A stretch of 37,497 nt of DNA from IMG/VR virus record IMGVR_UViG_3300025010_000147, positions 1 to 37,497 of that record, one strand, 5' to 3'. The position numbers were made by a program, and so were the translations under genes. This document shows, piece by piece, positions 1-37,497 of the stretch. The stretch is from a virus. Below the pieces are notes generated by a model. The model worked only from the letters and a program-made list of their open reading frames with translations, had not been told where the DNA came from and did not search any database. Positions within the stretch are counted from its first letter, which is position 1. Each line of letters opens with the position of its first letter.

Positions 1-95
1 CCGTTCTGCCTTAGTTGTCCCTCACTCTTGAAACAACTGTACACCCGCCCTTTTGCTTTGTCCAGTCAATAATCAAAAGAAAGTAAAATATTTTC

Positions 96-410
96 TCAGC
101 TATTCATCGCCACCGCCGCCGCGTAAAGTCTCGCCTTTCCCTGCTTGTCCATTTTCCCGACCTCCTCGGAGAGTAGCTTATCTATCCCCTCCTGCTGATC
201 GGGAGCTAATTGGAAGAACTCGGAGGGGGCGCAGGCGAAGACTTCGCAGAGGCGGGTGAGGGTGGAGCCACTGAGGCCGCGCCTGCCGTGTTCCATGGCG
301 GAAACGTTCTGCTTGACCACGCCCAGATAGTGCGCAAGCTCCTCCTGAGTGAGTCCTGCCTCAATTCTCATCCTCCGTAAATTCGCGCCAGTAACCTTAT
401 TAATTTCCAT
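96..410 (-). CDS. XRE/Cro-CI family transcriptional repressor
   Basis: This 104-residue protein is a helix-turn-helix regulator of the XRE (lambda Cro/CI-like) family. Residues about 8-62 form the five-helix fold: LTQEELAHYLGV is helix 2 and VKQNVSAMEHGRRG is the recognition helix. The start is the ATG at 410, because GGAGG lies about six bases upstream; an in-frame GTG at 422 overlaps that ribosome binding site and is less likely. The C-terminal 40 residues are short and charged, with no LexA-like peptidase domain, so control by RecA-stimulated self-cleavage is not expected. It is transcribed away from the early operon and its promoter contains an inverted repeat, which suggests autoregulation. 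The likely role is lysogeny repressor or early-operon regulator; the role is inferred, the fold is clear. Confidence 0.93.
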   Translation of the reverse strand: MEINKVTGANLRRMRIEAGLTQEELAHYLGVVKQNVSAMEHGRRGLSGSTLTRLCEVFACAPSEFFQLAPDQQEGIDKLLSEEVGKMDKQGKARLYAAAVAMNS

Positions 411-450
411 GTGACCCTCCACATGCTGAAAGTGACCGTCTTATAAGCAT

Positions 451-478
451 ATTGTAACCAACGTCTAACCGTTGTCAA
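451..478 (-). promoter_or_regulatory. Leftward sigma70-like promoter of the repressor gene
   Basis: Read on the minus strand there is TTGACA (473-478), a 16-base spacer (457-472), then TACAAT (451-456). This matches the sigma70 consensus at all six -35 bases and five of six -10 bases. The repressor start lies about 40 bases downstream. An inverted repeat CAACG-N6-CGTTG (459-474) fills the spacer, where a bound repressor would block polymerase. Confidence 0.75.
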
Positions 479-542
479 AGAAAATTCGCAACAGATGATA
501 AAATGTTGTTGACAGGTAACCACGAAAAGGTTACAAGGTTAC
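454..542. promoter_or_regulatory. Operator-like half-site array of the repressor switch
   Basis: The half-site GGTTAC occurs on the plus strand at 529-534 and 537-542 and on the minus strand at 516-521 and 454-459, with a GGTTA variant on the minus strand at 466-470. The sites at 516-521 and 529-534 form the inverted repeat GTAACC-N7-GGTTAC, which overlaps the spacer and -10 of the rightward promoter. The octamer AAGGTTAC is repeated in tandem at 527-542. The minus-strand sites overlap the repressor promoter. Placement over both promoters suggests repressor or Cro-type operators; binding is inferred. Confidence 0.6.
509..537 (+). promoter_or_regulatory. Rightward early promoter
   Basis: TTGACA (509-514) is followed by a 17-base spacer and TACAAG (532-537), a perfect -35 with a four-of-six -10. 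It lies about 50 bases upstream of the first rightward gene and overlaps the GTAACC-N7-GGTTAC inverted repeat. It is the best candidate for the promoter of the early operon. Confidence 0.65.
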
Positions 543-584
543 GCAACAGAAATGATTTGAAGGAAATAACGAAAGGGGCACCGT

Positions 585-740
585 ATGAGCTTTGAAAAAA
601 TAGAAACAACGGGAATATGCCTTTGCATGGCAGGCATCGCTTGGATATGGCTCCCGTCATTCGCAGCTGGCTATGTCACTGGCTATCTAGCCCATACGGT
701 GATCCGAAAATGGGCCGAGCCAAGAAACGCAGAAATATAA
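585..740 (+). CDS. Small membrane protein, first early gene
   Basis: This 51-residue ORF starts with ATG about seven bases after GGGG. It reads MSFEKIETTG, then a hydrophobic stretch (residues about 11-40, including CLCMAGIAWIWLPSFAAGYV), then a basic tail ending in RKWAEPRNAEI. One or two membrane helices are likely. It is the first gene after the rightward promoter and is followed 16 bases later by a ribbon-helix-helix gene. I recognise no family. A position next to the repressor switch is typical of superinfection-exclusion or host-takeover peptides, but that role would be a guess. Confidence 0.6.
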   Translation: MSFEKIETTGICLCMAGIAWIWLPSFAAGYVTGYLAHTVIRKWAEPRNAEI

Positions 741-756
741 AAAGGAGGTGATTTGG

Positions 757-954
757 ATGAAGCAGAATAAACAGGGAAAAGCAGTAACACCGCCGCCCAC
801 AGATGATGTCAGGATTACGTTTGAGGTAGAAACGCCGGAAGAGAAACGGACGCTGTTCAGGCTGGCAAAGGCCAAGGACCGCACACTTAGCAGCTACATC
901 CGCACAATACTCCGTGCAGCAATCGCGGAAGAGGAAAAAGCACAGGCAGTCTAA
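757..954 (+). CDS. Ribbon-helix-helix (Arc/CopG-like) DNA-binding protein candidate
   Basis: The product is 65 residues. The ATG at 757 is preceded by AAAGGAGG with a spacing of eight; a GTG at 748 lies within that site and is rejected. The segment VRITFEVETPEEKRTLFRLA resembles the beta strand and first helix of ribbon-helix-helix proteins, and RTLSSYIRTILRAAI fits the second helix. The position opposite the XRE repressor, second in the early operon, is where a Cro or Arc-like regulator would sit. The fold call rests on pattern only and the function is inferred. Confidence 0.6.
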   Translation: MKQNKQGKAVTPPPTDDVRITFEVETPEEKRTLFRLAKAKDRTLSSYIRTILRAAIAEEEKAQAV

Positions 955-974
955 CCCCTCACAGGGAGGCAGTC

Positions 975-1169
975 ATGGAACGCTACAACGTGATAGTGAC
1001 TAGCATTTTTCCGCAACCTAGCGGATTCGGCACGGCTCGCACGGTCATCAACCCGCAGCCGCTGAGCATCGAAGCCGCAAGCGACCTTGCAACAGAACGC
1101 CGCAAACAGGGCGCAGTCGTCACCCTGGAGGCGGTCAGGATTGAGCCGCTACCTTTGGAGGAAACATGA
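975..1169 (+). CDS. Hypothetical early protein (64 aa)
   Basis: The ATG follows GGGAGG with good spacing. The 64-residue product begins MERYNVIVTSIFPQPSGF and has a predicted beta-rich N-terminus and an acidic C-terminus. There are no membrane segments or recognisable motifs. It overlaps the next gene by four bases (ATGA), so the two are probably translationally coupled. Confidence 0.6.
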   Translation: MERYNVIVTSIFPQPSGFGTARTVINPQPLSIEAASDLATERRKQGAVVTLEAVRIEPLPLEET

Positions 1170-1510
1170 GCAAGGACGTTTGTAAAAAGTGCGGAGGCAA
1201 CAATACATATTGGCGGGAAGATAACGCCGATACTGGCATGGATGAGCATGCACTAGTTTGCCGTGACTGTGACAGGAAACCGGCTCGGCTTCCGCTTTCG
1301 TTCCGAGTGCGCGAGTGGGCCAGTATCCGGTTTGGCCGGATGTGGGGCCGAGTAATTGTTACCAGACTTTTCCGACTAGCCCGATGGTCTGCCAAGGTCG
1401 GTAAGGGCCGGTGTACCTGGTGCGGCGCAGCTCCCGGCTTCTCTTCTGCCTATGTTGGAGGTAAAGGGTTGAGGTGCAGCTCTCACGTGAGAGATTGCAC
1501 AGGGGCATAA
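1166..1510 (+). CDS. Small zinc-ribbon-like early protein (114 aa)
   Basis: The start overlaps the previous stop as ATGA. The N-terminus has CKKCGG followed by CRDC about 25 residues later, a likely four-cysteine zinc ribbon. A very basic middle region follows (RVREWASIRFGRMW), then a second Cys set (CTWCGA and a C-terminal CSSH...C). The basic charge and metal motif suggest nucleic-acid contact, but no family is recognised. Confidence 0.6.
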   Translation: MSKDVCKKCGGNNTYWREDNADTGMDEHALVCRDCDRKPARLPLSFRVREWASIRFGRMWGRVIVTRLFRLARWSAKVGKGRCTWCGAAPGFSSAYVGGKGLRCSSHVRDCTGA

Positions 1511-1606
1511 CATGCGTTTCACCCGCTGGACCCTGCCGCGCTGGGCGAGAGGGGAGGTGTAAGGAAGTGTCAACGGAGTGCTATTTCGGATAGGGGGGGG
1601 TGGGAA

Positions 1607-2023
1607 GTGAGGATAATTAAATTCAGAGCTTGGGACAGACGGCACCAGAAGATGCTTGAGAACGCTGTAAGGGTTGGTGAAATCCTATATTGGGACGGTG
1701 GAAAATGCTTCACCTTCATAACTGACTTTAACACTGACCCGCCGCGCCATGAGGTCATGCAGTTTACCGAACTCCTCGACAAAAACGGCGTCGAGATATG
1801 CGAAGGGGATGTGGTGAAGGGTTCCCACCCCGTAATGAGCCGCCCTGGTCACATCGACGGAAGCGTGCGCTTCATCGGGGTAGTAGGATACGACAGTCGA
1901 TGGGGTGGCTTCCGTCGCCAAGGCGTCAATCAGTATAAAGGCTTATCCGCTGCACTTATGCACGGGGAGGAGCTTGAGGTCATCGGCAACATCCACCAAC
2001 ACCCCGAGCTACTTAACCCCTAA
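1607..2023 (+). CDS. YopX-family phage protein
   Basis: The 138-residue product has the hallmarks of the YopX family, common small phage proteins of unknown function. These are an N-terminal IKFRAWD, a central QFTELLDKNGVEICEGDVV segment, and a C-terminal ELEVIGNIHQHPELL. The predicted fold is a small beta barrel. The start is a GTG at 1607 preceded by a run of eight G followed by TGGGA, which serves as the ribosome binding site. About 95 bases separate it from the preceding gene. The family assignment is confident; the function is unknown. Confidence 0.88.
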   Translation: MRIIKFRAWDRRHQKMLENAVRVGEILYWDGGKCFTFITDFNTDPPRHEVMQFTELLDKNGVEICEGDVVKGSHPVMSRPGHIDGSVRFIGVVGYDSRWGGFRRQGVNQYKGLSAALMHGEELEVIGNIHQHPELLNP

Positions 2024-2061
2024 CCCGCAGCGGTTTAACCATCAGCTCACAGGAGGTTGCT

Positions 2062-2421
2062 ATGCAAACTTATGTAGAGGAGCAGGGACCGTTCAACGTA
2101 ATCGGAGTTTACCGCGCAGAGTTCGACAAGCGCACCGTCAAGATCCTCTCCCCCAACAACTCGCTGGCCTACGCGCAGCACATGGTGGAACTGATCAAGG
2201 GGGAACTGGCGACCAAGCAGATATGCGGCGAGGGCGGAAAGGTCATGATCGACGCCTACCTGGAGCCCGCAGGTTGCCCGCGCCCACTCAGCCCTGAGTT
2301 GCAAGCGATGATGCACAGGGAGACAGCGCGGCGGGCAATTGAGGATGTATCACACAACAAGACCACCGAGAGAAACGCCTACATGCGCGGGGAGCTGACA
2401 CGGATGGGAGTGACAGCATGA
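2062..2421 (+). CDS. Hypothetical early protein (119 aa)
   Basis: The ATG follows ACAGGAGG with seven bases spacing. The N-terminal half looks alpha/beta (FNVIGVYRAEFDKRTVKI), and the C-terminal third is charged and helical. There is no known motif. The stop overlaps the next ATG as ATGA. Confidence 0.65.
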   Translation: MQTYVEEQGPFNVIGVYRAEFDKRTVKILSPNNSLAYAQHMVELIKGELATKQICGEGGKVMIDAYLEPAGCPRPLSPELQAMMHRETARRAIEDVSHNKTTERNAYMRGELTRMGVTA

Positions 2422-2579
2422 ACATTCCCCACAAATGCCCCCGCTGCCAAGAGTGGACCAGTGAGAAATTCTATTGCAAGCCGTGCCGTCTCCATCTCAC
2501 GCGCATCCCGTACATCGACATGCGGCGCAAGCATCAGTATTGGACGGAGCACAGCCACACGGCGGGAGGGAGCTATTAA
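2418..2579 (+). CDS. Small Cys-rich protein (53 aa)
   Basis: The ATG overlaps the preceding stop as ATGA. The product has CPRCQEW and YCKPC spaced 15 residues apart, a compact CXXC/CXXC zinc-ribbon pattern, followed by a basic C-terminal half. It overlaps the next start as TAATG. No family is recognised. Confidence 0.6.
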   Translation: MNIPHKCPRCQEWTSEKFYCKPCRLHLTRIPYIDMRRKHQYWTEHSHTAGGSY

Positions 2580-2773
2580 TGAGCCAGCACTATACCCGTA
2601 ACACTTCACAGGTGATGCACTATTGCTCGACGTGTCGCCGCCACACCATGCACCGCGTTGACGATAGGCGGCTAGGCTCATGCACTGAACACGGCGCATC
2701 CGGTCTGAGCAAGAAACAGGAGCAGCAATTGAAAGCGAAAGAGGAAGCAGAAAGCCAACCTGCACTTTTCTAG
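2579..2773 (+). CDS. Small Cys/His-rich protein (64 aa)
   Basis: The ATG at 2579 overlaps the previous stop (TAATG). The protein has HYCSTCRRHTMHR and a later GSCTEHG, a likely zinc site, then a Lys/Glu-rich helical tail (SKKQEQQLKAKEEAE). A longer upstream reading in this frame is out of phase with the real upstream gene, so the internal ATG was chosen. Function unknown. Confidence 0.6.
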   Translation: MSQHYTRNTSQVMHYCSTCRRHTMHRVDDRRLGSCTEHGASGLSKKQEQQLKAKEEAESQPALF

Positions 2774-2791
2774 ACACAAGGGGAGGGATCT

Positions 2792-3058
2792 GTGAAGCCC
2801 TACTACCGCAGGGAGCCGACGCGCCTTGAGGAGATAGCCGAGCGCGTCAGAGTCGGCAAGAAGGTATCAGCAGAGGACATGCGATTTTATCAGGAGAGGA
2901 GGCGGCATGGAAGGGTGGAGGTCGCAACGGCGGGAAAAGGAAAAGAGGCTGGCGCGGATACGGTTCTGGTCAGCGTTTACGATCATCATGGTGGTTCTAC
3001 TGGTTCAGAGCGCCGTACGCAGCTGCACGTTGACTGTACCGAGTGTGTCAGTATTTGA
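2792..3058 (+). CDS. Hypothetical protein; second half overlaps another gene
   Basis: A GTG start follows GGGAGGG with good spacing. The first 45 residues look protein-like and helical (TRLEEIAERVRVGKKVSAED). The remaining part lies over the membrane-protein gene at 2907-3104 in another frame, is low in complexity and has no recognisable structure. The upstream half is probably real. The downstream half may be a genuine two-frame overlap or an unconstrained tail. Confidence 0.45.
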   Translation: MKPYYRREPTRLEEIAERVRVGKKVSAEDMRFYQERRRHGRVEVATAGKGKEAGADTVLVSVYDHHGGSTGSERRTQLHVDCTECVSI

Positions 3059-3104
3059 CGTGTGGGCAGATCAGCAAGGGGCGGCAAGGAGGGCGGGGAG
3101 ATGA
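2907..3104 (+). CDS. Small single-span membrane protein (65 aa)
   Basis: The ATG is preceded by GAGAGGAGG. A basic N-terminus (RSQRREKEKRLARIR) is followed by one hydrophobic helix at about residues 20-38 (FWSAFTIIMVVLLVQSAV), so an N-in membrane anchor is likely. The stop overlaps the next ATG (3101) as ATGA, which supports this frame over the overlapping ORF from 2792. Function unknown. Confidence 0.55.
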   Translation: MEGWRSQRREKEKRLARIRFWSAFTIIMVVLLVQSAVRSCTLTVPSVSVFDVWADQQGAARRAGR

Positions 3105-3445
3105 AGGTGGATAATCCGAGGTTCAGCGGGTTGACAGGTTTTCCTGTGAACTGCACTGAGTGTCCGTTTTACGGCAAAGATAACAGATGTGAAGCAGATG
3201 GTCACGGTTGTCCCACCCGCGAAACCTACGCCGAAGCCTGCCGGGTAGCGGAAGCCCGGGCGGCAGAGGAGAAGCCGGAAGCGGCAGCACCTCTTGCGGC
3301 AGACGCAACGCTTCGTGACCACTTCGCGGCGACGGCGCTCAATGCGCTTTTAACGTGGAGTAACGCGTGTGACATCTCCCCCGAAAGCCATGCGGTAACG
3401 GCTTACGGTTTAGCCGATGCCATGATGAAAGAGAGAGCTAAATGA
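3101..3445 (+). CDS. Conserved-type phage protein with Cys motif (114 aa)
   Basis: The ATG at 3101 overlaps the previous stop and has a GGAGGGCGGGGAG purine tract before it, so it is preferred over a GTG at 3062. The N-terminal part has CTECPFYGKDNRCEADGHGC, a probable metal site. The C-terminal part (RDHFAATALNALL to AYGLADAMMKER) resembles a helical module I know from many unrelated phage early proteins of unknown function. The stop region overlaps the next ATG. Confidence 0.7.
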   Translation: MKVDNPRFSGLTGFPVNCTECPFYGKDNRCEADGHGCPTRETYAEACRVAEARAAEEKPEAAAPLAADATLRDHFAATALNALLTWSNACDISPESHAVTAYGLADAMMKERAK

Positions 3446-3555
3446 GCTGGCTAAAAAACCTCGCCCTCGACCACTGGCACGGATTCATGCAGGAGTTGGC
3501 CGACATCCGCGAGGAGTTCAGGGCGACGTTTCGGAGGGATGATGGGCCGCTTTGA
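3442..3555 (+). CDS. Small hypothetical protein (37 aa)
   Basis: The ATG overlaps the preceding stop as ATGA. The 37-residue helical peptide starts MSWLKNLALDHWHGFMQELA. It overlaps the next small ORF by 14 bases. Chained starts and stops support it, but nothing indicates function. Confidence 0.45.
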   Translation: MSWLKNLALDHWHGFMQELADIREEFRATFRRDDGPL

Positions 3556-3670
3556 CACGCTACAGAGCCGATACGACGCGCAGGAGCCAGCGGGATACTG
3601 GGAGTCGCTTGAGGATGACAGGGAGGATGAAGATGACGATGCAGGAGATTTTCGAGAAGATCAAGCTTGA
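3542..3670 (+). CDS. Small acidic hypothetical protein (42 aa)
   Basis: Tandem ATG codons occur at 3539 and 3542, and GGAGGG ends directly before the first, so the second is the better start. The product begins MGRFDTLQSRYDAQEPAGYW and ends in a strongly acidic run (EDDREDEDDD). It overlaps the following gene by 38 bases. It is a plausible small phage gene of unknown function. Confidence 0.45.
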   Translation: MGRFDTLQSRYDAQEPAGYWESLEDDREDEDDDAGDFREDQA

Positions 3671-3881
3671 GAACGCCCGCAGCAAGGAGAAGCACGGCAT
3701 GTGGCGGGATACGCCAAGGCTCGACCAAGGCAACGCCATTTATGGTGAGTTTATCGAGTGGTGGCGCGCTTATGTAGCGGGCGACATCGACGGCGAACAT
3801 GGCGAAAAGGCCGAGCTGATCCAGCTAGCCAACGTCTGCATCCGACGAATCATGGCGCTGACAGGGGAAAGGGACGCATAA
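3633..3881 (+). CDS. Small helical protein, faintly MazG-like (82 aa)
   Basis: The ATG at 3633 is six bases after GGGAGG; an upstream TTG at 3552 is disfavoured. The segment from AIYGEFIEWWRAYVAGD to EKAELIQLANVCIRRI has the E-x(n)-E helical rhythm of MazG-like nucleotide pyrophosphohydrolases. The usual EExxE and ExxD metal ligands are incomplete, so no enzymatic activity is claimed. It is a single gene in the early cluster. Confidence 0.55.
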   Translation: MTMQEIFEKIKLENARSKEKHGMWRDTPRLDQGNAIYGEFIEWWRAYVAGDIDGEHGEKAELIQLANVCIRRIMALTGERDA

Positions 3882-3911
3882 CAACGAAGGACAAAAAAAG
3901 GAGAAATGACC

Positions 3912-4118
3912 ATGAGGGGAACGAAAGCCAAGGCACTGAGGAGAAGCATCTACAAAGGGAAATCGACCAGGGCGAAGACGTACCAGATGGGGCACGAACC
4001 GCAGCCGTACACCAACATGCGGAAAACCGCGATGGGTACGTGGGTAGGCACGCCCAACCCCACGTGCATCTGCACCGGACTCAGGCGCGCATATCAGGAC
4101 GCAAAGTCGGCGCGATAA
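3912..4118 (+). CDS. Very basic small protein (68 aa)
   Basis: AAGGAG at 3898-3903 is eight bases from the ATG at 3912 but only two from an ATG at 3906, so 3912 is chosen. The product is strongly basic (RGTKAKALRRSIYKGKSTR) with one CIC motif near the C-terminus. It may bind nucleic acid; no family is recognised. A stem-loop follows the stop directly. Confidence 0.5.
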   Translation: MRGTKAKALRRSIYKGKSTRAKTYQMGHEPQPYTNMRKTAMGTWVGTPNPTCICTGLRRAYQDAKSAR

Positions 4119-4145
4119 GAAAAAGCCTCTGCCGCAAACAGAGGC
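4119..4145 (-). terminator. Intrinsic terminator oriented leftward
   Basis: A seven-base stem GCCTCTG/CAGAGGC (4125-4131 and 4139-4145) has a seven-base loop. On the minus strand the stem is followed by TTTTTCTT, the classical intrinsic terminator. On the plus strand CCAAACAG follows and no U-tract exists, so rightward transcription should pass. No leftward gene lies nearby, so it would stop antisense transcription. Confidence 0.6.
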
Positions 4146-4168
4146 CCAAACAGCAGACAGGGGAAATC

Positions 4169-4495
4169 ATGACAAAGAAAATGGTGGAAGTCAAGAGGAT
4201 GACGTTTACAGAGGCGAGTGAGAAGCTGTCTGGCATCGCGGGGAGAGAGTATCACGCTATCAAGTTCGAGCTCACCCGCAGCCCTGGCGGATGCTTCGAT
4301 AACGGCAGGGATCATAAAACGGAGTGCACGCTGTACATCAACGGCGGCAACCATATCACCGGGGCAGACTGGGAAGAGGCGTTTATGAAGCTCGAAAACC
4401 TTAAAGCCGATCCCGCACCCGACCCGATGGAGATAGCCCCCACCGGCGACCCGACCGAGCGCGACGAGGCAACCGACGATGAACCCGACCACTAG
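4169..4495 (+). CDS. Hypothetical early protein (108 aa)
   Basis: The ATG at 4169 follows ACAGGGGAAATC. The frame stays open upstream, but the preceding genes occupy that region in other frames. The product has a KRMTFTEASEKL helix, a beta-rich middle part (TECTLYINGGNHITG) and an acidic tail. It resembles small phage proteins of unknown function. The next small gene starts inside its last codons. Confidence 0.6.
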   Translation: MTKKMVEVKRMTFTEASEKLSGIAGREYHAIKFELTRSPGGCFDNGRDHKTECTLYINGGNHITGADWEEAFMKLENLKADPAPDPMEIAPTGDPTERDEATDDEPDH

Positions 4496-4622
4496 CATCA
4501 CCATCGGCACCATCGAGATATCAGCCATCAACCGCCGCCTCTGGCTATACGACCGCGCCGTAGGGATCGGGCGATTCGTGGAACTGGCAGAGGTTAGGCG
4601 AATATTGGAGGGAAAACAGTGA
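4479..4622 (+). CDS. Small hypothetical protein (47 aa)
   Basis: The ATG lies within the end of the previous gene, and the stop overlaps the GTG start of the Gp157-like gene by four bases. The sequence MNPTTSITIGTIEIS followed by a helical C-terminus looks like a small folded protein. No family is recognised. Confidence 0.5.
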   Translation: MNPTTSITIGTIEISAINRRLWLYDRAVGIGRFVELAEVRRILEGKQ

Positions 4623-5098
4623 ACTTACGGGAAATGACCGCAGATTTTGCCGCGTACATGAACGCGGAGACGGACGAAGAGATAGCCGCCGCGCTTGCCG
4701 ACATCACCGCTGGACAGATCGAAGAGAAGGCCGAAAACTACTGCTGGTTTCTGCGCGACCTTGCCGGAGACATCGAGAAGTTCAAGACCGAAGAGTCGCG
4801 GCTGTCGGCGGCACGGAAGGCGATGGAGAACAAGCAGAAGCGGGTGAAGGAGTACATGCTCTCCGCGCTGGAATCCGCTGGCATCGCCAAGCTGGCCGCT
4901 GGCACGTTCAAAGTGAGCATCCAGGCGAATCCGCCCGCGCTCGACGTGATCGACGCATCATTAACCCCTGCCGAGTACAAGGTGATCATTCCGGCGCGGG
5001 AGGAGGCAGACACGGCGCGGATAAAGGAGGTGCTGAAAAATGGCGGAGAAGTCGAAGGATACCAACTCACCAGGGGCAGTTCCCTCCGAATCCGATGA
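4619..5098 (+). CDS. Siphovirus Gp157-like protein
   Basis: The 159-residue product matches the Gp157 family (phage Sfi-type). It has a long charged coiled-coil N-terminal half (EEIAAALADITAGQIEEKAE to KRVKEYMLSALESAG) followed by a beta C-terminal half ending in GYQLTRGSSLRIR. Gp157-like genes are habitually adjacent to single-strand annealing proteins, as here with ERF downstream. The GTG start follows TTGGAGGGAAAACA and overlaps the preceding stop. The exact role is not established; it is a presumed accessory of the recombination module. Another small gene overlaps its 3' end in a different frame. Confidence 0.85.
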   Translation: MNLREMTADFAAYMNAETDEEIAAALADITAGQIEEKAENYCWFLRDLAGDIEKFKTEESRLSAARKAMENKQKRVKEYMLSALESAGIAKLAAGTFKVSIQANPPALDVIDASLTPAEYKVIIPAREEADTARIKEVLKNGGEVEGYQLTRGSSLRIR

Positions 5099-5159
5099 CC
5101 GGCTAGAGAACCACGACGAGCGCAGGAAGTGGAGGCGGCATAGGGTGGATGAGGACTAG
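5040..5159 (+). CDS. Overlapping small hydrophilic protein (39 aa)
   Basis: The ATG at 5040 lies inside the end of the Gp157-like gene in another frame and has AAGGAGGTG seven to eight bases upstream, one of the best ribosome binding sites in the window. The 39-residue product is hydrophilic and highly charged (DDRLENHDERRKWRRHRV). It ends nine bases before the ERF start. The strong SD is the main evidence; function is unknown. Confidence 0.45.
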   Translation: MAEKSKDTNSPGAVPSESDDRLENHDERRKWRRHRVDED

Positions 5160-5168
5160 GGGGAGTCA

Positions 5169-5846
5169 ATGAGCGACAAAATAGAAGTGTACAAGGCAAT
5201 AGTGGCTGTTCAGGCAGCACTCGCCAAAGAGGGCATCAGCAAAGACCGCACTTGCACACAGGGCGCGTCCTACAAGTTCCGTGGCATTGACGATGTTTAC
5301 AACGCTCTCGCCCCGTTTCTCGCAGATGCGAATCTCTGCGTACTCCCCCGCATGTTGGGGCGCGACTGCGTAGAGCGACAGAGCAAACAGGGAGGGGCGC
5401 TGTTTTACACCACCGTCACCGCCGAGTTTGACTTTGTGAGCGCCATCGACGGTAGCAAGCACACCGTAGGCCCGATGTACGGCGAGGCAATGGACAGCGG
5501 CGATAAAGGGACCAACAAGGCAATGTCTGCGGCTTACAAATACGCTGCATTCCAAGCCTTCTGCATCCCGACTGAGGGCGATAACGACAGCGAAAACTCA
5601 ACGCACGAAGTGAAGCCACAGAGACAGCCCCAGCGCCCCGCGCAGCAGCCGCCCAAGCCCGCGCCTCCCGCCGATTCCGCGCTTATCTCCGACGCGCAGC
5701 GGAAAATGATCTTTGCGAAAATGAAGGCGGCAGGGCTGGAGCCGGAGACGCTGAAGGCGGCGTTTAAGGTGGAGAGCTCGTCGCAGATCAAAAAGGCGCA
5801 GGTTGAGGACGTGCTGGCATGGATTGACGGACAGGCGCAGAGCTAA
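5169..5846 (+). CDS. erf: ERF-family single-strand annealing recombinase
   Basis: The 225-residue product has the ERF core in residues about 1-140, including a YKFRGIDDVYNALAPFL segment and the GDKGTNKAMSAAYKYAAFQ block typical of P22 Erf relatives. A Pro/Gln-rich linker (about 147-172) leads to a small C-terminal helical domain (about 175-223), the two-part layout known for Erf. Such proteins coat single-stranded DNA and anneal complementary strands, serving genome circularisation and recombination. The neighbours agree: Gp157-like upstream and a DUF1064 nuclease-like protein downstream. The ATG follows GGGGGAG. Confidence 0.92.
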   Translation: MSDKIEVYKAIVAVQAALAKEGISKDRTCTQGASYKFRGIDDVYNALAPFLADANLCVLPRMLGRDCVERQSKQGGALFYTTVTAEFDFVSAIDGSKHTVGPMYGEAMDSGDKGTNKAMSAAYKYAAFQAFCIPTEGDNDSENSTHEVKPQRQPQRPAQQPPKPAPPADSALISDAQRKMIFAKMKAAGLEPETLKAAFKVESSSQIKKAQVEDVLAWIDGQAQS

Positions 5847-5874
5847 CGGCGGGCGATGGTCCGCAGGAGGGGTG

Positions 5875-6204
5875 ATGGACATACCAGAGATAACAGAAGA
5901 AACCGTGGCAAGGTTGCGCGAGCAGTACCGCACTGAGCCGCTGACACCGGAGGATGTGGCTTGTTACCGCGTCAACTACGATGTCGCAGTATGGGCGCGG
6001 TCGGAGTGCAGTAACAGCATACCTTTTGGCGCGGTGCTGGCTATCGAGCGGCTGTGCTGCGAGGTGGAGCGGCTGAGCGCCAAATCCGCCCGCAGCAGGC
6101 ATGAAGGCCGCATGGAAGCACTCAACGCTGTCTTTCAGATTAACGGACCGTCGCGGGCTATTGCGCGGCTTACAGAGAAGTACGCAGCAGAGTTGAAGCT
6201 GTGA
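5875..6204 (+). CDS. Hypothetical protein (109 aa)
   Basis: The ATG at 5875 is chosen because AGGAGG lies six to eight bases upstream; longer readings overlap ERF. The product is helical and charged, with no motif I recognise. The region from LAIERLCCEVERLSAKSARS is a possible coiled coil. It overlaps the DUF1064 gene by four bases, so it belongs to the recombination cluster by position. Confidence 0.6.
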   Translation: MDIPEITEETVARLREQYRTEPLTPEDVACYRVNYDVAVWARSECSNSIPFGAVLAIERLCCEVERLSAKSARSRHEGRMEALNAVFQINGPSRAIARLTEKYAAELKL

Positions 6205-6599
6205 GGATGACCGAAGAGCAATACGTCGCACTTCTCGGCAAGCGGGCAGAACATCCAGCACCGAAGCCGTCGAAGTACCGCAACAAGAAGGTAGTCACCG
6301 ATGAGGGAACGTTTGACAGCCGACACGAATACAACGTGTGGTGCCAACGGAAGATGGAACAGTCTGCGGGCGTCATATCGGGCCTACAGCGGCAAGTAAG
6401 TTACGAGCTGATACCTTCGGCCAACCTCGACGGTCGGAAGCTGCCAGCGGTGCGCTACGTGGCCGATTTCGTCTACCTGCGCGACGGGGAGACGGTAGTG
6501 GAAGATGCGAAGGGCATGGCGTCATTGCCGGACTTCAAAATCAAGCGGCGGCTCATGTGGTGGCTGCATGGAATCAGGGTGATAGAGACGAGGAAATAG
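6201..6599 (+). CDS. DUF1064 family nuclease-like protein
   Basis: The 132-residue protein matches the DUF1064 pattern. It has KYRNKK near residue 25, TFDSRHEY at 37-44, a YVADFVYL strand at 86-93, and VVEDAKG at 99-105. Glu43, Asp89 and the Asp102-X-Lys104 pair fit the PD-(D/E)XK endonuclease arrangement. In phages this family sits with recombination or replication genes, as here after ERF, and a Holliday-junction or branched-DNA nuclease role is often proposed. The start is GTG at 6201 (GTGA overlap) or ATG at 6207. The family is confident; the activity is inferred. Confidence 0.85.
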   Translation: MRMTEEQYVALLGKRAEHPAPKPSKYRNKKVVTDEGTFDSRHEYNVWCQRKMEQSAGVISGLQRQVSYELIPSANLDGRKLPAVRYVADFVYLRDGETVVEDAKGMASLPDFKIKRRLMWWLHGIRVIETRK

Positions 6600-6603
6600 C
6601 TAC

Positions 6604-6678
6604 CAGGGGCCAACACCTCTCGCCGTCGTTGCGGCCCCTGCTACAACCGCCCTTTGGGGATTGGCTCCACTGGGCGGT
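6604..6678 (+). other. Two consecutive stem-loops upstream of the HNH gene
   Basis: The first is CAGGGGCC/GGCCCCTG (6604-6611 and 6633-6640), eight perfect pairs with a 21-base loop. The second is ACCGCCC/GGGCGGT (6646-6652 and 6672-6678), seven pairs extended by TGG/CCA inside. Neither is followed by a long U-run, though AAGTTCTT follows the second. They may weaken read-through into the HNH gene or stabilise the upstream message. Confidence 0.5.
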
Positions 6679-6687
6679 AAGTTCTTA

Positions 6688-6756
6688 ATATCTCTTGCAC
6701 TAATTACGGTTTTTGTATATAGTACGCAGAAGCCGTAACTAACGCAAAGGAGATAT
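6688..6756 (+). promoter_or_regulatory. Nested stem that can hide the HNH ribosome binding site in read-through mRNA
   Basis: ATATCTCTTGC (6688-6698) can pair with GCAA and GAGATAT (6744-6747 and 6750-6756), giving eleven pairs with a two-base bulge and covering AAAGGAG. Inside it TTACGGTTT (6704-6712) pairs with AAGCCGTAA (6730-6738), nine pairs with one G-U. The outer left arm overlaps the -35 box, so only transcripts from upstream contain it. Confidence 0.55.
6695..6723 (+). promoter_or_regulatory. Dedicated sigma70-like promoter of the first HNH gene
   Basis: TTGCAC (6695-6700), a 17-base spacer and TATAGT (6718-6723) form a strong sigma70-like promoter just before the HNH gene. Its transcripts should start near 6730, downstream of the left arms of the stems described for 6688-6756, leaving the ribosome binding site free. 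Confidence 0.7.
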
Positions 6757-6758
6757 GC

Positions 6759-7166
6759 ATGGTCAAAGAGCGCAAGAAGACGAAGCAGGGGTATCTCAGA
6801 TACGAGAAAGACAGTACTGGGCGGTTGAGGATGCAGCATAACATTGTGTGGGAACAGCACCATGGACCCATCCCGCTAGGTATGCAGATTCACCACAAGG
6901 ATCTTGATCGTGCAAACAATGACATCTTGAACCTTCAACTTGTCACCCCATTGGAGCACAAGCGGCTACACTCCGGTTGTCGCATCGTAAACGGAGAGTG
7001 GGAAAAACCCTGTAAGACTTGCGGAGAGTTCAAGCCGTGCACCGAAGAGCATTGGTATTTCTCCCGCGGCACAATCAATGGAAAAATCTGCAAAAAGTGT
7101 TTCATACAGAAAAGCCTAGATGTGCGCAAGCAACTTATAGCCAAAGGCTGGAAGCGCAAGTATTGA
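6759..7166 (+). CDS. Free-standing HNH homing-type endonuclease
   Basis: The 135-residue protein has a compact HNH domain at about residues 25-68: MQHNIVWEQHHG, then IHHKDLDRANNDILNLQLVT, then LEHKRLH. The HH pair, the Asn residues and the final His are the expected metal and catalytic positions. A C-terminal Cys set (CKTCGEFKPC and CKKC) is a likely zinc module for DNA binding. The ATG follows AAAGGAGAT. It interrupts an otherwise compact small-gene array, carries its own promoter, and its codon use looks less GC-rich than its neighbours. These are signs of a mobile endonuclease gene. Confidence 0.9.
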   Translation: MVKERKKTKQGYLRYEKDSTGRLRMQHNIVWEQHHGPIPLGMQIHHKDLDRANNDILNLQLVTPLEHKRLHSGCRIVNGEWEKPCKTCGEFKPCTEEHWYFSRGTINGKICKKCFIQKSLDVRKQLIAKGWKRKY

Positions 7167-7197
7167 GCAACTAAAACTTTCGCTCTAGGAGGCACCA

Positions 7198-7371
7198 ATG
7201 ACCCCGCAAGAGCGCGCAGAAGCCCACTGGAACGGCTACGTCGGCCCGCTGATGGAAGTGATGCTGAAATCCATGCTGGACGTGTGCCGCTTCCATTACA
7301 TCAGCAGCCATGTACACGGCAGCAAGCACGGAGTTGAGGACGAGCAGGAGCGGGCGAAGTGTCCAAAGTAA
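7198..7371 (+). CDS. Small conserved-type phage protein (57 aa)
   Basis: The ATG follows CTAGGAGGCACC. The 57-residue product has GYVGPLMEVMLKSMLDVC then FHYISSHVHGSKHG, a helical pattern ending in HG...KHG that I know from small early proteins of many phages and prophages. The function is unknown. It overlaps the next gene by 13 bases. Confidence 0.65.
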   Translation: MTPQERAEAHWNGYVGPLMEVMLKSMLDVCRFHYISSHVHGSKHGVEDEQERAKCPK

Positions 7372-7553
7372 CCGGCACATGGCACCCGCCCCAATGCGGC
7401 GAGTGTAAATCCCCCGCCACTCCGCGCACCGTCCTTATCTGGAGCGGCGGCAGTGGACGGGACAGCAAAATGATATGTGGTGACTGCCAGGATAGGCAAT
7501 GGAGGTTGAGAGATGGGAAAAGATGTGAGAATGAGGATGGCGCGGGTATCTGA
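7359..7553 (+). CDS. Small zinc-ribbon-like protein (64 aa)
   Basis: The GTG start has CAGGAG about eight bases upstream, inside the previous gene. The protein contains CGECKSPATPR and, 27 residues on, CGDCQDRQW, a four-cysteine zinc ribbon of the CXXC-CXXC type. It is one of several such mini-proteins in this region. Function unknown. Confidence 0.55.
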   Translation: MSKVTGTWHPPQCGECKSPATPRTVLIWSGGSGRDSKMICGDCQDRQWRLRDGKRCENEDGAGI

Positions 7554-7564
7554 GGAGGTGGCTA

Positions 7565-7936
7565 ATGGGTAAGGAAGCCCGCGCAAAACTAGCAGCACCT
7601 GAGACCATGCTCCCCCGCGCAGACGTGCCGGTTATCGCGATGCTGGCGCTGATGGACGCGCTACTGGTTGACATGGAGAGGACGGCGCATACAGTCACCG
7701 AAAGCAGCAGGTTGCGAGAACATCGCGCACGGCTGAGAGCGTCGATGCGGAAGGACGTGGAGAGGTACAACGGAACGTTCGCCGGCAGAGTTACGGATGA
7801 GCTCATCCAGAAATGCGACCGCTACCTCTGCCGCGTTCAGGATGCCATGGATACCTTTTTTGAAAACATCACACCGGAAGACTTGGCAGAAATGGAGCGC
7901 GTCAAAGCGAACTGGCCGCAGCACAAAGACAATTAA
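7565..7936 (+). CDS. Hypothetical helical protein (123 aa)
   Basis: The ATG follows GAGGAGGTGGCTA. The protein is predicted almost wholly helical, with charged segments (RLREHRARLRASMRKDVERY) and a C-terminal acidic helix. It has no recognised motif. The following intergenic region has the same leader (GGGAGGGGAAGATGG) as the gene after next. Confidence 0.6.
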   Translation: MGKEARAKLAAPETMLPRADVPVIAMLALMDALLVDMERTAHTVTESSRLREHRARLRASMRKDVERYNGTFAGRVTDELIQKCDRYLCRVQDAMDTFFENITPEDLAEMERVKANWPQHKDN

Positions 7937-7981
7937 CCATCCTCTGCCCTGTGCGGTCTGGGGATATTTGGGGAGGGGAAG

Positions 7982-8110
7982 ATGGATTGTCCTAACGGTC
8001 ACGGTGAAATGGAATGGGCGCGGCAGTACATAGAAGCAGGCAGATACGGCGTGATGGTAGAGGTCTGGATTTGTCAAGAGTGCCAGTATTCACACGCGCA
8101 GGTTGCCTAA
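7982..8110 (+). CDS. Small Cys-containing protein (42 aa)
   Basis: The ATG follows GGGGAGGGGAAG. The 42-residue product has MDCPNGH at the start and WICQECQYSH near the end, a probable zinc-binding pair separated by a helix. A CCGCC/GGCGG stem lies in the gap to the next gene (8113-8127). Function unknown. Confidence 0.55.
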   Translation: MDCPNGHGEMEWARQYIEAGRYGVMVEVWICQECQYSHAQVA

Positions 8111-8146
8111 CCCGCCCCCTGTGGCGGCTACGTGAGGGAGGGGAAG

Positions 8147-8467
8147 ATGGGAGTGAGGGACGCGGGATATATCAGCAGGATGCTCATAGAGGCATCCAAC
8201 CACCATAGCGGGCTCACGGCGGAGCTAATGGAGGGTGCAGCATCAGAGATAGACTTGTTGGTGGATGAAAAGGCCGATTTGCAAGCCGAGATCTCCCGCC
8301 TCACCCTCTCCGCAGCCGAATCGCAGCGGGAGGAATGGAGGGACGGGGCGGCTGACTTTGCTTGCCACCTCATCAACAACTGTGAATTGGAGACGATCAC
8401 TGAAGAGTTTATCCGTCAAGCGCTGATGGACTTCGCAAAAGCGGCAGAGGCGGTGCACCATGAGTAA
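8147..8467 (+). CDS. Hypothetical coiled-coil protein (106 aa)
   Basis: The ATG at 8147 is directly preceded by GGGAGGGGAAG, the same leader as the previous gene; a GTG at 8132 is less likely. The central region (EIDLLVDEKADLQAEISRLT) has a heptad pattern typical of a coiled coil. The C-terminus is helical. It overlaps the next small gene by eight bases. Function unknown. Confidence 0.6.
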   Translation: MGVRDAGYISRMLIEASNHHSGLTAELMEGAASEIDLLVDEKADLQAEISRLTLSAAESQREEWRDGAADFACHLINNCELETITEEFIRQALMDFAKAAEAVHHE

Positions 8468-8573
8468 ACCGGGGTTCCTCCTCAAATTCATAGCCGAGTG
8501 CGTAGCTTTTGCCGTCACTGGCTCCGCTTGCAACACTCCCAAGAAGAAGAAAAAGAAGGAGGGGAAGAAGTGA
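8460..8573 (+). CDS. Small hydrophobic protein with polylysine tail (37 aa)
   Basis: The ATG lies at the end of the preceding gene. The product is MSKPGFLLKFIAECVAFAVT followed by GSACNTP and a run of lysines. A short hydrophobic helix precedes a cysteine, which loosely resembles a lipoprotein signal but does not fit the lipobox well. It overlaps the next gene by four bases (GTGA). Function unknown. Confidence 0.4.
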   Translation: MSKPGFLLKFIAECVAFAVTGSACNTPKKKKKKEGKK

Positions 8574-8752
8574 GCGCACCCTGTCCCAAATGCCAAGGCA
8601 GCGGCAAAGACCTGACGAAAATGGCCATCCGCGCCAAAGTTCCTAACACCCTCCCCGGCCTGCCGCGCTACAAGCTGGTATCGCCGTTGTGCGACCTCTG
8701 CGGCGGGAGTGGGGAGCGGGAGGAAATTGGCCTGACCAGCAGCCAAGCGTAG
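8570..8752 (+). CDS. DnaJ-type zinc-finger mini-protein (60 aa)
   Basis: The GTG start has AAGGAGGGG eight to ten bases upstream. The product contains CPKCQGSG near the start and CDLCGGSG about 40 residues later. These CXXCXGXG repeats are the signature of the DnaJ central zinc-binding domain. Only two of the usual four repeats are present, so it is a minimal single-zinc version rather than a full chaperone domain. The function is unknown; it could bind a partner protein or nucleic acid. Confidence 0.65.
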   Translation: MSAPCPKCQGSGKDLTKMAIRAKVPNTLPGLPRYKLVSPLCDLCGGSGEREEIGLTSSQA

Positions 8753-8761
8753 GAGACTGAC

Positions 8762-8878
8762 ATGATATGTGAAGACTGTCGTTATAAGTGGGATAAATCG
8801 CAAGCTATGGGATGGTGTCACTGGTCGTTTACAAGGCCGAAAAAAAGACACTGTGTCAATTTTGTGTCGTGCGATTGA
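8762..8878 (+). CDS. Small Cys-rich protein (38 aa)
   Basis: The ATG follows AGGAGACTGAC. The 38-residue product has MICEDCRYKW, a central WCHWS and a C-terminal HCVNFVSCD, six cysteines and two histidines in all, consistent with a tiny zinc protein. Its first 15 leader bases are repeated exactly before the next gene, suggesting duplication of a gene start. Confidence 0.5.
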   Translation: MICEDCRYKWDKSQAMGWCHWSFTRPKKRHCVNFVSCD

Positions 8879-8908
8879 CCGCACTTGTGCAGTGTGCAGG
8901 AGACTGAC

Positions 8909-9478
8909 ATGAAATGCATTGATTGTGGAGCGGAGACAGGTAGCAACAGGCGCAAAAGGTGCGACCCCTGCCGCGATATAAGGGAAACCGAAAAGATCAA
9001 AGAGACCAACCGGCGGCACTCGATCAAGAAAACCGCCGAGCGCCAAGCGAACCCGCGTAAGTGCATCGTCTGCGGCGAGCCTACGGAGCATTCCCGCGTA
9101 AAGTACTGCGCACCGTGTCGCATTGCAGCAGCGCAGGCGCGGGAGGAGAGCAGGACCAAGCGCGTCGCCGTGGCACGCATCGGCACAGAGGAGCGCAGGA
9201 AGCGGCAGAGGGAGGCAGAGGATGAAATCCTCATCAAGCCTGCAAAGCCCTGGAAGCGGAAGCCGAAGCCCGCGCCGATCATGACCAATGAAGAGCAGAA
9301 GAGGCACGACGAAGAACTGGAAAAGCGGCTGTCGGAGGAGTGCGGATATAATCGCAGCGATCCGCGCTCACTGTCAAAGGAAGAGATTGCGGCGCTGTTG
9401 CCCACTCTCATCCGTGAACCGCAACAGCAAAGCTATGTCGGCTACTGTGACAGGATGATGACAGAAGGGTGGAGTTGA
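8909..9478 (+). CDS. Zinc-finger, lysine/arginine-rich protein (189 aa)
   Basis: The ATG at 8909 has AGGAGACTGAC upstream, and the product begins MKCIDCGAETGS. Two Cys clusters follow: CIDCG...CDPC and CIVCG...CAPC, each a CXXC pair with a second pair 12 to 15 residues later. A long charged region (residues about 80-135) contains many Arg, Lys and Glu residues. The C-terminus is helical. The arrangement suggests a DNA- or RNA-binding protein. It is the last gene before a 228-base regulatory gap. Confidence 0.65.
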   Translation: MKCIDCGAETGSNRRKRCDPCRDIRETEKIKETNRRHSIKKTAERQANPRKCIVCGEPTEHSRVKYCAPCRIAAAQAREESRTKRVAVARIGTEERRKRQREAEDEILIKPAKPWKRKPKPAPIMTNEEQKRHDEELEKRLSEECGYNRSDPRSLSKEEIAALLPTLIREPQQQSYVGYCDRMMTEGWS

Positions 9479-9567
9479 TAATACTAACCCGCGCTAATAC
9501 CATTTCCATTCACGTTACATTGTGCTTGCGGCGGTCTAGTAGTATTATGGTGGCAAATATTGAGCGG

Positions 9568-9596
9568 TTGACGAGCCTGTGGGGGGCGCGTAGACT
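9568..9596 (+). promoter_or_regulatory. Candidate promoter before the replication genes
   Basis: TTGACG (9568-9573), a 17-base spacer and TAGACT (9591-9596) resemble a sigma70 promoter. A transcript would start near 9603 and meet a terminator about 60 bases later. The rest of the 9479-9706 gap holds a GGGCG/CGCCC hairpin near 9613-9627 and no convincing gene. Confidence 0.5.
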
Positions 9597-9636
9597 ATAA
9601 GCTTCGGTGTAGGGCGGATTGCGCCCGAACCCCTAA

Positions 9637-9675
9637 CCCTCCCCGGTGCGCCCCACACGCCCGGTGGAGGGTTTT
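9637..9675 (+). terminator. Intrinsic terminator or attenuator upstream of the replication genes
   Basis: CCCTCC-CCGG (9637-9646) pairs with CCGG-T-GGAGGG (9661-9671), ten pairs with one bulge, and TTTTGTATTTT follows. This is a good rightward intrinsic terminator. It sits between the candidate promoter at 9568 and the GTG start at 9707, so it could end early transcription or attenuate the replication operon. Confidence 0.65.
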
Positions 9676-9706
9676 GTATTTTCAGTGATATGCAGGAGGT
9701 AGTGAA

Positions 9707-10606
9707 GTGGCGCGGCCTCAAAAAGCTACAGTGGATTATTTCCCTCATCAAGCAGAACACGGCGCAACTCTGTTTATCCTCCAAGACAAATGGGGGAATG
9801 ACGGATTTGCAGCATGGTTCAAGATACTAGAGAGGCTTGCTGCATCAGATGGTCATTACATCGACTGCCGCAACCAAGGGGTGTGGCTGCACCTTGTAGC
9901 CTATACGAGAGTGGACACTCACACGCTAACTGAGATGCTCGACCTGCTCGCCGGACTGGGAAAGATTGACTCTGAATTATGGAAAGAGCGTGTCATTTTC
10001 TGTCAGCGTTTTGTCGATGGGATCACAGATGCATACCGTCGCCGCATTAATGCATTACCCTCCCGCGACAAGGTTATTGCCGTCACAAAGGTGGTTATTG
10101 CCGTCAATATGCCGTCAGAAACTCCCACGAACGAGCAAACTGACGGCAGAAGTACAGAAAGGGAAAGGGAAAGGGAAAGGGAAAGGGAAAGAAAAGAAGA
10201 AGAAACCTTTTCTGCATCCTTCGATGCAGAGCAACCCGCCGAGCATGAATTTTACCTTACAGCCAAGAAGCGGAAACTGACCGGGGAGAGGCTGTCAACC
10301 TTTAACGAGTTCATGGACGCTTTCGGGGACAGGAGAGGCAAAGCACAGGCGGCGGATTCATGGCACGACCTCAAGCCATTCACCCGCTCGCTGTTCGCTG
10401 AAATCATGGCCGGGGCGAAACGGTACAACGAAAGCCGCGACAAGATGAAACAGGAGAACCGGACACCGAAGATGGCGCAGGGGTGGCTGACTGGTAGGAG
10501 ATGGGAAGACGAAGCCCTGGGTGATAGCGCCAAAAACGTTTTCTCCCCCGTAACGCAACAAGAAGCCGAACGACTCAGAAAGGCGATGGCAAAATATGAC
10601 GACTGA
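9707..10606 (+). CDS. Replication initiator-like protein with Lin1244/Lin1753 N-terminal domain
   Basis: The 299-residue protein begins MARPQKATVDYFPHQ and continues through a winged-helix-like domain (residues about 8-95: GNDGFAAWFKILERLA, then GVWLHLVAYTRVD). This fits the Lin1244/Lin1753 N-terminal domain of phage replication proteins. A low-complexity Arg-Glu repeat lies at about 150-162, and the C-terminus (residues about 185-299) is helical and charged. It immediately precedes and overlaps a DnaB helicase gene, the usual initiator-helicase pairing. The GTG start follows CAGGAGG. It probably binds the origin and recruits the helicase; that role is inferred from family and context. Confidence 0.8.
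   Translation: MARPQKATVDYFPHQAEHGATLFILQDKWGNDGFAAWFKILERLAASDGHYIDCRNQGVWLHLVAYTRVDTHTLTEMLDLLAGLGKIDSELWKERVIFCQRFVDGITDAYRRRINALPSRDKVIAVTKVVIAVNMPSETPTNEQTDGRSTERERERERERERKEEETFSASFDAEQPAEHEFYLTAKKRKLTGERLSTFNEFMDAFGDRRGKAQAADSWHDLKPFTRSLFAEIMAGAKRYNESRDKMKQENRTPKMAQGWLTGRRWEDEALGDSAKNVFSPVTQQEAERLRKAMAKYDD
10157..10192 (+). repeat. Purine hexamer tandem repeat inside the initiator gene
   Basis: About six copies of GAAAGG run in tandem, encoding alternating Arg and Glu. The six-base unit keeps the reading frame when copies are gained or lost. Its place inside an initiator gene recalls phage origins that lie within their initiator genes. Confidence 0.8.
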
Positions 10607-11936
10607 CAGGCAGGTACCACCACAGGCGATAGAGTCGGAAATGTCAATCCTCGGCGCGATATTCGTTGAGAACGAGGCGATTGATACCGTAGCGGCGATA
10701 ATAAAGGCTGATGACCTTTACCGCATCTCGCACCGTCACATCTACGCCGCCATGTGTGCGCTGCACGACAGCAACCAGCCTATCGACACTGTGACGCTCT
10801 CTGCAAAGCTCAAAGGGGCGGGAGTGCTTGAAGAGGTCGGCGGCGCTGCCTATCTCGCCGTGCTGGTCGATTTCGTACCGATGGCGGCAAATGTGGCCTA
10901 CTACTGCAAAGAAGTCGCGCAGAAGGCAACAGAGCGCCGGATACTGGCCGGGGCAAGCGAGGCGGCACGGATCATCTACGCCGGCGGCGAACTGTCGGAA
11001 GCGGTGACGGTGATTGAGACTGCGATTCAGCCGGTCGTGGGGGTGCAGGCAACGGAGCCGGTGAGCATGGCCGCGTCACTGAGGGAAGCGGTTGTCAGGA
11101 TCGAAAAGCGCCATGAGTCAAGGGGCGAGATCCAAGGCATCCCTTACGGCATCGCTGAGCTTGACGCCGCAACATCGGGGATGCATCCAGGAGAGCTGAT
11201 CGTCATCGCAGGCCGTCCGTCAATGGGAAAGACCGCGCTTGCGCTGAACGTGCTTGGCAATGTCGGAGCAACAGGCCGCGCCGGTATGTTGTTCTCGCTG
11301 GAAATGAGCAGGGGCGACAACGTGGACCGCATGGCGTCATCGAGGGGCATCAAGTACCAGAACATCCGCAGCGGGCAGCTTTCAGAGCTTGAGTGGATGA
11401 AGCTGTCGAAGTGTTTCGGGGAAATGAACGACTGGCGGCTGATGATTGATGACACTCCCGCTATCTCCCTGCGCGAAATCAGAGCCAAGGCGAGACGGCA
11501 GAAGCGCGACGGGCTTGACCTGATCGTCATCGACTATCTGCAGCTCATGTCTGTGACAGATCCGCGAGCTAGCCGTGTACAGGGCATCGGGGAAATCAGC
11601 CGCGGGCTGAAGCATCTGGCGCGGGAGCTGGGAGTACCGGTTATCGCTCTCTCGCAGCTCAGTCGTGAGGTTGACAAGCGGATGGACAAGCGGCCGGTCA
11701 TGAGCGACCTTCGCGACTCAGGCGAGATAGAGCAGGACGCGGATGTCATCATCTTCCCTTACAGGCCCGCCGTCTACTGCGACAAGTGCCGCGACAGGGT
11801 AGAGTCAAGCGACCACAGTTACAAAGAGCATCAGGCTAAAGCGGAGATAATCATTGAGAAGCAGCGGGCGGGAGAACGCAACTTGAGCGTTCCTGCCTGC
11901 TGGATTGGTCAGTATCAGCGGTTTGACAGCGTTTAA
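10596..11936 (+). CDS. dnaB: Replicative DNA helicase, DnaB family
   Basis: The 446-residue protein has the DnaB N-terminal domain (QAIESEMSILGAIF to about residue 100), a linker, and a RecA-like helicase domain. Walker A is GRPSMGKT at about residues 206-213 and Walker B is LIVIDYLQL near 309-317. SQLSREVDKR and the DLRDSGEIEQDADVI segment are the expected DnaB motifs. It unwinds DNA at the phage fork. An unusual feature is CDKC-x8-H-x4-H at about 395-412, in the loop before AEIIIEKQR, a possible zinc insertion. The start overlaps the initiator gene by 11 bases. Confidence 0.96.
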   Translation: MTTDRQVPPQAIESEMSILGAIFVENEAIDTVAAIIKADDLYRISHRHIYAAMCALHDSNQPIDTVTLSAKLKGAGVLEEVGGAAYLAVLVDFVPMAANVAYYCKEVAQKATERRILAGASEAARIIYAGGELSEAVTVIETAIQPVVGVQATEPVSMAASLREAVVRIEKRHESRGEIQGIPYGIAELDAATSGMHPGELIVIAGRPSMGKTALALNVLGNVGATGRAGMLFSLEMSRGDNVDRMASSRGIKYQNIRSGQLSELEWMKLSKCFGEMNDWRLMIDDTPAISLREIRAKARRQKRDGLDLIVIDYLQLMSVTDPRASRVQGIGEISRGLKHLARELGVPVIALSQLSREVDKRMDKRPVMSDLRDSGEIEQDADVIIFPYRPAVYCDKCRDRVESSDHSYKEHQAKAEIIIEKQRAGERNLSVPACWIGQYQRFDSV

Positions 11937-11945
11937 GGGGGAACT

Positions 11946-12125
11946 ATGAAATCAGGCACGCGGGTGAAGATGGTCAAGACGATGGCACCGGTTGAGGTGC
12001 CGAACGGCACAGAAGGAGTGGTGACGAGTGCTAGCGAACGCATGGTTGTGGTTCAGTGGAGCAACGGGTATGTGCTCCCGATGTTCCTTGAAGAGGTAAT
12101 CGAAACAGCAAACGAGCTTTTCTGA
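11946..12125 (+). CDS. Small SH3/KOW-like protein (59 aa)
   Basis: The ATG follows AAGGGGGAACT. The product MKSGTRVKMVKTM, then PNGTEGVV, then VVVQWSNGYVLPMF has the strand-turn pattern of DUF4314/KOW-like small beta barrels in phages. The function is unknown. It directly follows the helicase gene. Confidence 0.6.
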   Translation: MKSGTRVKMVKTMAPVEVPNGTEGVVTSASERMVVVQWSNGYVLPMFLEEVIETANELF

Positions 12126-12222
12126 GCCGATACCCCGTCAAATTTGGGCGAACGGGGGCGAGTGTAGGTAACGAGTCGCGTAGGGGGAAAGGGGCGGCTT
12201 AAAACGCAAATTTGGAGGTTTT

Positions 12223-12498
12223 ATGTTATCAGTGGGGCAGAAGTTGTGGTTTGTGCCAAGAAGGGGAGAGGCGCAAGAGGTTGAAGTGATTAAGGTGGAC
12301 CGGAAGTGGGCGTATATTTCGGGCAGTCGTCCAGATCTGCGGGTTGATGTTGAAACGCTTTCTGCTGATGGTCGTGGCTACTCTTCCCCCGGCCAATGCC
12401 ACATGGACCGCGAGGCTTACGAATTGGATGTGACGCGGAGAAAGGAGTGGTCAGAATGGTATGGCGACTTGGGGCCACATCCCCGCCGCCGCACCTGA
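12223..12498 (+). CDS. Beta-barrel domain phage protein (91 aa)
   Basis: The ATG follows TTTGGAGGTTTT. The product begins MLSVGQKLWFVPRRGEAQEV and continues IKVDRKWAYIS, then RVDVETLSADGRGYSSPGQC. This fits the small beta-barrel proteins found in many phages, with a conserved G-Y-S-S-P-G motif. The function is unknown. A 28-residue gene starts inside its 3' end in another frame. Confidence 0.7.
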   Translation: MLSVGQKLWFVPRRGEAQEVEVIKVDRKWAYISGSRPDLRVDVETLSADGRGYSSPGQCHMDREAYELDVTRRKEWSEWYGDLGPHPRRRT

Positions 12499-12542
12499 CG
12501 CTTGAGGACATCAGGGAAATCCGCGCTAAGCTGCGGCTGTAG
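12456..12542 (+). CDS. Tiny overlapping gene (28 aa)
   Basis: The ATG has AAAGGAG eight bases upstream, inside the previous gene. The product ends in LTLEDIREIRAKLRL, an amphipathic helix. The frame differs from the larger gene. The good SD and the helix-like C-terminus support translation. Function unknown. Confidence 0.4.
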   Translation: MVWRLGATSPPPHLTLEDIREIRAKLRL

Positions 12543-12580
12543 GCAAATTTGGACGAAATAGGGAAAAAAGGGGGGGGGTT

Positions 12581-12835
12581 ATGACGGTGAATGAGTGTTT
12601 GGTGAGTTGCACAGAAGAGTTGATGAAGTTGATGAAGGCGGAACGTGTTGAGGTATACAATCGGAGTATGGATGCGATGGTCGAAGCACTCGAAACCATC
12701 TCGGGACTTGTCAGGGATGCCACGAAACACAGTAGTTGCCAAGACTGCACAGTGGAAAGAAAAATGGAAAGTGTGCATGAGTACATCGCGAGGGTTATCA
12801 AATTGGTGGAACAAGGGCAAAGGGGGGAATCATGA
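12581..12835 (+). CDS. Hypothetical helical protein (84 aa)
   Basis: The ATG is preceded by nine G residues only two bases away, an unusual ribosome binding site. The product is helical (TEELMKLMKAERVEVYNRSM) with a CQDC pair at the end of the second helix. It overlaps the next gene by four bases (ATGA). Function unknown. Confidence 0.55.
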   Translation: MTVNECLVSCTEELMKLMKAERVEVYNRSMDAMVEALETISGLVRDATKHSSCQDCTVERKMESVHEYIARVIKLVEQGQRGES

Positions 12836-13194
12836 ACAAGAAAGAGCAGGCGTATGTGGAGGAGCTTGAGACGCGGCTGGCGTTGCGGTTTACGGGAGAG
12901 GGGACGATAGTGCCGGATGTGCCGCCGCCAACAGTGTATGAGATGGGCGACGTGCTGACCAAGGGTTTCGTGTTCAACTTATACGGCAGTCGGGTAAGTG
13001 TGGCGTGTTCATCGTCAGTCAGCCACGCGGTAGGCCGAAACGACAAGACCGCCCGCAAACAGTCAATAGCCCTCTACAGCACCCGCAAACTCGCACTCCA
13101 GGCCATGCGGCGGGAAATGGAGATGAACTTTGCGCGGGAGCTGCGGGCGGTGGATAGGATGATCGCGGCAGAGGATAAGGGGGAGGAATCATGA
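12832..13194 (+). CDS. Hypothetical phage protein (120 aa)
   Basis: The ATG overlaps the preceding stop and follows AAAGGGGGGAATC. The product begins MNKKEQAYVEELETRLALRF and ends in a charged helix with a basic patch (RKQSIALYSTRKLALQAMRR). It resembles small conserved phage proteins of unknown role. Its stop overlaps the next ATG. Confidence 0.6.
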   Translation: MNKKEQAYVEELETRLALRFTGEGTIVPDVPPPTVYEMGDVLTKGFVFNLYGSRVSVACSSSVSHAVGRNDKTARKQSIALYSTRKLALQAMRREMEMNFARELRAVDRMIAAEDKGEES

Positions 13195-13601
13195 GCGAAT
13201 TGGAGCGGTACAAGGAAGCGGTGGAGTATCTGACGCGGGAAATGATCAGGATGCACAAAATCAGTGGCGCTAGGGTGAGGGACGACGTTGAGAAGATCCT
13301 CAACCCGCAGCCCGTCTACGAAGAGGTGACGGTGGAGCGGTGGGAGTGTCCGAAGTGCGGGGCCGTCCATAAACCAGAAGACCACCGCGACTACTGCTGC
13401 AATATCCCGAGATCGGACGGTATTTCTCTCACCGGCACCCGCCGCGTGCAAGTGGCGCAGAAGGTGGAGCGGAGCGTTAGCGTGGAGGCGCACATCAACG
13501 GGTTCGGAAATGTCTTTAGCCTTAACGGGGACAGCCTCTTTTCTGAACATCCCGAGGTCCATCGCAAAACCGGCACTCTCACATTCATGGTTAAGGAGTA
13601 A
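13191..13601 (+). CDS. Hypothetical protein with CXXC motif (136 aa)
   Basis: The ATG overlaps the preceding stop and follows GGGGGAGGAATC. A helical N-terminus is followed by WECPKCGAVH and DYCC, probably one zinc site, then a beta-rich C-terminal half. It is the last gene before a stem-loop and the start of the morphogenesis block. Function unknown. Confidence 0.6.
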   Translation: MSELERYKEAVEYLTREMIRMHKISGARVRDDVEKILNPQPVYEEVTVERWECPKCGAVHKPEDHRDYCCNIPRSDGISLTGTRRVQVAQKVERSVSVEAHINGFGNVFSLNGDSLFSEHPEVHRKTGTLTFMVKE

Positions 13602-13608
13602 AGGGAAA

Positions 13609-13626
13609 GGCCCCTTGAGTGGGGCC
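13609..13626 (+). terminator. Stem-loop after the early block (weak terminator)
   Basis: GGCCCC/GGGGCC with a six-base loop follows the stop codon by seven bases, then AGTTTC. The U-tract is poor, so termination may be partial. A TTGACA at 13642-13647 follows but lacks a clear -10 box. Confidence 0.4.
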
Positions 13627-13694
13627 AGTTTCATAATAAGGTTGACATTTCCTCAATGATGTTGTACGGCTACACGCAAACAGAGGGCGCACAC

Positions 13695-14021
13695 ATGAAT
13701 GTTAACGATAGGACCGTCAACGCGATACAGGGGAAGACGTGGAGCTACCAGCAGCAGGAGCGCGAATCGCTCACCTACACCGTGAACTGGTCCGCCGTAT
13801 TGGGCGCTGACACCATCGAAACCAGCGAGTGGACGGTACAGGGGCAGGCGATGTCAACAGGGGCTTACACGGACTCTCACGCGGCTGTAACGGTCAACGC
13901 GAGCCAGGGGAGGTATAAACTGGCGAACGTGATCACCACAGCGAACGGAGAGACACATGAGCGCGTGATAAAGCTGCAGGTGCTGCCGGCTGATGTGGAG
14001 ATAGCGGGGGATTACGAATAA
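13695..14021 (+). CDS. Phage fiber-tail adaptor (Gp77-like) protein
   Basis: The 108-residue protein matches the pattern of fibre-tail adaptor proteins near terminase genes of some podoviruses. It has a LTYTVNWSAVLGADTIETSE segment, then SEWTVQG, AVTVNASQGRYKLANVI and a closing beta strand, as in an immunoglobulin-like fold. The ATG at 13695 has AGAGGG eight bases upstream; an ATG at 13656 has no SD. The stop overlaps the terminase small-subunit ATG (TAATG). It is probably a virion component. Confidence 0.7.
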   Translation: MNVNDRTVNAIQGKTWSYQQQERESLTYTVNWSAVLGADTIETSEWTVQGQAMSTGAYTDSHAAVTVNASQGRYKLANVITTANGETHERVIKLQVLPADVEIAGDYE

Positions 14022-14548
14022 TGCCAGCGGGAAGGCCGTCAATACCGTTCAACCAAGATATCGCTGACACGCTCTGTGAAGAGCTGAGTACGTCCAACAA
14101 AGCGACATCGACCATCCTGGTTGAAATCGGCAAGACGGGCGACACTGTAGGCGTCACGACCATCTATAAGTGGCTGAGAGACAATGAGCAATTCGCGAAG
14201 GATTACGCGAGAGCTAAAGAGGAGCAGGCCGATTTTCTCGCGGAGGAGATGCTTGAGATAGCGGATGATGATTCGCTCGATGTCGGATTCACTGATGAGG
14301 GCAAGCCGTTTGTCAAGGGCGAGAACATTCAGCGGGCAAGGCTAAGGATCGACACGCGGAAGTGGATAGCATCGAAACTTAAGCCGAAGAAGTACGGCGA
14401 CAGGATCAGCCAAGAGATTACCGGCAAAGACGGCGGACCGGTCGAAACCGTCGCAGAGGTCACAATTCGGCCACAGGTTACGAGAGAGGAATGGTTAAAA
14501 CTTCATGGTCTGGATACCGCAATGGGGGCCACAACTAGCGGCGAGTGA
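14021..14548 (+). CDS. terS: Terminase small subunit
   Basis: The 175-residue product has the GRPSIPFNQDIADTLCEEL start and a helix-turn-helix region (TTIYKWLRDNEQFAKDYARA) typical of Sf6-like small terminases. These bind pac-like DNA and feed it to the large subunit. The C-terminal part (RARLRIDTRKWIASKLKPKK then YGDR) is the conserved oligomerisation region. It overlaps the large terminase by 44 bases in another frame, as is common for this pair. Confidence 0.9.
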   Translation: MPAGRPSIPFNQDIADTLCEELSTSNKATSTILVEIGKTGDTVGVTTIYKWLRDNEQFAKDYARAKEEQADFLAEEMLEIADDDSLDVGFTDEGKPFVKGENIQRARLRIDTRKWIASKLKPKKYGDRISQEITGKDGGPVETVAEVTIRPQVTREEWLKLHGLDTAMGATTSGE

Positions 14549-15896
14549 GGCCGATTGGTGCGATGAGCTGTTCTACGGCGGGGAGCGCGGCGGTGGAAAG
14601 TCTGACTTTCAGCTTGGATACCAAGAGGATGGCGCATTACGCTACGGGAAGCACTCCAATGGCATCATGTTCCGCAAGACTTATCCAGAGATGGAGGAGT
14701 TGCAGAGCCGGGCAGCTGAGATATTCACCGCTTCCGGCGCGATCTTCCGAGTACAGCCGAGCGCAAACTATCCTTTCTCCAACTGCTGGTATTGGCCGAA
14801 CGGTGCAACGGTCAAGATGCGGTACATCGAGAACGAGAAGGATTATGGGCGATATCACGGTCATCAGTACACGCGGATATCGTTTGATGAGGTAACGGAG
14901 TATTCAACGCCTTCCGGTCTCCTCAAGATGCTATCGACACTCCGAAGCGCAAACGGAGTGCCTTGCTCGGTCAGATGCACAGGGAACCCAGGCGGTGTCG
15001 GTCATGTGTGGGTAAAAGCGAGATATGTTGACCCAGCGCCACCTTTCACGCCTTACACGGACCCCGAAACCGGATTCACCCGCATGTTTGTACCTTCGCG
15101 GCTCTCTGACAATCAGATCCTCGTCAAGAATGACCCGAACTATCGGAGCAGGATCTTAGCGGCGACGGACGGCAATGAGGCGCTGCGGAAAGCATGGACG
15201 GAGGGCGCTTGGGATATCGTGGCCGGTGCGTTCTTTTCCTCATGGTCGAGCCAACTGCATGTGGTCAAACCGGTGGAGTTGCCGGGAGATTGGACGCGGT
15301 TCTGCTCAATGGATTGGGGATCATCGCACCCCTTCAGCGTCGGATGGTGGGCCGTTTCTGATGGCTCGCTTCCGCAATTCCCCGCAGGAGCGATAATCCG
15401 GTACCGCGAATGGTACGGCATGAGCAGGCCGAACGTGGGCCTTAAAATGAGTGCTCCGGCTGTCGCAGCAGGGATAATTGAGCGGGAGAATGAGCCGATG
15501 GCGTACCGCGTTGCCGACCCCGCCATATTCGCAGAGAACGGCGGGCCGAGTATTGCGCAATCAATGTTGCCAACGGTCTGGAAGCCGGGAGATAACAAGC
15601 GCCAACCTGGATGGACCCAGCTCAATGACCGGCTGATCGGCATCGACGGCAGGCCGATGATTTACTTCTTCAGCACATGCACCGACACCATCCGCACGGT
15701 ACCGGCGATGCAGCATGATAAGCACAAGATAGAGGACATTGACACCGATGGAGAGGATCATATAGCGGACGAAATCAGATATGCCTGCATGTCTCGACCG
15801 TGGATCAGACCGAAACCGGAGCCTGTCGTGATACCAGACCCATGGGACAAGCGTTTTGACGGCGACGGTGATGAGGATGATTGGAAGGTGAATTGA
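14505..15896 (+). CDS. terL: Terminase large subunit
   Basis: The 463-residue packaging motor has an N-terminal ATPase with Walker A GGERGGGKS at about residues 25-33 and Walker B ISFDEVTE near 124-131. The nuclease domain begins near MDWGSSHPFSVGWW (about residue 270) and includes VADPAIF and the late acidic EDHIADEIRYA. It cleaves and translocates DNA into the prohead through the portal. The length is normal for the Terminase_6-like group. The start lies within the small-subunit gene; no shorter start keeps the full ATPase domain. Confidence 0.95.
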   Translation: MVWIPQWGPQLAASEADWCDELFYGGERGGGKSDFQLGYQEDGALRYGKHSNGIMFRKTYPEMEELQSRAAEIFTASGAIFRVQPSANYPFSNCWYWPNGATVKMRYIENEKDYGRYHGHQYTRISFDEVTEYSTPSGLLKMLSTLRSANGVPCSVRCTGNPGGVGHVWVKARYVDPAPPFTPYTDPETGFTRMFVPSRLSDNQILVKNDPNYRSRILAATDGNEALRKAWTEGAWDIVAGAFFSSWSSQLHVVKPVELPGDWTRFCSMDWGSSHPFSVGWWAVSDGSLPQFPAGAIIRYREWYGMSRPNVGLKMSAPAVAAGIIERENEPMAYRVADPAIFAENGGPSIAQSMLPTVWKPGDNKRQPGWTQLNDRLIGIDGRPMIYFFSTCTDTIRTVPAMQHDKHKIEDIDTDGEDHIADEIRYACMSRPWIRPKPEPVVIPDPWDKRFDGDGDEDDWKVN

Positions 15897-15907
15897 GGGG
15901 GGATTTT

Positions 15908-16084
15908 ATGAGACGCACAGATGATGGCGACAAACGGGAGCACGCGCGCAGTGAATGTGGCGAATGTGGCAAAGAAACCACATTGCTCGTCCAGATAGGG
16001 GAAGAATATGGGTATGAGACAGAGACAGCTTTTGTCTGTAAGGAATGTATAGAAAAGGCACTGCGACTGTTTGACGACAAGTAG
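15908..16084 (+). CDS. Small zinc-ribbon protein between terminase and portal (58 aa)
   Basis: The ATG at 15908 follows GAGGGGGGATTTT. The 58-residue product contains CGECGKETTLL and FVCKECIEKAL about 30 residues later, a CXXC-CXXC zinc ribbon. It lies between the packaging and portal genes. The function is unknown; an early-type zinc protein inserted in the late block is the simplest reading. Confidence 0.6.
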   Translation: MRRTDDGDKREHARSECGECGKETTLLVQIGEEYGYETETAFVCKECIEKALRLFDDK

Positions 16085-16088
16085 CACC

Positions 16089-16103
16089 CGCACCCTTTGT
16101 GCG
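16089..16103 (+). other. Short hairpin before the portal gene
   Basis: CGCAC/GTGCG with a five-base loop lies just after the zinc-ribbon gene. There is no U-tract, so it is more likely a message stabiliser or processing site than a terminator. Confidence 0.35.
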
Positions 16104-16125
16104 ATAACACGCACCAGGAGACAAC

Positions 16126-18030
16126 ATGACAGACCCGAGCAAGACCCCGCCCGACTTGCATTCAACGCTTGTCCAGTGGTTCGAGGACAGCGAAGACTCC
16201 ACGCAGGACGCCCGCAAGCTGGCAGAGAGGGACGCTGATTACTACGACGGCAAGCAACTCACGCCGGAAGAGTACCGCACCCTTAAAGCCCGCAGACAGC
16301 CCCCCGTTGTCAATAACCGCATCAAGCCCAAGATCGACTTCATGCTTGGCGCCGAGCTGAAAACCCGCACAGACCCCAAAGCCTTCCCCCGAAATCCCAA
16401 CGTAGACGAGGACGCTGCGAACGCCGCAACGGACGCGCTGAGGTACATCTGCGATGCGACCAAGTTTGAGCGTGTCCGGTCCCTCTGCTACGAGGATGGG
16501 CTCAAATACGGCAGCTACGGCGGTCAGATCGTCGTTACTCCCAAGGGGAACGACTTCAAGATTGATTTCGTTCATGTGCCTTGGGACCGGATCTTCTACG
16601 ACTACCACTCCCGCGCCAAGGATTTCAGCGATGCCAAGTACAAGGGCGTTGTGATCTGGCAGGACCGGGAAGACGCGCTTGAAATGTTCCCTGGCAAAGA
16701 CGGCATCCTAGCCAATACCATGGCAAGCGTCACAGCCGGTCAGACCTACGATGACAAGCCGCAGAACCGTTGGGCCGACAAGGGGCGCGACAGGGTGCGC
16801 GTCGTCTACATGGAGTACAAGAAGGGCGGCGAGTGGTATTTCTGCTATCTCACCAAGGGCGGATTTCTGCGCGAACCGGCGAAGATGCCCTTTGTCAACG
16901 ATGACGGCGAATCGGTACCGTCGCTTGAGTTTCAATCCCTTTTCGTTGACCGCGACGGCAACAGATACGGCCAAATCCGGCAGTACATCGACATGCAGGA
17001 CGAGATCAACAAGCGCCGGTCGAAAGGGATCCACCTTATCAACTCGCGGCAGACCATCGGGGAAAAGGGCGCGGTGGCCGATGTCAACGCGGCCAAGCGC
17101 GAACTTGCCAAGCCGGACGGTCATGTTGAAATAACGCCAAGCATGAAGTTCGACCTTCTCCCGACCAACGACATGAGCGCCGGTAACTTCCAGATGCTGC
17201 AGGAGGCGAAAGCCGAAATTGACGCACAGGGCCCGAACGCTGCACTGGTAGGCGGCGAGAAGCGCGACCTTTCCGGCAGGGCGATACAGGCGCTGCAGGG
17301 TGGCAGTAACACGGAGACGGCGATACAGACGGATGGACTCAGAGATTGGGAACACCGCGTTTATCGGCTCATGTGGTACTGCGTCAAGAAGTACTGGACC
17401 GCCGAAAAGTGGTTCCGCGTCACCGATGACGAGAACGCGCCGAAGTATGTCGGACTGAACACGCCTTCAACCGCTGGCGAAGAGTTCATCAAGAAGCAGC
17501 AGAAGTCGGGGCATCAGCTTGACGAGGAGATGGTGCAGCGGATCATGATGGACCCCGCAGCACAGCAGCCGGTGGTGACGAACAATGTGGCCGAACTGGA
17601 CGTTGACATCATCCTGGAGGACGTACCGGACACTGTGACGATTCAGCAGGAGCAGTTTGAGAGTCTGACACAGCTATTCCCGACCGTTCCCGAGCAACTC
17701 AAGCCTTTGACGCTCGAAATGCTGATTCAGGCGTCAACCCTTCGCAACAAGCAACGCTTTATCGACAAGCTGCAGGGCAAAGGGGAGGAAGAGAAACCGG
17801 ACCCAATGGCCGAAATGCAACAGCAGATGCAGCAGATCATGATGCGGCTCGAAATCGCAGAGAAACAGGCCAAAATCGCCAAGATCGAGACAAGCGCAAT
17901 GCTCGACCTTGCTAACGCGGAGGCGGCGGAAATAGGGCAGGATTTGGCAGAATACAACGCCATTGTGCAGGACTTCGAGAGGGTGAATAACCCGCAACCT
18001 CAGCAACCGGCACAAGGGGCGCAGCAATGA
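16126..18030 (+). CDS. P22-type portal protein
   Basis: The 634-residue protein has the P22-like portal layout. It shows RRQPPVVNNRIKPKIDFMLG near residue 60, a central DKGRDRVRVVYMEY strand region, the helix QYIDMQDEINKRRSKGIH, and a Gln/Met-rich C-terminal coiled coil (AEMQQQMQQIMMRLEIAEKQ). Portals form the dodecameric DNA gate at one capsid vertex and bind terminase and tail parts. The ATG follows CCAGGAGACAAC. The last bases overlap the next ATG. The length is below P22 gp1 (725 residues) but normal for relatives. Confidence 0.92.
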   Translation: MTDPSKTPPDLHSTLVQWFEDSEDSTQDARKLAERDADYYDGKQLTPEEYRTLKARRQPPVVNNRIKPKIDFMLGAELKTRTDPKAFPRNPNVDEDAANAATDALRYICDATKFERVRSLCYEDGLKYGSYGGQIVVTPKGNDFKIDFVHVPWDRIFYDYHSRAKDFSDAKYKGVVIWQDREDALEMFPGKDGILANTMASVTAGQTYDDKPQNRWADKGRDRVRVVYMEYKKGGEWYFCYLTKGGFLREPAKMPFVNDDGESVPSLEFQSLFVDRDGNRYGQIRQYIDMQDEINKRRSKGIHLINSRQTIGEKGAVADVNAAKRELAKPDGHVEITPSMKFDLLPTNDMSAGNFQMLQEAKAEIDAQGPNAALVGGEKRDLSGRAIQALQGGSNTETAIQTDGLRDWEHRVYRLMWYCVKKYWTAEKWFRVTDDENAPKYVGLNTPSTAGEEFIKKQQKSGHQLDEEMVQRIMMDPAAQQPVVTNNVAELDVDIILEDVPDTVTIQQEQFESLTQLFPTVPEQLKPLTLEMLIQASTLRNKQRFIDKLQGKGEEEKPDPMAEMQQQMQQIMMRLEIAEKQAKIAKIETSAMLDLANAEAAEIGQDLAEYNAIVQDFERVNNPQPQQPAQGAQQ

Positions 18031-19406
18031 CCATAACGCTCGAAACGCCCGATACGTGGCCGGGGAGCGAATCGCCAACGAACCCGAGCGGCGAGCGGCG
18101 CAATGTGCTGACCGTCAACGGGGTGGAGCCGGATAATGACGGCAATGTGGAGGTGCAGACAGCCGGAGATATGCCCGCCGCACTGATCGTCCAGGCGCTT
18201 CAAGCCGCATATCCTCGCCTTACGTGGCTCATGTCCGGTAACTCGACCGATGGACAGCCCGACACGGCGACAGCGGCGGCGATTGACGCTTTCATGACCG
18301 CAACCGGCGTGGCAAGCGATTACGTCGCCTTCCTCGACCTGGGCGCTGCGGCGGCATCGGCGGGAACGTTGACCATCGCCAACGCCTACTCCGCATCGTC
18401 GGCGGATAACGTGGTTCTTGTGCAGTCGCATGGTGCGCTGGTTATTGCCAACGCCTACTCAGGGAGCTTTGCCGACAACATAACACTCTCTAACCCCTCG
18501 CTGCTGGTTCTGGCGATTGACGATGCCTACAGCGGCAGTTTTGCCGATGCCGTCACCCTTGTACAATCCCACGGCGTACTAGCCATTGCTGACGCTTACA
18601 GTGCGAGCTTTGCCGATGCGGTGACGCTGGCACTCGCTGGCGGGGCCCTGACCATTGCAGATGCTTATTCGGCATCGTCGGCAGATAATGTGGTGCTGAC
18701 AGCGGGTGTTTCGGCCCCCACTCAGCCGGTAATCAGCGTCACCCCTGGCGACACCACAAACGTGATCGCCCTCATATCGGGCGGCGTCGGCGCTACCTCC
18801 TACAACCTCAAATGGGGTACCGTAGCAGGAACCCGCAGCAACACGATAACCAGTGTCACCCTCCCGTACACGCATACGGGGAGGACCAACGGGACCGCGT
18901 ACTATTACAGCGTCGTGGCTATCAACGGGGCGGGGTCGGTGGAGTCGGCAGAGGTCAGCGGGACACCGGTTGCGGCATCCACCAACTTTTATACCCAAAA
19001 TTGGGATCTCGCAGCTACCAACGCTACCACTTATGATGGATGGATTAGCGGGACATCTGGAGTCGATGGGATCGCCCACGTGGCCAATACCTTTGCATGG
19101 AGTGCCCCTAATAGCTTTGCTTTAGGAGGTGGAGACGGAGCATCGGAGGGAACTGGTTGGCTAGAGCGCACCATGACCATCGCGGCAGGGACTCTTAGTT
19201 TCGGCCTTAGACTCGATAGTGGCTCGCCGGAACCGGTGTATGTCAAAGTCTACGTTGACGGCGCTCAAGTGGGCCTAACTGGTGGTTACAGTGCCAATAA
19301 CTCGAATTACACTATAACCATATCCTCCGGCAGCGTTATTCGGTTCAGCGGAACCAGTCTCGCCGGGGCAATGCACATTGATAACATTTCCATCCCGATA
19401 CCGTAA
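18027..19406 (+). CDS. Repeat-containing virion surface protein with FN3-like domain
   Basis: The 459-residue protein overlaps the portal stop. Residues about 113-228 are five tandem units of the form (L/V)xIAxAYSxSxADxVxL. Residues about 233-318 read like a fibronectin type III domain (PTQPVISVTPGDTTN to AYYYSVVAINGAGSVESAEV). The C-terminal 140 residues are beta-rich and resemble a carbohydrate-binding jelly-roll. Its place between portal and scaffold suggests a capsid decoration or fibre protein. The next gene carries the same repeats at its end. Function inferred from architecture. Confidence 0.7.
   Translation: MTITLETPDTWPGSESPTNPSGERRNVLTVNGVEPDNDGNVEVQTAGDMPAALIVQALQAAYPRLTWLMSGNSTDGQPDTATAAAIDAFMTATGVASDYVAFLDLGAAAASAGTLTIANAYSASSADNVVLVQSHGALVIANAYSGSFADNITLSNPSLLVLAIDDAYSGSFADAVTLVQSHGVLAIADAYSASFADAVTLALAGGALTIADAYSASSADNVVLTAGVSAPTQPVISVTPGDTTNVIALISGGVGATSYNLKWGTVAGTRSNTITSVTLPYTHTGRTNGTAYYYSVVAINGAGSVESAEVSGTPVAASTNFYTQNWDLAATNATTYDGWISGTSGVDGIAHVANTFAWSAPNSFALGGGDGASEGTGWLERTMTIAAGTLSFGLRLDSGSPEPVYVKVYVDGAQVGLTGGYSANNSNYTITISSGSVIRFSGTSLAGAMHIDNISIPIP
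18364..18713 (+). repeat. Five tandem units of the AYSxSxADxVxL repeat
   Basis: Five units of about 22-24 codons recur, each centred on AYS-[AG]-S-[SF]-ADN or ADA. Unit junctions such as LVQSHG and LALAGG also recur. The repeat is clear in protein and still visible in DNA, so expansion may be fairly recent. Confidence 0.8.
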
Positions 19407-19415
19407 GGATATGAC

Positions 19416-20732
19416 ATGACAACCATACTCCAAAATGCGGCATCGTGGATTGCATCGATCAATCCGCCCCATCCAGACTATGGCAGCACTACGCAGTCAT
19501 ACATCCAGAGCGTGCATCAGTCGGTTATCGACTTCACTCTGGTAAGCGATCTTTCTGGCAACCCCGTCAACCAATGGCGGGGGTATCGCTACTGGCTAGG
19601 CATGACCACTATCGTGCCAGAAAATCCGGTTGTCTACGCCTCAAACGATAATGCCAATTGGACATTACAGTTCTGGATGGATGACGTTAGCTGGTATGAC
19701 AGCGTAGACGAAATAATTGGACCCGTGGCAGAAGATGCTGAAATCCTCTATGACCCCGTAGGCGACCAGCTCGTATGCTATTGGGTCAGGACGGACGAGA
19801 CCATAGTGTCTGACTACAACGGCACTGTAACGCCCGGCCCTGGAGTCATGCGGCGCACCTACTCGGCTGCTGGGGTGTTGTCTGCTGCCACATGCGTACT
19901 GCCGTGGGAAGGGTTCATCCTGTACTCCAACTCCCCCGCCGTAGTGCGCGAGGATGCCACACACTGGCACATGTTCGGCGTGGTGCAGGATACCACCTAC
20001 CTCTCTGCTAAAACCGCAGATTATCAGCGAATCACTTATCGTTTTTCGGTGGACGGCATTACGTGGGGGGCGGTGCAGTATTTGGGCACGGTGGCCGAGT
20101 TTACCGCAGCTTATCCGGGCTTTGAACCCAACCACATCACGGCAGTGGCAAATCCTGCTATTTCGGGACAGATTGACCTATTGATAAACGCGCTAGTGAC
20201 GCCAAGACCTGCTTCGTGGCTGAGTGGGTGCCGACTGTTTCACGCCGTTGTCAACCTACCCGACCCGACCGCAATCAGTTATCCCTTGGCACCTACGGCG
20301 GTACTTGCTCCTGTCGCTGGCAGTTGGGATGACATCGGCATTTACAGATCCGGTTTTACGCTGACAGCGGCTAGCGGCGAGATGACCATGCGCCTCTGGT
20401 ACTCCGGCATAGCGAACACCGATTCTTACCCCGAGAGTTGCCGCACTGGCTACACGGAAGGGGTGGTCTACCAGTATGACGCTGGCGGGGTGATTACACC
20501 ATATGGCGAGTTCACCATCGCCGACGCCTACAGCGCATCATCCGCCGACAACATCGCCCTCGCCCTGGCAGGCGGCACTTTCGCCATAGCCGGTGCCTAC
20601 AGTGCCAGCTCTGCCGACAATCTGACCCTCTCGCAATCAAGCAGCGTCACATGGCCGATCCGTTCCATCACCGGAGACGCCCGAACCCTCAACAAAACCC
20701 TGCGGCGGTTCGTCGCGGGAACATGGCAATAA
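19416..20732 (+). CDS. Propeller-like virion protein with C-terminal surface repeats
   Basis: The 438-residue protein has a beta-rich body (residues about 1-360) with recurring W and Y residues (QFWMDDVSWYD, YRFSVDGITWGAV, DDIGIYRSGFTL, MRLWYSG). This is the pattern of a five-bladed beta-propeller such as glycosidase-like folds. Residues about 365-410 are two units of the repeat found five times in the upstream protein. The end is WPIRSITGDARTLNKTLRRF. Catalytic residues cannot be assigned. A receptor- or glycan-binding virion protein is plausible. Confidence 0.6.
   Translation: MTTILQNAASWIASINPPHPDYGSTTQSYIQSVHQSVIDFTLVSDLSGNPVNQWRGYRYWLGMTTIVPENPVVYASNDNANWTLQFWMDDVSWYDSVDEIIGPVAEDAEILYDPVGDQLVCYWVRTDETIVSDYNGTVTPGPGVMRRTYSAAGVLSAATCVLPWEGFILYSNSPAVVREDATHWHMFGVVQDTTYLSAKTADYQRITYRFSVDGITWGAVQYLGTVAEFTAAYPGFEPNHITAVANPAISGQIDLLINALVTPRPASWLSGCRLFHAVVNLPDPTAISYPLAPTAVLAPVAGSWDDIGIYRSGFTLTAASGEMTMRLWYSGIANTDSYPESCRTGYTEGVVYQYDAGGVITPYGEFTIADAYSASSADNIALALAGGTFAIAGAYSASSADNLTLSQSSSVTWPIRSITGDARTLNKTLRRFVAGTWQ
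20508..20640 (+). repeat. Two further units of the AYSxSxADxVxL repeat
   Basis: Two units (FTIADAYSASSADNIAL and FAIAGAYSASSADNLTL) close the propeller-like protein. They match the five units of the upstream gene, indicating exchange or duplication between the genes. Confidence 0.8.
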
Positions 20733-20745
20733 AGGAGAAAATGAC

Positions 20746-21120
20746 ATGGCTAAGAAATACGCAGACGCAGTATTTGACGCGGCACTCGCAAAGATCGCCA
20801 CAGGGACCACTCTCAGCTTTTGCAGCGCGGAACCCGCCAACTATGCCGGTATCGCAGCGGTAAAGCTGGCAGGCGTGACGGTGACAGCGGGCGACGGCAA
20901 CGGTGATTACACCATCGCTGACGGGCCGGTAAGCGGGCGCAAAGTCACCGTGGGGGCGCAGACGGGCATGACCCCCACAGCCAACGGGACCATCATCTAT
21001 GCCTGCGTTGACGATGGTACGACCCTTCTTGCCGGTACCAGCGTGACCAGCCAGGCAGTCACGACCGCGCAGACGTGGGACTCGCCCGCATTCGCTTTCG
21101 GCATCACGGACCCGGTGTAA
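20746..21120 (+). CDS. Conserved-type virion protein (124 aa)
   Basis: The product MAKKYADAVFDAALAKIATG continues with TTLSFCSAEPANYAG, then DGPVSGRKVTVGAQ and a beta-rich C-terminus ending AFGITDP. This layout is familiar from small structural proteins of marine and soil podoviruses that lie near capsid genes. The exact role is unknown. The ATG follows AAAGGAGAAAATGAC; an overlapping ATG five bases earlier opens a shorter frame. Confidence 0.65.
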   Translation: MAKKYADAVFDAALAKIATGTTLSFCSAEPANYAGIAAVKLAGVTVTAGDGNGDYTIADGPVSGRKVTVGAQTGMTPTANGTIIYACVDDGTTLLAGTSVTSQAVTTAQTWDSPAFAFGITDPV

Positions 21121-21254
21121 GTAATAATTCTCTTGACTTAGCACCCGAAACAGAGTAGGGAAACAACACAACTGAGTAACACAAAACCGCCGCCGGGTAA
21201 TCAACGGGCGCTTACACGGAGCCGCCATCCACAAAGGGCGCGAAGGAGATGCAA

Positions 21255-21929
21255 ATGGAAGACTGGCTTGAGGATGCCGTAATCGAAGAACCGGAAGTGG
21301 CCGCGCAGGAGACGGTGGGGGAAACGGGCGAAGAAGCAACTCAGGACGCCGCTGAGCCCCCCGCTGAGAAGCCTGCAGCAAAGCCCGAAGAAGGACTTCA
21401 GGCCGCACTCCTTGCAGAGCGCCGGAAGCGGCAGGAGCTAGAGCAGAGGCTGGCCGCAAAGCCGGAAGAGCCGAAAGCCGACTTTTGGGAAGATCCTGAA
21501 GCGCGACTAGCCCAGACCGAGCAAAAGTTTCAGCAGCAGCTTATCAACCAGAAGCTCGACATGTCCGAAGCCTTCGCCCGCGACAAGTACGCCGATTTTG
21601 GCGACAAGATCGTCATCTTCGAGGCGATGGTACAGGAGAACCCCGCACTCTATCAGCAGATGCTGGCGCAGGCGAACCCCGCCGATTTCGCCTACAGGAC
21701 GGCGACGAACCAGCAGAAGCTGCAGGAGATGGGCGACCCGACCGCGTACGAGCAGAAGCTGCGTGAGAAGATCACCGCAGAGATTGAAGCGAAGTACGCG
21801 ACCAAGGGCGCGGCAGAGCATCAGAAGCGCGCAGAACTCCCTGGCACGCTGGCTACGGTATCCGGCGCAGGGGGAGCAACAGCACAAACGTGGAGCGGGC
21901 CTACCTCGCTTGACGACCTACTCAGATAA
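21255..21929 (+). CDS. Scaffolding protein
   Basis: The 224-residue protein is acidic and Ala/Glu/Gln-rich. It has a disordered N-terminus (MEDWLEDAVIEEPEVAAQE), a long coiled coil (LLAERRKRQELEQRLAA to EARLAQTEQKFQQQL) and a helical C-terminus. These are typical scaffold features, and it lies directly before the major capsid gene. AAGGAG is six bases from the ATG at 21255 but adjacent to the ATG at 21249, so the second is chosen. It would guide prohead assembly and then be removed. Confidence 0.82.
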   Translation: MEDWLEDAVIEEPEVAAQETVGETGEEATQDAAEPPAEKPAAKPEEGLQAALLAERRKRQELEQRLAAKPEEPKADFWEDPEARLAQTEQKFQQQLINQKLDMSEAFARDKYADFGDKIVIFEAMVQENPALYQQMLAQANPADFAYRTATNQQKLQEMGDPTAYEQKLREKITAEIEAKYATKGAAEHQKRAELPGTLATVSGAGGATAQTWSGPTSLDDLLR

Positions 21930-22006
21930 GCCTTTACCGGAGAACACCGATCAGGCACAACCATTTAACCGGAACGTCGTGAGACAGTCCCGTAAGGAGA
22001 AACACC

Positions 22007-23125
22007 ATGGCAAATACCGCCGTAGCTGCAGGCCTCACTGTTCAGCAGTGGGATGACAAGTTTTTTACCGAGTACATCCGCGCCAACCGCTTCAAGAAGT
22101 ATATGGGCAAGGATGAGAACAGCATCATCCAGATGAAGGAGGATCTGACCGCCAAGAAGGGCAAGACGGTTACCTACTCCCTGGTCAACTCCCTCTCCGG
22201 CGCGGGCGTCACCGGTTCCGCTACCCTCGTCGGTTCCGAAGAGAAGATGAACAGCCGGTCCTGCACCGTCACCGTCAACAAGATCCGCAACGCGGTCGTT
22301 GTGCCGGAGATTGATGAGCAGTACAGCGCCATTTCCCTCCGCGATGCCGGCCGCGTGGTCCTGAAAGACTGGATTCTGCGCAAGACCAAGACTGACATCA
22401 TCAACGCCCTCGGTCAGGTCGGCGGCGACTACGCAGGCACCATCTACACCATCTTTCAGGCAGCAGGTGGGGCAACCACCACAGCCCAGGATATCTGGTG
22501 CGCCGCCAACTCCGACCGCGTTCTTTTTGGGGCCGCAACGTCCAACTACTCCGCGACCTTCGCAACCGCTCTCGGCAACGTGGACGACTCCGGCGACCTG
22601 ATCACCGCCGCCCGCCTGAACCTGATGAAAGCCCTCGCCAAGACCGCCTCTCCCGCGATCCGCCCCGTCACCGTCAACGGTGATGAGGAATGGTATGTGG
22701 TCTTTACCGGTACCAAGAACTTCAAGCGGCTCCAGGAGGACTCGACCATCGCCACCGCCAACCGCGACGCCCTTCAGCGCGGGAAGGACAACCCGATCTT
22801 CACCGGCGACTCCCTCATGTACAACGGCATGATCATCAGGGAGATCCCCGAAATCGGCGATTGCGCCATCACCGGTGGCACCTCTGCCGACGTGCAGCCG
22901 GTATTCCTCTGCGGCGCCCAGGCTCTCGGCTTCGCAGTGGCGCAGAGGTCCAAGACCGTGACGGATGACACGGACTATGGCGATAAGGCAGGGGTAGCCT
23001 TGCAAGAGATTCGCGGGATTCAGAAGTTGATGTTCGGAAGCGATGCTACTGTAGATACCACCACCAAGAAGGACAATGGTATCTTCACCGGCTTCTTCGC
23101 TGCACCTGCTCTGGCAAGCGCCTAG
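22007..23125 (+). CDS. Major capsid protein (N4-gp56-like family)
   Basis: The 372-residue protein fits the N4-gp56/DUF4043-type major capsid family. It begins AVAAGLTVQQWDDKFFTEYI, then the conserved IIQMKEDLTAKKGKTVTYSL, then VPEIDEQYSAISLRDAG. The E-loop and P-domain-like segments follow, with YVVFTGTKNFKRLQEDSTI near residue 230. The ATG follows TAAGGAGAAACACC, a strong site suited to high expression. It forms the icosahedral shell. A free-standing HNH gene follows directly. Confidence 0.9.
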   Translation: MANTAVAAGLTVQQWDDKFFTEYIRANRFKKYMGKDENSIIQMKEDLTAKKGKTVTYSLVNSLSGAGVTGSATLVGSEEKMNSRSCTVTVNKIRNAVVVPEIDEQYSAISLRDAGRVVLKDWILRKTKTDIINALGQVGGDYAGTIYTIFQAAGGATTTAQDIWCAANSDRVLFGAATSNYSATFATALGNVDDSGDLITAARLNLMKALAKTASPAIRPVTVNGDEEWYVVFTGTKNFKRLQEDSTIATANRDALQRGKDNPIFTGDSLMYNGMIIREIPEIGDCAITGGTSADVQPVFLCGAQALGFAVAQRSKTVTDDTDYGDKAGVALQEIRGIQKLMFGSDATVDTTTKKDNGIFTGFFAAPALASA

Positions 23126-23135
23126 GTAATCGTAC

Positions 23136-23165
23136 TTGACTTTTCGTATACCATTGTGGTATCTT
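23136..23165 (+). promoter_or_regulatory. Dedicated promoter of the second HNH gene
   Basis: TTGACT (23136-23141), an 18-base spacer and TATCTT (23160-23165) form a sigma70-like promoter in the 61-base gap after the capsid gene. The -10 box overlaps the left arm of a 13-bp inverted repeat, so its transcripts would lack most or all of that arm. Confidence 0.55.
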
Positions 23166-23189
23166 GCTGACAAAGGAGATACCACAATG
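23152..23189 (+). promoter_or_regulatory. 13-bp inverted repeat covering the HNH start codon
   Basis: CATTGTGGTATCT (23152-23164) is perfectly complementary to AGATACCACAATG (23177-23189), with a 12-base loop. The right arm ends with the ATG start and the loop side holds the AAAGGAG ribosome site. In capsid read-through mRNA this stem should block initiation. Confidence 0.75.
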
Positions 23190-23852
23190 CGAAAACAATG
23201 CACGGTTGACGGATGTGAAGAAAACGTAAAAGGCTTGGGTTTCTGCGCTAAGCACTACCAGCAGTACAAAAAGGGGCGGGACCCGCACGACAAGACACCT
23301 CCCCCCCCCAAGGTGTGCAGCGTAGAAGGATGCAACAGGCCCCACACAGCGCACAGCTTCTGCTCCATGCACCTATTGAGGTGGCAAAAGGGTCAAGACC
23401 TCAGGACGCCGAACAGGAACGGGCTGTCATTAAGAGAGAAATTTGACAAGTATGTTGTAAAGGGCGACCAGTGCTGGGGGTGGAAGGGCCATAAAAACGG
23501 TGACGGGTACGGGACCATTAAGGACAGCACCGATTACAGTGGCAAGAAGGCCCACAGAGTTTCTTACGAACTGCATGTAGGCAAAATCCCCAAGGGAATG
23601 CTTGTTTGCCATAAGTGTGACAACCCTGGATGCGTTAACCCTGACCACCTTTTCCTCGGAACCCAGCATGACAACATGATTGACATGGCGATAAAGGGCA
23701 GGCACACGGGCAAGTTAACCCCTGATGAGGTTGCCAAGATAAGAACGTTGTCAGGGACAGACACCCACAAGAACATAGCTTCACTCTTTGGGCTAAGCCA
23801 ACAAACAGTGTCAGCAATCATCAACCGTAAAACATGGAAGCACCTTCCATAA
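23187..23852 (+). CDS. Free-standing HNH endonuclease with zinc fingers and HTH
   Basis: The 221-residue protein has two N-terminal C-x(3-4)-C...C-x2-H units (CTVDGCEEN...GFCAKHY and CSVEGCNRP...SFCSMHL), probable zinc fingers. An HNH_3-type nuclease core follows at about residues 85-165: HRVSYELHVGKIPKGMLVCH, then GCVNPDHLFLGTQHDN. The C-terminus (LTPDEVAKIRTL to LFGLSQQTVSAIINRKTW) is a helix-turn-helix. Such enzymes nick or cut DNA lacking the insert and spread with their host gene. The ATG is 23187; upstream in-frame codons lie within the promoter. Confidence 0.92.
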   Translation: MRKQCTVDGCEENVKGLGFCAKHYQQYKKGRDPHDKTPPPPKVCSVEGCNRPHTAHSFCSMHLLRWQKGQDLRTPNRNGLSLREKFDKYVVKGDQCWGWKGHKNGDGYGTIKDSTDYSGKKAHRVSYELHVGKIPKGMLVCHKCDNPGCVNPDHLFLGTQHDNMIDMAIKGRHTGKLTPDEVAKIRTLSGTDTHKNIASLFGLSQQTVSAIINRKTWKHLP

Positions 23853-23864
23853 AGGAGATACATC

Positions 23865-24287
23865 GTGGCCGGAGAGACAACTTTGGATTTAGTCCCAACC
23901 GCCCCCCTGCTGACTTCCAAGTCCGTGGGGCAGCTCGTAGCACAAAAGCACGTTGTCGCAATCAGGACCACCGACCTTGCGACCAACGACATCACCGGAG
24001 TCTGCAAGGTTCCGGCAGCGTCTACCGTATTCGGCTTTTTCCTTCATACCGATGATCTCGACAGCAACGCATCCGAAGCCCTCGTGTGGTCCGTCCTCAT
24101 CGACACCACCGTTGTACAGGCAGGGATCACCAACGCGACCGCGAAGGCCGGTACCTTCTTCGCCTGCTCCACTGGTCCCGTCACCGTGGACGCCGACACT
24201 GTTGTGTCGCTCAAGGCGACTACGGCGGCAGGGACCGCAGCGGCCGGCAACTGCACCATCACCCCCGTCTACACCACATCCGCATAA
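23865..24287 (+). CDS. Virion protein following capsid (140 aa)
   Basis: The GTG start follows AAAGGAGATACATC. The beta-rich product (VPAASTVFGFFLHTDDLDSN, then WSVLIDTTVVQAGI, then NCTITPVYT) resembles head decoration or cement proteins in composition and position. It was probably adjacent to the major capsid gene before the HNH insertion. No family is firmly recognised. Confidence 0.6.
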   Translation: MAGETTLDLVPTAPLLTSKSVGQLVAQKHVVAIRTTDLATNDITGVCKVPAASTVFGFFLHTDDLDSNASEALVWSVLIDTTVVQAGITNATAKAGTFFACSTGPVTVDADTVVSLKATTAAGTAAAGNCTITPVYTTSA

Positions 24288-24310
24288 GGAGGAGGGGCGG
24301 CAACGCCCCT
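24286..24310 (+). other. SD followed by a GNRA hairpin that shortens the distance to ATG
   Basis: AAGGAGG (24286-24292) is followed at once by AGGGGCG-GCAA-CGCCCCT (24293-24310), seven pairs with a GCAA tetraloop. The next ATG (24318) is seven bases after the stem. With the stem folded, the SD would sit at normal distance. It might also act as a weak terminator. Confidence 0.45.
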
Positions 24311-24317
24311 TAACTCT

Positions 24318-24554
24318 ATGGTCGTCAAGTACATCGGACCATCGGCATCGGTGGCCACTTTCGGACAAGAATTCATGCAGGGCGTAGCGGCGGCAGTTTC
24401 CGACCCTCACGCCTTCCGCAAACTCAGCAACAACCCCACTTTTGAGGTGGTCGAACATGGTGATAGGCAAACTGGCAGAGAAGGTGATGCAGAAGTTGGG
24501 AGTATTCGACCGCAGCAGCGGAATAGCGGCGGAAGACCTCGAAAACGTCGCTGA
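24318..24554 (+). CDS. Small head-tail region protein (78 aa)
   Basis: The first 48 residues (MVVKYIGPSASVATFGQEFM, then FRKLSNNPTFEVVE) look like small phage structural proteins. The last 30 residues are low-complexity, run in a different frame over the next gene and are Arg-rich. The SD is distant unless the intervening hairpin folds. The function is unknown; head completion is a reasonable inference from position. Confidence 0.5.
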   Translation: MVVKYIGPSASVATFGQEFMQGVAAAVSDPHAFRKLSNNPTFEVVEHGDRQTGREGDAEVGSIRPQQRNSGGRPRKRR

Positions 24555-24813
24555 CGCCTACAAAGCCGTGTACTACGTCCTTTCGGATGACGGGCTCGTC
24601 TCATGGGCCTACTCCGCAAGCGACGAAGCCGACATTCCCGACCGTTTCAGCCTCTCGCTGATAAACCTCATCGCCGCCGAAATTGCCGACTTCTACAGCG
24701 TTCCCCCACCGGGGGAGGGGTGGCTGGCAACCAAGGAGATGGCAACGCGACAAATCCGTAAGCAGCTTGCCAGTGGACAGCCGACAGAGACGGTTACTGC
24801 GGAGTACTACTGA
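24457..24813 (+). CDS. Head completion / gp4-like tail accessory protein
   Basis: The ATG at 24457 has GAGGTGG six bases upstream. The 118-residue helical product (VIGKLAEKVMQKLGVFDR to DIPDRFSLSLINLIAAEIAD) resembles the P22 gp4-type accessory factors that bind under the portal. It is shorter than P22 gp4 (166 residues). The neighbours agree: gp10-like protein follows immediately with a TGATG overlap. Moderately sure of the class. Confidence 0.6.
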   Translation: MVIGKLAEKVMQKLGVFDRSSGIAAEDLENVADAYKAVYYVLSDDGLVSWAYSASDEADIPDRFSLSLINLIAAEIADFYSVPPPGEGWLATKEMATRQIRKQLASGQPTETVTAEYY

Positions 24814-26270
24814 TGCAGACCCGCTCTCTCCCCATAGGCAACGGCGTCACCCTGGACATCAACGACACCTCTGCAAAGGACGGCGTTTCGATTTCCTTCG
24901 TCAACGCGTACACCGACCGCAGCGGCGCAATCCGCACAGTACCCGGATGCACCGAATACGCCGACACCGGAGCAGGCGATGTGCCGGTATGGTCCTACTA
25001 CTCCACCGACCTTGAGGTATTGGTTATCGTGGCAGGCGGGCGGATTTTCACGCAGACTGAGCAGGATGGGGCGCTCATCGAGGTATCCGGCGCGACCATT
25101 TCTCTGACCTCCCCTCCGACCTTCACCGAAGATGCCGACAACATCTTTTTCGCCGCCGACTCCGTGATTTACAAGTTGCAAGGAACCGCAGCAACCGCCG
25201 TTCCGAATTCGCCTTTGCACGTGACGAGCTTGGCCTACATCGGCGGCTACCTCAAGGCAAGGGGAGAGCTGGCAACTAGCGCAGTTGCAGGCGATACGCA
25301 CTACAGCGACGATAAAGCCAACGGGTACGCGGCATGGGAGGTCTACAACAACGAGTCCCGCCCTGACGCGCTGATGGCGATTGTGGTGGCTTACGAGCAG
25401 ATCTACAACATCGGGCGCACGTCGCTTGAGGTCAGCTACATCGACGGCACCGTACCTTTTAGCGTCAACAAGAACGCCGCGCAGCACTTTGGGACCATGG
25501 CGCCTCACTCGGTAGTTTTCGACGGCGAGAGCCTGTACTACCTCACGGAAGTGGCGAAGAGCCGAAAGATCATCCAGCTTGCCGGTGGCGGCAGTCCTCA
25601 AATTATCTCCTTCCCCATTGACGTGCCAATAGAGAAGTTTGAGAGAGTGGACGACGCGCAGGGCTTCATTATGGCATGGGCGGGGCAGAATGGGTACGCG
25701 ATCACCTTCCCGACCGCCAACGCCGTAGTGGATGAGCAGTACTGGACCGGCATCACCCTTTTCTATCACCTGCAGAGTAAGGCATGGATCATTCTCGGCC
25801 AATGGGACGCAGCGACAGCGACCTATGGACCCTATCGCGGTGTCTCCTTTACCTTCGTGGAGCCTTGGGGCTTGCGGCTCATCGGAGGCAGGGACGGCAA
25901 GCTGTACAAGCTCCAGGCTACGCAGGGGCAGGATTATACGGACGCACCGGAATTCCTGCACAGATGGCGCGATAACGGGACGAAGGAATGGGGCAACGGG
26001 CGGCAAGTGTCGCTAGGGCTGGCAGGGAGATACGAGCAGTTCCCCTCCATCCGGCAGTGTGGCGCATACCGCAGCAGACAGCATCAGTTCATCTTTACCG
26101 ACCACACCGACGCAGGGGAGATATTCCGCGCTTCGATCAAGACCGGCCACATCTCACACAAGGTACCGAACAAGAAATCCGCAGTAATGTACCGCTATGA
26201 CGTGCAGTGCGGGCAACCGGAATTTATGCTTAACGGCGTGGTCGAGCAGTTCGACGTGCTTAGGAGCTAG
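24813..26270 (+). CDS. Packaged DNA stabilization protein, P22 gp10-like
   Basis: The 485-residue protein matches the Phage_stabilise family. It begins MQTRSLPIGNGVTLDINDTS and has a GCTEYADTGAGDVPVWSYYS segment, repeated beta-propeller blades with SVVFDGESLYYLTE and IMAWAGQNGYAITFPTANAV, and a C-terminus with MYRYDVQCGQPEFML. P22 gp10 plugs the tail channel below gp4 and keeps packaged DNA inside. Together with the portal and gp4-like gene it defines a P22-type tail machine. The ATG overlaps the previous stop. Confidence 0.9.
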   Translation: MQTRSLPIGNGVTLDINDTSAKDGVSISFVNAYTDRSGAIRTVPGCTEYADTGAGDVPVWSYYSTDLEVLVIVAGGRIFTQTEQDGALIEVSGATISLTSPPTFTEDADNIFFAADSVIYKLQGTAATAVPNSPLHVTSLAYIGGYLKARGELATSAVAGDTHYSDDKANGYAAWEVYNNESRPDALMAIVVAYEQIYNIGRTSLEVSYIDGTVPFSVNKNAAQHFGTMAPHSVVFDGESLYYLTEVAKSRKIIQLAGGGSPQIISFPIDVPIEKFERVDDAQGFIMAWAGQNGYAITFPTANAVVDEQYWTGITLFYHLQSKAWIILGQWDAATATYGPYRGVSFTFVEPWGLRLIGGRDGKLYKLQATQGQDYTDAPEFLHRWRDNGTKEWGNGRQVSLGLAGRYEQFPSIRQCGAYRSRQHQFIFTDHTDAGEIFRASIKTGHISHKVPNKKSAVMYRYDVQCGQPEFMLNGVVEQFDVLRS

Positions 26271-26271
26271 T

Positions 26272-26715
26272 ATGGAATGTTGGGTAAGTCGTGAAGCGTT
26301 AAATGAGATGGTGTCAGAAGGTGAGCGTGTGTTCCCTCTAGAAACGGGGGGGCTATTGCTGGGGTATTGGGGCAATGGCTCGCCAGTTGTTACAACAGCG
26401 ATAGGCCCCGGCCCAAAAGCGACACATGAGCGGTTAAACTTCGAACCCGATTACGACTGGCATACATTAGAAGTTGGCAGGCTTTACAAAGATAACGATA
26501 AGTTGTTCTATCTCGGAGATTGGCACACTCATCCATGTGGGCCGTCATTCCCTAGTGAGATGGACACTGGCGTGTTGCACATGCTTAAAAACAACGAAGA
26601 CGCTCAAACGCCAAAACCCTTGATGCTAATTCTTGGTAACCACCTTGACCGCTTAGGAGCGCATTGTCTGACTTCAAATGGGGTAGAGTCGCTAGATATA
26701 AAGGTATTTGACTAA
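26272..26715 (+). CDS. JAB/JAMM (MPN) metalloprotease
   Basis: The 147-residue protein carries a complete JAMM zinc site: Glu24 in PLETGGLLLG, then His85-Thr-His87-Pro, six residues, Ser95, two residues, Asp98 (DWHTHPCGPSFPSEMD). This is the signature of Prok-JAB isopeptidases that remove ubiquitin-like proteins or cut similar C-termini. The ATG follows TAGGAG. The gene is visibly richer in A and T than its neighbours and lies between tail genes of a podovirus, where lambda-type tail-tip JAB/NlpC proteins would not be expected. The target is unknown; a defence-related or virion-processing role is possible. Confidence 0.9.
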   Translation: MECWVSREALNEMVSEGERVFPLETGGLLLGYWGNGSPVVTTAIGPGPKATHERLNFEPDYDWHTLEVGRLYKDNDKLFYLGDWHTHPCGPSFPSEMDTGVLHMLKNNEDAQTPKPLMLILGNHLDRLGAHCLTSNGVESLDIKVFD

Positions 26716-26741
26716 TGGCGGGCGAGAACCCGCGTAAATGC

Positions 26742-27126
26742 TTTAGCCAGCCGGCTATACAAGACAGACAGAAAGGGAGACAGACATGATCATCAAAATT
26801 AAGCAAGGCGCAGTAGATCAAAACTCTTGGCGGTTCCACGATGGCGTTCATGAGTTCAGCTATGCAACCGTGCAACGCTCCGATATCCCTCTCTTAGGCG
26901 GTGTGCCTCATAACGAGCAGATGGGTATTCAGTATGAAGGTGACGATGGTGTTGTGAGGGAAAATCACTTTGTGGGGGCGGCAATTCCGGATTATTGCCT
27001 ATGCCTTACCTTCATCGACTTTAACGGCAAACCCCACGAGGTTTATACCGACGCCCCGGTTTATCTACTAAATGACGGCGGCAAAACCATAGAGCGTTTG
27101 GCATAACCACTAGCTGGCTGGCTAAA
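26742..27126. repeat. 16-bp inverted repeats flanking a small gene
   Basis: TTTAGCCAGCCGGCTA (26742-26757) and TAGCTGGCTGGCTAAA (27111-27126) are complementary at 15 of 16 positions, with the mismatch a G-U pair in RNA. They bracket the gene at 26786-27106. Each arm is itself nearly palindromic, so each can also fold alone. They could be cassette ends, paired RNA hairpins or recombination sites. Confidence 0.65.
26786..27106 (+). CDS. Unknown small protein beside the JAB gene (106 aa)
   Basis: The ATG follows AAAGGGAGACAGAC. The product is beta-rich and acidic (IIKIKQGAVDQNSWRFHDG, then LGGVPHNEQMGIQYEGDDG, then YTDAPVYLLNDGGKTIERL). I recognise no family. There is no membrane segment, and the C-terminus does not end in Gly-Gly. 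It is AT-richer than its flanks, like the JAB gene, and sits inside the inverted repeat pair. The two may have entered together. A role as partner or substrate of the JAB protein is possible but unsupported by motif. Confidence 0.65.
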   Translation: MIIKIKQGAVDQNSWRFHDGVHEFSYATVQRSDIPLLGGVPHNEQMGIQYEGDDGVVRENHFVGAAIPDYCLCLTFIDFNGKPHEVYTDAPVYLLNDGGKTIERLA

Positions 27127-27137
27127 TAAAGGAATTT

Positions 27138-28073
27138 ATGTCCGAAAACCCGCAAACAACCCTCCCCCCTGTCCCGCGTGAGCCGATAGTAAGCAGCGGC
27201 GGGCAGACCTCAGCGCAGTGGACCCGCTGGCTGCAACAGGTGCAGCGTGTCCTTTCTTTCGCGGGCGGGATAGCTTGGGGGATCGTCAACAAGGCGGGAT
27301 CTCGGTTAACTGACATCACAATCCGCACCCATGCCATGTTGCAGGACGTTCTTGGATGGAGCAGCGACGCCGACGACGCCCAGGTGCGGCACATTTCCAA
27401 CGCTGACGGAAAGGTCTGGCAGGACCATGTTGACGAGACAGACGGCAATCCGCACGGCACCGACCATGCCATGTTGGATGAGATAGCCGAACTCGATCCG
27501 ACCAGCACGGATCCGACCAAGGACCGGCACCTTTCCGACGCACAGGCTAAGGTGTGGCAGGGCCACACGGAAGCCACTGACAACCCTCACGCGACAGACC
27601 TTGAGCAAGTGACGGCAGCAGGGGCCAACTCTCCCATTCTGTTCTCCTGCGGCGGCAAAGTCGCTTTCACCCCCGAAGGCGGCGTGGCCGTCAAGCTCAC
27701 CAACCGCACAGGGGCGGCATCGGTCAAGGGAAGCGTCCTCACCATGTCAACCGCCTACGATAACGCTTTCGCCCTACAGACAGCCGAATATGACGGCGTG
27801 GCAGTGGCATACGAAAGCGGCGTGGCAGACGGGGCGGAATCGTGGGTAGTGGTATCGGGCATCGCGGAAGTGCTACTGAAAGACGGCACAGCGGCGACTC
27901 ACGGCGCGTGGACGAAATGCGCCGATACGGACGGACGCGCAGAGGCGACAACCCCGCCAAGCGGCATAGGGGCGCTTTCTACGGCAGACCATTTCAAGGA
28001 AATCGGGCATTGCATCGAGAGCAAGACCGCAGGAACGGACGTGCTGGCAAAGGTCGTGCTGCACTGGAACTAA
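27138..28073 (+). CDS. Fibre/needle-like virion protein (311 aa)
   Basis: The N-terminal 55 residues are helical (TSAQWTRWLQQVQRVLSFAG). Residues about 60-155 carry a repeated motif: HAMLQDVLGW, then DHVDETDGNPHGTDHAML, then GHTEATDNPHATD. The C-terminal half is beta-rich. Repeated NPHxTD motifs of this kind occur in phage tail fibres and needles, perhaps as metal-binding or trimeric stalk units. It follows the gp10 region, where P22 has its needle gene. The ATG follows ATAAAGGAATTT. Structural role inferred. Confidence 0.6.
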   Translation: MSENPQTTLPPVPREPIVSSGGQTSAQWTRWLQQVQRVLSFAGGIAWGIVNKAGSRLTDITIRTHAMLQDVLGWSSDADDAQVRHISNADGKVWQDHVDETDGNPHGTDHAMLDEIAELDPTSTDPTKDRHLSDAQAKVWQGHTEATDNPHATDLEQVTAAGANSPILFSCGGKVAFTPEGGVAVKLTNRTGAASVKGSVLTMSTAYDNAFALQTAEYDGVAVAYESGVADGAESWVVVSGIAEVLLKDGTAATHGAWTKCADTDGRAEATTPPSGIGALSTADHFKEIGHCIESKTAGTDVLAKVVLHWN

Positions 28074-28086
28074 GGAGAAACGCGCG

Positions 28087-29133
28087 GTGATAAAAACCCT
28101 ATCCCTCTGCCCCACATGCTTCCGCAAGATCGAGGCCGAAATTGTCTACCGTGACGGGATGGTGATGATGGACAAGGAATGTCCTGAGCACGGCAAGTTT
28201 TCAGCTGTTGTGGAAAGGGACATCCAACACGTTTCCAACTTTTACCACCGTGGCACTCTTGGCAACAACAACACCATCATCATCCACACTCACGACCAAT
28301 GCAACATGGCGTGTCCGTGGTGCTATTACCCCATGGGAAGCGAACCGATGCACCCGTTCAGCTATTACGATCAGGTGCTATCGGCCTACAAGGGCTCGTT
28401 CAACCTCCTTATGTCGGGCGGGGAACCTACGTTGAGGCCGGACTTTTTCGAGTTTGCAGCGGAAGCCCACAACTCCGGATGGGGCATCAGTGCCATTACC
28501 AACATGTTGAAGCTGGCGGATCACGATTTCATGATTCAGGCCCTTGGCTCTCCCGCGCTCAACCATGGCGACATGCTCCGGTTCGCCGTTTCAATGCAGC
28601 ACCCGAAGAACTACCCCGAAGAGGTCTATAACCTCAAGGTGCAGGCGATAGAGAACCTTGAACGGGCGCAAAAGCGCGTCATGTGCGCCATGTTTAGCGT
28701 GCAGACACTGGATGAACTGGACTGGATACGCGAATGGTACGACTTGACCAAGGGCGGCTATCCGATGTTGCGAATCCGCACCATGTTCAAAAATTGGGGC
28801 AACAAGGGCGATGAGAACCGGCTTTTCCTGTCGGATCTGCACAAGGCGTTCTTGGAGAAGTTCGCAGACCTTCACCCGCGCATTTCCGAAAGGGTCGAGC
28901 ATTCGAACATGTACTGCATCTATCTGGAAATGGACGGCGGTATGCAGGTATCGCTCAGTTCCGCGCCTACGGTCGAGAATCTTGACTATCATCAGGCATC
29001 GCGGCCCGTCTACATGCTGGCGATGGATGGGCGCTGCTACCCAGTCCCGATAACGCAGGTAATTAATGAGGGAATCGAAGCCGGATGGAAAGACGGTTTT
29101 AGGCTCCAACAAGGAGGTACGGTATGTGGGTAG
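28087..29133 (+). CDS. Radical SAM enzyme (CX3CX2C) with N-terminal zinc knuckle
   Basis: The 348-residue protein has the radical SAM cluster motif CNMACPWC (Cys72, Cys76, Cys79) and the SAM-contact motif SGGEPT near residue 110. The N-terminus has LCPTC (Cys8, Cys11) and CPEHG (Cys32, His35), a zinc-ribbon-like preface known in COG1964-type radical SAM proteins, a group that includes tetraether lipid synthase relatives. Reductive cleavage of SAM would give a 5'-deoxyadenosyl radical; the substrate is unknown. It is not QueE-like, because QueE has a longer first spacing. The GTG follows AAGGAGAAACGCGCG, and the end overlaps an ejection gene by ten bases. Confidence 0.88.
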   Translation: MIKTLSLCPTCFRKIEAEIVYRDGMVMMDKECPEHGKFSAVVERDIQHVSNFYHRGTLGNNNTIIIHTHDQCNMACPWCYYPMGSEPMHPFSYYDQVLSAYKGSFNLLMSGGEPTLRPDFFEFAAEAHNSGWGISAITNMLKLADHDFMIQALGSPALNHGDMLRFAVSMQHPKNYPEEVYNLKVQAIENLERAQKRVMCAMFSVQTLDELDWIREWYDLTKGGYPMLRIRTMFKNWGNKGDENRLFLSDLHKAFLEKFADLHPRISERVEHSNMYCIYLEMDGGMQVSLSSAPTVENLDYHQASRPVYMLAMDGRCYPVPITQVINEGIEAGWKDGFRLQQGGTVCG

Positions 29134-29804
29134 CGGCGGCAGTGGTAGGCGCGGCAGTAGTTGGCGCAGTAGCATCAAACGTGGCAGCAAACAAGGCATC
29201 GAACGCCGCCGACGATGCATCGAAGAGACAGGCATCATCGGCCAAAACTGCCCTTGAACTGGAAAAGGAGCAGTTTGAATACCAGAAGCAGCTCAACGAG
29301 CCGTTTTACAACATGGGCCTTCCTGCGGCGGCATCCTATGCTTCAGCTATCACAGGGGAGCCCCAGAAGTATGTCGGGCTTGACGGTGTGGAACGCACGT
29401 CTGAGGTGTGGAGGCCGGAAGAGACGGACGCTTACAAGTGGCAGCAGAGCCAGATGGAGAAGAACACCAACCGCTCACTTCGGGCAATGGGGCGATACAA
29501 CTCCACGTACGGCATGGACGCTATCACGAAGGGTAACCGCGACCTCGCCGCGTCCGAGTATGACCGGCAGTTGGGAAGGTTATCGGACCTCACCAACGTG
29601 GCAAGGGGCGGGGCTTCGTCGCTGTCGGCACTGTCGGGGCAGTACGCCAACAACGCCGGAAACAACATCGTGAACTCCGGCAACAATCAGGCTAACTCGA
29701 TGCTGGCAAGCGGGATGATAAAAACCAACGCCATGAACAACAATGTCCAGGGGCTTTACTCTCTAGCCAACATGGGGATGCAGTACTACGGCAACAAGAA
29801 ATAG
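29124..29804 (+). CDS. DNA ejection (internal virion) protein, first of three
   Basis: The 226-residue protein begins with a hydrophobic Ala/Val/Gly segment (WVAAAVVGAAVVGAVASNVA), then a coiled-coil region (ALELEKEQFEYQKQLNEPFY), then an Asn/Ala-rich C-terminus. This layout fits the P22 gp7-type DNA transfer proteins that leave the virion and enter the envelope. It is followed by two longer proteins of the same presumed module. The ATG has AAGGAGG seven bases upstream, within the radical SAM gene. Confidence 0.7.
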   Translation: MWVAAAVVGAAVVGAVASNVAANKASNAADDASKRQASSAKTALELEKEQFEYQKQLNEPFYNMGLPAAASYASAITGEPQKYVGLDGVERTSEVWRPEETDAYKWQQSQMEKNTNRSLRAMGRYNSTYGMDAITKGNRDLAASEYDRQLGRLSDLTNVARGGASSLSALSGQYANNAGNNIVNSGNNQANSMLASGMIKTNAMNNNVQGLYSLANMGMQYYGNKK

Positions 29805-29813
29805 GAGCCGACA

Positions 29814-31085
29814 ATGGATGTTAACTACCTCGCATATGCCGATGCTGTCGGACGCAACAATGCCAACGCAGACGGGTTAAAAAGCCTGAGAGAAACGCTG
29901 GAAAAGCAAAGCGAGTTGGCACGGCTTGCACCCCAAGAGGCGCAGACTGCAAAGCTCCGCGATATGCAGATTAAACAGGCGCAGATAACGATTGACGATG
30001 CCGTAGCCAAACAGGGTGCGTTGTCTTCAATCGGTGGCACGCTGCAGGGCGGCTATGAGCAGCAGATGAGGCGGGAGCAGGAACAGAAGCAGACGGAAGC
30101 CAAGCAGAAGGGGCTTGAGACGTACCTGAACACCCTCAAGGCGCTTGACGGTATGTCGAACCTCGACCCGAAGGTTAAGACGGACATTGGGAAGCATTTC
30201 CTTTCTCAGAATCCTGAGTATGCGCCGATTGCCGCAAACCTCACTTTCGTGGACTCGCAGAAGGTCAAAGCCGCTCGGCAGTTCGGCGACGGCGAACTGA
30301 AAGACCCGACGACCGGCCAGCCGCTTCCCGCGGGATATTACGAAACAGAGGGGGAGTGGACCGGCGATGCATCGCAACCGGTCAAGCTCGTTGCTTACAA
30401 GCTTGTACCGGAGAAGCCCGATCAAGAGGCGCTGCTTGATAAGCGATTCGCCAGCCAGCAGAAGTTACAGACTGAGCAGATCGCGGCACAGGACCGGCGC
30501 ACGGCGCAGCAGATAGCCGCGGCAGATAGGCGGGCGGCGAAGTCTGGAACCCGCGATACGATGCAGGGCGGCAAGCCCACAGGTGGCAAAATCCTCCCCG
30601 CTGGCCAACTGGAATCCATCGCAGACATGAAGCGCGTCAAAGATGTCCTGGCGGAAGCGTCCGACTTGCTCAAGGGCGGCGGAATCGATACCGGACCCGT
30701 TTCAGGACGCTTGCAATCTCTCGGCGCAAAGGTCGGGCTCGCATCTGACAACTTTGTTAACCTTCAGCAGAAAATGCAGACGGCAGAGAACATCATGCTT
30801 AAGCTCCGATCCGGCGCGGCTGTCACCGAGAGCGAGTACCAGCGGTTTAAGAAAGAATTCCCGCGCACAAGCGACACTCCCGAAGTGCGGGACCGCAAGA
30901 TGTCTAACGCGATCCAGTACGCCTCAACACTCATGGACAGCAAGATGGACATTTACGAAGAGGGCGGCTACAGAGTGCCGCAGAGCGTCAAGAGCGGCAA
31001 CAAACCGGCGCAGAAGGGCAACGCACAGCCGAAACAGGGACAAACCAAGAAGGGCGGCAGGTTCACCATCATCGAGGTGAAGTAA
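29814..31085 (+). CDS. DNA ejection (internal virion) protein, second of three
   Basis: The 423-residue protein is mostly helical and rich in Gln, Lys and Ala (QEAQTAKLRDMQIKQAQI, then MRREQEQKQTEAKQKGLETY). It has a long coiled-coil section at about 20-115, another near 205-250 (QKLQTEQIAAQDRRTAQQIA) and a basic C-terminal tail. Size, composition and order match gp20-like ejection proteins. The stop overlaps the next ATG (TAATG). No enzyme motif is seen. Confidence 0.65.
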   Translation: MDVNYLAYADAVGRNNANADGLKSLRETLEKQSELARLAPQEAQTAKLRDMQIKQAQITIDDAVAKQGALSSIGGTLQGGYEQQMRREQEQKQTEAKQKGLETYLNTLKALDGMSNLDPKVKTDIGKHFLSQNPEYAPIAANLTFVDSQKVKAARQFGDGELKDPTTGQPLPAGYYETEGEWTGDASQPVKLVAYKLVPEKPDQEALLDKRFASQQKLQTEQIAAQDRRTAQQIAAADRRAAKSGTRDTMQGGKPTGGKILPAGQLESIADMKRVKDVLAEASDLLKGGGIDTGPVSGRLQSLGAKVGLASDNFVNLQQKMQTAENIMLKLRSGAAVTESEYQRFKKEFPRTSDTPEVRDRKMSNAIQYASTLMDSKMDIYEEGGYRVPQSVKSGNKPAQKGNAQPKQGQTKKGGRFTIIEVK

Positions 31086-32665
31086 TGGCACGGTACACCG
31101 TAAAGGACAACGCGACCAAGAAGACCGTCACCTTTGAATGGGAGGGAGATGCGCCGCCGACAGATTCGGATATGGCGGAAGTGTTCAGCGCGGCACGGAC
31201 CTCCTCCCGTAAAGAGTACTCCCCCGCTGAAACTGAGCAAATGCGACGGAAATTCGTAGCCGACGAGGGTACTCTGCTCACCCGCGCAAAGGAAGCTCTC
31301 CCTTCTCGTCAAACTCTCGCCAATATCGCCCGACCGACCCTTGAGGCAGGGGGAGCAGTAGGCGGCGGCATCATCGGCGCAGCAGGGGGCGCACTGGCAG
31401 GACTTGGCATAGGCTCCATTCCAGGCGCAACAGTGGGAGGCGTGACCGGCGCAGGACTCGGTTATGCCATGGGCAAGAACATTGCCGACAACATCGAAGG
31501 GACCGCAGGCGGCACGGCGGGACAGATGACAGTGCGGGCGCTCAAGGACATCGGGACCGGCGCGGCATTTGAGATGGGGGGGCAGGTAGCGGCAAAGGTA
31601 ATCCCGCCCGTTGTCGGTGGTACTGCGAAGTTTCTAGGCAAGGCTACTAAGCCGCTCCTCGGGCGTCTATCCGGTACAGGTACAGGAGCCGTAGAGGAGG
31701 CAATCGCAAGCGGGATGCAGCCGACCAATAGCATCAACCCGCTCAAGAGCACAACGACCTACGACAAGGCGTTGCGCGGCAAGATTTCAGGTGAGGACAT
31801 AGTTGAGTCCGCCCGCACTGCGTTGACCCGCCTCAAGGATGCCAGAACGTCCACATACCAAGGGCATTTACAGGAAATTGCGCAGAACTCTGCACCTATC
31901 GACCTCAGACCAGTCAAGGGTGAAGTGGTGAGTCTGATGCAGAAGTACAACGTCAAGATCGACCCTGCGACCGGTGCGCTTGACACCTCCCGAATTGCAA
32001 TGGGTAAGACAGGACGCAACGACATACAGGAAATAATCGAAACGGTTTCGGCGTGGGGAACAAAGCAGGGTGATAACACTGCGCTCGGGCTTGACACGCT
32101 GAAGCGGCAACTTGACGACTTCTACTCCGACTCCTCCCAAGCGCGGCAGTTTGTGACGCAACTCCGCAACAAAGTTAAAGACACCATTGTAGCGAACGTC
32201 CCGCAATACGACGAAATGACCAAGGGATACACCGAAGCGACCAAGATTATCAAGGACGTGGAAGCGGGGCTTATGCTGCGAAAACAGGGAATGTCGGGGC
32301 GCATCGTTGCCGACCAGACCTTGAGGCGGCTCATGTCTGCCATGAAAGACAACTTTGCACTGCGGCGGGAACTGGTGGACATTCTCGGCAAAGAAGGCGG
32401 GGAGGAGTTGGGTCAAGCAATCGCCGGTTACGCACACAATTCCGTGATGCCGGTCGGGCTCGCTGGCACCGGACCCGCAATAATTGGCAGTGCGGCAGTC
32501 ACAAGGATGGTTGACCCGTCATTCGGCGCACTCATGGCTGCATCGTCGCCGCGTGTTCAGGGCGAATTTTTGCGCATGTGGGGCAAGGGGATGAAAGGCG
32601 CTGTTGCAAGCAAGCAGGCGATTAAACCCTTGGCTGTAACGGCAGCGACCATAACCGACAACTAG
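31085..32665 (+). CDS. DNA ejection (internal virion) protein, third of three
   Basis: The 526-residue protein has a soluble start (YTVKDNATKKTVTFEWEGD), then a Gly/Ala-rich hydrophobic region at about 88-145 (GGAVGGGIIGAAGGALAGLG, then GGVTGAGLGYAMG) that could insert in a membrane. A long helical part follows. The glycine-rich segment resembles those of gp16-like ejection proteins and other channel-forming virion proteins. It is the largest of the three and last in order. The exact homologue cannot be fixed without a search. Confidence 0.65.
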   Translation: MARYTVKDNATKKTVTFEWEGDAPPTDSDMAEVFSAARTSSRKEYSPAETEQMRRKFVADEGTLLTRAKEALPSRQTLANIARPTLEAGGAVGGGIIGAAGGALAGLGIGSIPGATVGGVTGAGLGYAMGKNIADNIEGTAGGTAGQMTVRALKDIGTGAAFEMGGQVAAKVIPPVVGGTAKFLGKATKPLLGRLSGTGTGAVEEAIASGMQPTNSINPLKSTTTYDKALRGKISGEDIVESARTALTRLKDARTSTYQGHLQEIAQNSAPIDLRPVKGEVVSLMQKYNVKIDPATGALDTSRIAMGKTGRNDIQEIIETVSAWGTKQGDNTALGLDTLKRQLDDFYSDSSQARQFVTQLRNKVKDTIVANVPQYDEMTKGYTEATKIIKDVEAGLMLRKQGMSGRIVADQTLRRLMSAMKDNFALRRELVDILGKEGGEELGQAIAGYAHNSVMPVGLAGTGPAIIGSAAVTRMVDPSFGALMAASSPRVQGEFLRMWGKGMKGAVASKQAIKPLAVTAATITDN

Positions 32666-32730
32666 CAATCAGCCTGCATACCAATTAGCACGATCAAGAT
32701 AAAACCTGCGAACAGAACATCAGCAAACAT
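32662..32730 (-). CDS. Antisense 22-residue hydrophobic peptide
   Basis: On the minus strand an ATG (32730) has AGGAGG eight bases upstream and opens a 22-codon frame MFADVLFAGFILIVLIGMQA-DC, a single membrane helix. The stop overlaps the end of the third ejection gene on the other strand. An extended -10 (TGGTATACT) lies just upstream on the minus strand at 32753-32761. Real expression is uncertain; the strong SD and good helix are the case for it. Confidence 0.4.
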   Translation of the reverse strand: MFADVLFAGFILIVLIGMQADC

Positions 32731-32752
32731 AGACACCACCTCCTGATTTAGG

Positions 32753-32761
32753 AGTATACCA
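32753..32761 (-). promoter_or_regulatory. Extended -10 promoter candidate for the antisense peptide
   Basis: TATACT (32753-32758) is preceded by TGG on the minus strand, an extended -10 element. No good -35 box is seen at 17 bases. CTCCT/AGGAG (32740-32744 with 32750-32754) can also form a small stem over the SD in longer transcripts. Confidence 0.3.
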
Positions 32762-32784
32762 CCACAACCAGAAAGGAGCCACAA

Positions 32785-32883
32785 ATGAAAGGTAAAGGAA
32801 TGAGCATGGGTAAAGGAATGAAAACGGCCATGGCACCGAGGCCCCCGAAGCCGCCGAAGAAGCCCGGCACGAAGAAAGCCTAA
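32785..32883 (+). CDS. Tiny basic protein (32 aa)
   Basis: The ATG follows AAAGGAGCCACAA. The product reads MKGKGMSMGKGMKTAMAPRP and ends in a Pro/Lys tail, with GKGM repeated. It is highly basic. Similar short basic peptides occur near holin or ejection genes in phages, but no function is known. A strong hairpin follows the stop. Confidence 0.5.
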   Translation: MKGKGMSMGKGMKTAMAPRPPKPPKKPGTKKA

Positions 32884-32885
32884 CT

Positions 32886-32905
32886 GTAGGGGCTACGGCC
32901 CCTGC
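32886..32905 (+). other. UACG-tetraloop hairpin after the tiny basic gene
   Basis: GTAGGGGC/GCCCCTGC closes a TACG loop, a very stable UNCG-type hairpin. No U-tract follows, so it more likely stabilises or bounds a message segment than ends transcription. Confidence 0.55.
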
Positions 32906-32926
32906 ACTACCCCGCAAGGAGCCGTA

Positions 32927-33157
32927 ATGCCTACTTCAACACCTGAGCTTGCATGGTGGGTAATGACCGGGGCTATCGCCGGTTTGCTATCGCTTATAAC
33001 GCTGATGGTTGGAGCGTTGACCTATCTCGCCAAGGCCGGATTTGACCGAGTAATTAGCCGCCTGGACACGATGCAGACCAGGGAAGCCGTCACTGAAAAG
33101 ACGCTGGCGGAACACATCGCACGGTGCGAGGAGCGCCACAAGGAGCGCATGACATGA
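32927..33157 (+). CDS. Holin candidate, one membrane span plus coiled coil (76 aa)
   Basis: The ATG follows AAGGAGCCGTA. A short N-terminus is followed by one hydrophobic helix at about residues 10-36 (WWVMTGAIAGLLSLITLMVG and on), then a charged coiled coil (SRLDTMQTREAVTEKTLAEH). This resembles XhlA-like and class III-type holin accessory proteins. It is close to the endolysin gene, with the tailspike between. A holin or holin partner is inferred; a scaffold-type membrane protein is an alternative. Confidence 0.55.
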   Translation: MPTSTPELAWWVMTGAIAGLLSLITLMVGALTYLAKAGFDRVISRLDTMQTREAVTEKTLAEHIARCEERHKERMT

Positions 33158-35118
33158 GTACTTACGCACAATCCATCGACTTCCTGCTATCCCAAGTGCG
33201 GACCTCTGCGGGCGCTTTGACTGGCGGATCAGTCTACGCCTACGCAGCCGGGACCGACGAGCTGAAAATCATCTGGCTCGACAGGGCGAAGACCATCCAG
33301 GCGGCGAACCCCTACACGCTCGACGGCAACGGGACGGCGGCACTCTTTGGGGATGGTTTGTACCGGATCCTGATCAAGACGAGCGCGGGCGTTACCGTCT
33401 ACGACCGCGACAACATACAGGTAGTGGACCCTGCGAGCGGAGTAGATGACGCAATCGCCGCCGCCGTGTCTGTCTACGTGGTCGGATATACCACCGGCTG
33501 CGACACTCTCGCCGCTGCAGTGGCTACGATTGGCAGCACCCGGGCAACGCTGCAATTCGGCGCGGACTTGACGATAGCGGGGAACATCTCCATTCCCTCC
33601 AACATCGAACTGCTACCGGTCAACGGGGCGAAGATCAATCACGGCGCGTACACGATTGCCTACCTTGGCAGCACCGCCCGCTGGCCGCTCGCACAGATAT
33701 TCAACGGGACCGGTGCAATCACCTACGGACCCAATACGCCGTGGGATCACCCTGAATGGTACGGCGCAGTAGCCGACGCAGCGACGGACGGCAGCGGGAC
33801 GGACTCGACGGTTGCACTGCAGAAATCGTTCAACTGCGCGACGCCGACGAAGCTCTCTTCCGGTAATTACCTGTTCAGCAACCTCACCCTCCCGACGCTC
33901 AAGACGGTGGTAGGTACCGGCATCCACTCGACCAACCTGATCGCCAAAACGGGCAGCACAGGGACCGCGATAACTGAGCAGGGATATGCGGCGAAGATCA
34001 CCCTGCGCGAGTTTGCCGTCTACGGGCGCGACCAGGCTTACACGGGCGGGCTGAAACTCGGATACACGCTTGGCGGCACTGGCGTTTTCGGTACTGAGGG
34101 GCTGATAGATAACGTGTGGGTGCGCGACTTCCCCGCGGGCTTCCCCGGTATCGACATCAACGCCAACGTGGGACAGTTCGGGCGCATCATGGCACAGTCT
34201 ACGGGCGGCGTACAAATCATCGGAACCGGTAACATGGTCGGGCATGTGGAGTCGATGCAGAGCAGGGGATTCACCGTCACCCGCTACGACGCGACTACCT
34301 TGCAAGCCGCGTGCAACTTTCAGGACACGCAAATCGGCGCGATTGAGGTCGAGGCGACGGATGAGGGCGTGGTTCCGATCTACTTCAGCGGCAACACGCA
34401 CATCTCAAGCGTGTATCTGGCACCGACCGCAGGAGCAACGCACCCGCACCTGATCGAAATGGACCCCTCTTCAACCACGTGGAAGATCGACAACCTGAAA
34501 TTCTACTTTCACGTAGGTGACGCGCCGATCATCACGAACGGCAACATCAAATCAGGCTCCACCTATTTCGGCGGCAACGCATCGGGCAAGAGCTACGCGG
34601 GGCAGGGTAACTACTCCTCTGACATGTGGCTGGCGGGAAACACGTTCGCCGTTGCCAACCAGAAGCTGCAGAGTTTCGTGCTGTCGATCGCCAACAACAC
34701 CAGCACGCTTCAGCATCGGTTCCAAGACACCTATGGCACCGGGGCGGCCACTCTTGACGATATGATCACCGACGCGGCCTACGCATGGAACAACACGCCG
34801 ACAGGGACCGACGCGAGCACGGCTTTCGTAGCCGGCGGGAAGATAGGATCTGCGTCAACCAACACGTTTTGGCTCGACACGCCAAACGCGCAGATCACGG
34901 CCAACTGTCTGACCATGGCAGCGGTGCAGCTCAACTCCTGCGGCACGGCGCTAACGGTGGTGCCGGCGATCTACGCGATAGACGTCAACGGAACATCGAA
35001 AGCGCGCCTCTGCCTGCAATTTTATAATGCTGCGACCGGCGCGGCGTATCCGCTGACCACTGCCAATATCGCGGATGGGAAGACAATCCAAGTGCTGTTC
35101 ATGGGCTTTCTGCGATAA
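33154..35118 (+). CDS. Tailspike with P22-like head-binding domain and beta-helix
   Basis: The ATG at 33154 overlaps the previous stop and is preferred over a GTG at 33124. Residues about 1-105 (LTGGSVYAYAAGTDELKIIW, then NPYTLDGNGTAALFGDGLYR) form the conserved virion-binding domain of P22-like tailspikes. Residues about 105-460 fit a right-handed beta-helix (pectate-lyase-like) with repeated strand-turn units. The last 150 residues form a beta-rich trimer cap. Such spikes bind and often cleave surface polysaccharide of the host. Catalytic residues cannot be identified by eye. Confidence 0.85.
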   Translation: MSTYAQSIDFLLSQVRTSAGALTGGSVYAYAAGTDELKIIWLDRAKTIQAANPYTLDGNGTAALFGDGLYRILIKTSAGVTVYDRDNIQVVDPASGVDDAIAAAVSVYVVGYTTGCDTLAAAVATIGSTRATLQFGADLTIAGNISIPSNIELLPVNGAKINHGAYTIAYLGSTARWPLAQIFNGTGAITYGPNTPWDHPEWYGAVADAATDGSGTDSTVALQKSFNCATPTKLSSGNYLFSNLTLPTLKTVVGTGIHSTNLIAKTGSTGTAITEQGYAAKITLREFAVYGRDQAYTGGLKLGYTLGGTGVFGTEGLIDNVWVRDFPAGFPGIDINANVGQFGRIMAQSTGGVQIIGTGNMVGHVESMQSRGFTVTRYDATTLQAACNFQDTQIGAIEVEATDEGVVPIYFSGNTHISSVYLAPTAGATHPHLIEMDPSSTTWKIDNLKFYFHVGDAPIITNGNIKSGSTYFGGNASGKSYAGQGNYSSDMWLAGNTFAVANQKLQSFVLSIANNTSTLQHRFQDTYGTGAATLDDMITDAAYAWNNTPTGTDASTAFVAGGKIGSASTNTFWLDTPNAQITANCLTMAAVQLNSCGTALTVVPAIYAIDVNGTSKARLCLQFYNAATGAAYPLTTANIADGKTIQVLFMGFLR

Positions 35119-35127
35119 GGGGGGATT

Positions 35128-35562
35128 ATGACCAGAGAAGAAGCCTGTAAGAAACTCCACGAAGCCGCCCACGCCGAATTGGGCGTGCAAGAGGTAGCGG
35201 GTGAAGGCGACAATCCGCGCATCCTCGAATATGCCGCGTTCACCACTCTCCGCGCCCGTAAGGATTCGGTCCCATGGTGCGCGTCGTTCGCAAACTGGGT
35301 CTGCAATGCGGCGGGGATGAAAGGTACCGGATTTGCCAACGCACGCTCTTTCCTTGATTGGGGGGTAAAGCTTGACAAGCCCATTCTCGGCTGTGTGGTG
35401 GTCTTGAAGCGTGGCAAGCCGCCCGCTGGTCATGTCACCTTCTGCGACCATCCCGACATCAGCAACGGCATTGTGCGCTGCGTGGGAGGCAACCAGGGGG
35501 ATAAGGTCCGCGTCTCCCGCTACCCCATTTCGGACGTTCTCGGCTACAGGAGCCCGATATGA
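35128..35562 (+). CDS. Endolysin-type Cys/His peptidase (TIGR02594/CHAP-like)
   Basis: The 144-residue protein has a Cys-His peptidase pattern: VPWCASFANW with Cys51 and PPAGHVTF with His102, plus a late GGNQGDKV turn. This is the TIGR02594 layout, related to CHAP and NlpC/P60 cell-wall peptidases. It would cleave peptide links in peptidoglycan during lysis. There is no signal peptide, so it needs a holin. The ATG follows AAGGGGGGATT. The next gene overlaps by four bases. Confidence 0.85.
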   Translation: MTREEACKKLHEAAHAELGVQEVAGEGDNPRILEYAAFTTLRARKDSVPWCASFANWVCNAAGMKGTGFANARSFLDWGVKLDKPILGCVVVLKRGKPPAGHVTFCDHPDISNGIVRCVGGNQGDKVRVSRYPISDVLGYRSPI

Positions 35563-36119
35563 TAAAAACCTGCGCCACTCTCTGCGCTGCCAGTTACGAC
35601 GATAAAGCCGATGGTTTTACTACCGTGGGCGACTTGCGGTATGGCGTTTTCGATACTGATCACGGCACCATCGTCTGCATCCGTGGCACCGCCAACCTCG
35701 ACAATTGGCTGACGGATGCTCGATTCTTCCCCGCTCGCTCTTGTGGTGGCTATCTCGCTCACAAGGGCTTTGTCAGGGCATACCGTGAACTCTGCACAGG
35801 CGGGATGCCAACCGCCAAAAACGCCAACGTGATAGCTACCGGTCACAGCCTCGGCGGGGCGCTGGCAACGCTGCTAGCGGAGCATACTGGCTGCAAAGTG
35901 GTCACTTTCGGAAGCCCTCGCGTGTACTGGCGATTTGGCCGCGCTCCCGCTCTGGACCACATCCGCGTCGTGAGGGACGATGACCCTGTGCCGGAAGTGC
36001 CAAAATTCCTCTACAGCCACAGGTGCGAACCGGTGACGCTGAGGGATGGCGATTCGCGGCTGATACAGGTCAAAGATCACTTTATGGCTGGCTACGTCAA
36101 GGCCGTTCAGCATACTTAA
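35559..36119 (+). CDS. Class 3 lipase/esterase in the lysis cassette
   Basis: The 186-residue protein is an alpha/beta hydrolase of the Lipase_3 type. The nucleophile elbow is ATGHSLGGALA (Ser97), the acid is in VVRDDDPVPEVP (probably Asp142), and the His is in KDHFMAGY (His174). The oxyanion region is VCIRGTANLDNW. It lacks a signal peptide and overlaps the endolysin stop by ATGA, so the two are co-translated. It may hydrolyse membrane lipids or lipid-linked esters at lysis, comparable in logic to the LysB esterases of mycobacteriophages. Only the fold and catalytic residues are certain. Confidence 0.88.
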   Translation: MIKTCATLCAASYDDKADGFTTVGDLRYGVFDTDHGTIVCIRGTANLDNWLTDARFFPARSCGGYLAHKGFVRAYRELCTGGMPTAKNANVIATGHSLGGALATLLAEHTGCKVVTFGSPRVYWRFGRAPALDHIRVVRDDDPVPEVPKFLYSHRCEPVTLRDGDSRLIQVKDHFMAGYVKAVQHT

Positions 36120-36143
36120 CCCTTCCCCTCGCCCTTTGGCAAA

Positions 36144-36180
36144 GCGGGCGCTCTCCCTCCTAGCGCCCGCTGTCTTTTTT
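36144..36180 (+). terminator. Strong intrinsic terminator of the late operon
   Basis: GCGGGCGCT (36144-36152) pairs perfectly with AGCGCCCGC (36162-36170) over a nine-base loop, followed by TGTCTTTTTT. This is a classic rightward terminator between the lipase gene and the convergent leftward gene. The minus strand lacks a U-tract, so it acts in one direction. Confidence 0.9.
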
Positions 36181-36198
36181 GCTGCATTCGCACACGGT

Positions 36199-36945
36199 TT
36201 AAATCGCCATCAGTTCGCAAAGTATCCCACACTCACCCATTATCATTTTGTCTTTCCTCCCTGCTGCCGGGTCCAACTCATCCAGGTACGTCCCGTTGAT
36301 ACAGGATGCACCTATAGCTCTTTCCATCTCAGCCCGCGCCTTGAACACTAGCGGAAAGTCTCGGCGTATGCGGTTCCAGTACCCCATACGCCCCTTCACA
36401 CACCCGATACAGTTGTTATTTTGATATCCCTTCTCATACATAATGGGGCGCTTGATGCCGCTAGCGCGAAGTATTTCATGTGCGTGTTCCTTGGTTATGT
36501 TGGCATCTATCAGTGGACAAATGTGTTCCTGGTTCGGCATACTAACTATCAGCCCATGATCGGGATCATCTCTGCGTTTCCTCTCATTGCAATCCATCCC
36601 CCACACATACCTCAACTTCACGTCAAGCGGCTGCTCGTATTCCCAGCGTTTCCGCACGTCACGCTTAAGCATTCCCGTGCAAGACGCACCCGCTATCCCG
36701 TTTATGTATCGCCTGGACATGCAAGCGGCTTCAACGGTTTTGTATGGGGATTGCAGTATCTCAATGGGCTTGCCGAACCATTGTTCGTAATCCCTTACAA
36801 ACCGTATGCTGTCCTCGTGCTGGTCGTCTATGTGCGTGTAAATCACGCGGTCAACCTGATCTATCGCTAGTTTTGTCGCTACGGCAGAGGAAACCCCTGC
36901 ACTGAACCATGCCACCGTCAGCTTAGTGGAACCCGTCATCTCCAT
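36199..36945 (-). CDS. PAPS reductase-like PP-loop protein
   Basis: The 248-residue protein has an adenine nucleotide alpha hydrolase PP-loop near the N-terminus (VAWFSAGVSSAVA, residues 11-23), a YTHIDDQHEDS strand, and Cys sets including CIGCVKGRMGYW and a C-terminal CGILC. This fits the phosphoadenosine-phosphosulfate-reductase-like family often found in phages, which activates substrates through ATP for sulfur or nucleotide chemistry. The ATG at 36945 is used; a GTG three bases upstream has better spacing to GGAGG and is equally possible. It is leftward, opposite the late operon. The substrate is unknown. Confidence 0.82.
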   Translation of the reverse strand: MEMTGSTKLTVAWFSAGVSSAVATKLAIDQVDRVIYTHIDDQHEDSIRFVRDYEQWFGKPIEILQSPYKTVEAACMSRRYINGIAGASCTGMLKRDVRKRWEYEQPLDVKLRYVWGMDCNERKRRDDPDHGLIVSMPNQEHICPLIDANITKEHAHEILRASGIKRPIMYEKGYQNNNCIGCVKGRMGYWNRIRRDFPLVFKARAEMERAIGASCINGTYLDELDPAAGRKDKMIMGECGILCELMAI

Positions 36946-37041
36946 CACTGTTAGACCTCCATGCGGCAGTAAGGACAATTGCACAAAAAACGACTATGGA
37001 TAAATCTTTGAAAGCTTGAGGAAGGTCTACACTGGCAATTA

Positions 37042-37224
37042 TCACCCCTCCCCCCCTATCGTCCGCACCTTAATAAACTCCGTCACCGTCACCCCTGCCG
37101 CTTTCGCCCTCTGCCGCAGCGTCTCATGCTCATGATCCGTCACGCGTATGGACATTTTATGCGTGGGGATTTCCTTGGGACGGCCTGCACCGTCGCGCTT
37201 GCCGCCTGAACCTTTACCGCCCAT
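37042..37224 (-). CDS. Ribbon-helix-helix DNA-binding protein (60 aa)
   Basis: The product begins with a basic glycine-rich tail (GGKGSGGKRDGAGRPKEIP) followed by HKMSIRVTDHEHETLRQRAK and AAGVTVTEFIKVRT, a clear ribbon-helix-helix core (strand, helix, helix). Such proteins regulate plasmid, phage or toxin-antitoxin genes. The ATG follows AAGAGGAGTGCAAA. It is leftward and 12 bases after the unknown gene at 37237-37482. Confidence 0.75.
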   Translation of the reverse strand: MGGKGSGGKRDGAGRPKEIPTHKMSIRVTDHEHETLRQRAKAAGVTVTEFIKVRTIGGEG

Positions 37225-37236
37225 TTTGCACTCCTC

Positions 37237-37482
37237 TTAAACCATCTCAGCGAGTAGTTTCTCGGCATCGTCGCGGGAAACCATCTTGCTTCGTTGCTGG
37301 TAGACGTGGAAGAAGAAGTCAGTGGCTGTCTCTGCCAGTTTCTCGCCCGTGCGCGTGTCTACGTCGCGCTGAGTCGCCTCTACCGTGGTTGGGGTCAGTA
37401 TTCCGTCAACCATGCGCGGGCCAGTGAACTTGAAATAACCCCCTGCCTTCGTTGCCTTTTTCACCATCTCTGATGTGGTCAT
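37237..37482 (-). CDS. Hypothetical protein at the window edge (81 aa)
   Basis: The ATG at 37482 is two bases from a run of 13 G on the coding strand, which would act as an SD. The product has FKFTGPRMVDGILTPTTVEA, then FFFHVYQQRSKMVSRDDAEK, with no recognised motif. The codon pattern and chained position before the ribbon-helix-helix gene support it. The start lies close to the end of the window and upstream sequence is missing. Confidence 0.55.
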   Translation of the reverse strand: MTTSEMVKKATKAGGYFKFTGPRMVDGILTPTTVEATQRDVDTRTGEKLAETATDFFFHVYQQRSKMVSRDDAEKLLAEMV

Positions 37483-37484
37483 GT

Positions 37485-37497
37485 CCCCCCCCCCCCC
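37485..37497. repeat. Terminal poly-C tract
   Basis: Thirteen consecutive C close the window. It may be a real homopolymer that stalled assembly, or an assembly artefact. On the minus strand it forms the G-rich ribosome site of the 81-residue gene. Confidence 0.6.

Follow-up and report, generated by a model that had tools for sequence, protein, structure and literature searches.

A start-codon hairpin enclosing a promoter-like site, recurrent in zinc-finger HNH genes directly behind phage capsid genes

The second HNH gene of this viral genome starts inside a perfect hairpin whose left arm overlaps the -10 box of a promoter-like site, and the same geometry, with compensatory changes in the arms, is found in related leaders behind capsid genes. 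In our opinion, the inverted repeat is probably a translational switch that is set by the position at which the mRNA starts. Capsid read-through mRNA would contain both arms, the hairpin would bury the start codon and the HNH endonuclease would not be made. From a private sigma70-type promoter, polymerase would begin just past the left arm; the short private mRNA, being without that arm, would therefore form no hairpin and its start could be translated. We infer that both transcripts exist, that they differ in translation and that the private promoter can work early. In what follows, the window is the whole stretch of 37,497 nucleotides that was analysed. The features concerned are these:

22007-23125, plus strand: major capsid protein gene (Phage_capsid_3), by profile match
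23136-23141, plus strand: putative -35 box TTGACT, by weight matrix, with an 18-nt spacer to the -10
23152-23164, plus strand: left arm, CATTGTGGTATCT, 13 nt, by inverted-repeat search
23157-23165, plus strand: putative extended -10, TGG TATCTT (-10 proper at 23160-23165), overlapping the left arm
23170-23172, plus strand: predicted 5' end of the private transcript, 5-7 nt past the -10, from the position of the -10
23172-23178, plus strand: Shine-Dalgarno AAAGGAG, by sequence, mostly in the loop, its last 2 nt in the right arm
23177-23189, plus strand: right arm, AGATACCACAATG, 13 nt, its 3' end being the ATG at 23187-23189
23187-23852, plus strand: HNH_3 endonuclease gene, 221 aa, with N-terminal Cys/His zinc-finger-like repeats

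The product of this gene matches HNH_3 (E 1.7e-14), a homing-endonuclease-type nuclease domain, and its ATG lies 61 nt from the capsid stop codon. An earlier note on this DNA had described a perfect 13-bp inverted repeat with the ATG in its right arm, and both the repeat search and the sequence itself confirm it: the arms are 100% complementary around a 12-nt loop, and the ATG lies entirely within the right arm, so that the buried element is the AUG, with the Shine-Dalgarno sequence mostly looped out. The repeat searches covered distances of up to 60 nt across the window and up to 150 nt within 22900-23500; when an exact seed of 9, arms no shorter than 11 nt and a distance no greater than 60 are required, the repeat at 23152-23189 is unique in its class across the 37,497 bases, and other inverted repeats turn up once the settings are loosened. 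Folded as RNA, 23145-23195 has a z of -5.9, a stability that none of 200 shuffles equalled. Opening the Shine-Dalgarno and start region in the long RNA would cost 18.6 kcal/mol, which is reached by none of 1000 shuffles, and in a transcript begun at 23170 about 0.9 kcal/mol.

The same note placed the left arm across the -10 box of a private promoter. Indeed, five of the six bases of the -10 fall within the left arm, and a sigma70 weight matrix ranks the site second among all positions on both strands of the window, so that a promoter-like site within the hairpin is backed by the sequence. The predicted start is downstream of the entire left arm, and AAAGGAG would stand at the 5' end of such an mRNA. 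The palindrome holds a minus-strand promoter-like site as well (23150, minus strand, rank 15 of all positions), which would fire into the 3' end of the capsid gene.

Leaders of related genes were scored by what it costs in energy to open the start region (-14 to +2) within -60 to +15, expressed as z against dinucleotide shuffles, with a threshold of z at least 2.5. In the first set, 10 of the 24 viral zinc-finger HNH leaders passed, as against 4 of 331 viral control ORFs; the counts of 6/69 for viral HNH genes without an N-terminal zinc finger and 2/80 for relatives on genome contigs led us to reject a device common to all HNH_3 genes. After a scan with the N-terminal module, 77 zinc-finger HNH hits were available, 56 of which were kept (duplicates, edges and leaders with N were dropped), along with 700 of 840 controls. 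The threshold was then passed by 29/56 zinc-finger leaders versus 16/700 control ORFs (Fisher 1e-25, with relatives that are not independent). These 700 ORFs are mechanical and some are spurious; genes next to a capsid gene make the better control, and among non-HNH genes behind related capsid genes z reached 2.5 in 1/52 and 1/132 and 3.5 in none (the 132 distinct leaders were scored from 143 such genes). When transcripts were cut at -22, the mean opening cost of 45 hairpin leaders fell from 19.5 to 4.6 kcal/mol, and that of the 700 controls from 7.2 to 5.5.

A validation set was fetched by protein similarity, with scans seeded by N-terminal pieces of proteins whose leaders mostly carry the hairpin and with the gene filter widened to admit a CCIK N-terminus. 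From 135 genes, 22 leaders were kept, all less than 90% like the earlier ones and from loci of the same subfamily (6 were dropped for edges or N, 61 as at least 90% like earlier leaders and 46 as duplicates). With thresholds unchanged, 16/22 reached z 2.5 and 14/22 reached z 3.5. Failures at z 2.5 amount to 27/56 and 6/22 zinc-finger leaders, including 7/34 and 5/21 behind a capsid gene. Since a Shine-Dalgarno rule chose the start codons, several of these (e.g. L551, L552, L555, L556 and L559) may be wrong starts, and they are still counted as failures. A scan driven by the capsid gene gave only five HNH loci among 148 usable of 160 and served mainly as a control; four were left after removal of duplicates, two of them were new, and one of the two new ones passed.

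These counts bear on the simplest alternative, that one striking palindrome was picked from a genome by chance or ascertainment. It is true that the repeat had been chosen by eye, that the test family was assembled after the repeat had been seen and that the first set served to fix the thresholds. Against this, the 37 kb hold no second repeat of its class, and the effect recurs at unchanged z thresholds in the 22 further leaders; the 29/56 HNH and 1/132 capsid-neighbour counts speak in the same direction, and we regard chance as extremely improbable.

Promoter geometry was analysed in 28 of the 29 hairpin leaders (one with N was dropped) and in 400 of the controls, by taking the best sigma70-like site within 100 nt. 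Its predicted start fell at -32 to -15 in 19/28 hairpin leaders (31% in shuffles), as compared with 7/27 hairpin-free leaders and 122/400 controls (30%), and in 14 of the 22 validation leaders, where 6.4 were expected. The binomial p for this clustering is 7e-5 in hairpin and 8e-4 in validation leaders, with related leaders treated as independent. Hairpin leaders had a mean promoter score of 8.1 versus 4.2 in controls, and the score exceeded 95% of shuffles in 15/28 versus 28/400. Not all of them conform: the best promoter-like match lies outside -32 to -15 in 9/28 and scores no better than shuffles (p > 0.05) in 13/28. Placed between the midpoint of the left arm and -14, the predicted start was counted in 20/28 hairpin leaders versus 11.8 expected. 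Eight of the 13 validation leaders with both a hairpin and a start at -32 to -15 have that start at most 1 nt from the 3' end of the left arm; the left arm would therefore be the very stretch from the -10 to the start site. There is a second class (e.g. L303, L548 and L284) with the left arm further upstream and the -10 in or beside the loop. In both classes the private mRNA, as predicted, is without the left arm.

By similarity, the hairpin is present in 27 of 34 zinc-finger HNH genes behind a major capsid gene versus 2 of 22 elsewhere, and in the validation set in 16/21 behind a capsid gene and 0/1 elsewhere. PHROGs scans covered 30 of 55 upstream neighbours. Eighteen of these belong to hairpin-bearing genes: 15 are phrog_283 (major head protein), that of L305 is phrog_1328 (major head protein), that of L094 is weakly a major tail family and that of L157 is a family of unknown function. 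Hairpin genes behind a capsid gene start 56-111 nt after the capsid stop, with one exception, L259 (30 nt). The layout recurs mainly in zinc-finger HNH genes directly behind the major capsid gene. Since protein subfamily and site go together, it is not separable which of the two the hairpin follows. The suggestion of a general control of mobile endonucleases is too wide, given the 2/22 away from the capsid gene and the 6/69 among viral genes without the zinc finger.

Of the eight closest full capsid loci (L003-L010), four have a relative of the window's HNH gene behind the capsid gene (L003, L004, L006 and L010), and in the other four (L005, L007, L008 and L009) phmmer found no match to it there. 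Presence and absence at one site among close relatives is what a free-standing homing endonuclease would show. L003 carries the same HNH gene as the window, and the proteins of L004, L006 and L010 are 46-48% identical to the window's. The leaders of L006 and L010 have the same design in unlike sequence (z 4.9 and 5.3), and L004, a close relative at the same site, has a weak hairpin with a z of only 0.88. In L005, L007 and L008 a GC-rich stem-loop stands between the capsid stop and the next gene; it is absent in the window.

One may ask, then, whether the stem-loop of the HNH leaders serves the capsid mRNA, as a 3' stabiliser, a processing site or a weak terminator, and touches the HNH start as a by-product. 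The GC-rich stem-loops in the three loci without this HNH gene would fit such a role. Against it, the genes next to capsid genes without HNH keep their start open (the 1/52 and 1/132 above). Moreover, in HNH leaders the start region is covered by the right arm and the predicted starts gather downstream of the left arm, and the right arm is not followed by a T-run. We consider this role for the stem-loop quite unlikely.

Proteins that are 59-84% identical carry unlike arms; for example, L287 has TTACACTACT/AGTAGTGTAA and L292 has TTACGCTACCCCAT/ATGGGGTAGCGTAA, with proteins 84% identical. A MAFFT alignment of 14 leaders, made without structure fitting, contains a 7-pair helix with 81.6% of cells paired and 18 cells changed on both sides. 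Variation of the arms with compensation in related HNH leaders was the point on which the earlier note had staked its reading, and this is what we see: unlike arms still pair, with a covariation score of 0.432 versus 0.179 in shuffles (0/500), and the helix collapses on sliding. Two other counts on this alignment, doubly changed pairs and additional pair types, were not above shuffles (72/500 and 159/500). The window's hairpin, represented there by L003, is three columns off in register; with a hand-adjusted register and 13 leaders without the window's, the picture is the same, and L260 and L265 fail in the outer stem. The left region finds its best partner among 45 in its own right arm in 25 of the 45 hairpin leaders (0/60 in controls). 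L260 and L265, which have lost the outer stem, show another pairing, between the promoter spacer, AGACGTGCT, and early codons, AGCACGTCT; the switch may have been rewired there.

The palindrome could also be read as DNA, as an operator to which the endonuclease or another dimer binds and so represses its own promoter, like I-TevI. The repeat does overlap the promoter, and autorepression by I-TevI is on record (PMC2988022). Further, 10 nt of the window's leader recur as reverse complement in the capsid 3' end, as a copy of the homing site would. The mismatches inside the stems point elsewhere: 13 are G-U and one is A-C (p 0.0009; stems defined by Watson-Crick pairs alone, in 38 of 78 leaders), an asymmetry between strands not expected from DNA binding, which favours the coding-strand RNA over a DNA operator. 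The skew is smaller (G-U to A-C, 31:18) among the first mismatches on either side of the stems, where the fixed ATG biases the count. Arms that differ between close relatives would also be odd for the site of one protein family. As for the shared words between leader and capsid gene, their mean length is 7.0 nt within a locus versus 6.5 nt between loci, and the word is longer than all others in 5/43 loci, including the window's relative L003, so that homing-site mimicry by the leader appears weak. The capsid 3' end (23050-23087) shares words of 8-10 nt with both hairpin arms (23148-23185), as could be expected of an operator that resembles a homing site. Overall, a DNA operator is quite unlikely in our opinion.

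In the named GenBank record ctkAd229 (MW202691), a hairpin with z 5.1 behind the coat gene includes a perfect TATAAT in its left arm. Of the five named phage records examined, it alone has the hairpin; none was found in phiGT1 (two genes), Vibrio 1.191.O, ST20 or Rousseau (two genes), and phiGT1_9, an HNH gene behind the capsid gene of an isolate, has no such hairpin (z 0.6). Megablast of window positions 16126-30000 against named phages gave no match, and the protein searches brought up no close isolates. The window's HNH protein was 60-80% identical to 6 of 1437 records, and with two capsid-linked HNH proteins of relatives as queries all records were below 60% identity.

The earlier note had drawn a parallel between this gene and the first HNH gene of the window, for which the features are:

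6688-6756, plus strand: long imperfect hairpin over the Shine-Dalgarno sequence, by fold prediction
6695-6723, plus strand: promoter-like site TTGCAC, 17 nt, TATAGT, rank 18, inside this hairpin
6759-7166, plus strand: first HNH_3 gene, 135 aa, by profile match

Its hairpin opens with a z of 2.3 in a -85 context (3/200 shuffles); the standard -60 window, which no longer includes the outer left arm, gives -1.35. This gene has no N-terminal zinc finger, and the capsid gene is 15 kb away. The layout claimed for both genes is thus found at 23187, while at 6759 only a weaker and imperfect version of it is present, and the parallel remains plausible in this weaker form. Of the overall reading, the hairpin over the start, the promoter-like site inside it and the covarying arms have stood; the breadth of the generalisation and the full parallel at 6759 have not.

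Hairpin control of this kind has well-described precedents. I-TevI, I-TevII, I-TevIII, segB and Aeh1 mobE have a hairpin that hides the ribosome binding site on a long mRNA and a private promoter whose mRNA is without the left arm; in T4, the long mRNA that is silenced belongs to the early or middle class, and the private promoter is late or middle/late (both from PMC2988022). The principle put forward for the window gene is not new, since I-TevI, segB and mobE have the same (PMC2988022). These genes and the window's are alike in being endonuclease genes with a hairpin over the start or ribosome binding site and a private promoter whose mRNA is without the left arm (both predicted here), and mobE, like the window gene, is a free-standing HNH gene. 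They differ in protein family and insertion site, and in that the T4-like genes use a phage late (or middle/late) promoter, whereas in the window the promoter is sigma70-like and the mRNA that runs in comes from the capsid gene; the T4-type combination of a phage late or middle promoter with an early or middle silenced mRNA was not found in the window. Unlike in the T4-like cases, many leaders here have the -10/start region itself as their left arm, and close relatives carry arms of different sequence. The T4 genes e (lysozyme) and soc also have a hairpin over the translation start, and late promoters inside the 5'-strand region of gene e give mRNA without that strand (PMC3014915). These, however, are in the same source ordinary late phage genes with T4 late promoters and not mobile endonucleases. 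Among the matches listed in our literature search, as judged by titles and the starts of abstracts, we recognised no report of the device outside T4-like phages. Homing genes are described as clustering near capsid and other essential genes in PMC10448857, in the main text of which the words hairpin and promoter are absent. The novelty of the present leaders lies in the recurrence behind capsid genes, the sigma70-type promoter within the hairpin and the position on the capsid mRNA.

In the IS10 and IS50 transposase genes, a fold-back over the start blocks translation from read-through mRNA, and the mRNA from the element's own host-type promoter is translatable. There the terminal region of the transposon is used; the window gene, by contrast, is an HNH_3 endonuclease gene and not a transposase gene, and its relatives vary in the sequence of their arms. 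By analogy, IS10-type protection from outside transcription would be the nearest logic for a mobile gene. Control by sRNA and the 5'-UTR is described in PMC8450116.

Strong transcription is likely for a capsid gene. In other phages, the capsid gene is a late gene. With the capsid mRNA as the long mRNA and a host-type private promoter, the timing would therefore be reversed relative to T4: the sigma70-like private promoter could work early, and the hairpin would silence the late capsid mRNA. The position on the capsid mRNA suggests such an opposite timing, which is the boldest and least tested part of our proposal. A search for phage RNA polymerase (PF00940) gave no match, but the controls were also without a match, so that nothing follows from it.

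Put more generally, and tentatively, since we give it a little less than an even chance, a self-excluding promoter hairpin, rebuilt often with unlike sequences, may be standard in zinc-finger HNH homing genes behind phage capsid genes. The timing would be the reverse of T4's: a host-type promoter would supply the endonuclease, perhaps already at the onset of infection, and the flood of late capsid mRNA would yield none. In this way the element would protect both itself and the phage that carries it from a transcription unit that ranks among the strongest of the genome. If so, about 50 nt would act together as promoter, switch and ribosome site, a compact and recurrent solution. It would extend what was a T4 curiosity to small, mostly uncultivated phages and make the timing of homing endonucleases testable outside T4. 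For annotation, a simple clue is a capsid gene followed after some 56-111 nt by an HNH gene whose start codon is linked by the arms to the -10 region.

Three other genes of the window deserve mention. The one at 28087-29133, in the structural-gene half of the phage, encodes a radical SAM protein whose N-terminus has a zinc ribbon of HMPTM type (PF23545, PF04055). A ProQ C-terminal-like phage protein (PF24203), possibly an RNA-binding protein, is encoded at 12223-12498, and a class 3 lipase domain (PF01764, E 4e-16) lies at 35559-36119, near the end of the phage record.

Follow-up and report, generated by a model that had tools for sequence, protein, structure and literature searches.

Protein tagging by ubiquitin-like chemistry has recently been recognised as an anti-phage defence in bacteria, and its conjugates are released by enzymes of the JAB/JAMM class. 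Cap3, the JAMM protease of type II CBASS, cleaves conjugates of cGAS (PMC10097602; PMC11153139), and BilC of the ISG15-like Bil system processes and removes its modifier (PMC11354881). The modifier of Bil, BilA, is a folded two-domain ubiquitin-like protein, and the E2 (BilB) and E1 (BilD) are encoded by separate genes. JAB genes are also found behind E2-E1 fusion genes in operons such as those of Indioceanicola, Hymenobacter, and Arthrobacter plasmids (TIGR02256-like; PADLOC PDLC00890). In phages, tail-tip proteins of the lambda gpK type combine a JAB domain with an NlpC/P60 domain and are conserved in the tail module. The JAB gene described here stands alone in the late operon of a podovirus.

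The JAB gene and its slot in the podovirus genome

The window, i.e., the whole 37,497-nucleotide stretch of DNA that was analysed, is an IMG/VR virus record with a P22-like gene order (terminase, portal, coat, head closure, and ejection proteins). Matches to the portal (phrog_156), coat (phrog_334), head-closure (phrog_578), and DNA-ejection (phrog_598) PHROGs were found around the JAB gene, in agreement with the podovirus block recognised in the preliminary description. A search for close relatives among sequenced phages found none. A contig from a second metagenome (L002) repeats the stretch with 99.7% identity over 10.9 kb and carries an identical JAB gene, and an assembly error is therefore unlikely. 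The features of the locus are as follows.

24813..26270, + strand: head-closure protein (Hc3), which bounds the variable slot on the left (phrog_578, 1e-20; also the border in siblings)
26262..26266, + strand: AGGAG, Shine-Dalgarno-like, 5 nt before the JAB ATG and within the end of the preceding gene (from the sequence)
26272..26715, + strand: JAB/JAMM metalloprotease, 147 aa, with E24, H85, H87, S95, and D98 (ORF, profile matches, alignments, and model)
26715..26734, + strand: ATGGCGGGCGAGAACCCGCG, which resembles the MAGENP start of the next structural gene in L110-L112 (sibling comparison)
26742..26757, no strand assigned: inverted repeat, left arm, around the 106-aa cassette (repeat comparison)
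26786..27106, + strand: 106-aa protein without assigned function, the slot's second cargo gene (modelled as all-beta, pLDDT 71)
27111..27126, no strand assigned: inverted repeat, right arm, around the 106-aa cassette (repeat comparison)
27138..28073, + strand: probable tail/structural protein that is conserved among the siblings and bounds the slot on the right (sibling comparison)

The ATG of the JAB gene lies one base past the stop codon of the head-closure gene. Its product matches Prok-JAB in Pfam (4e-12; 46 bits, cut-off 25) and the JAB model of PADLOC (1e-24), and these are the only domains detected. The active-site set of Glu24, HTHP (residues 85-88, with His85 and His87), Ser95, and Asp98 is present as first described, and E24, H85, H87, S95, and D98 are invariant in alignments with 6, 40, and 45 relatives. 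An AlphaFold (AF2) model, built from an alignment without plasmid sequences, has a pLDDT of 97.2 and a pTM of 0.91, and its neighbours among solved structures in Foldseek are Rpn11-type deubiquitinases, AMSH, and Cap3 (9ild, TM 0.76). With the Glu...HxHP...SxxD set placed within an MPN fold, the protein belongs among the JAMM (MPN+) proteins. The computations support an intact active site in the right JAMM fold, and predicted catalytic competence is well supported; the protein would likely bind zinc and act as an isopeptidase.

The base composition of the gene sets it apart from the rest of the phage. Its GC3 is 0.483, compared with at least 0.524 (mean 0.714) in all 748 blocks of 147 codons drawn from 18 other genes of the same phage, which bears out the AT-richer base use noted earlier. 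Eight sibling phages (L107-L114) were found via the head-closure gene adjoining the JAB gene, with head-closure identities to the window of 98% (L107), 96% (L108 and L113), 90% (L109), 72% (L110), 64% (L111 and L112), and 50% (L114). No JAB was found throughout the eight sibling records, of which several are short contigs (4-8 kb) and one (L113) leaves the slot uncovered. The slot is empty and seamless in L111 and L112, where the head-closure stop codon and the start of the following gene overlap. It holds a small HTH_17 gene in L107; a Tad2-like gene (1537-1806; PF11195, 1e-24), a homologue of anti-Thoeris proteins, in L108; a gene for an Rv2179c-like 3'-5' exoribonuclease (7461-7940), a candidate counter-defence gene, in L109; and the 106-aa gene alone, without a JAB, in L110. 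Because the JAB gene is absent from the siblings, its slot is variable, and its GC3 is an outlier, the gene is best regarded as a recent, optional passenger, consistent with the recent arrival suggested in the preliminary description, and its status as accessory cargo (a ‘moron’) of the podovirus is well supported.

As an accessory gene in a variable locus that houses a Tad2-like gene in a sibling, the JAB gene is a candidate counter-defence gene. Tad2, Acb1, and Acb2/Vs.4 are likewise small cargo genes, the Tad2-like gene of L108 lying in the corresponding slot; however, these proteins sequester or degrade nucleotide signals, whereas the window JAB would act on protein conjugation.

The second cargo gene of the slot lies inside a cassette of ~385 bp (26742-27126) bounded by 16-bp inverted repeats (TTTAGCCAGCCGGCTA / TAGCTGGCTGGCTAAA). 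This gene, together with similar repeats, also occurs in L110 in the same slot and in L158 in another gene neighbourhood, and the cassette is possibly a mini mobile cassette. A fold search with the predicted all-beta model of the 106-aa protein returned no match, and RNA hairpins at the flanks of the gene were no better than those of shuffled sequences. The short stretch ATGGCGGGCGAGAACCCGCG before the cassette is probably a remnant of the junction that predates this second insertion. Elsewhere in the window, a radical SAM gene lies within the tail/ejection block (28087-29133), its product having a zinc ribbon of the HMPTM type and a TrsS/Tes-like N-terminus; the gene is present in L107 and was not detected between the corresponding genes in L108 and L109. 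An HNH endonuclease gene (23136-23852) is located directly behind the coat gene, as is a relative in L114, and none was detected in L109 and L113.

Relatives in bacterial operons and other phages

The bacterial relatives of the window JAB are 31-49% identical to it, and in 71 of 80 loci the gene is located directly behind an E2-E1 fusion gene. Operon JABs such as those of Indioceanicola, Hymenobacter, and Arthrobacter plasmids are 36-49% identical to the window JAB. The window JAB is like these operon JABs in its catalytic residues and its region of the tree, and the GPGP, ETGG, and YLGDWHTHP motifs are common to both. In a maximum-likelihood tree without BilC, the window JAB and the JAB of the Mu-like phage L009 are sisters (99/90), and a 96/89 branch that excludes the window JAB unites true Cap3 with other lineages. 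By this tree, the window JAB appears to cluster with the JABs of bacterial E2-E1 operons, apart from Cap3, with the backbone and deeper branches among the E2-E1-linked JABs lacking resolution. The gene neighbours differ, as the bacterial JAB follows an E2-E1 fusion, usually accompanied by a proline-rich peptide ending in R-x-V-G/A, whereas the phage JAB stands alone, and neither E2-E1 nor the peptide was found in the window or at the viral loci. No ThiF-type E1 was found in the phage record, ThiF being the one component covered in the search for a Bil context (BilA, BilB E2, BilD E1), and no E2-E1 match was found in the window. The window JAB may work like the deconjugase of an E2-E1 operon while standing outside such an operon.

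In 58 of the 80 bacterial loci, a short peptide that is rich in proline and has an R-x-V-G/A C-terminus is encoded directly upstream of E2-E1, a count that includes L096 through a spurious ORF (QRLVAE), the genuine L096 peptide ending in PRPVGAA. The peptides (L003, 4146-4316; L004, 3989-4165; L043, 3129-3272; and ~55 more) come from many phyla. Their C-terminus is R-P-V-G or one of the close variants R-E-V-G, G-K-V-G, and R-P-V-A, and some extend past the Gly (VGQQ, VGLL, and VGAA), which is like the pro-forms of ubiquitin-like proteins. The peptides tested against Pfam and NCBIfam had no family match, and no such peptide was found in the JAB-carrying phages. Judged by sequence, the peptide is a candidate disordered protein modifier or tag, and the simplest reading is that it would be conjugated and that the operon JAB would trim or release it. 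In the open literature, to which our survey was confined, we found nothing on a proline-rich modifier with E2-E1-JAB, on Bub, or on phage-borne JAMM counter-defence; the peptide may already have been described in subscription papers.

The closest relative of the window JAB is that of the Mu-like phage L009 (48% identity in the search and 50% in the tree), which sits between gpG-like and protease-like genes. Its GC3 is 0.485 compared with 0.68-0.80 for its neighbours, and no JAB was found at the corresponding junction of the L009 siblings L160 and L162. With the same query as in the bacterial search, E2-E1 was found near the JAB in none of 19 viral relatives, and of the 13 whole viral records that were checked, 12 lacked ThiF and one (L026) had it. 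Viral contigs with both an E1 and a JAB were met in a wider pattern scan (e.g., L115 and L119), as expected for prophage-borne operons. The more remote phage JABs (L010, L011/L012, L025, and a myxobacterial prophage set) are mostly near terminase/portal genes. Among these, JABs that are steadily near terminase/portal, as in L010 (7992-8444), L025 (2680-3162), and L013-L024, which include the well-conserved myxobacterial set, may have a different, e.g., structural, role.

Possible role of the phage JAB

On balance, we favour the reading that the window JAB is an accessory deconjugase that counters a host E2-E1 tagging system. The gene would have been taken from the deconjugase of bacterial E2-E1-JAB operons, or would share a common ancestry with it, and its product would be a zinc JAMM isopeptidase expressed with the late genes, a position that would suit a target among virion proteins as these are synthesised. 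The enzyme would release target proteins from a small modifier, most likely the proline-rich peptide ending in R-x-V-G, by cleaving the linkage at the C-terminal Gly of the modifier; alternatively, it may trim or destroy the modifier. As an outcome, the tagging defence of the host could neither mark virion parts nor activate an effector. We infer both the substrate, an R-x-V-G/A conjugate, and the counter-defence benefit, and on this reading the bacterial peptide-E2-E1-JAB operons would be anti-phage systems. An extra deconjugase need not inhibit defence, since there are CBASS systems in which Cap3 has a defence-promoting effect (PMC11153139). The more specific proposal, that at least two sorts of phage, podovirus and Mu-like, carry a dedicated stand-alone deconjugase disarming a defence that uses as its tag a disordered, proline-rich R-x-V-G peptide, unlike folded ubiquitin relatives or CD-NTases, is offered tentatively and is less likely than not.

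The preliminary description had suggested that the gene could reverse the conjugates made by defences such as type II CBASS and Bil, a view that is largely, though not in its target, borne out. The character of the window JAB as an intact, stand-alone deconjugase-type JAMM, which it shares with BilC, holds, but the tree and the family scores separate it from Cap3. The two proteins share an enzyme class, the JAMM fold, and the active site, with 30% identity over 76 residues, and Cap3 is the best sequence match among solved structures (7e-19 with a family profile). The NCBIfam Cap3 model NF050170 also matches (4e-9); however, the score of 36.8 bits is far under the cut-off of 200, and a supported branch parts true Cap3 from the clade of the window JAB, and on these two grounds identity as Cap3 was rejected. 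Moreover, Cap3 is encoded with Cap2 (E1-E2) and a CD-NTase, and searches for ThiF in the phage record and for E2-E1 in the window gave no match; the E2-E1 proteins of the matching bacterial operons, which have the proline-rich peptide upstream, reach 1e-29 to 1e-42 on the PADLOC E1-E2 models, far below genuine Cap2 (1e-255). It is rather unlikely, then, that the gene is a phage-borne Cap3 that counters type II CBASS through the release of conjugated CD-NTase. The target is probably neither CBASS nor Bil, as the candidate tag of the operons is a short proline-rich peptide, neither a CD-NTase nor the two-domain BilA, the window JAB being set apart from BilC by the description of that system rather than by sequence. 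Other substrates of bacterial JAMM proteins are sulfur carriers and SAMPs, and the window JAB has a weak match to a desampylase model (0.002), which would suit a general fitness or host-takeover gene that strips host tags or trims sulfur-carrier or modifier peptides, altering metabolism or lysis apart from defence. This is unlikely, given that the window JAB lies in a clade with E2-E1 operons and that a Tad2-like gene occupies the equivalent slot of L108.

A tail-tip or assembly JAB like lambda gpK, or else a head-maturation protease required for the virion, might be expected from the position of the gene, which has head-closure genes on one side and tail genes on the other, all in one orientation, from a weak match (0.003, spanning 27 residues) to a ‘tail’ PHROG, and from the terminase/portal genes that adjoin other phage JABs. 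Indeed, the JAMM fold and the tail-region location are common to lambda gpK, other tail JABs, and the window JAB. However, the latter has no detectable similarity to lambda gpK and no NlpC/P60 (C40) domain, and it is missing from siblings whose neighbouring genes are 50-98% identical, among which the empty junction of L111 and L112 is seamless; its GC3 also stands against a part in the conserved virion module. We consider such a structural role very unlikely. The identity as a tail JAB was rejected on the eight siblings without the gene, the lack of gpK similarity, and the weakness of the PHROG match, and the earlier claim that this is not a tail-assembly JAB is strengthened by the siblings, one of which has the Tad2-like gene in the slot.

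If an accessory deconjugase is the true reading, the phage-borne enzyme would be a direct bacterial parallel of viral deubiquitinases. The comparison also points towards a conjugation operon that is widespread and has a very unusual candidate tag, and the phage JAB could help to reveal the function of this operon.
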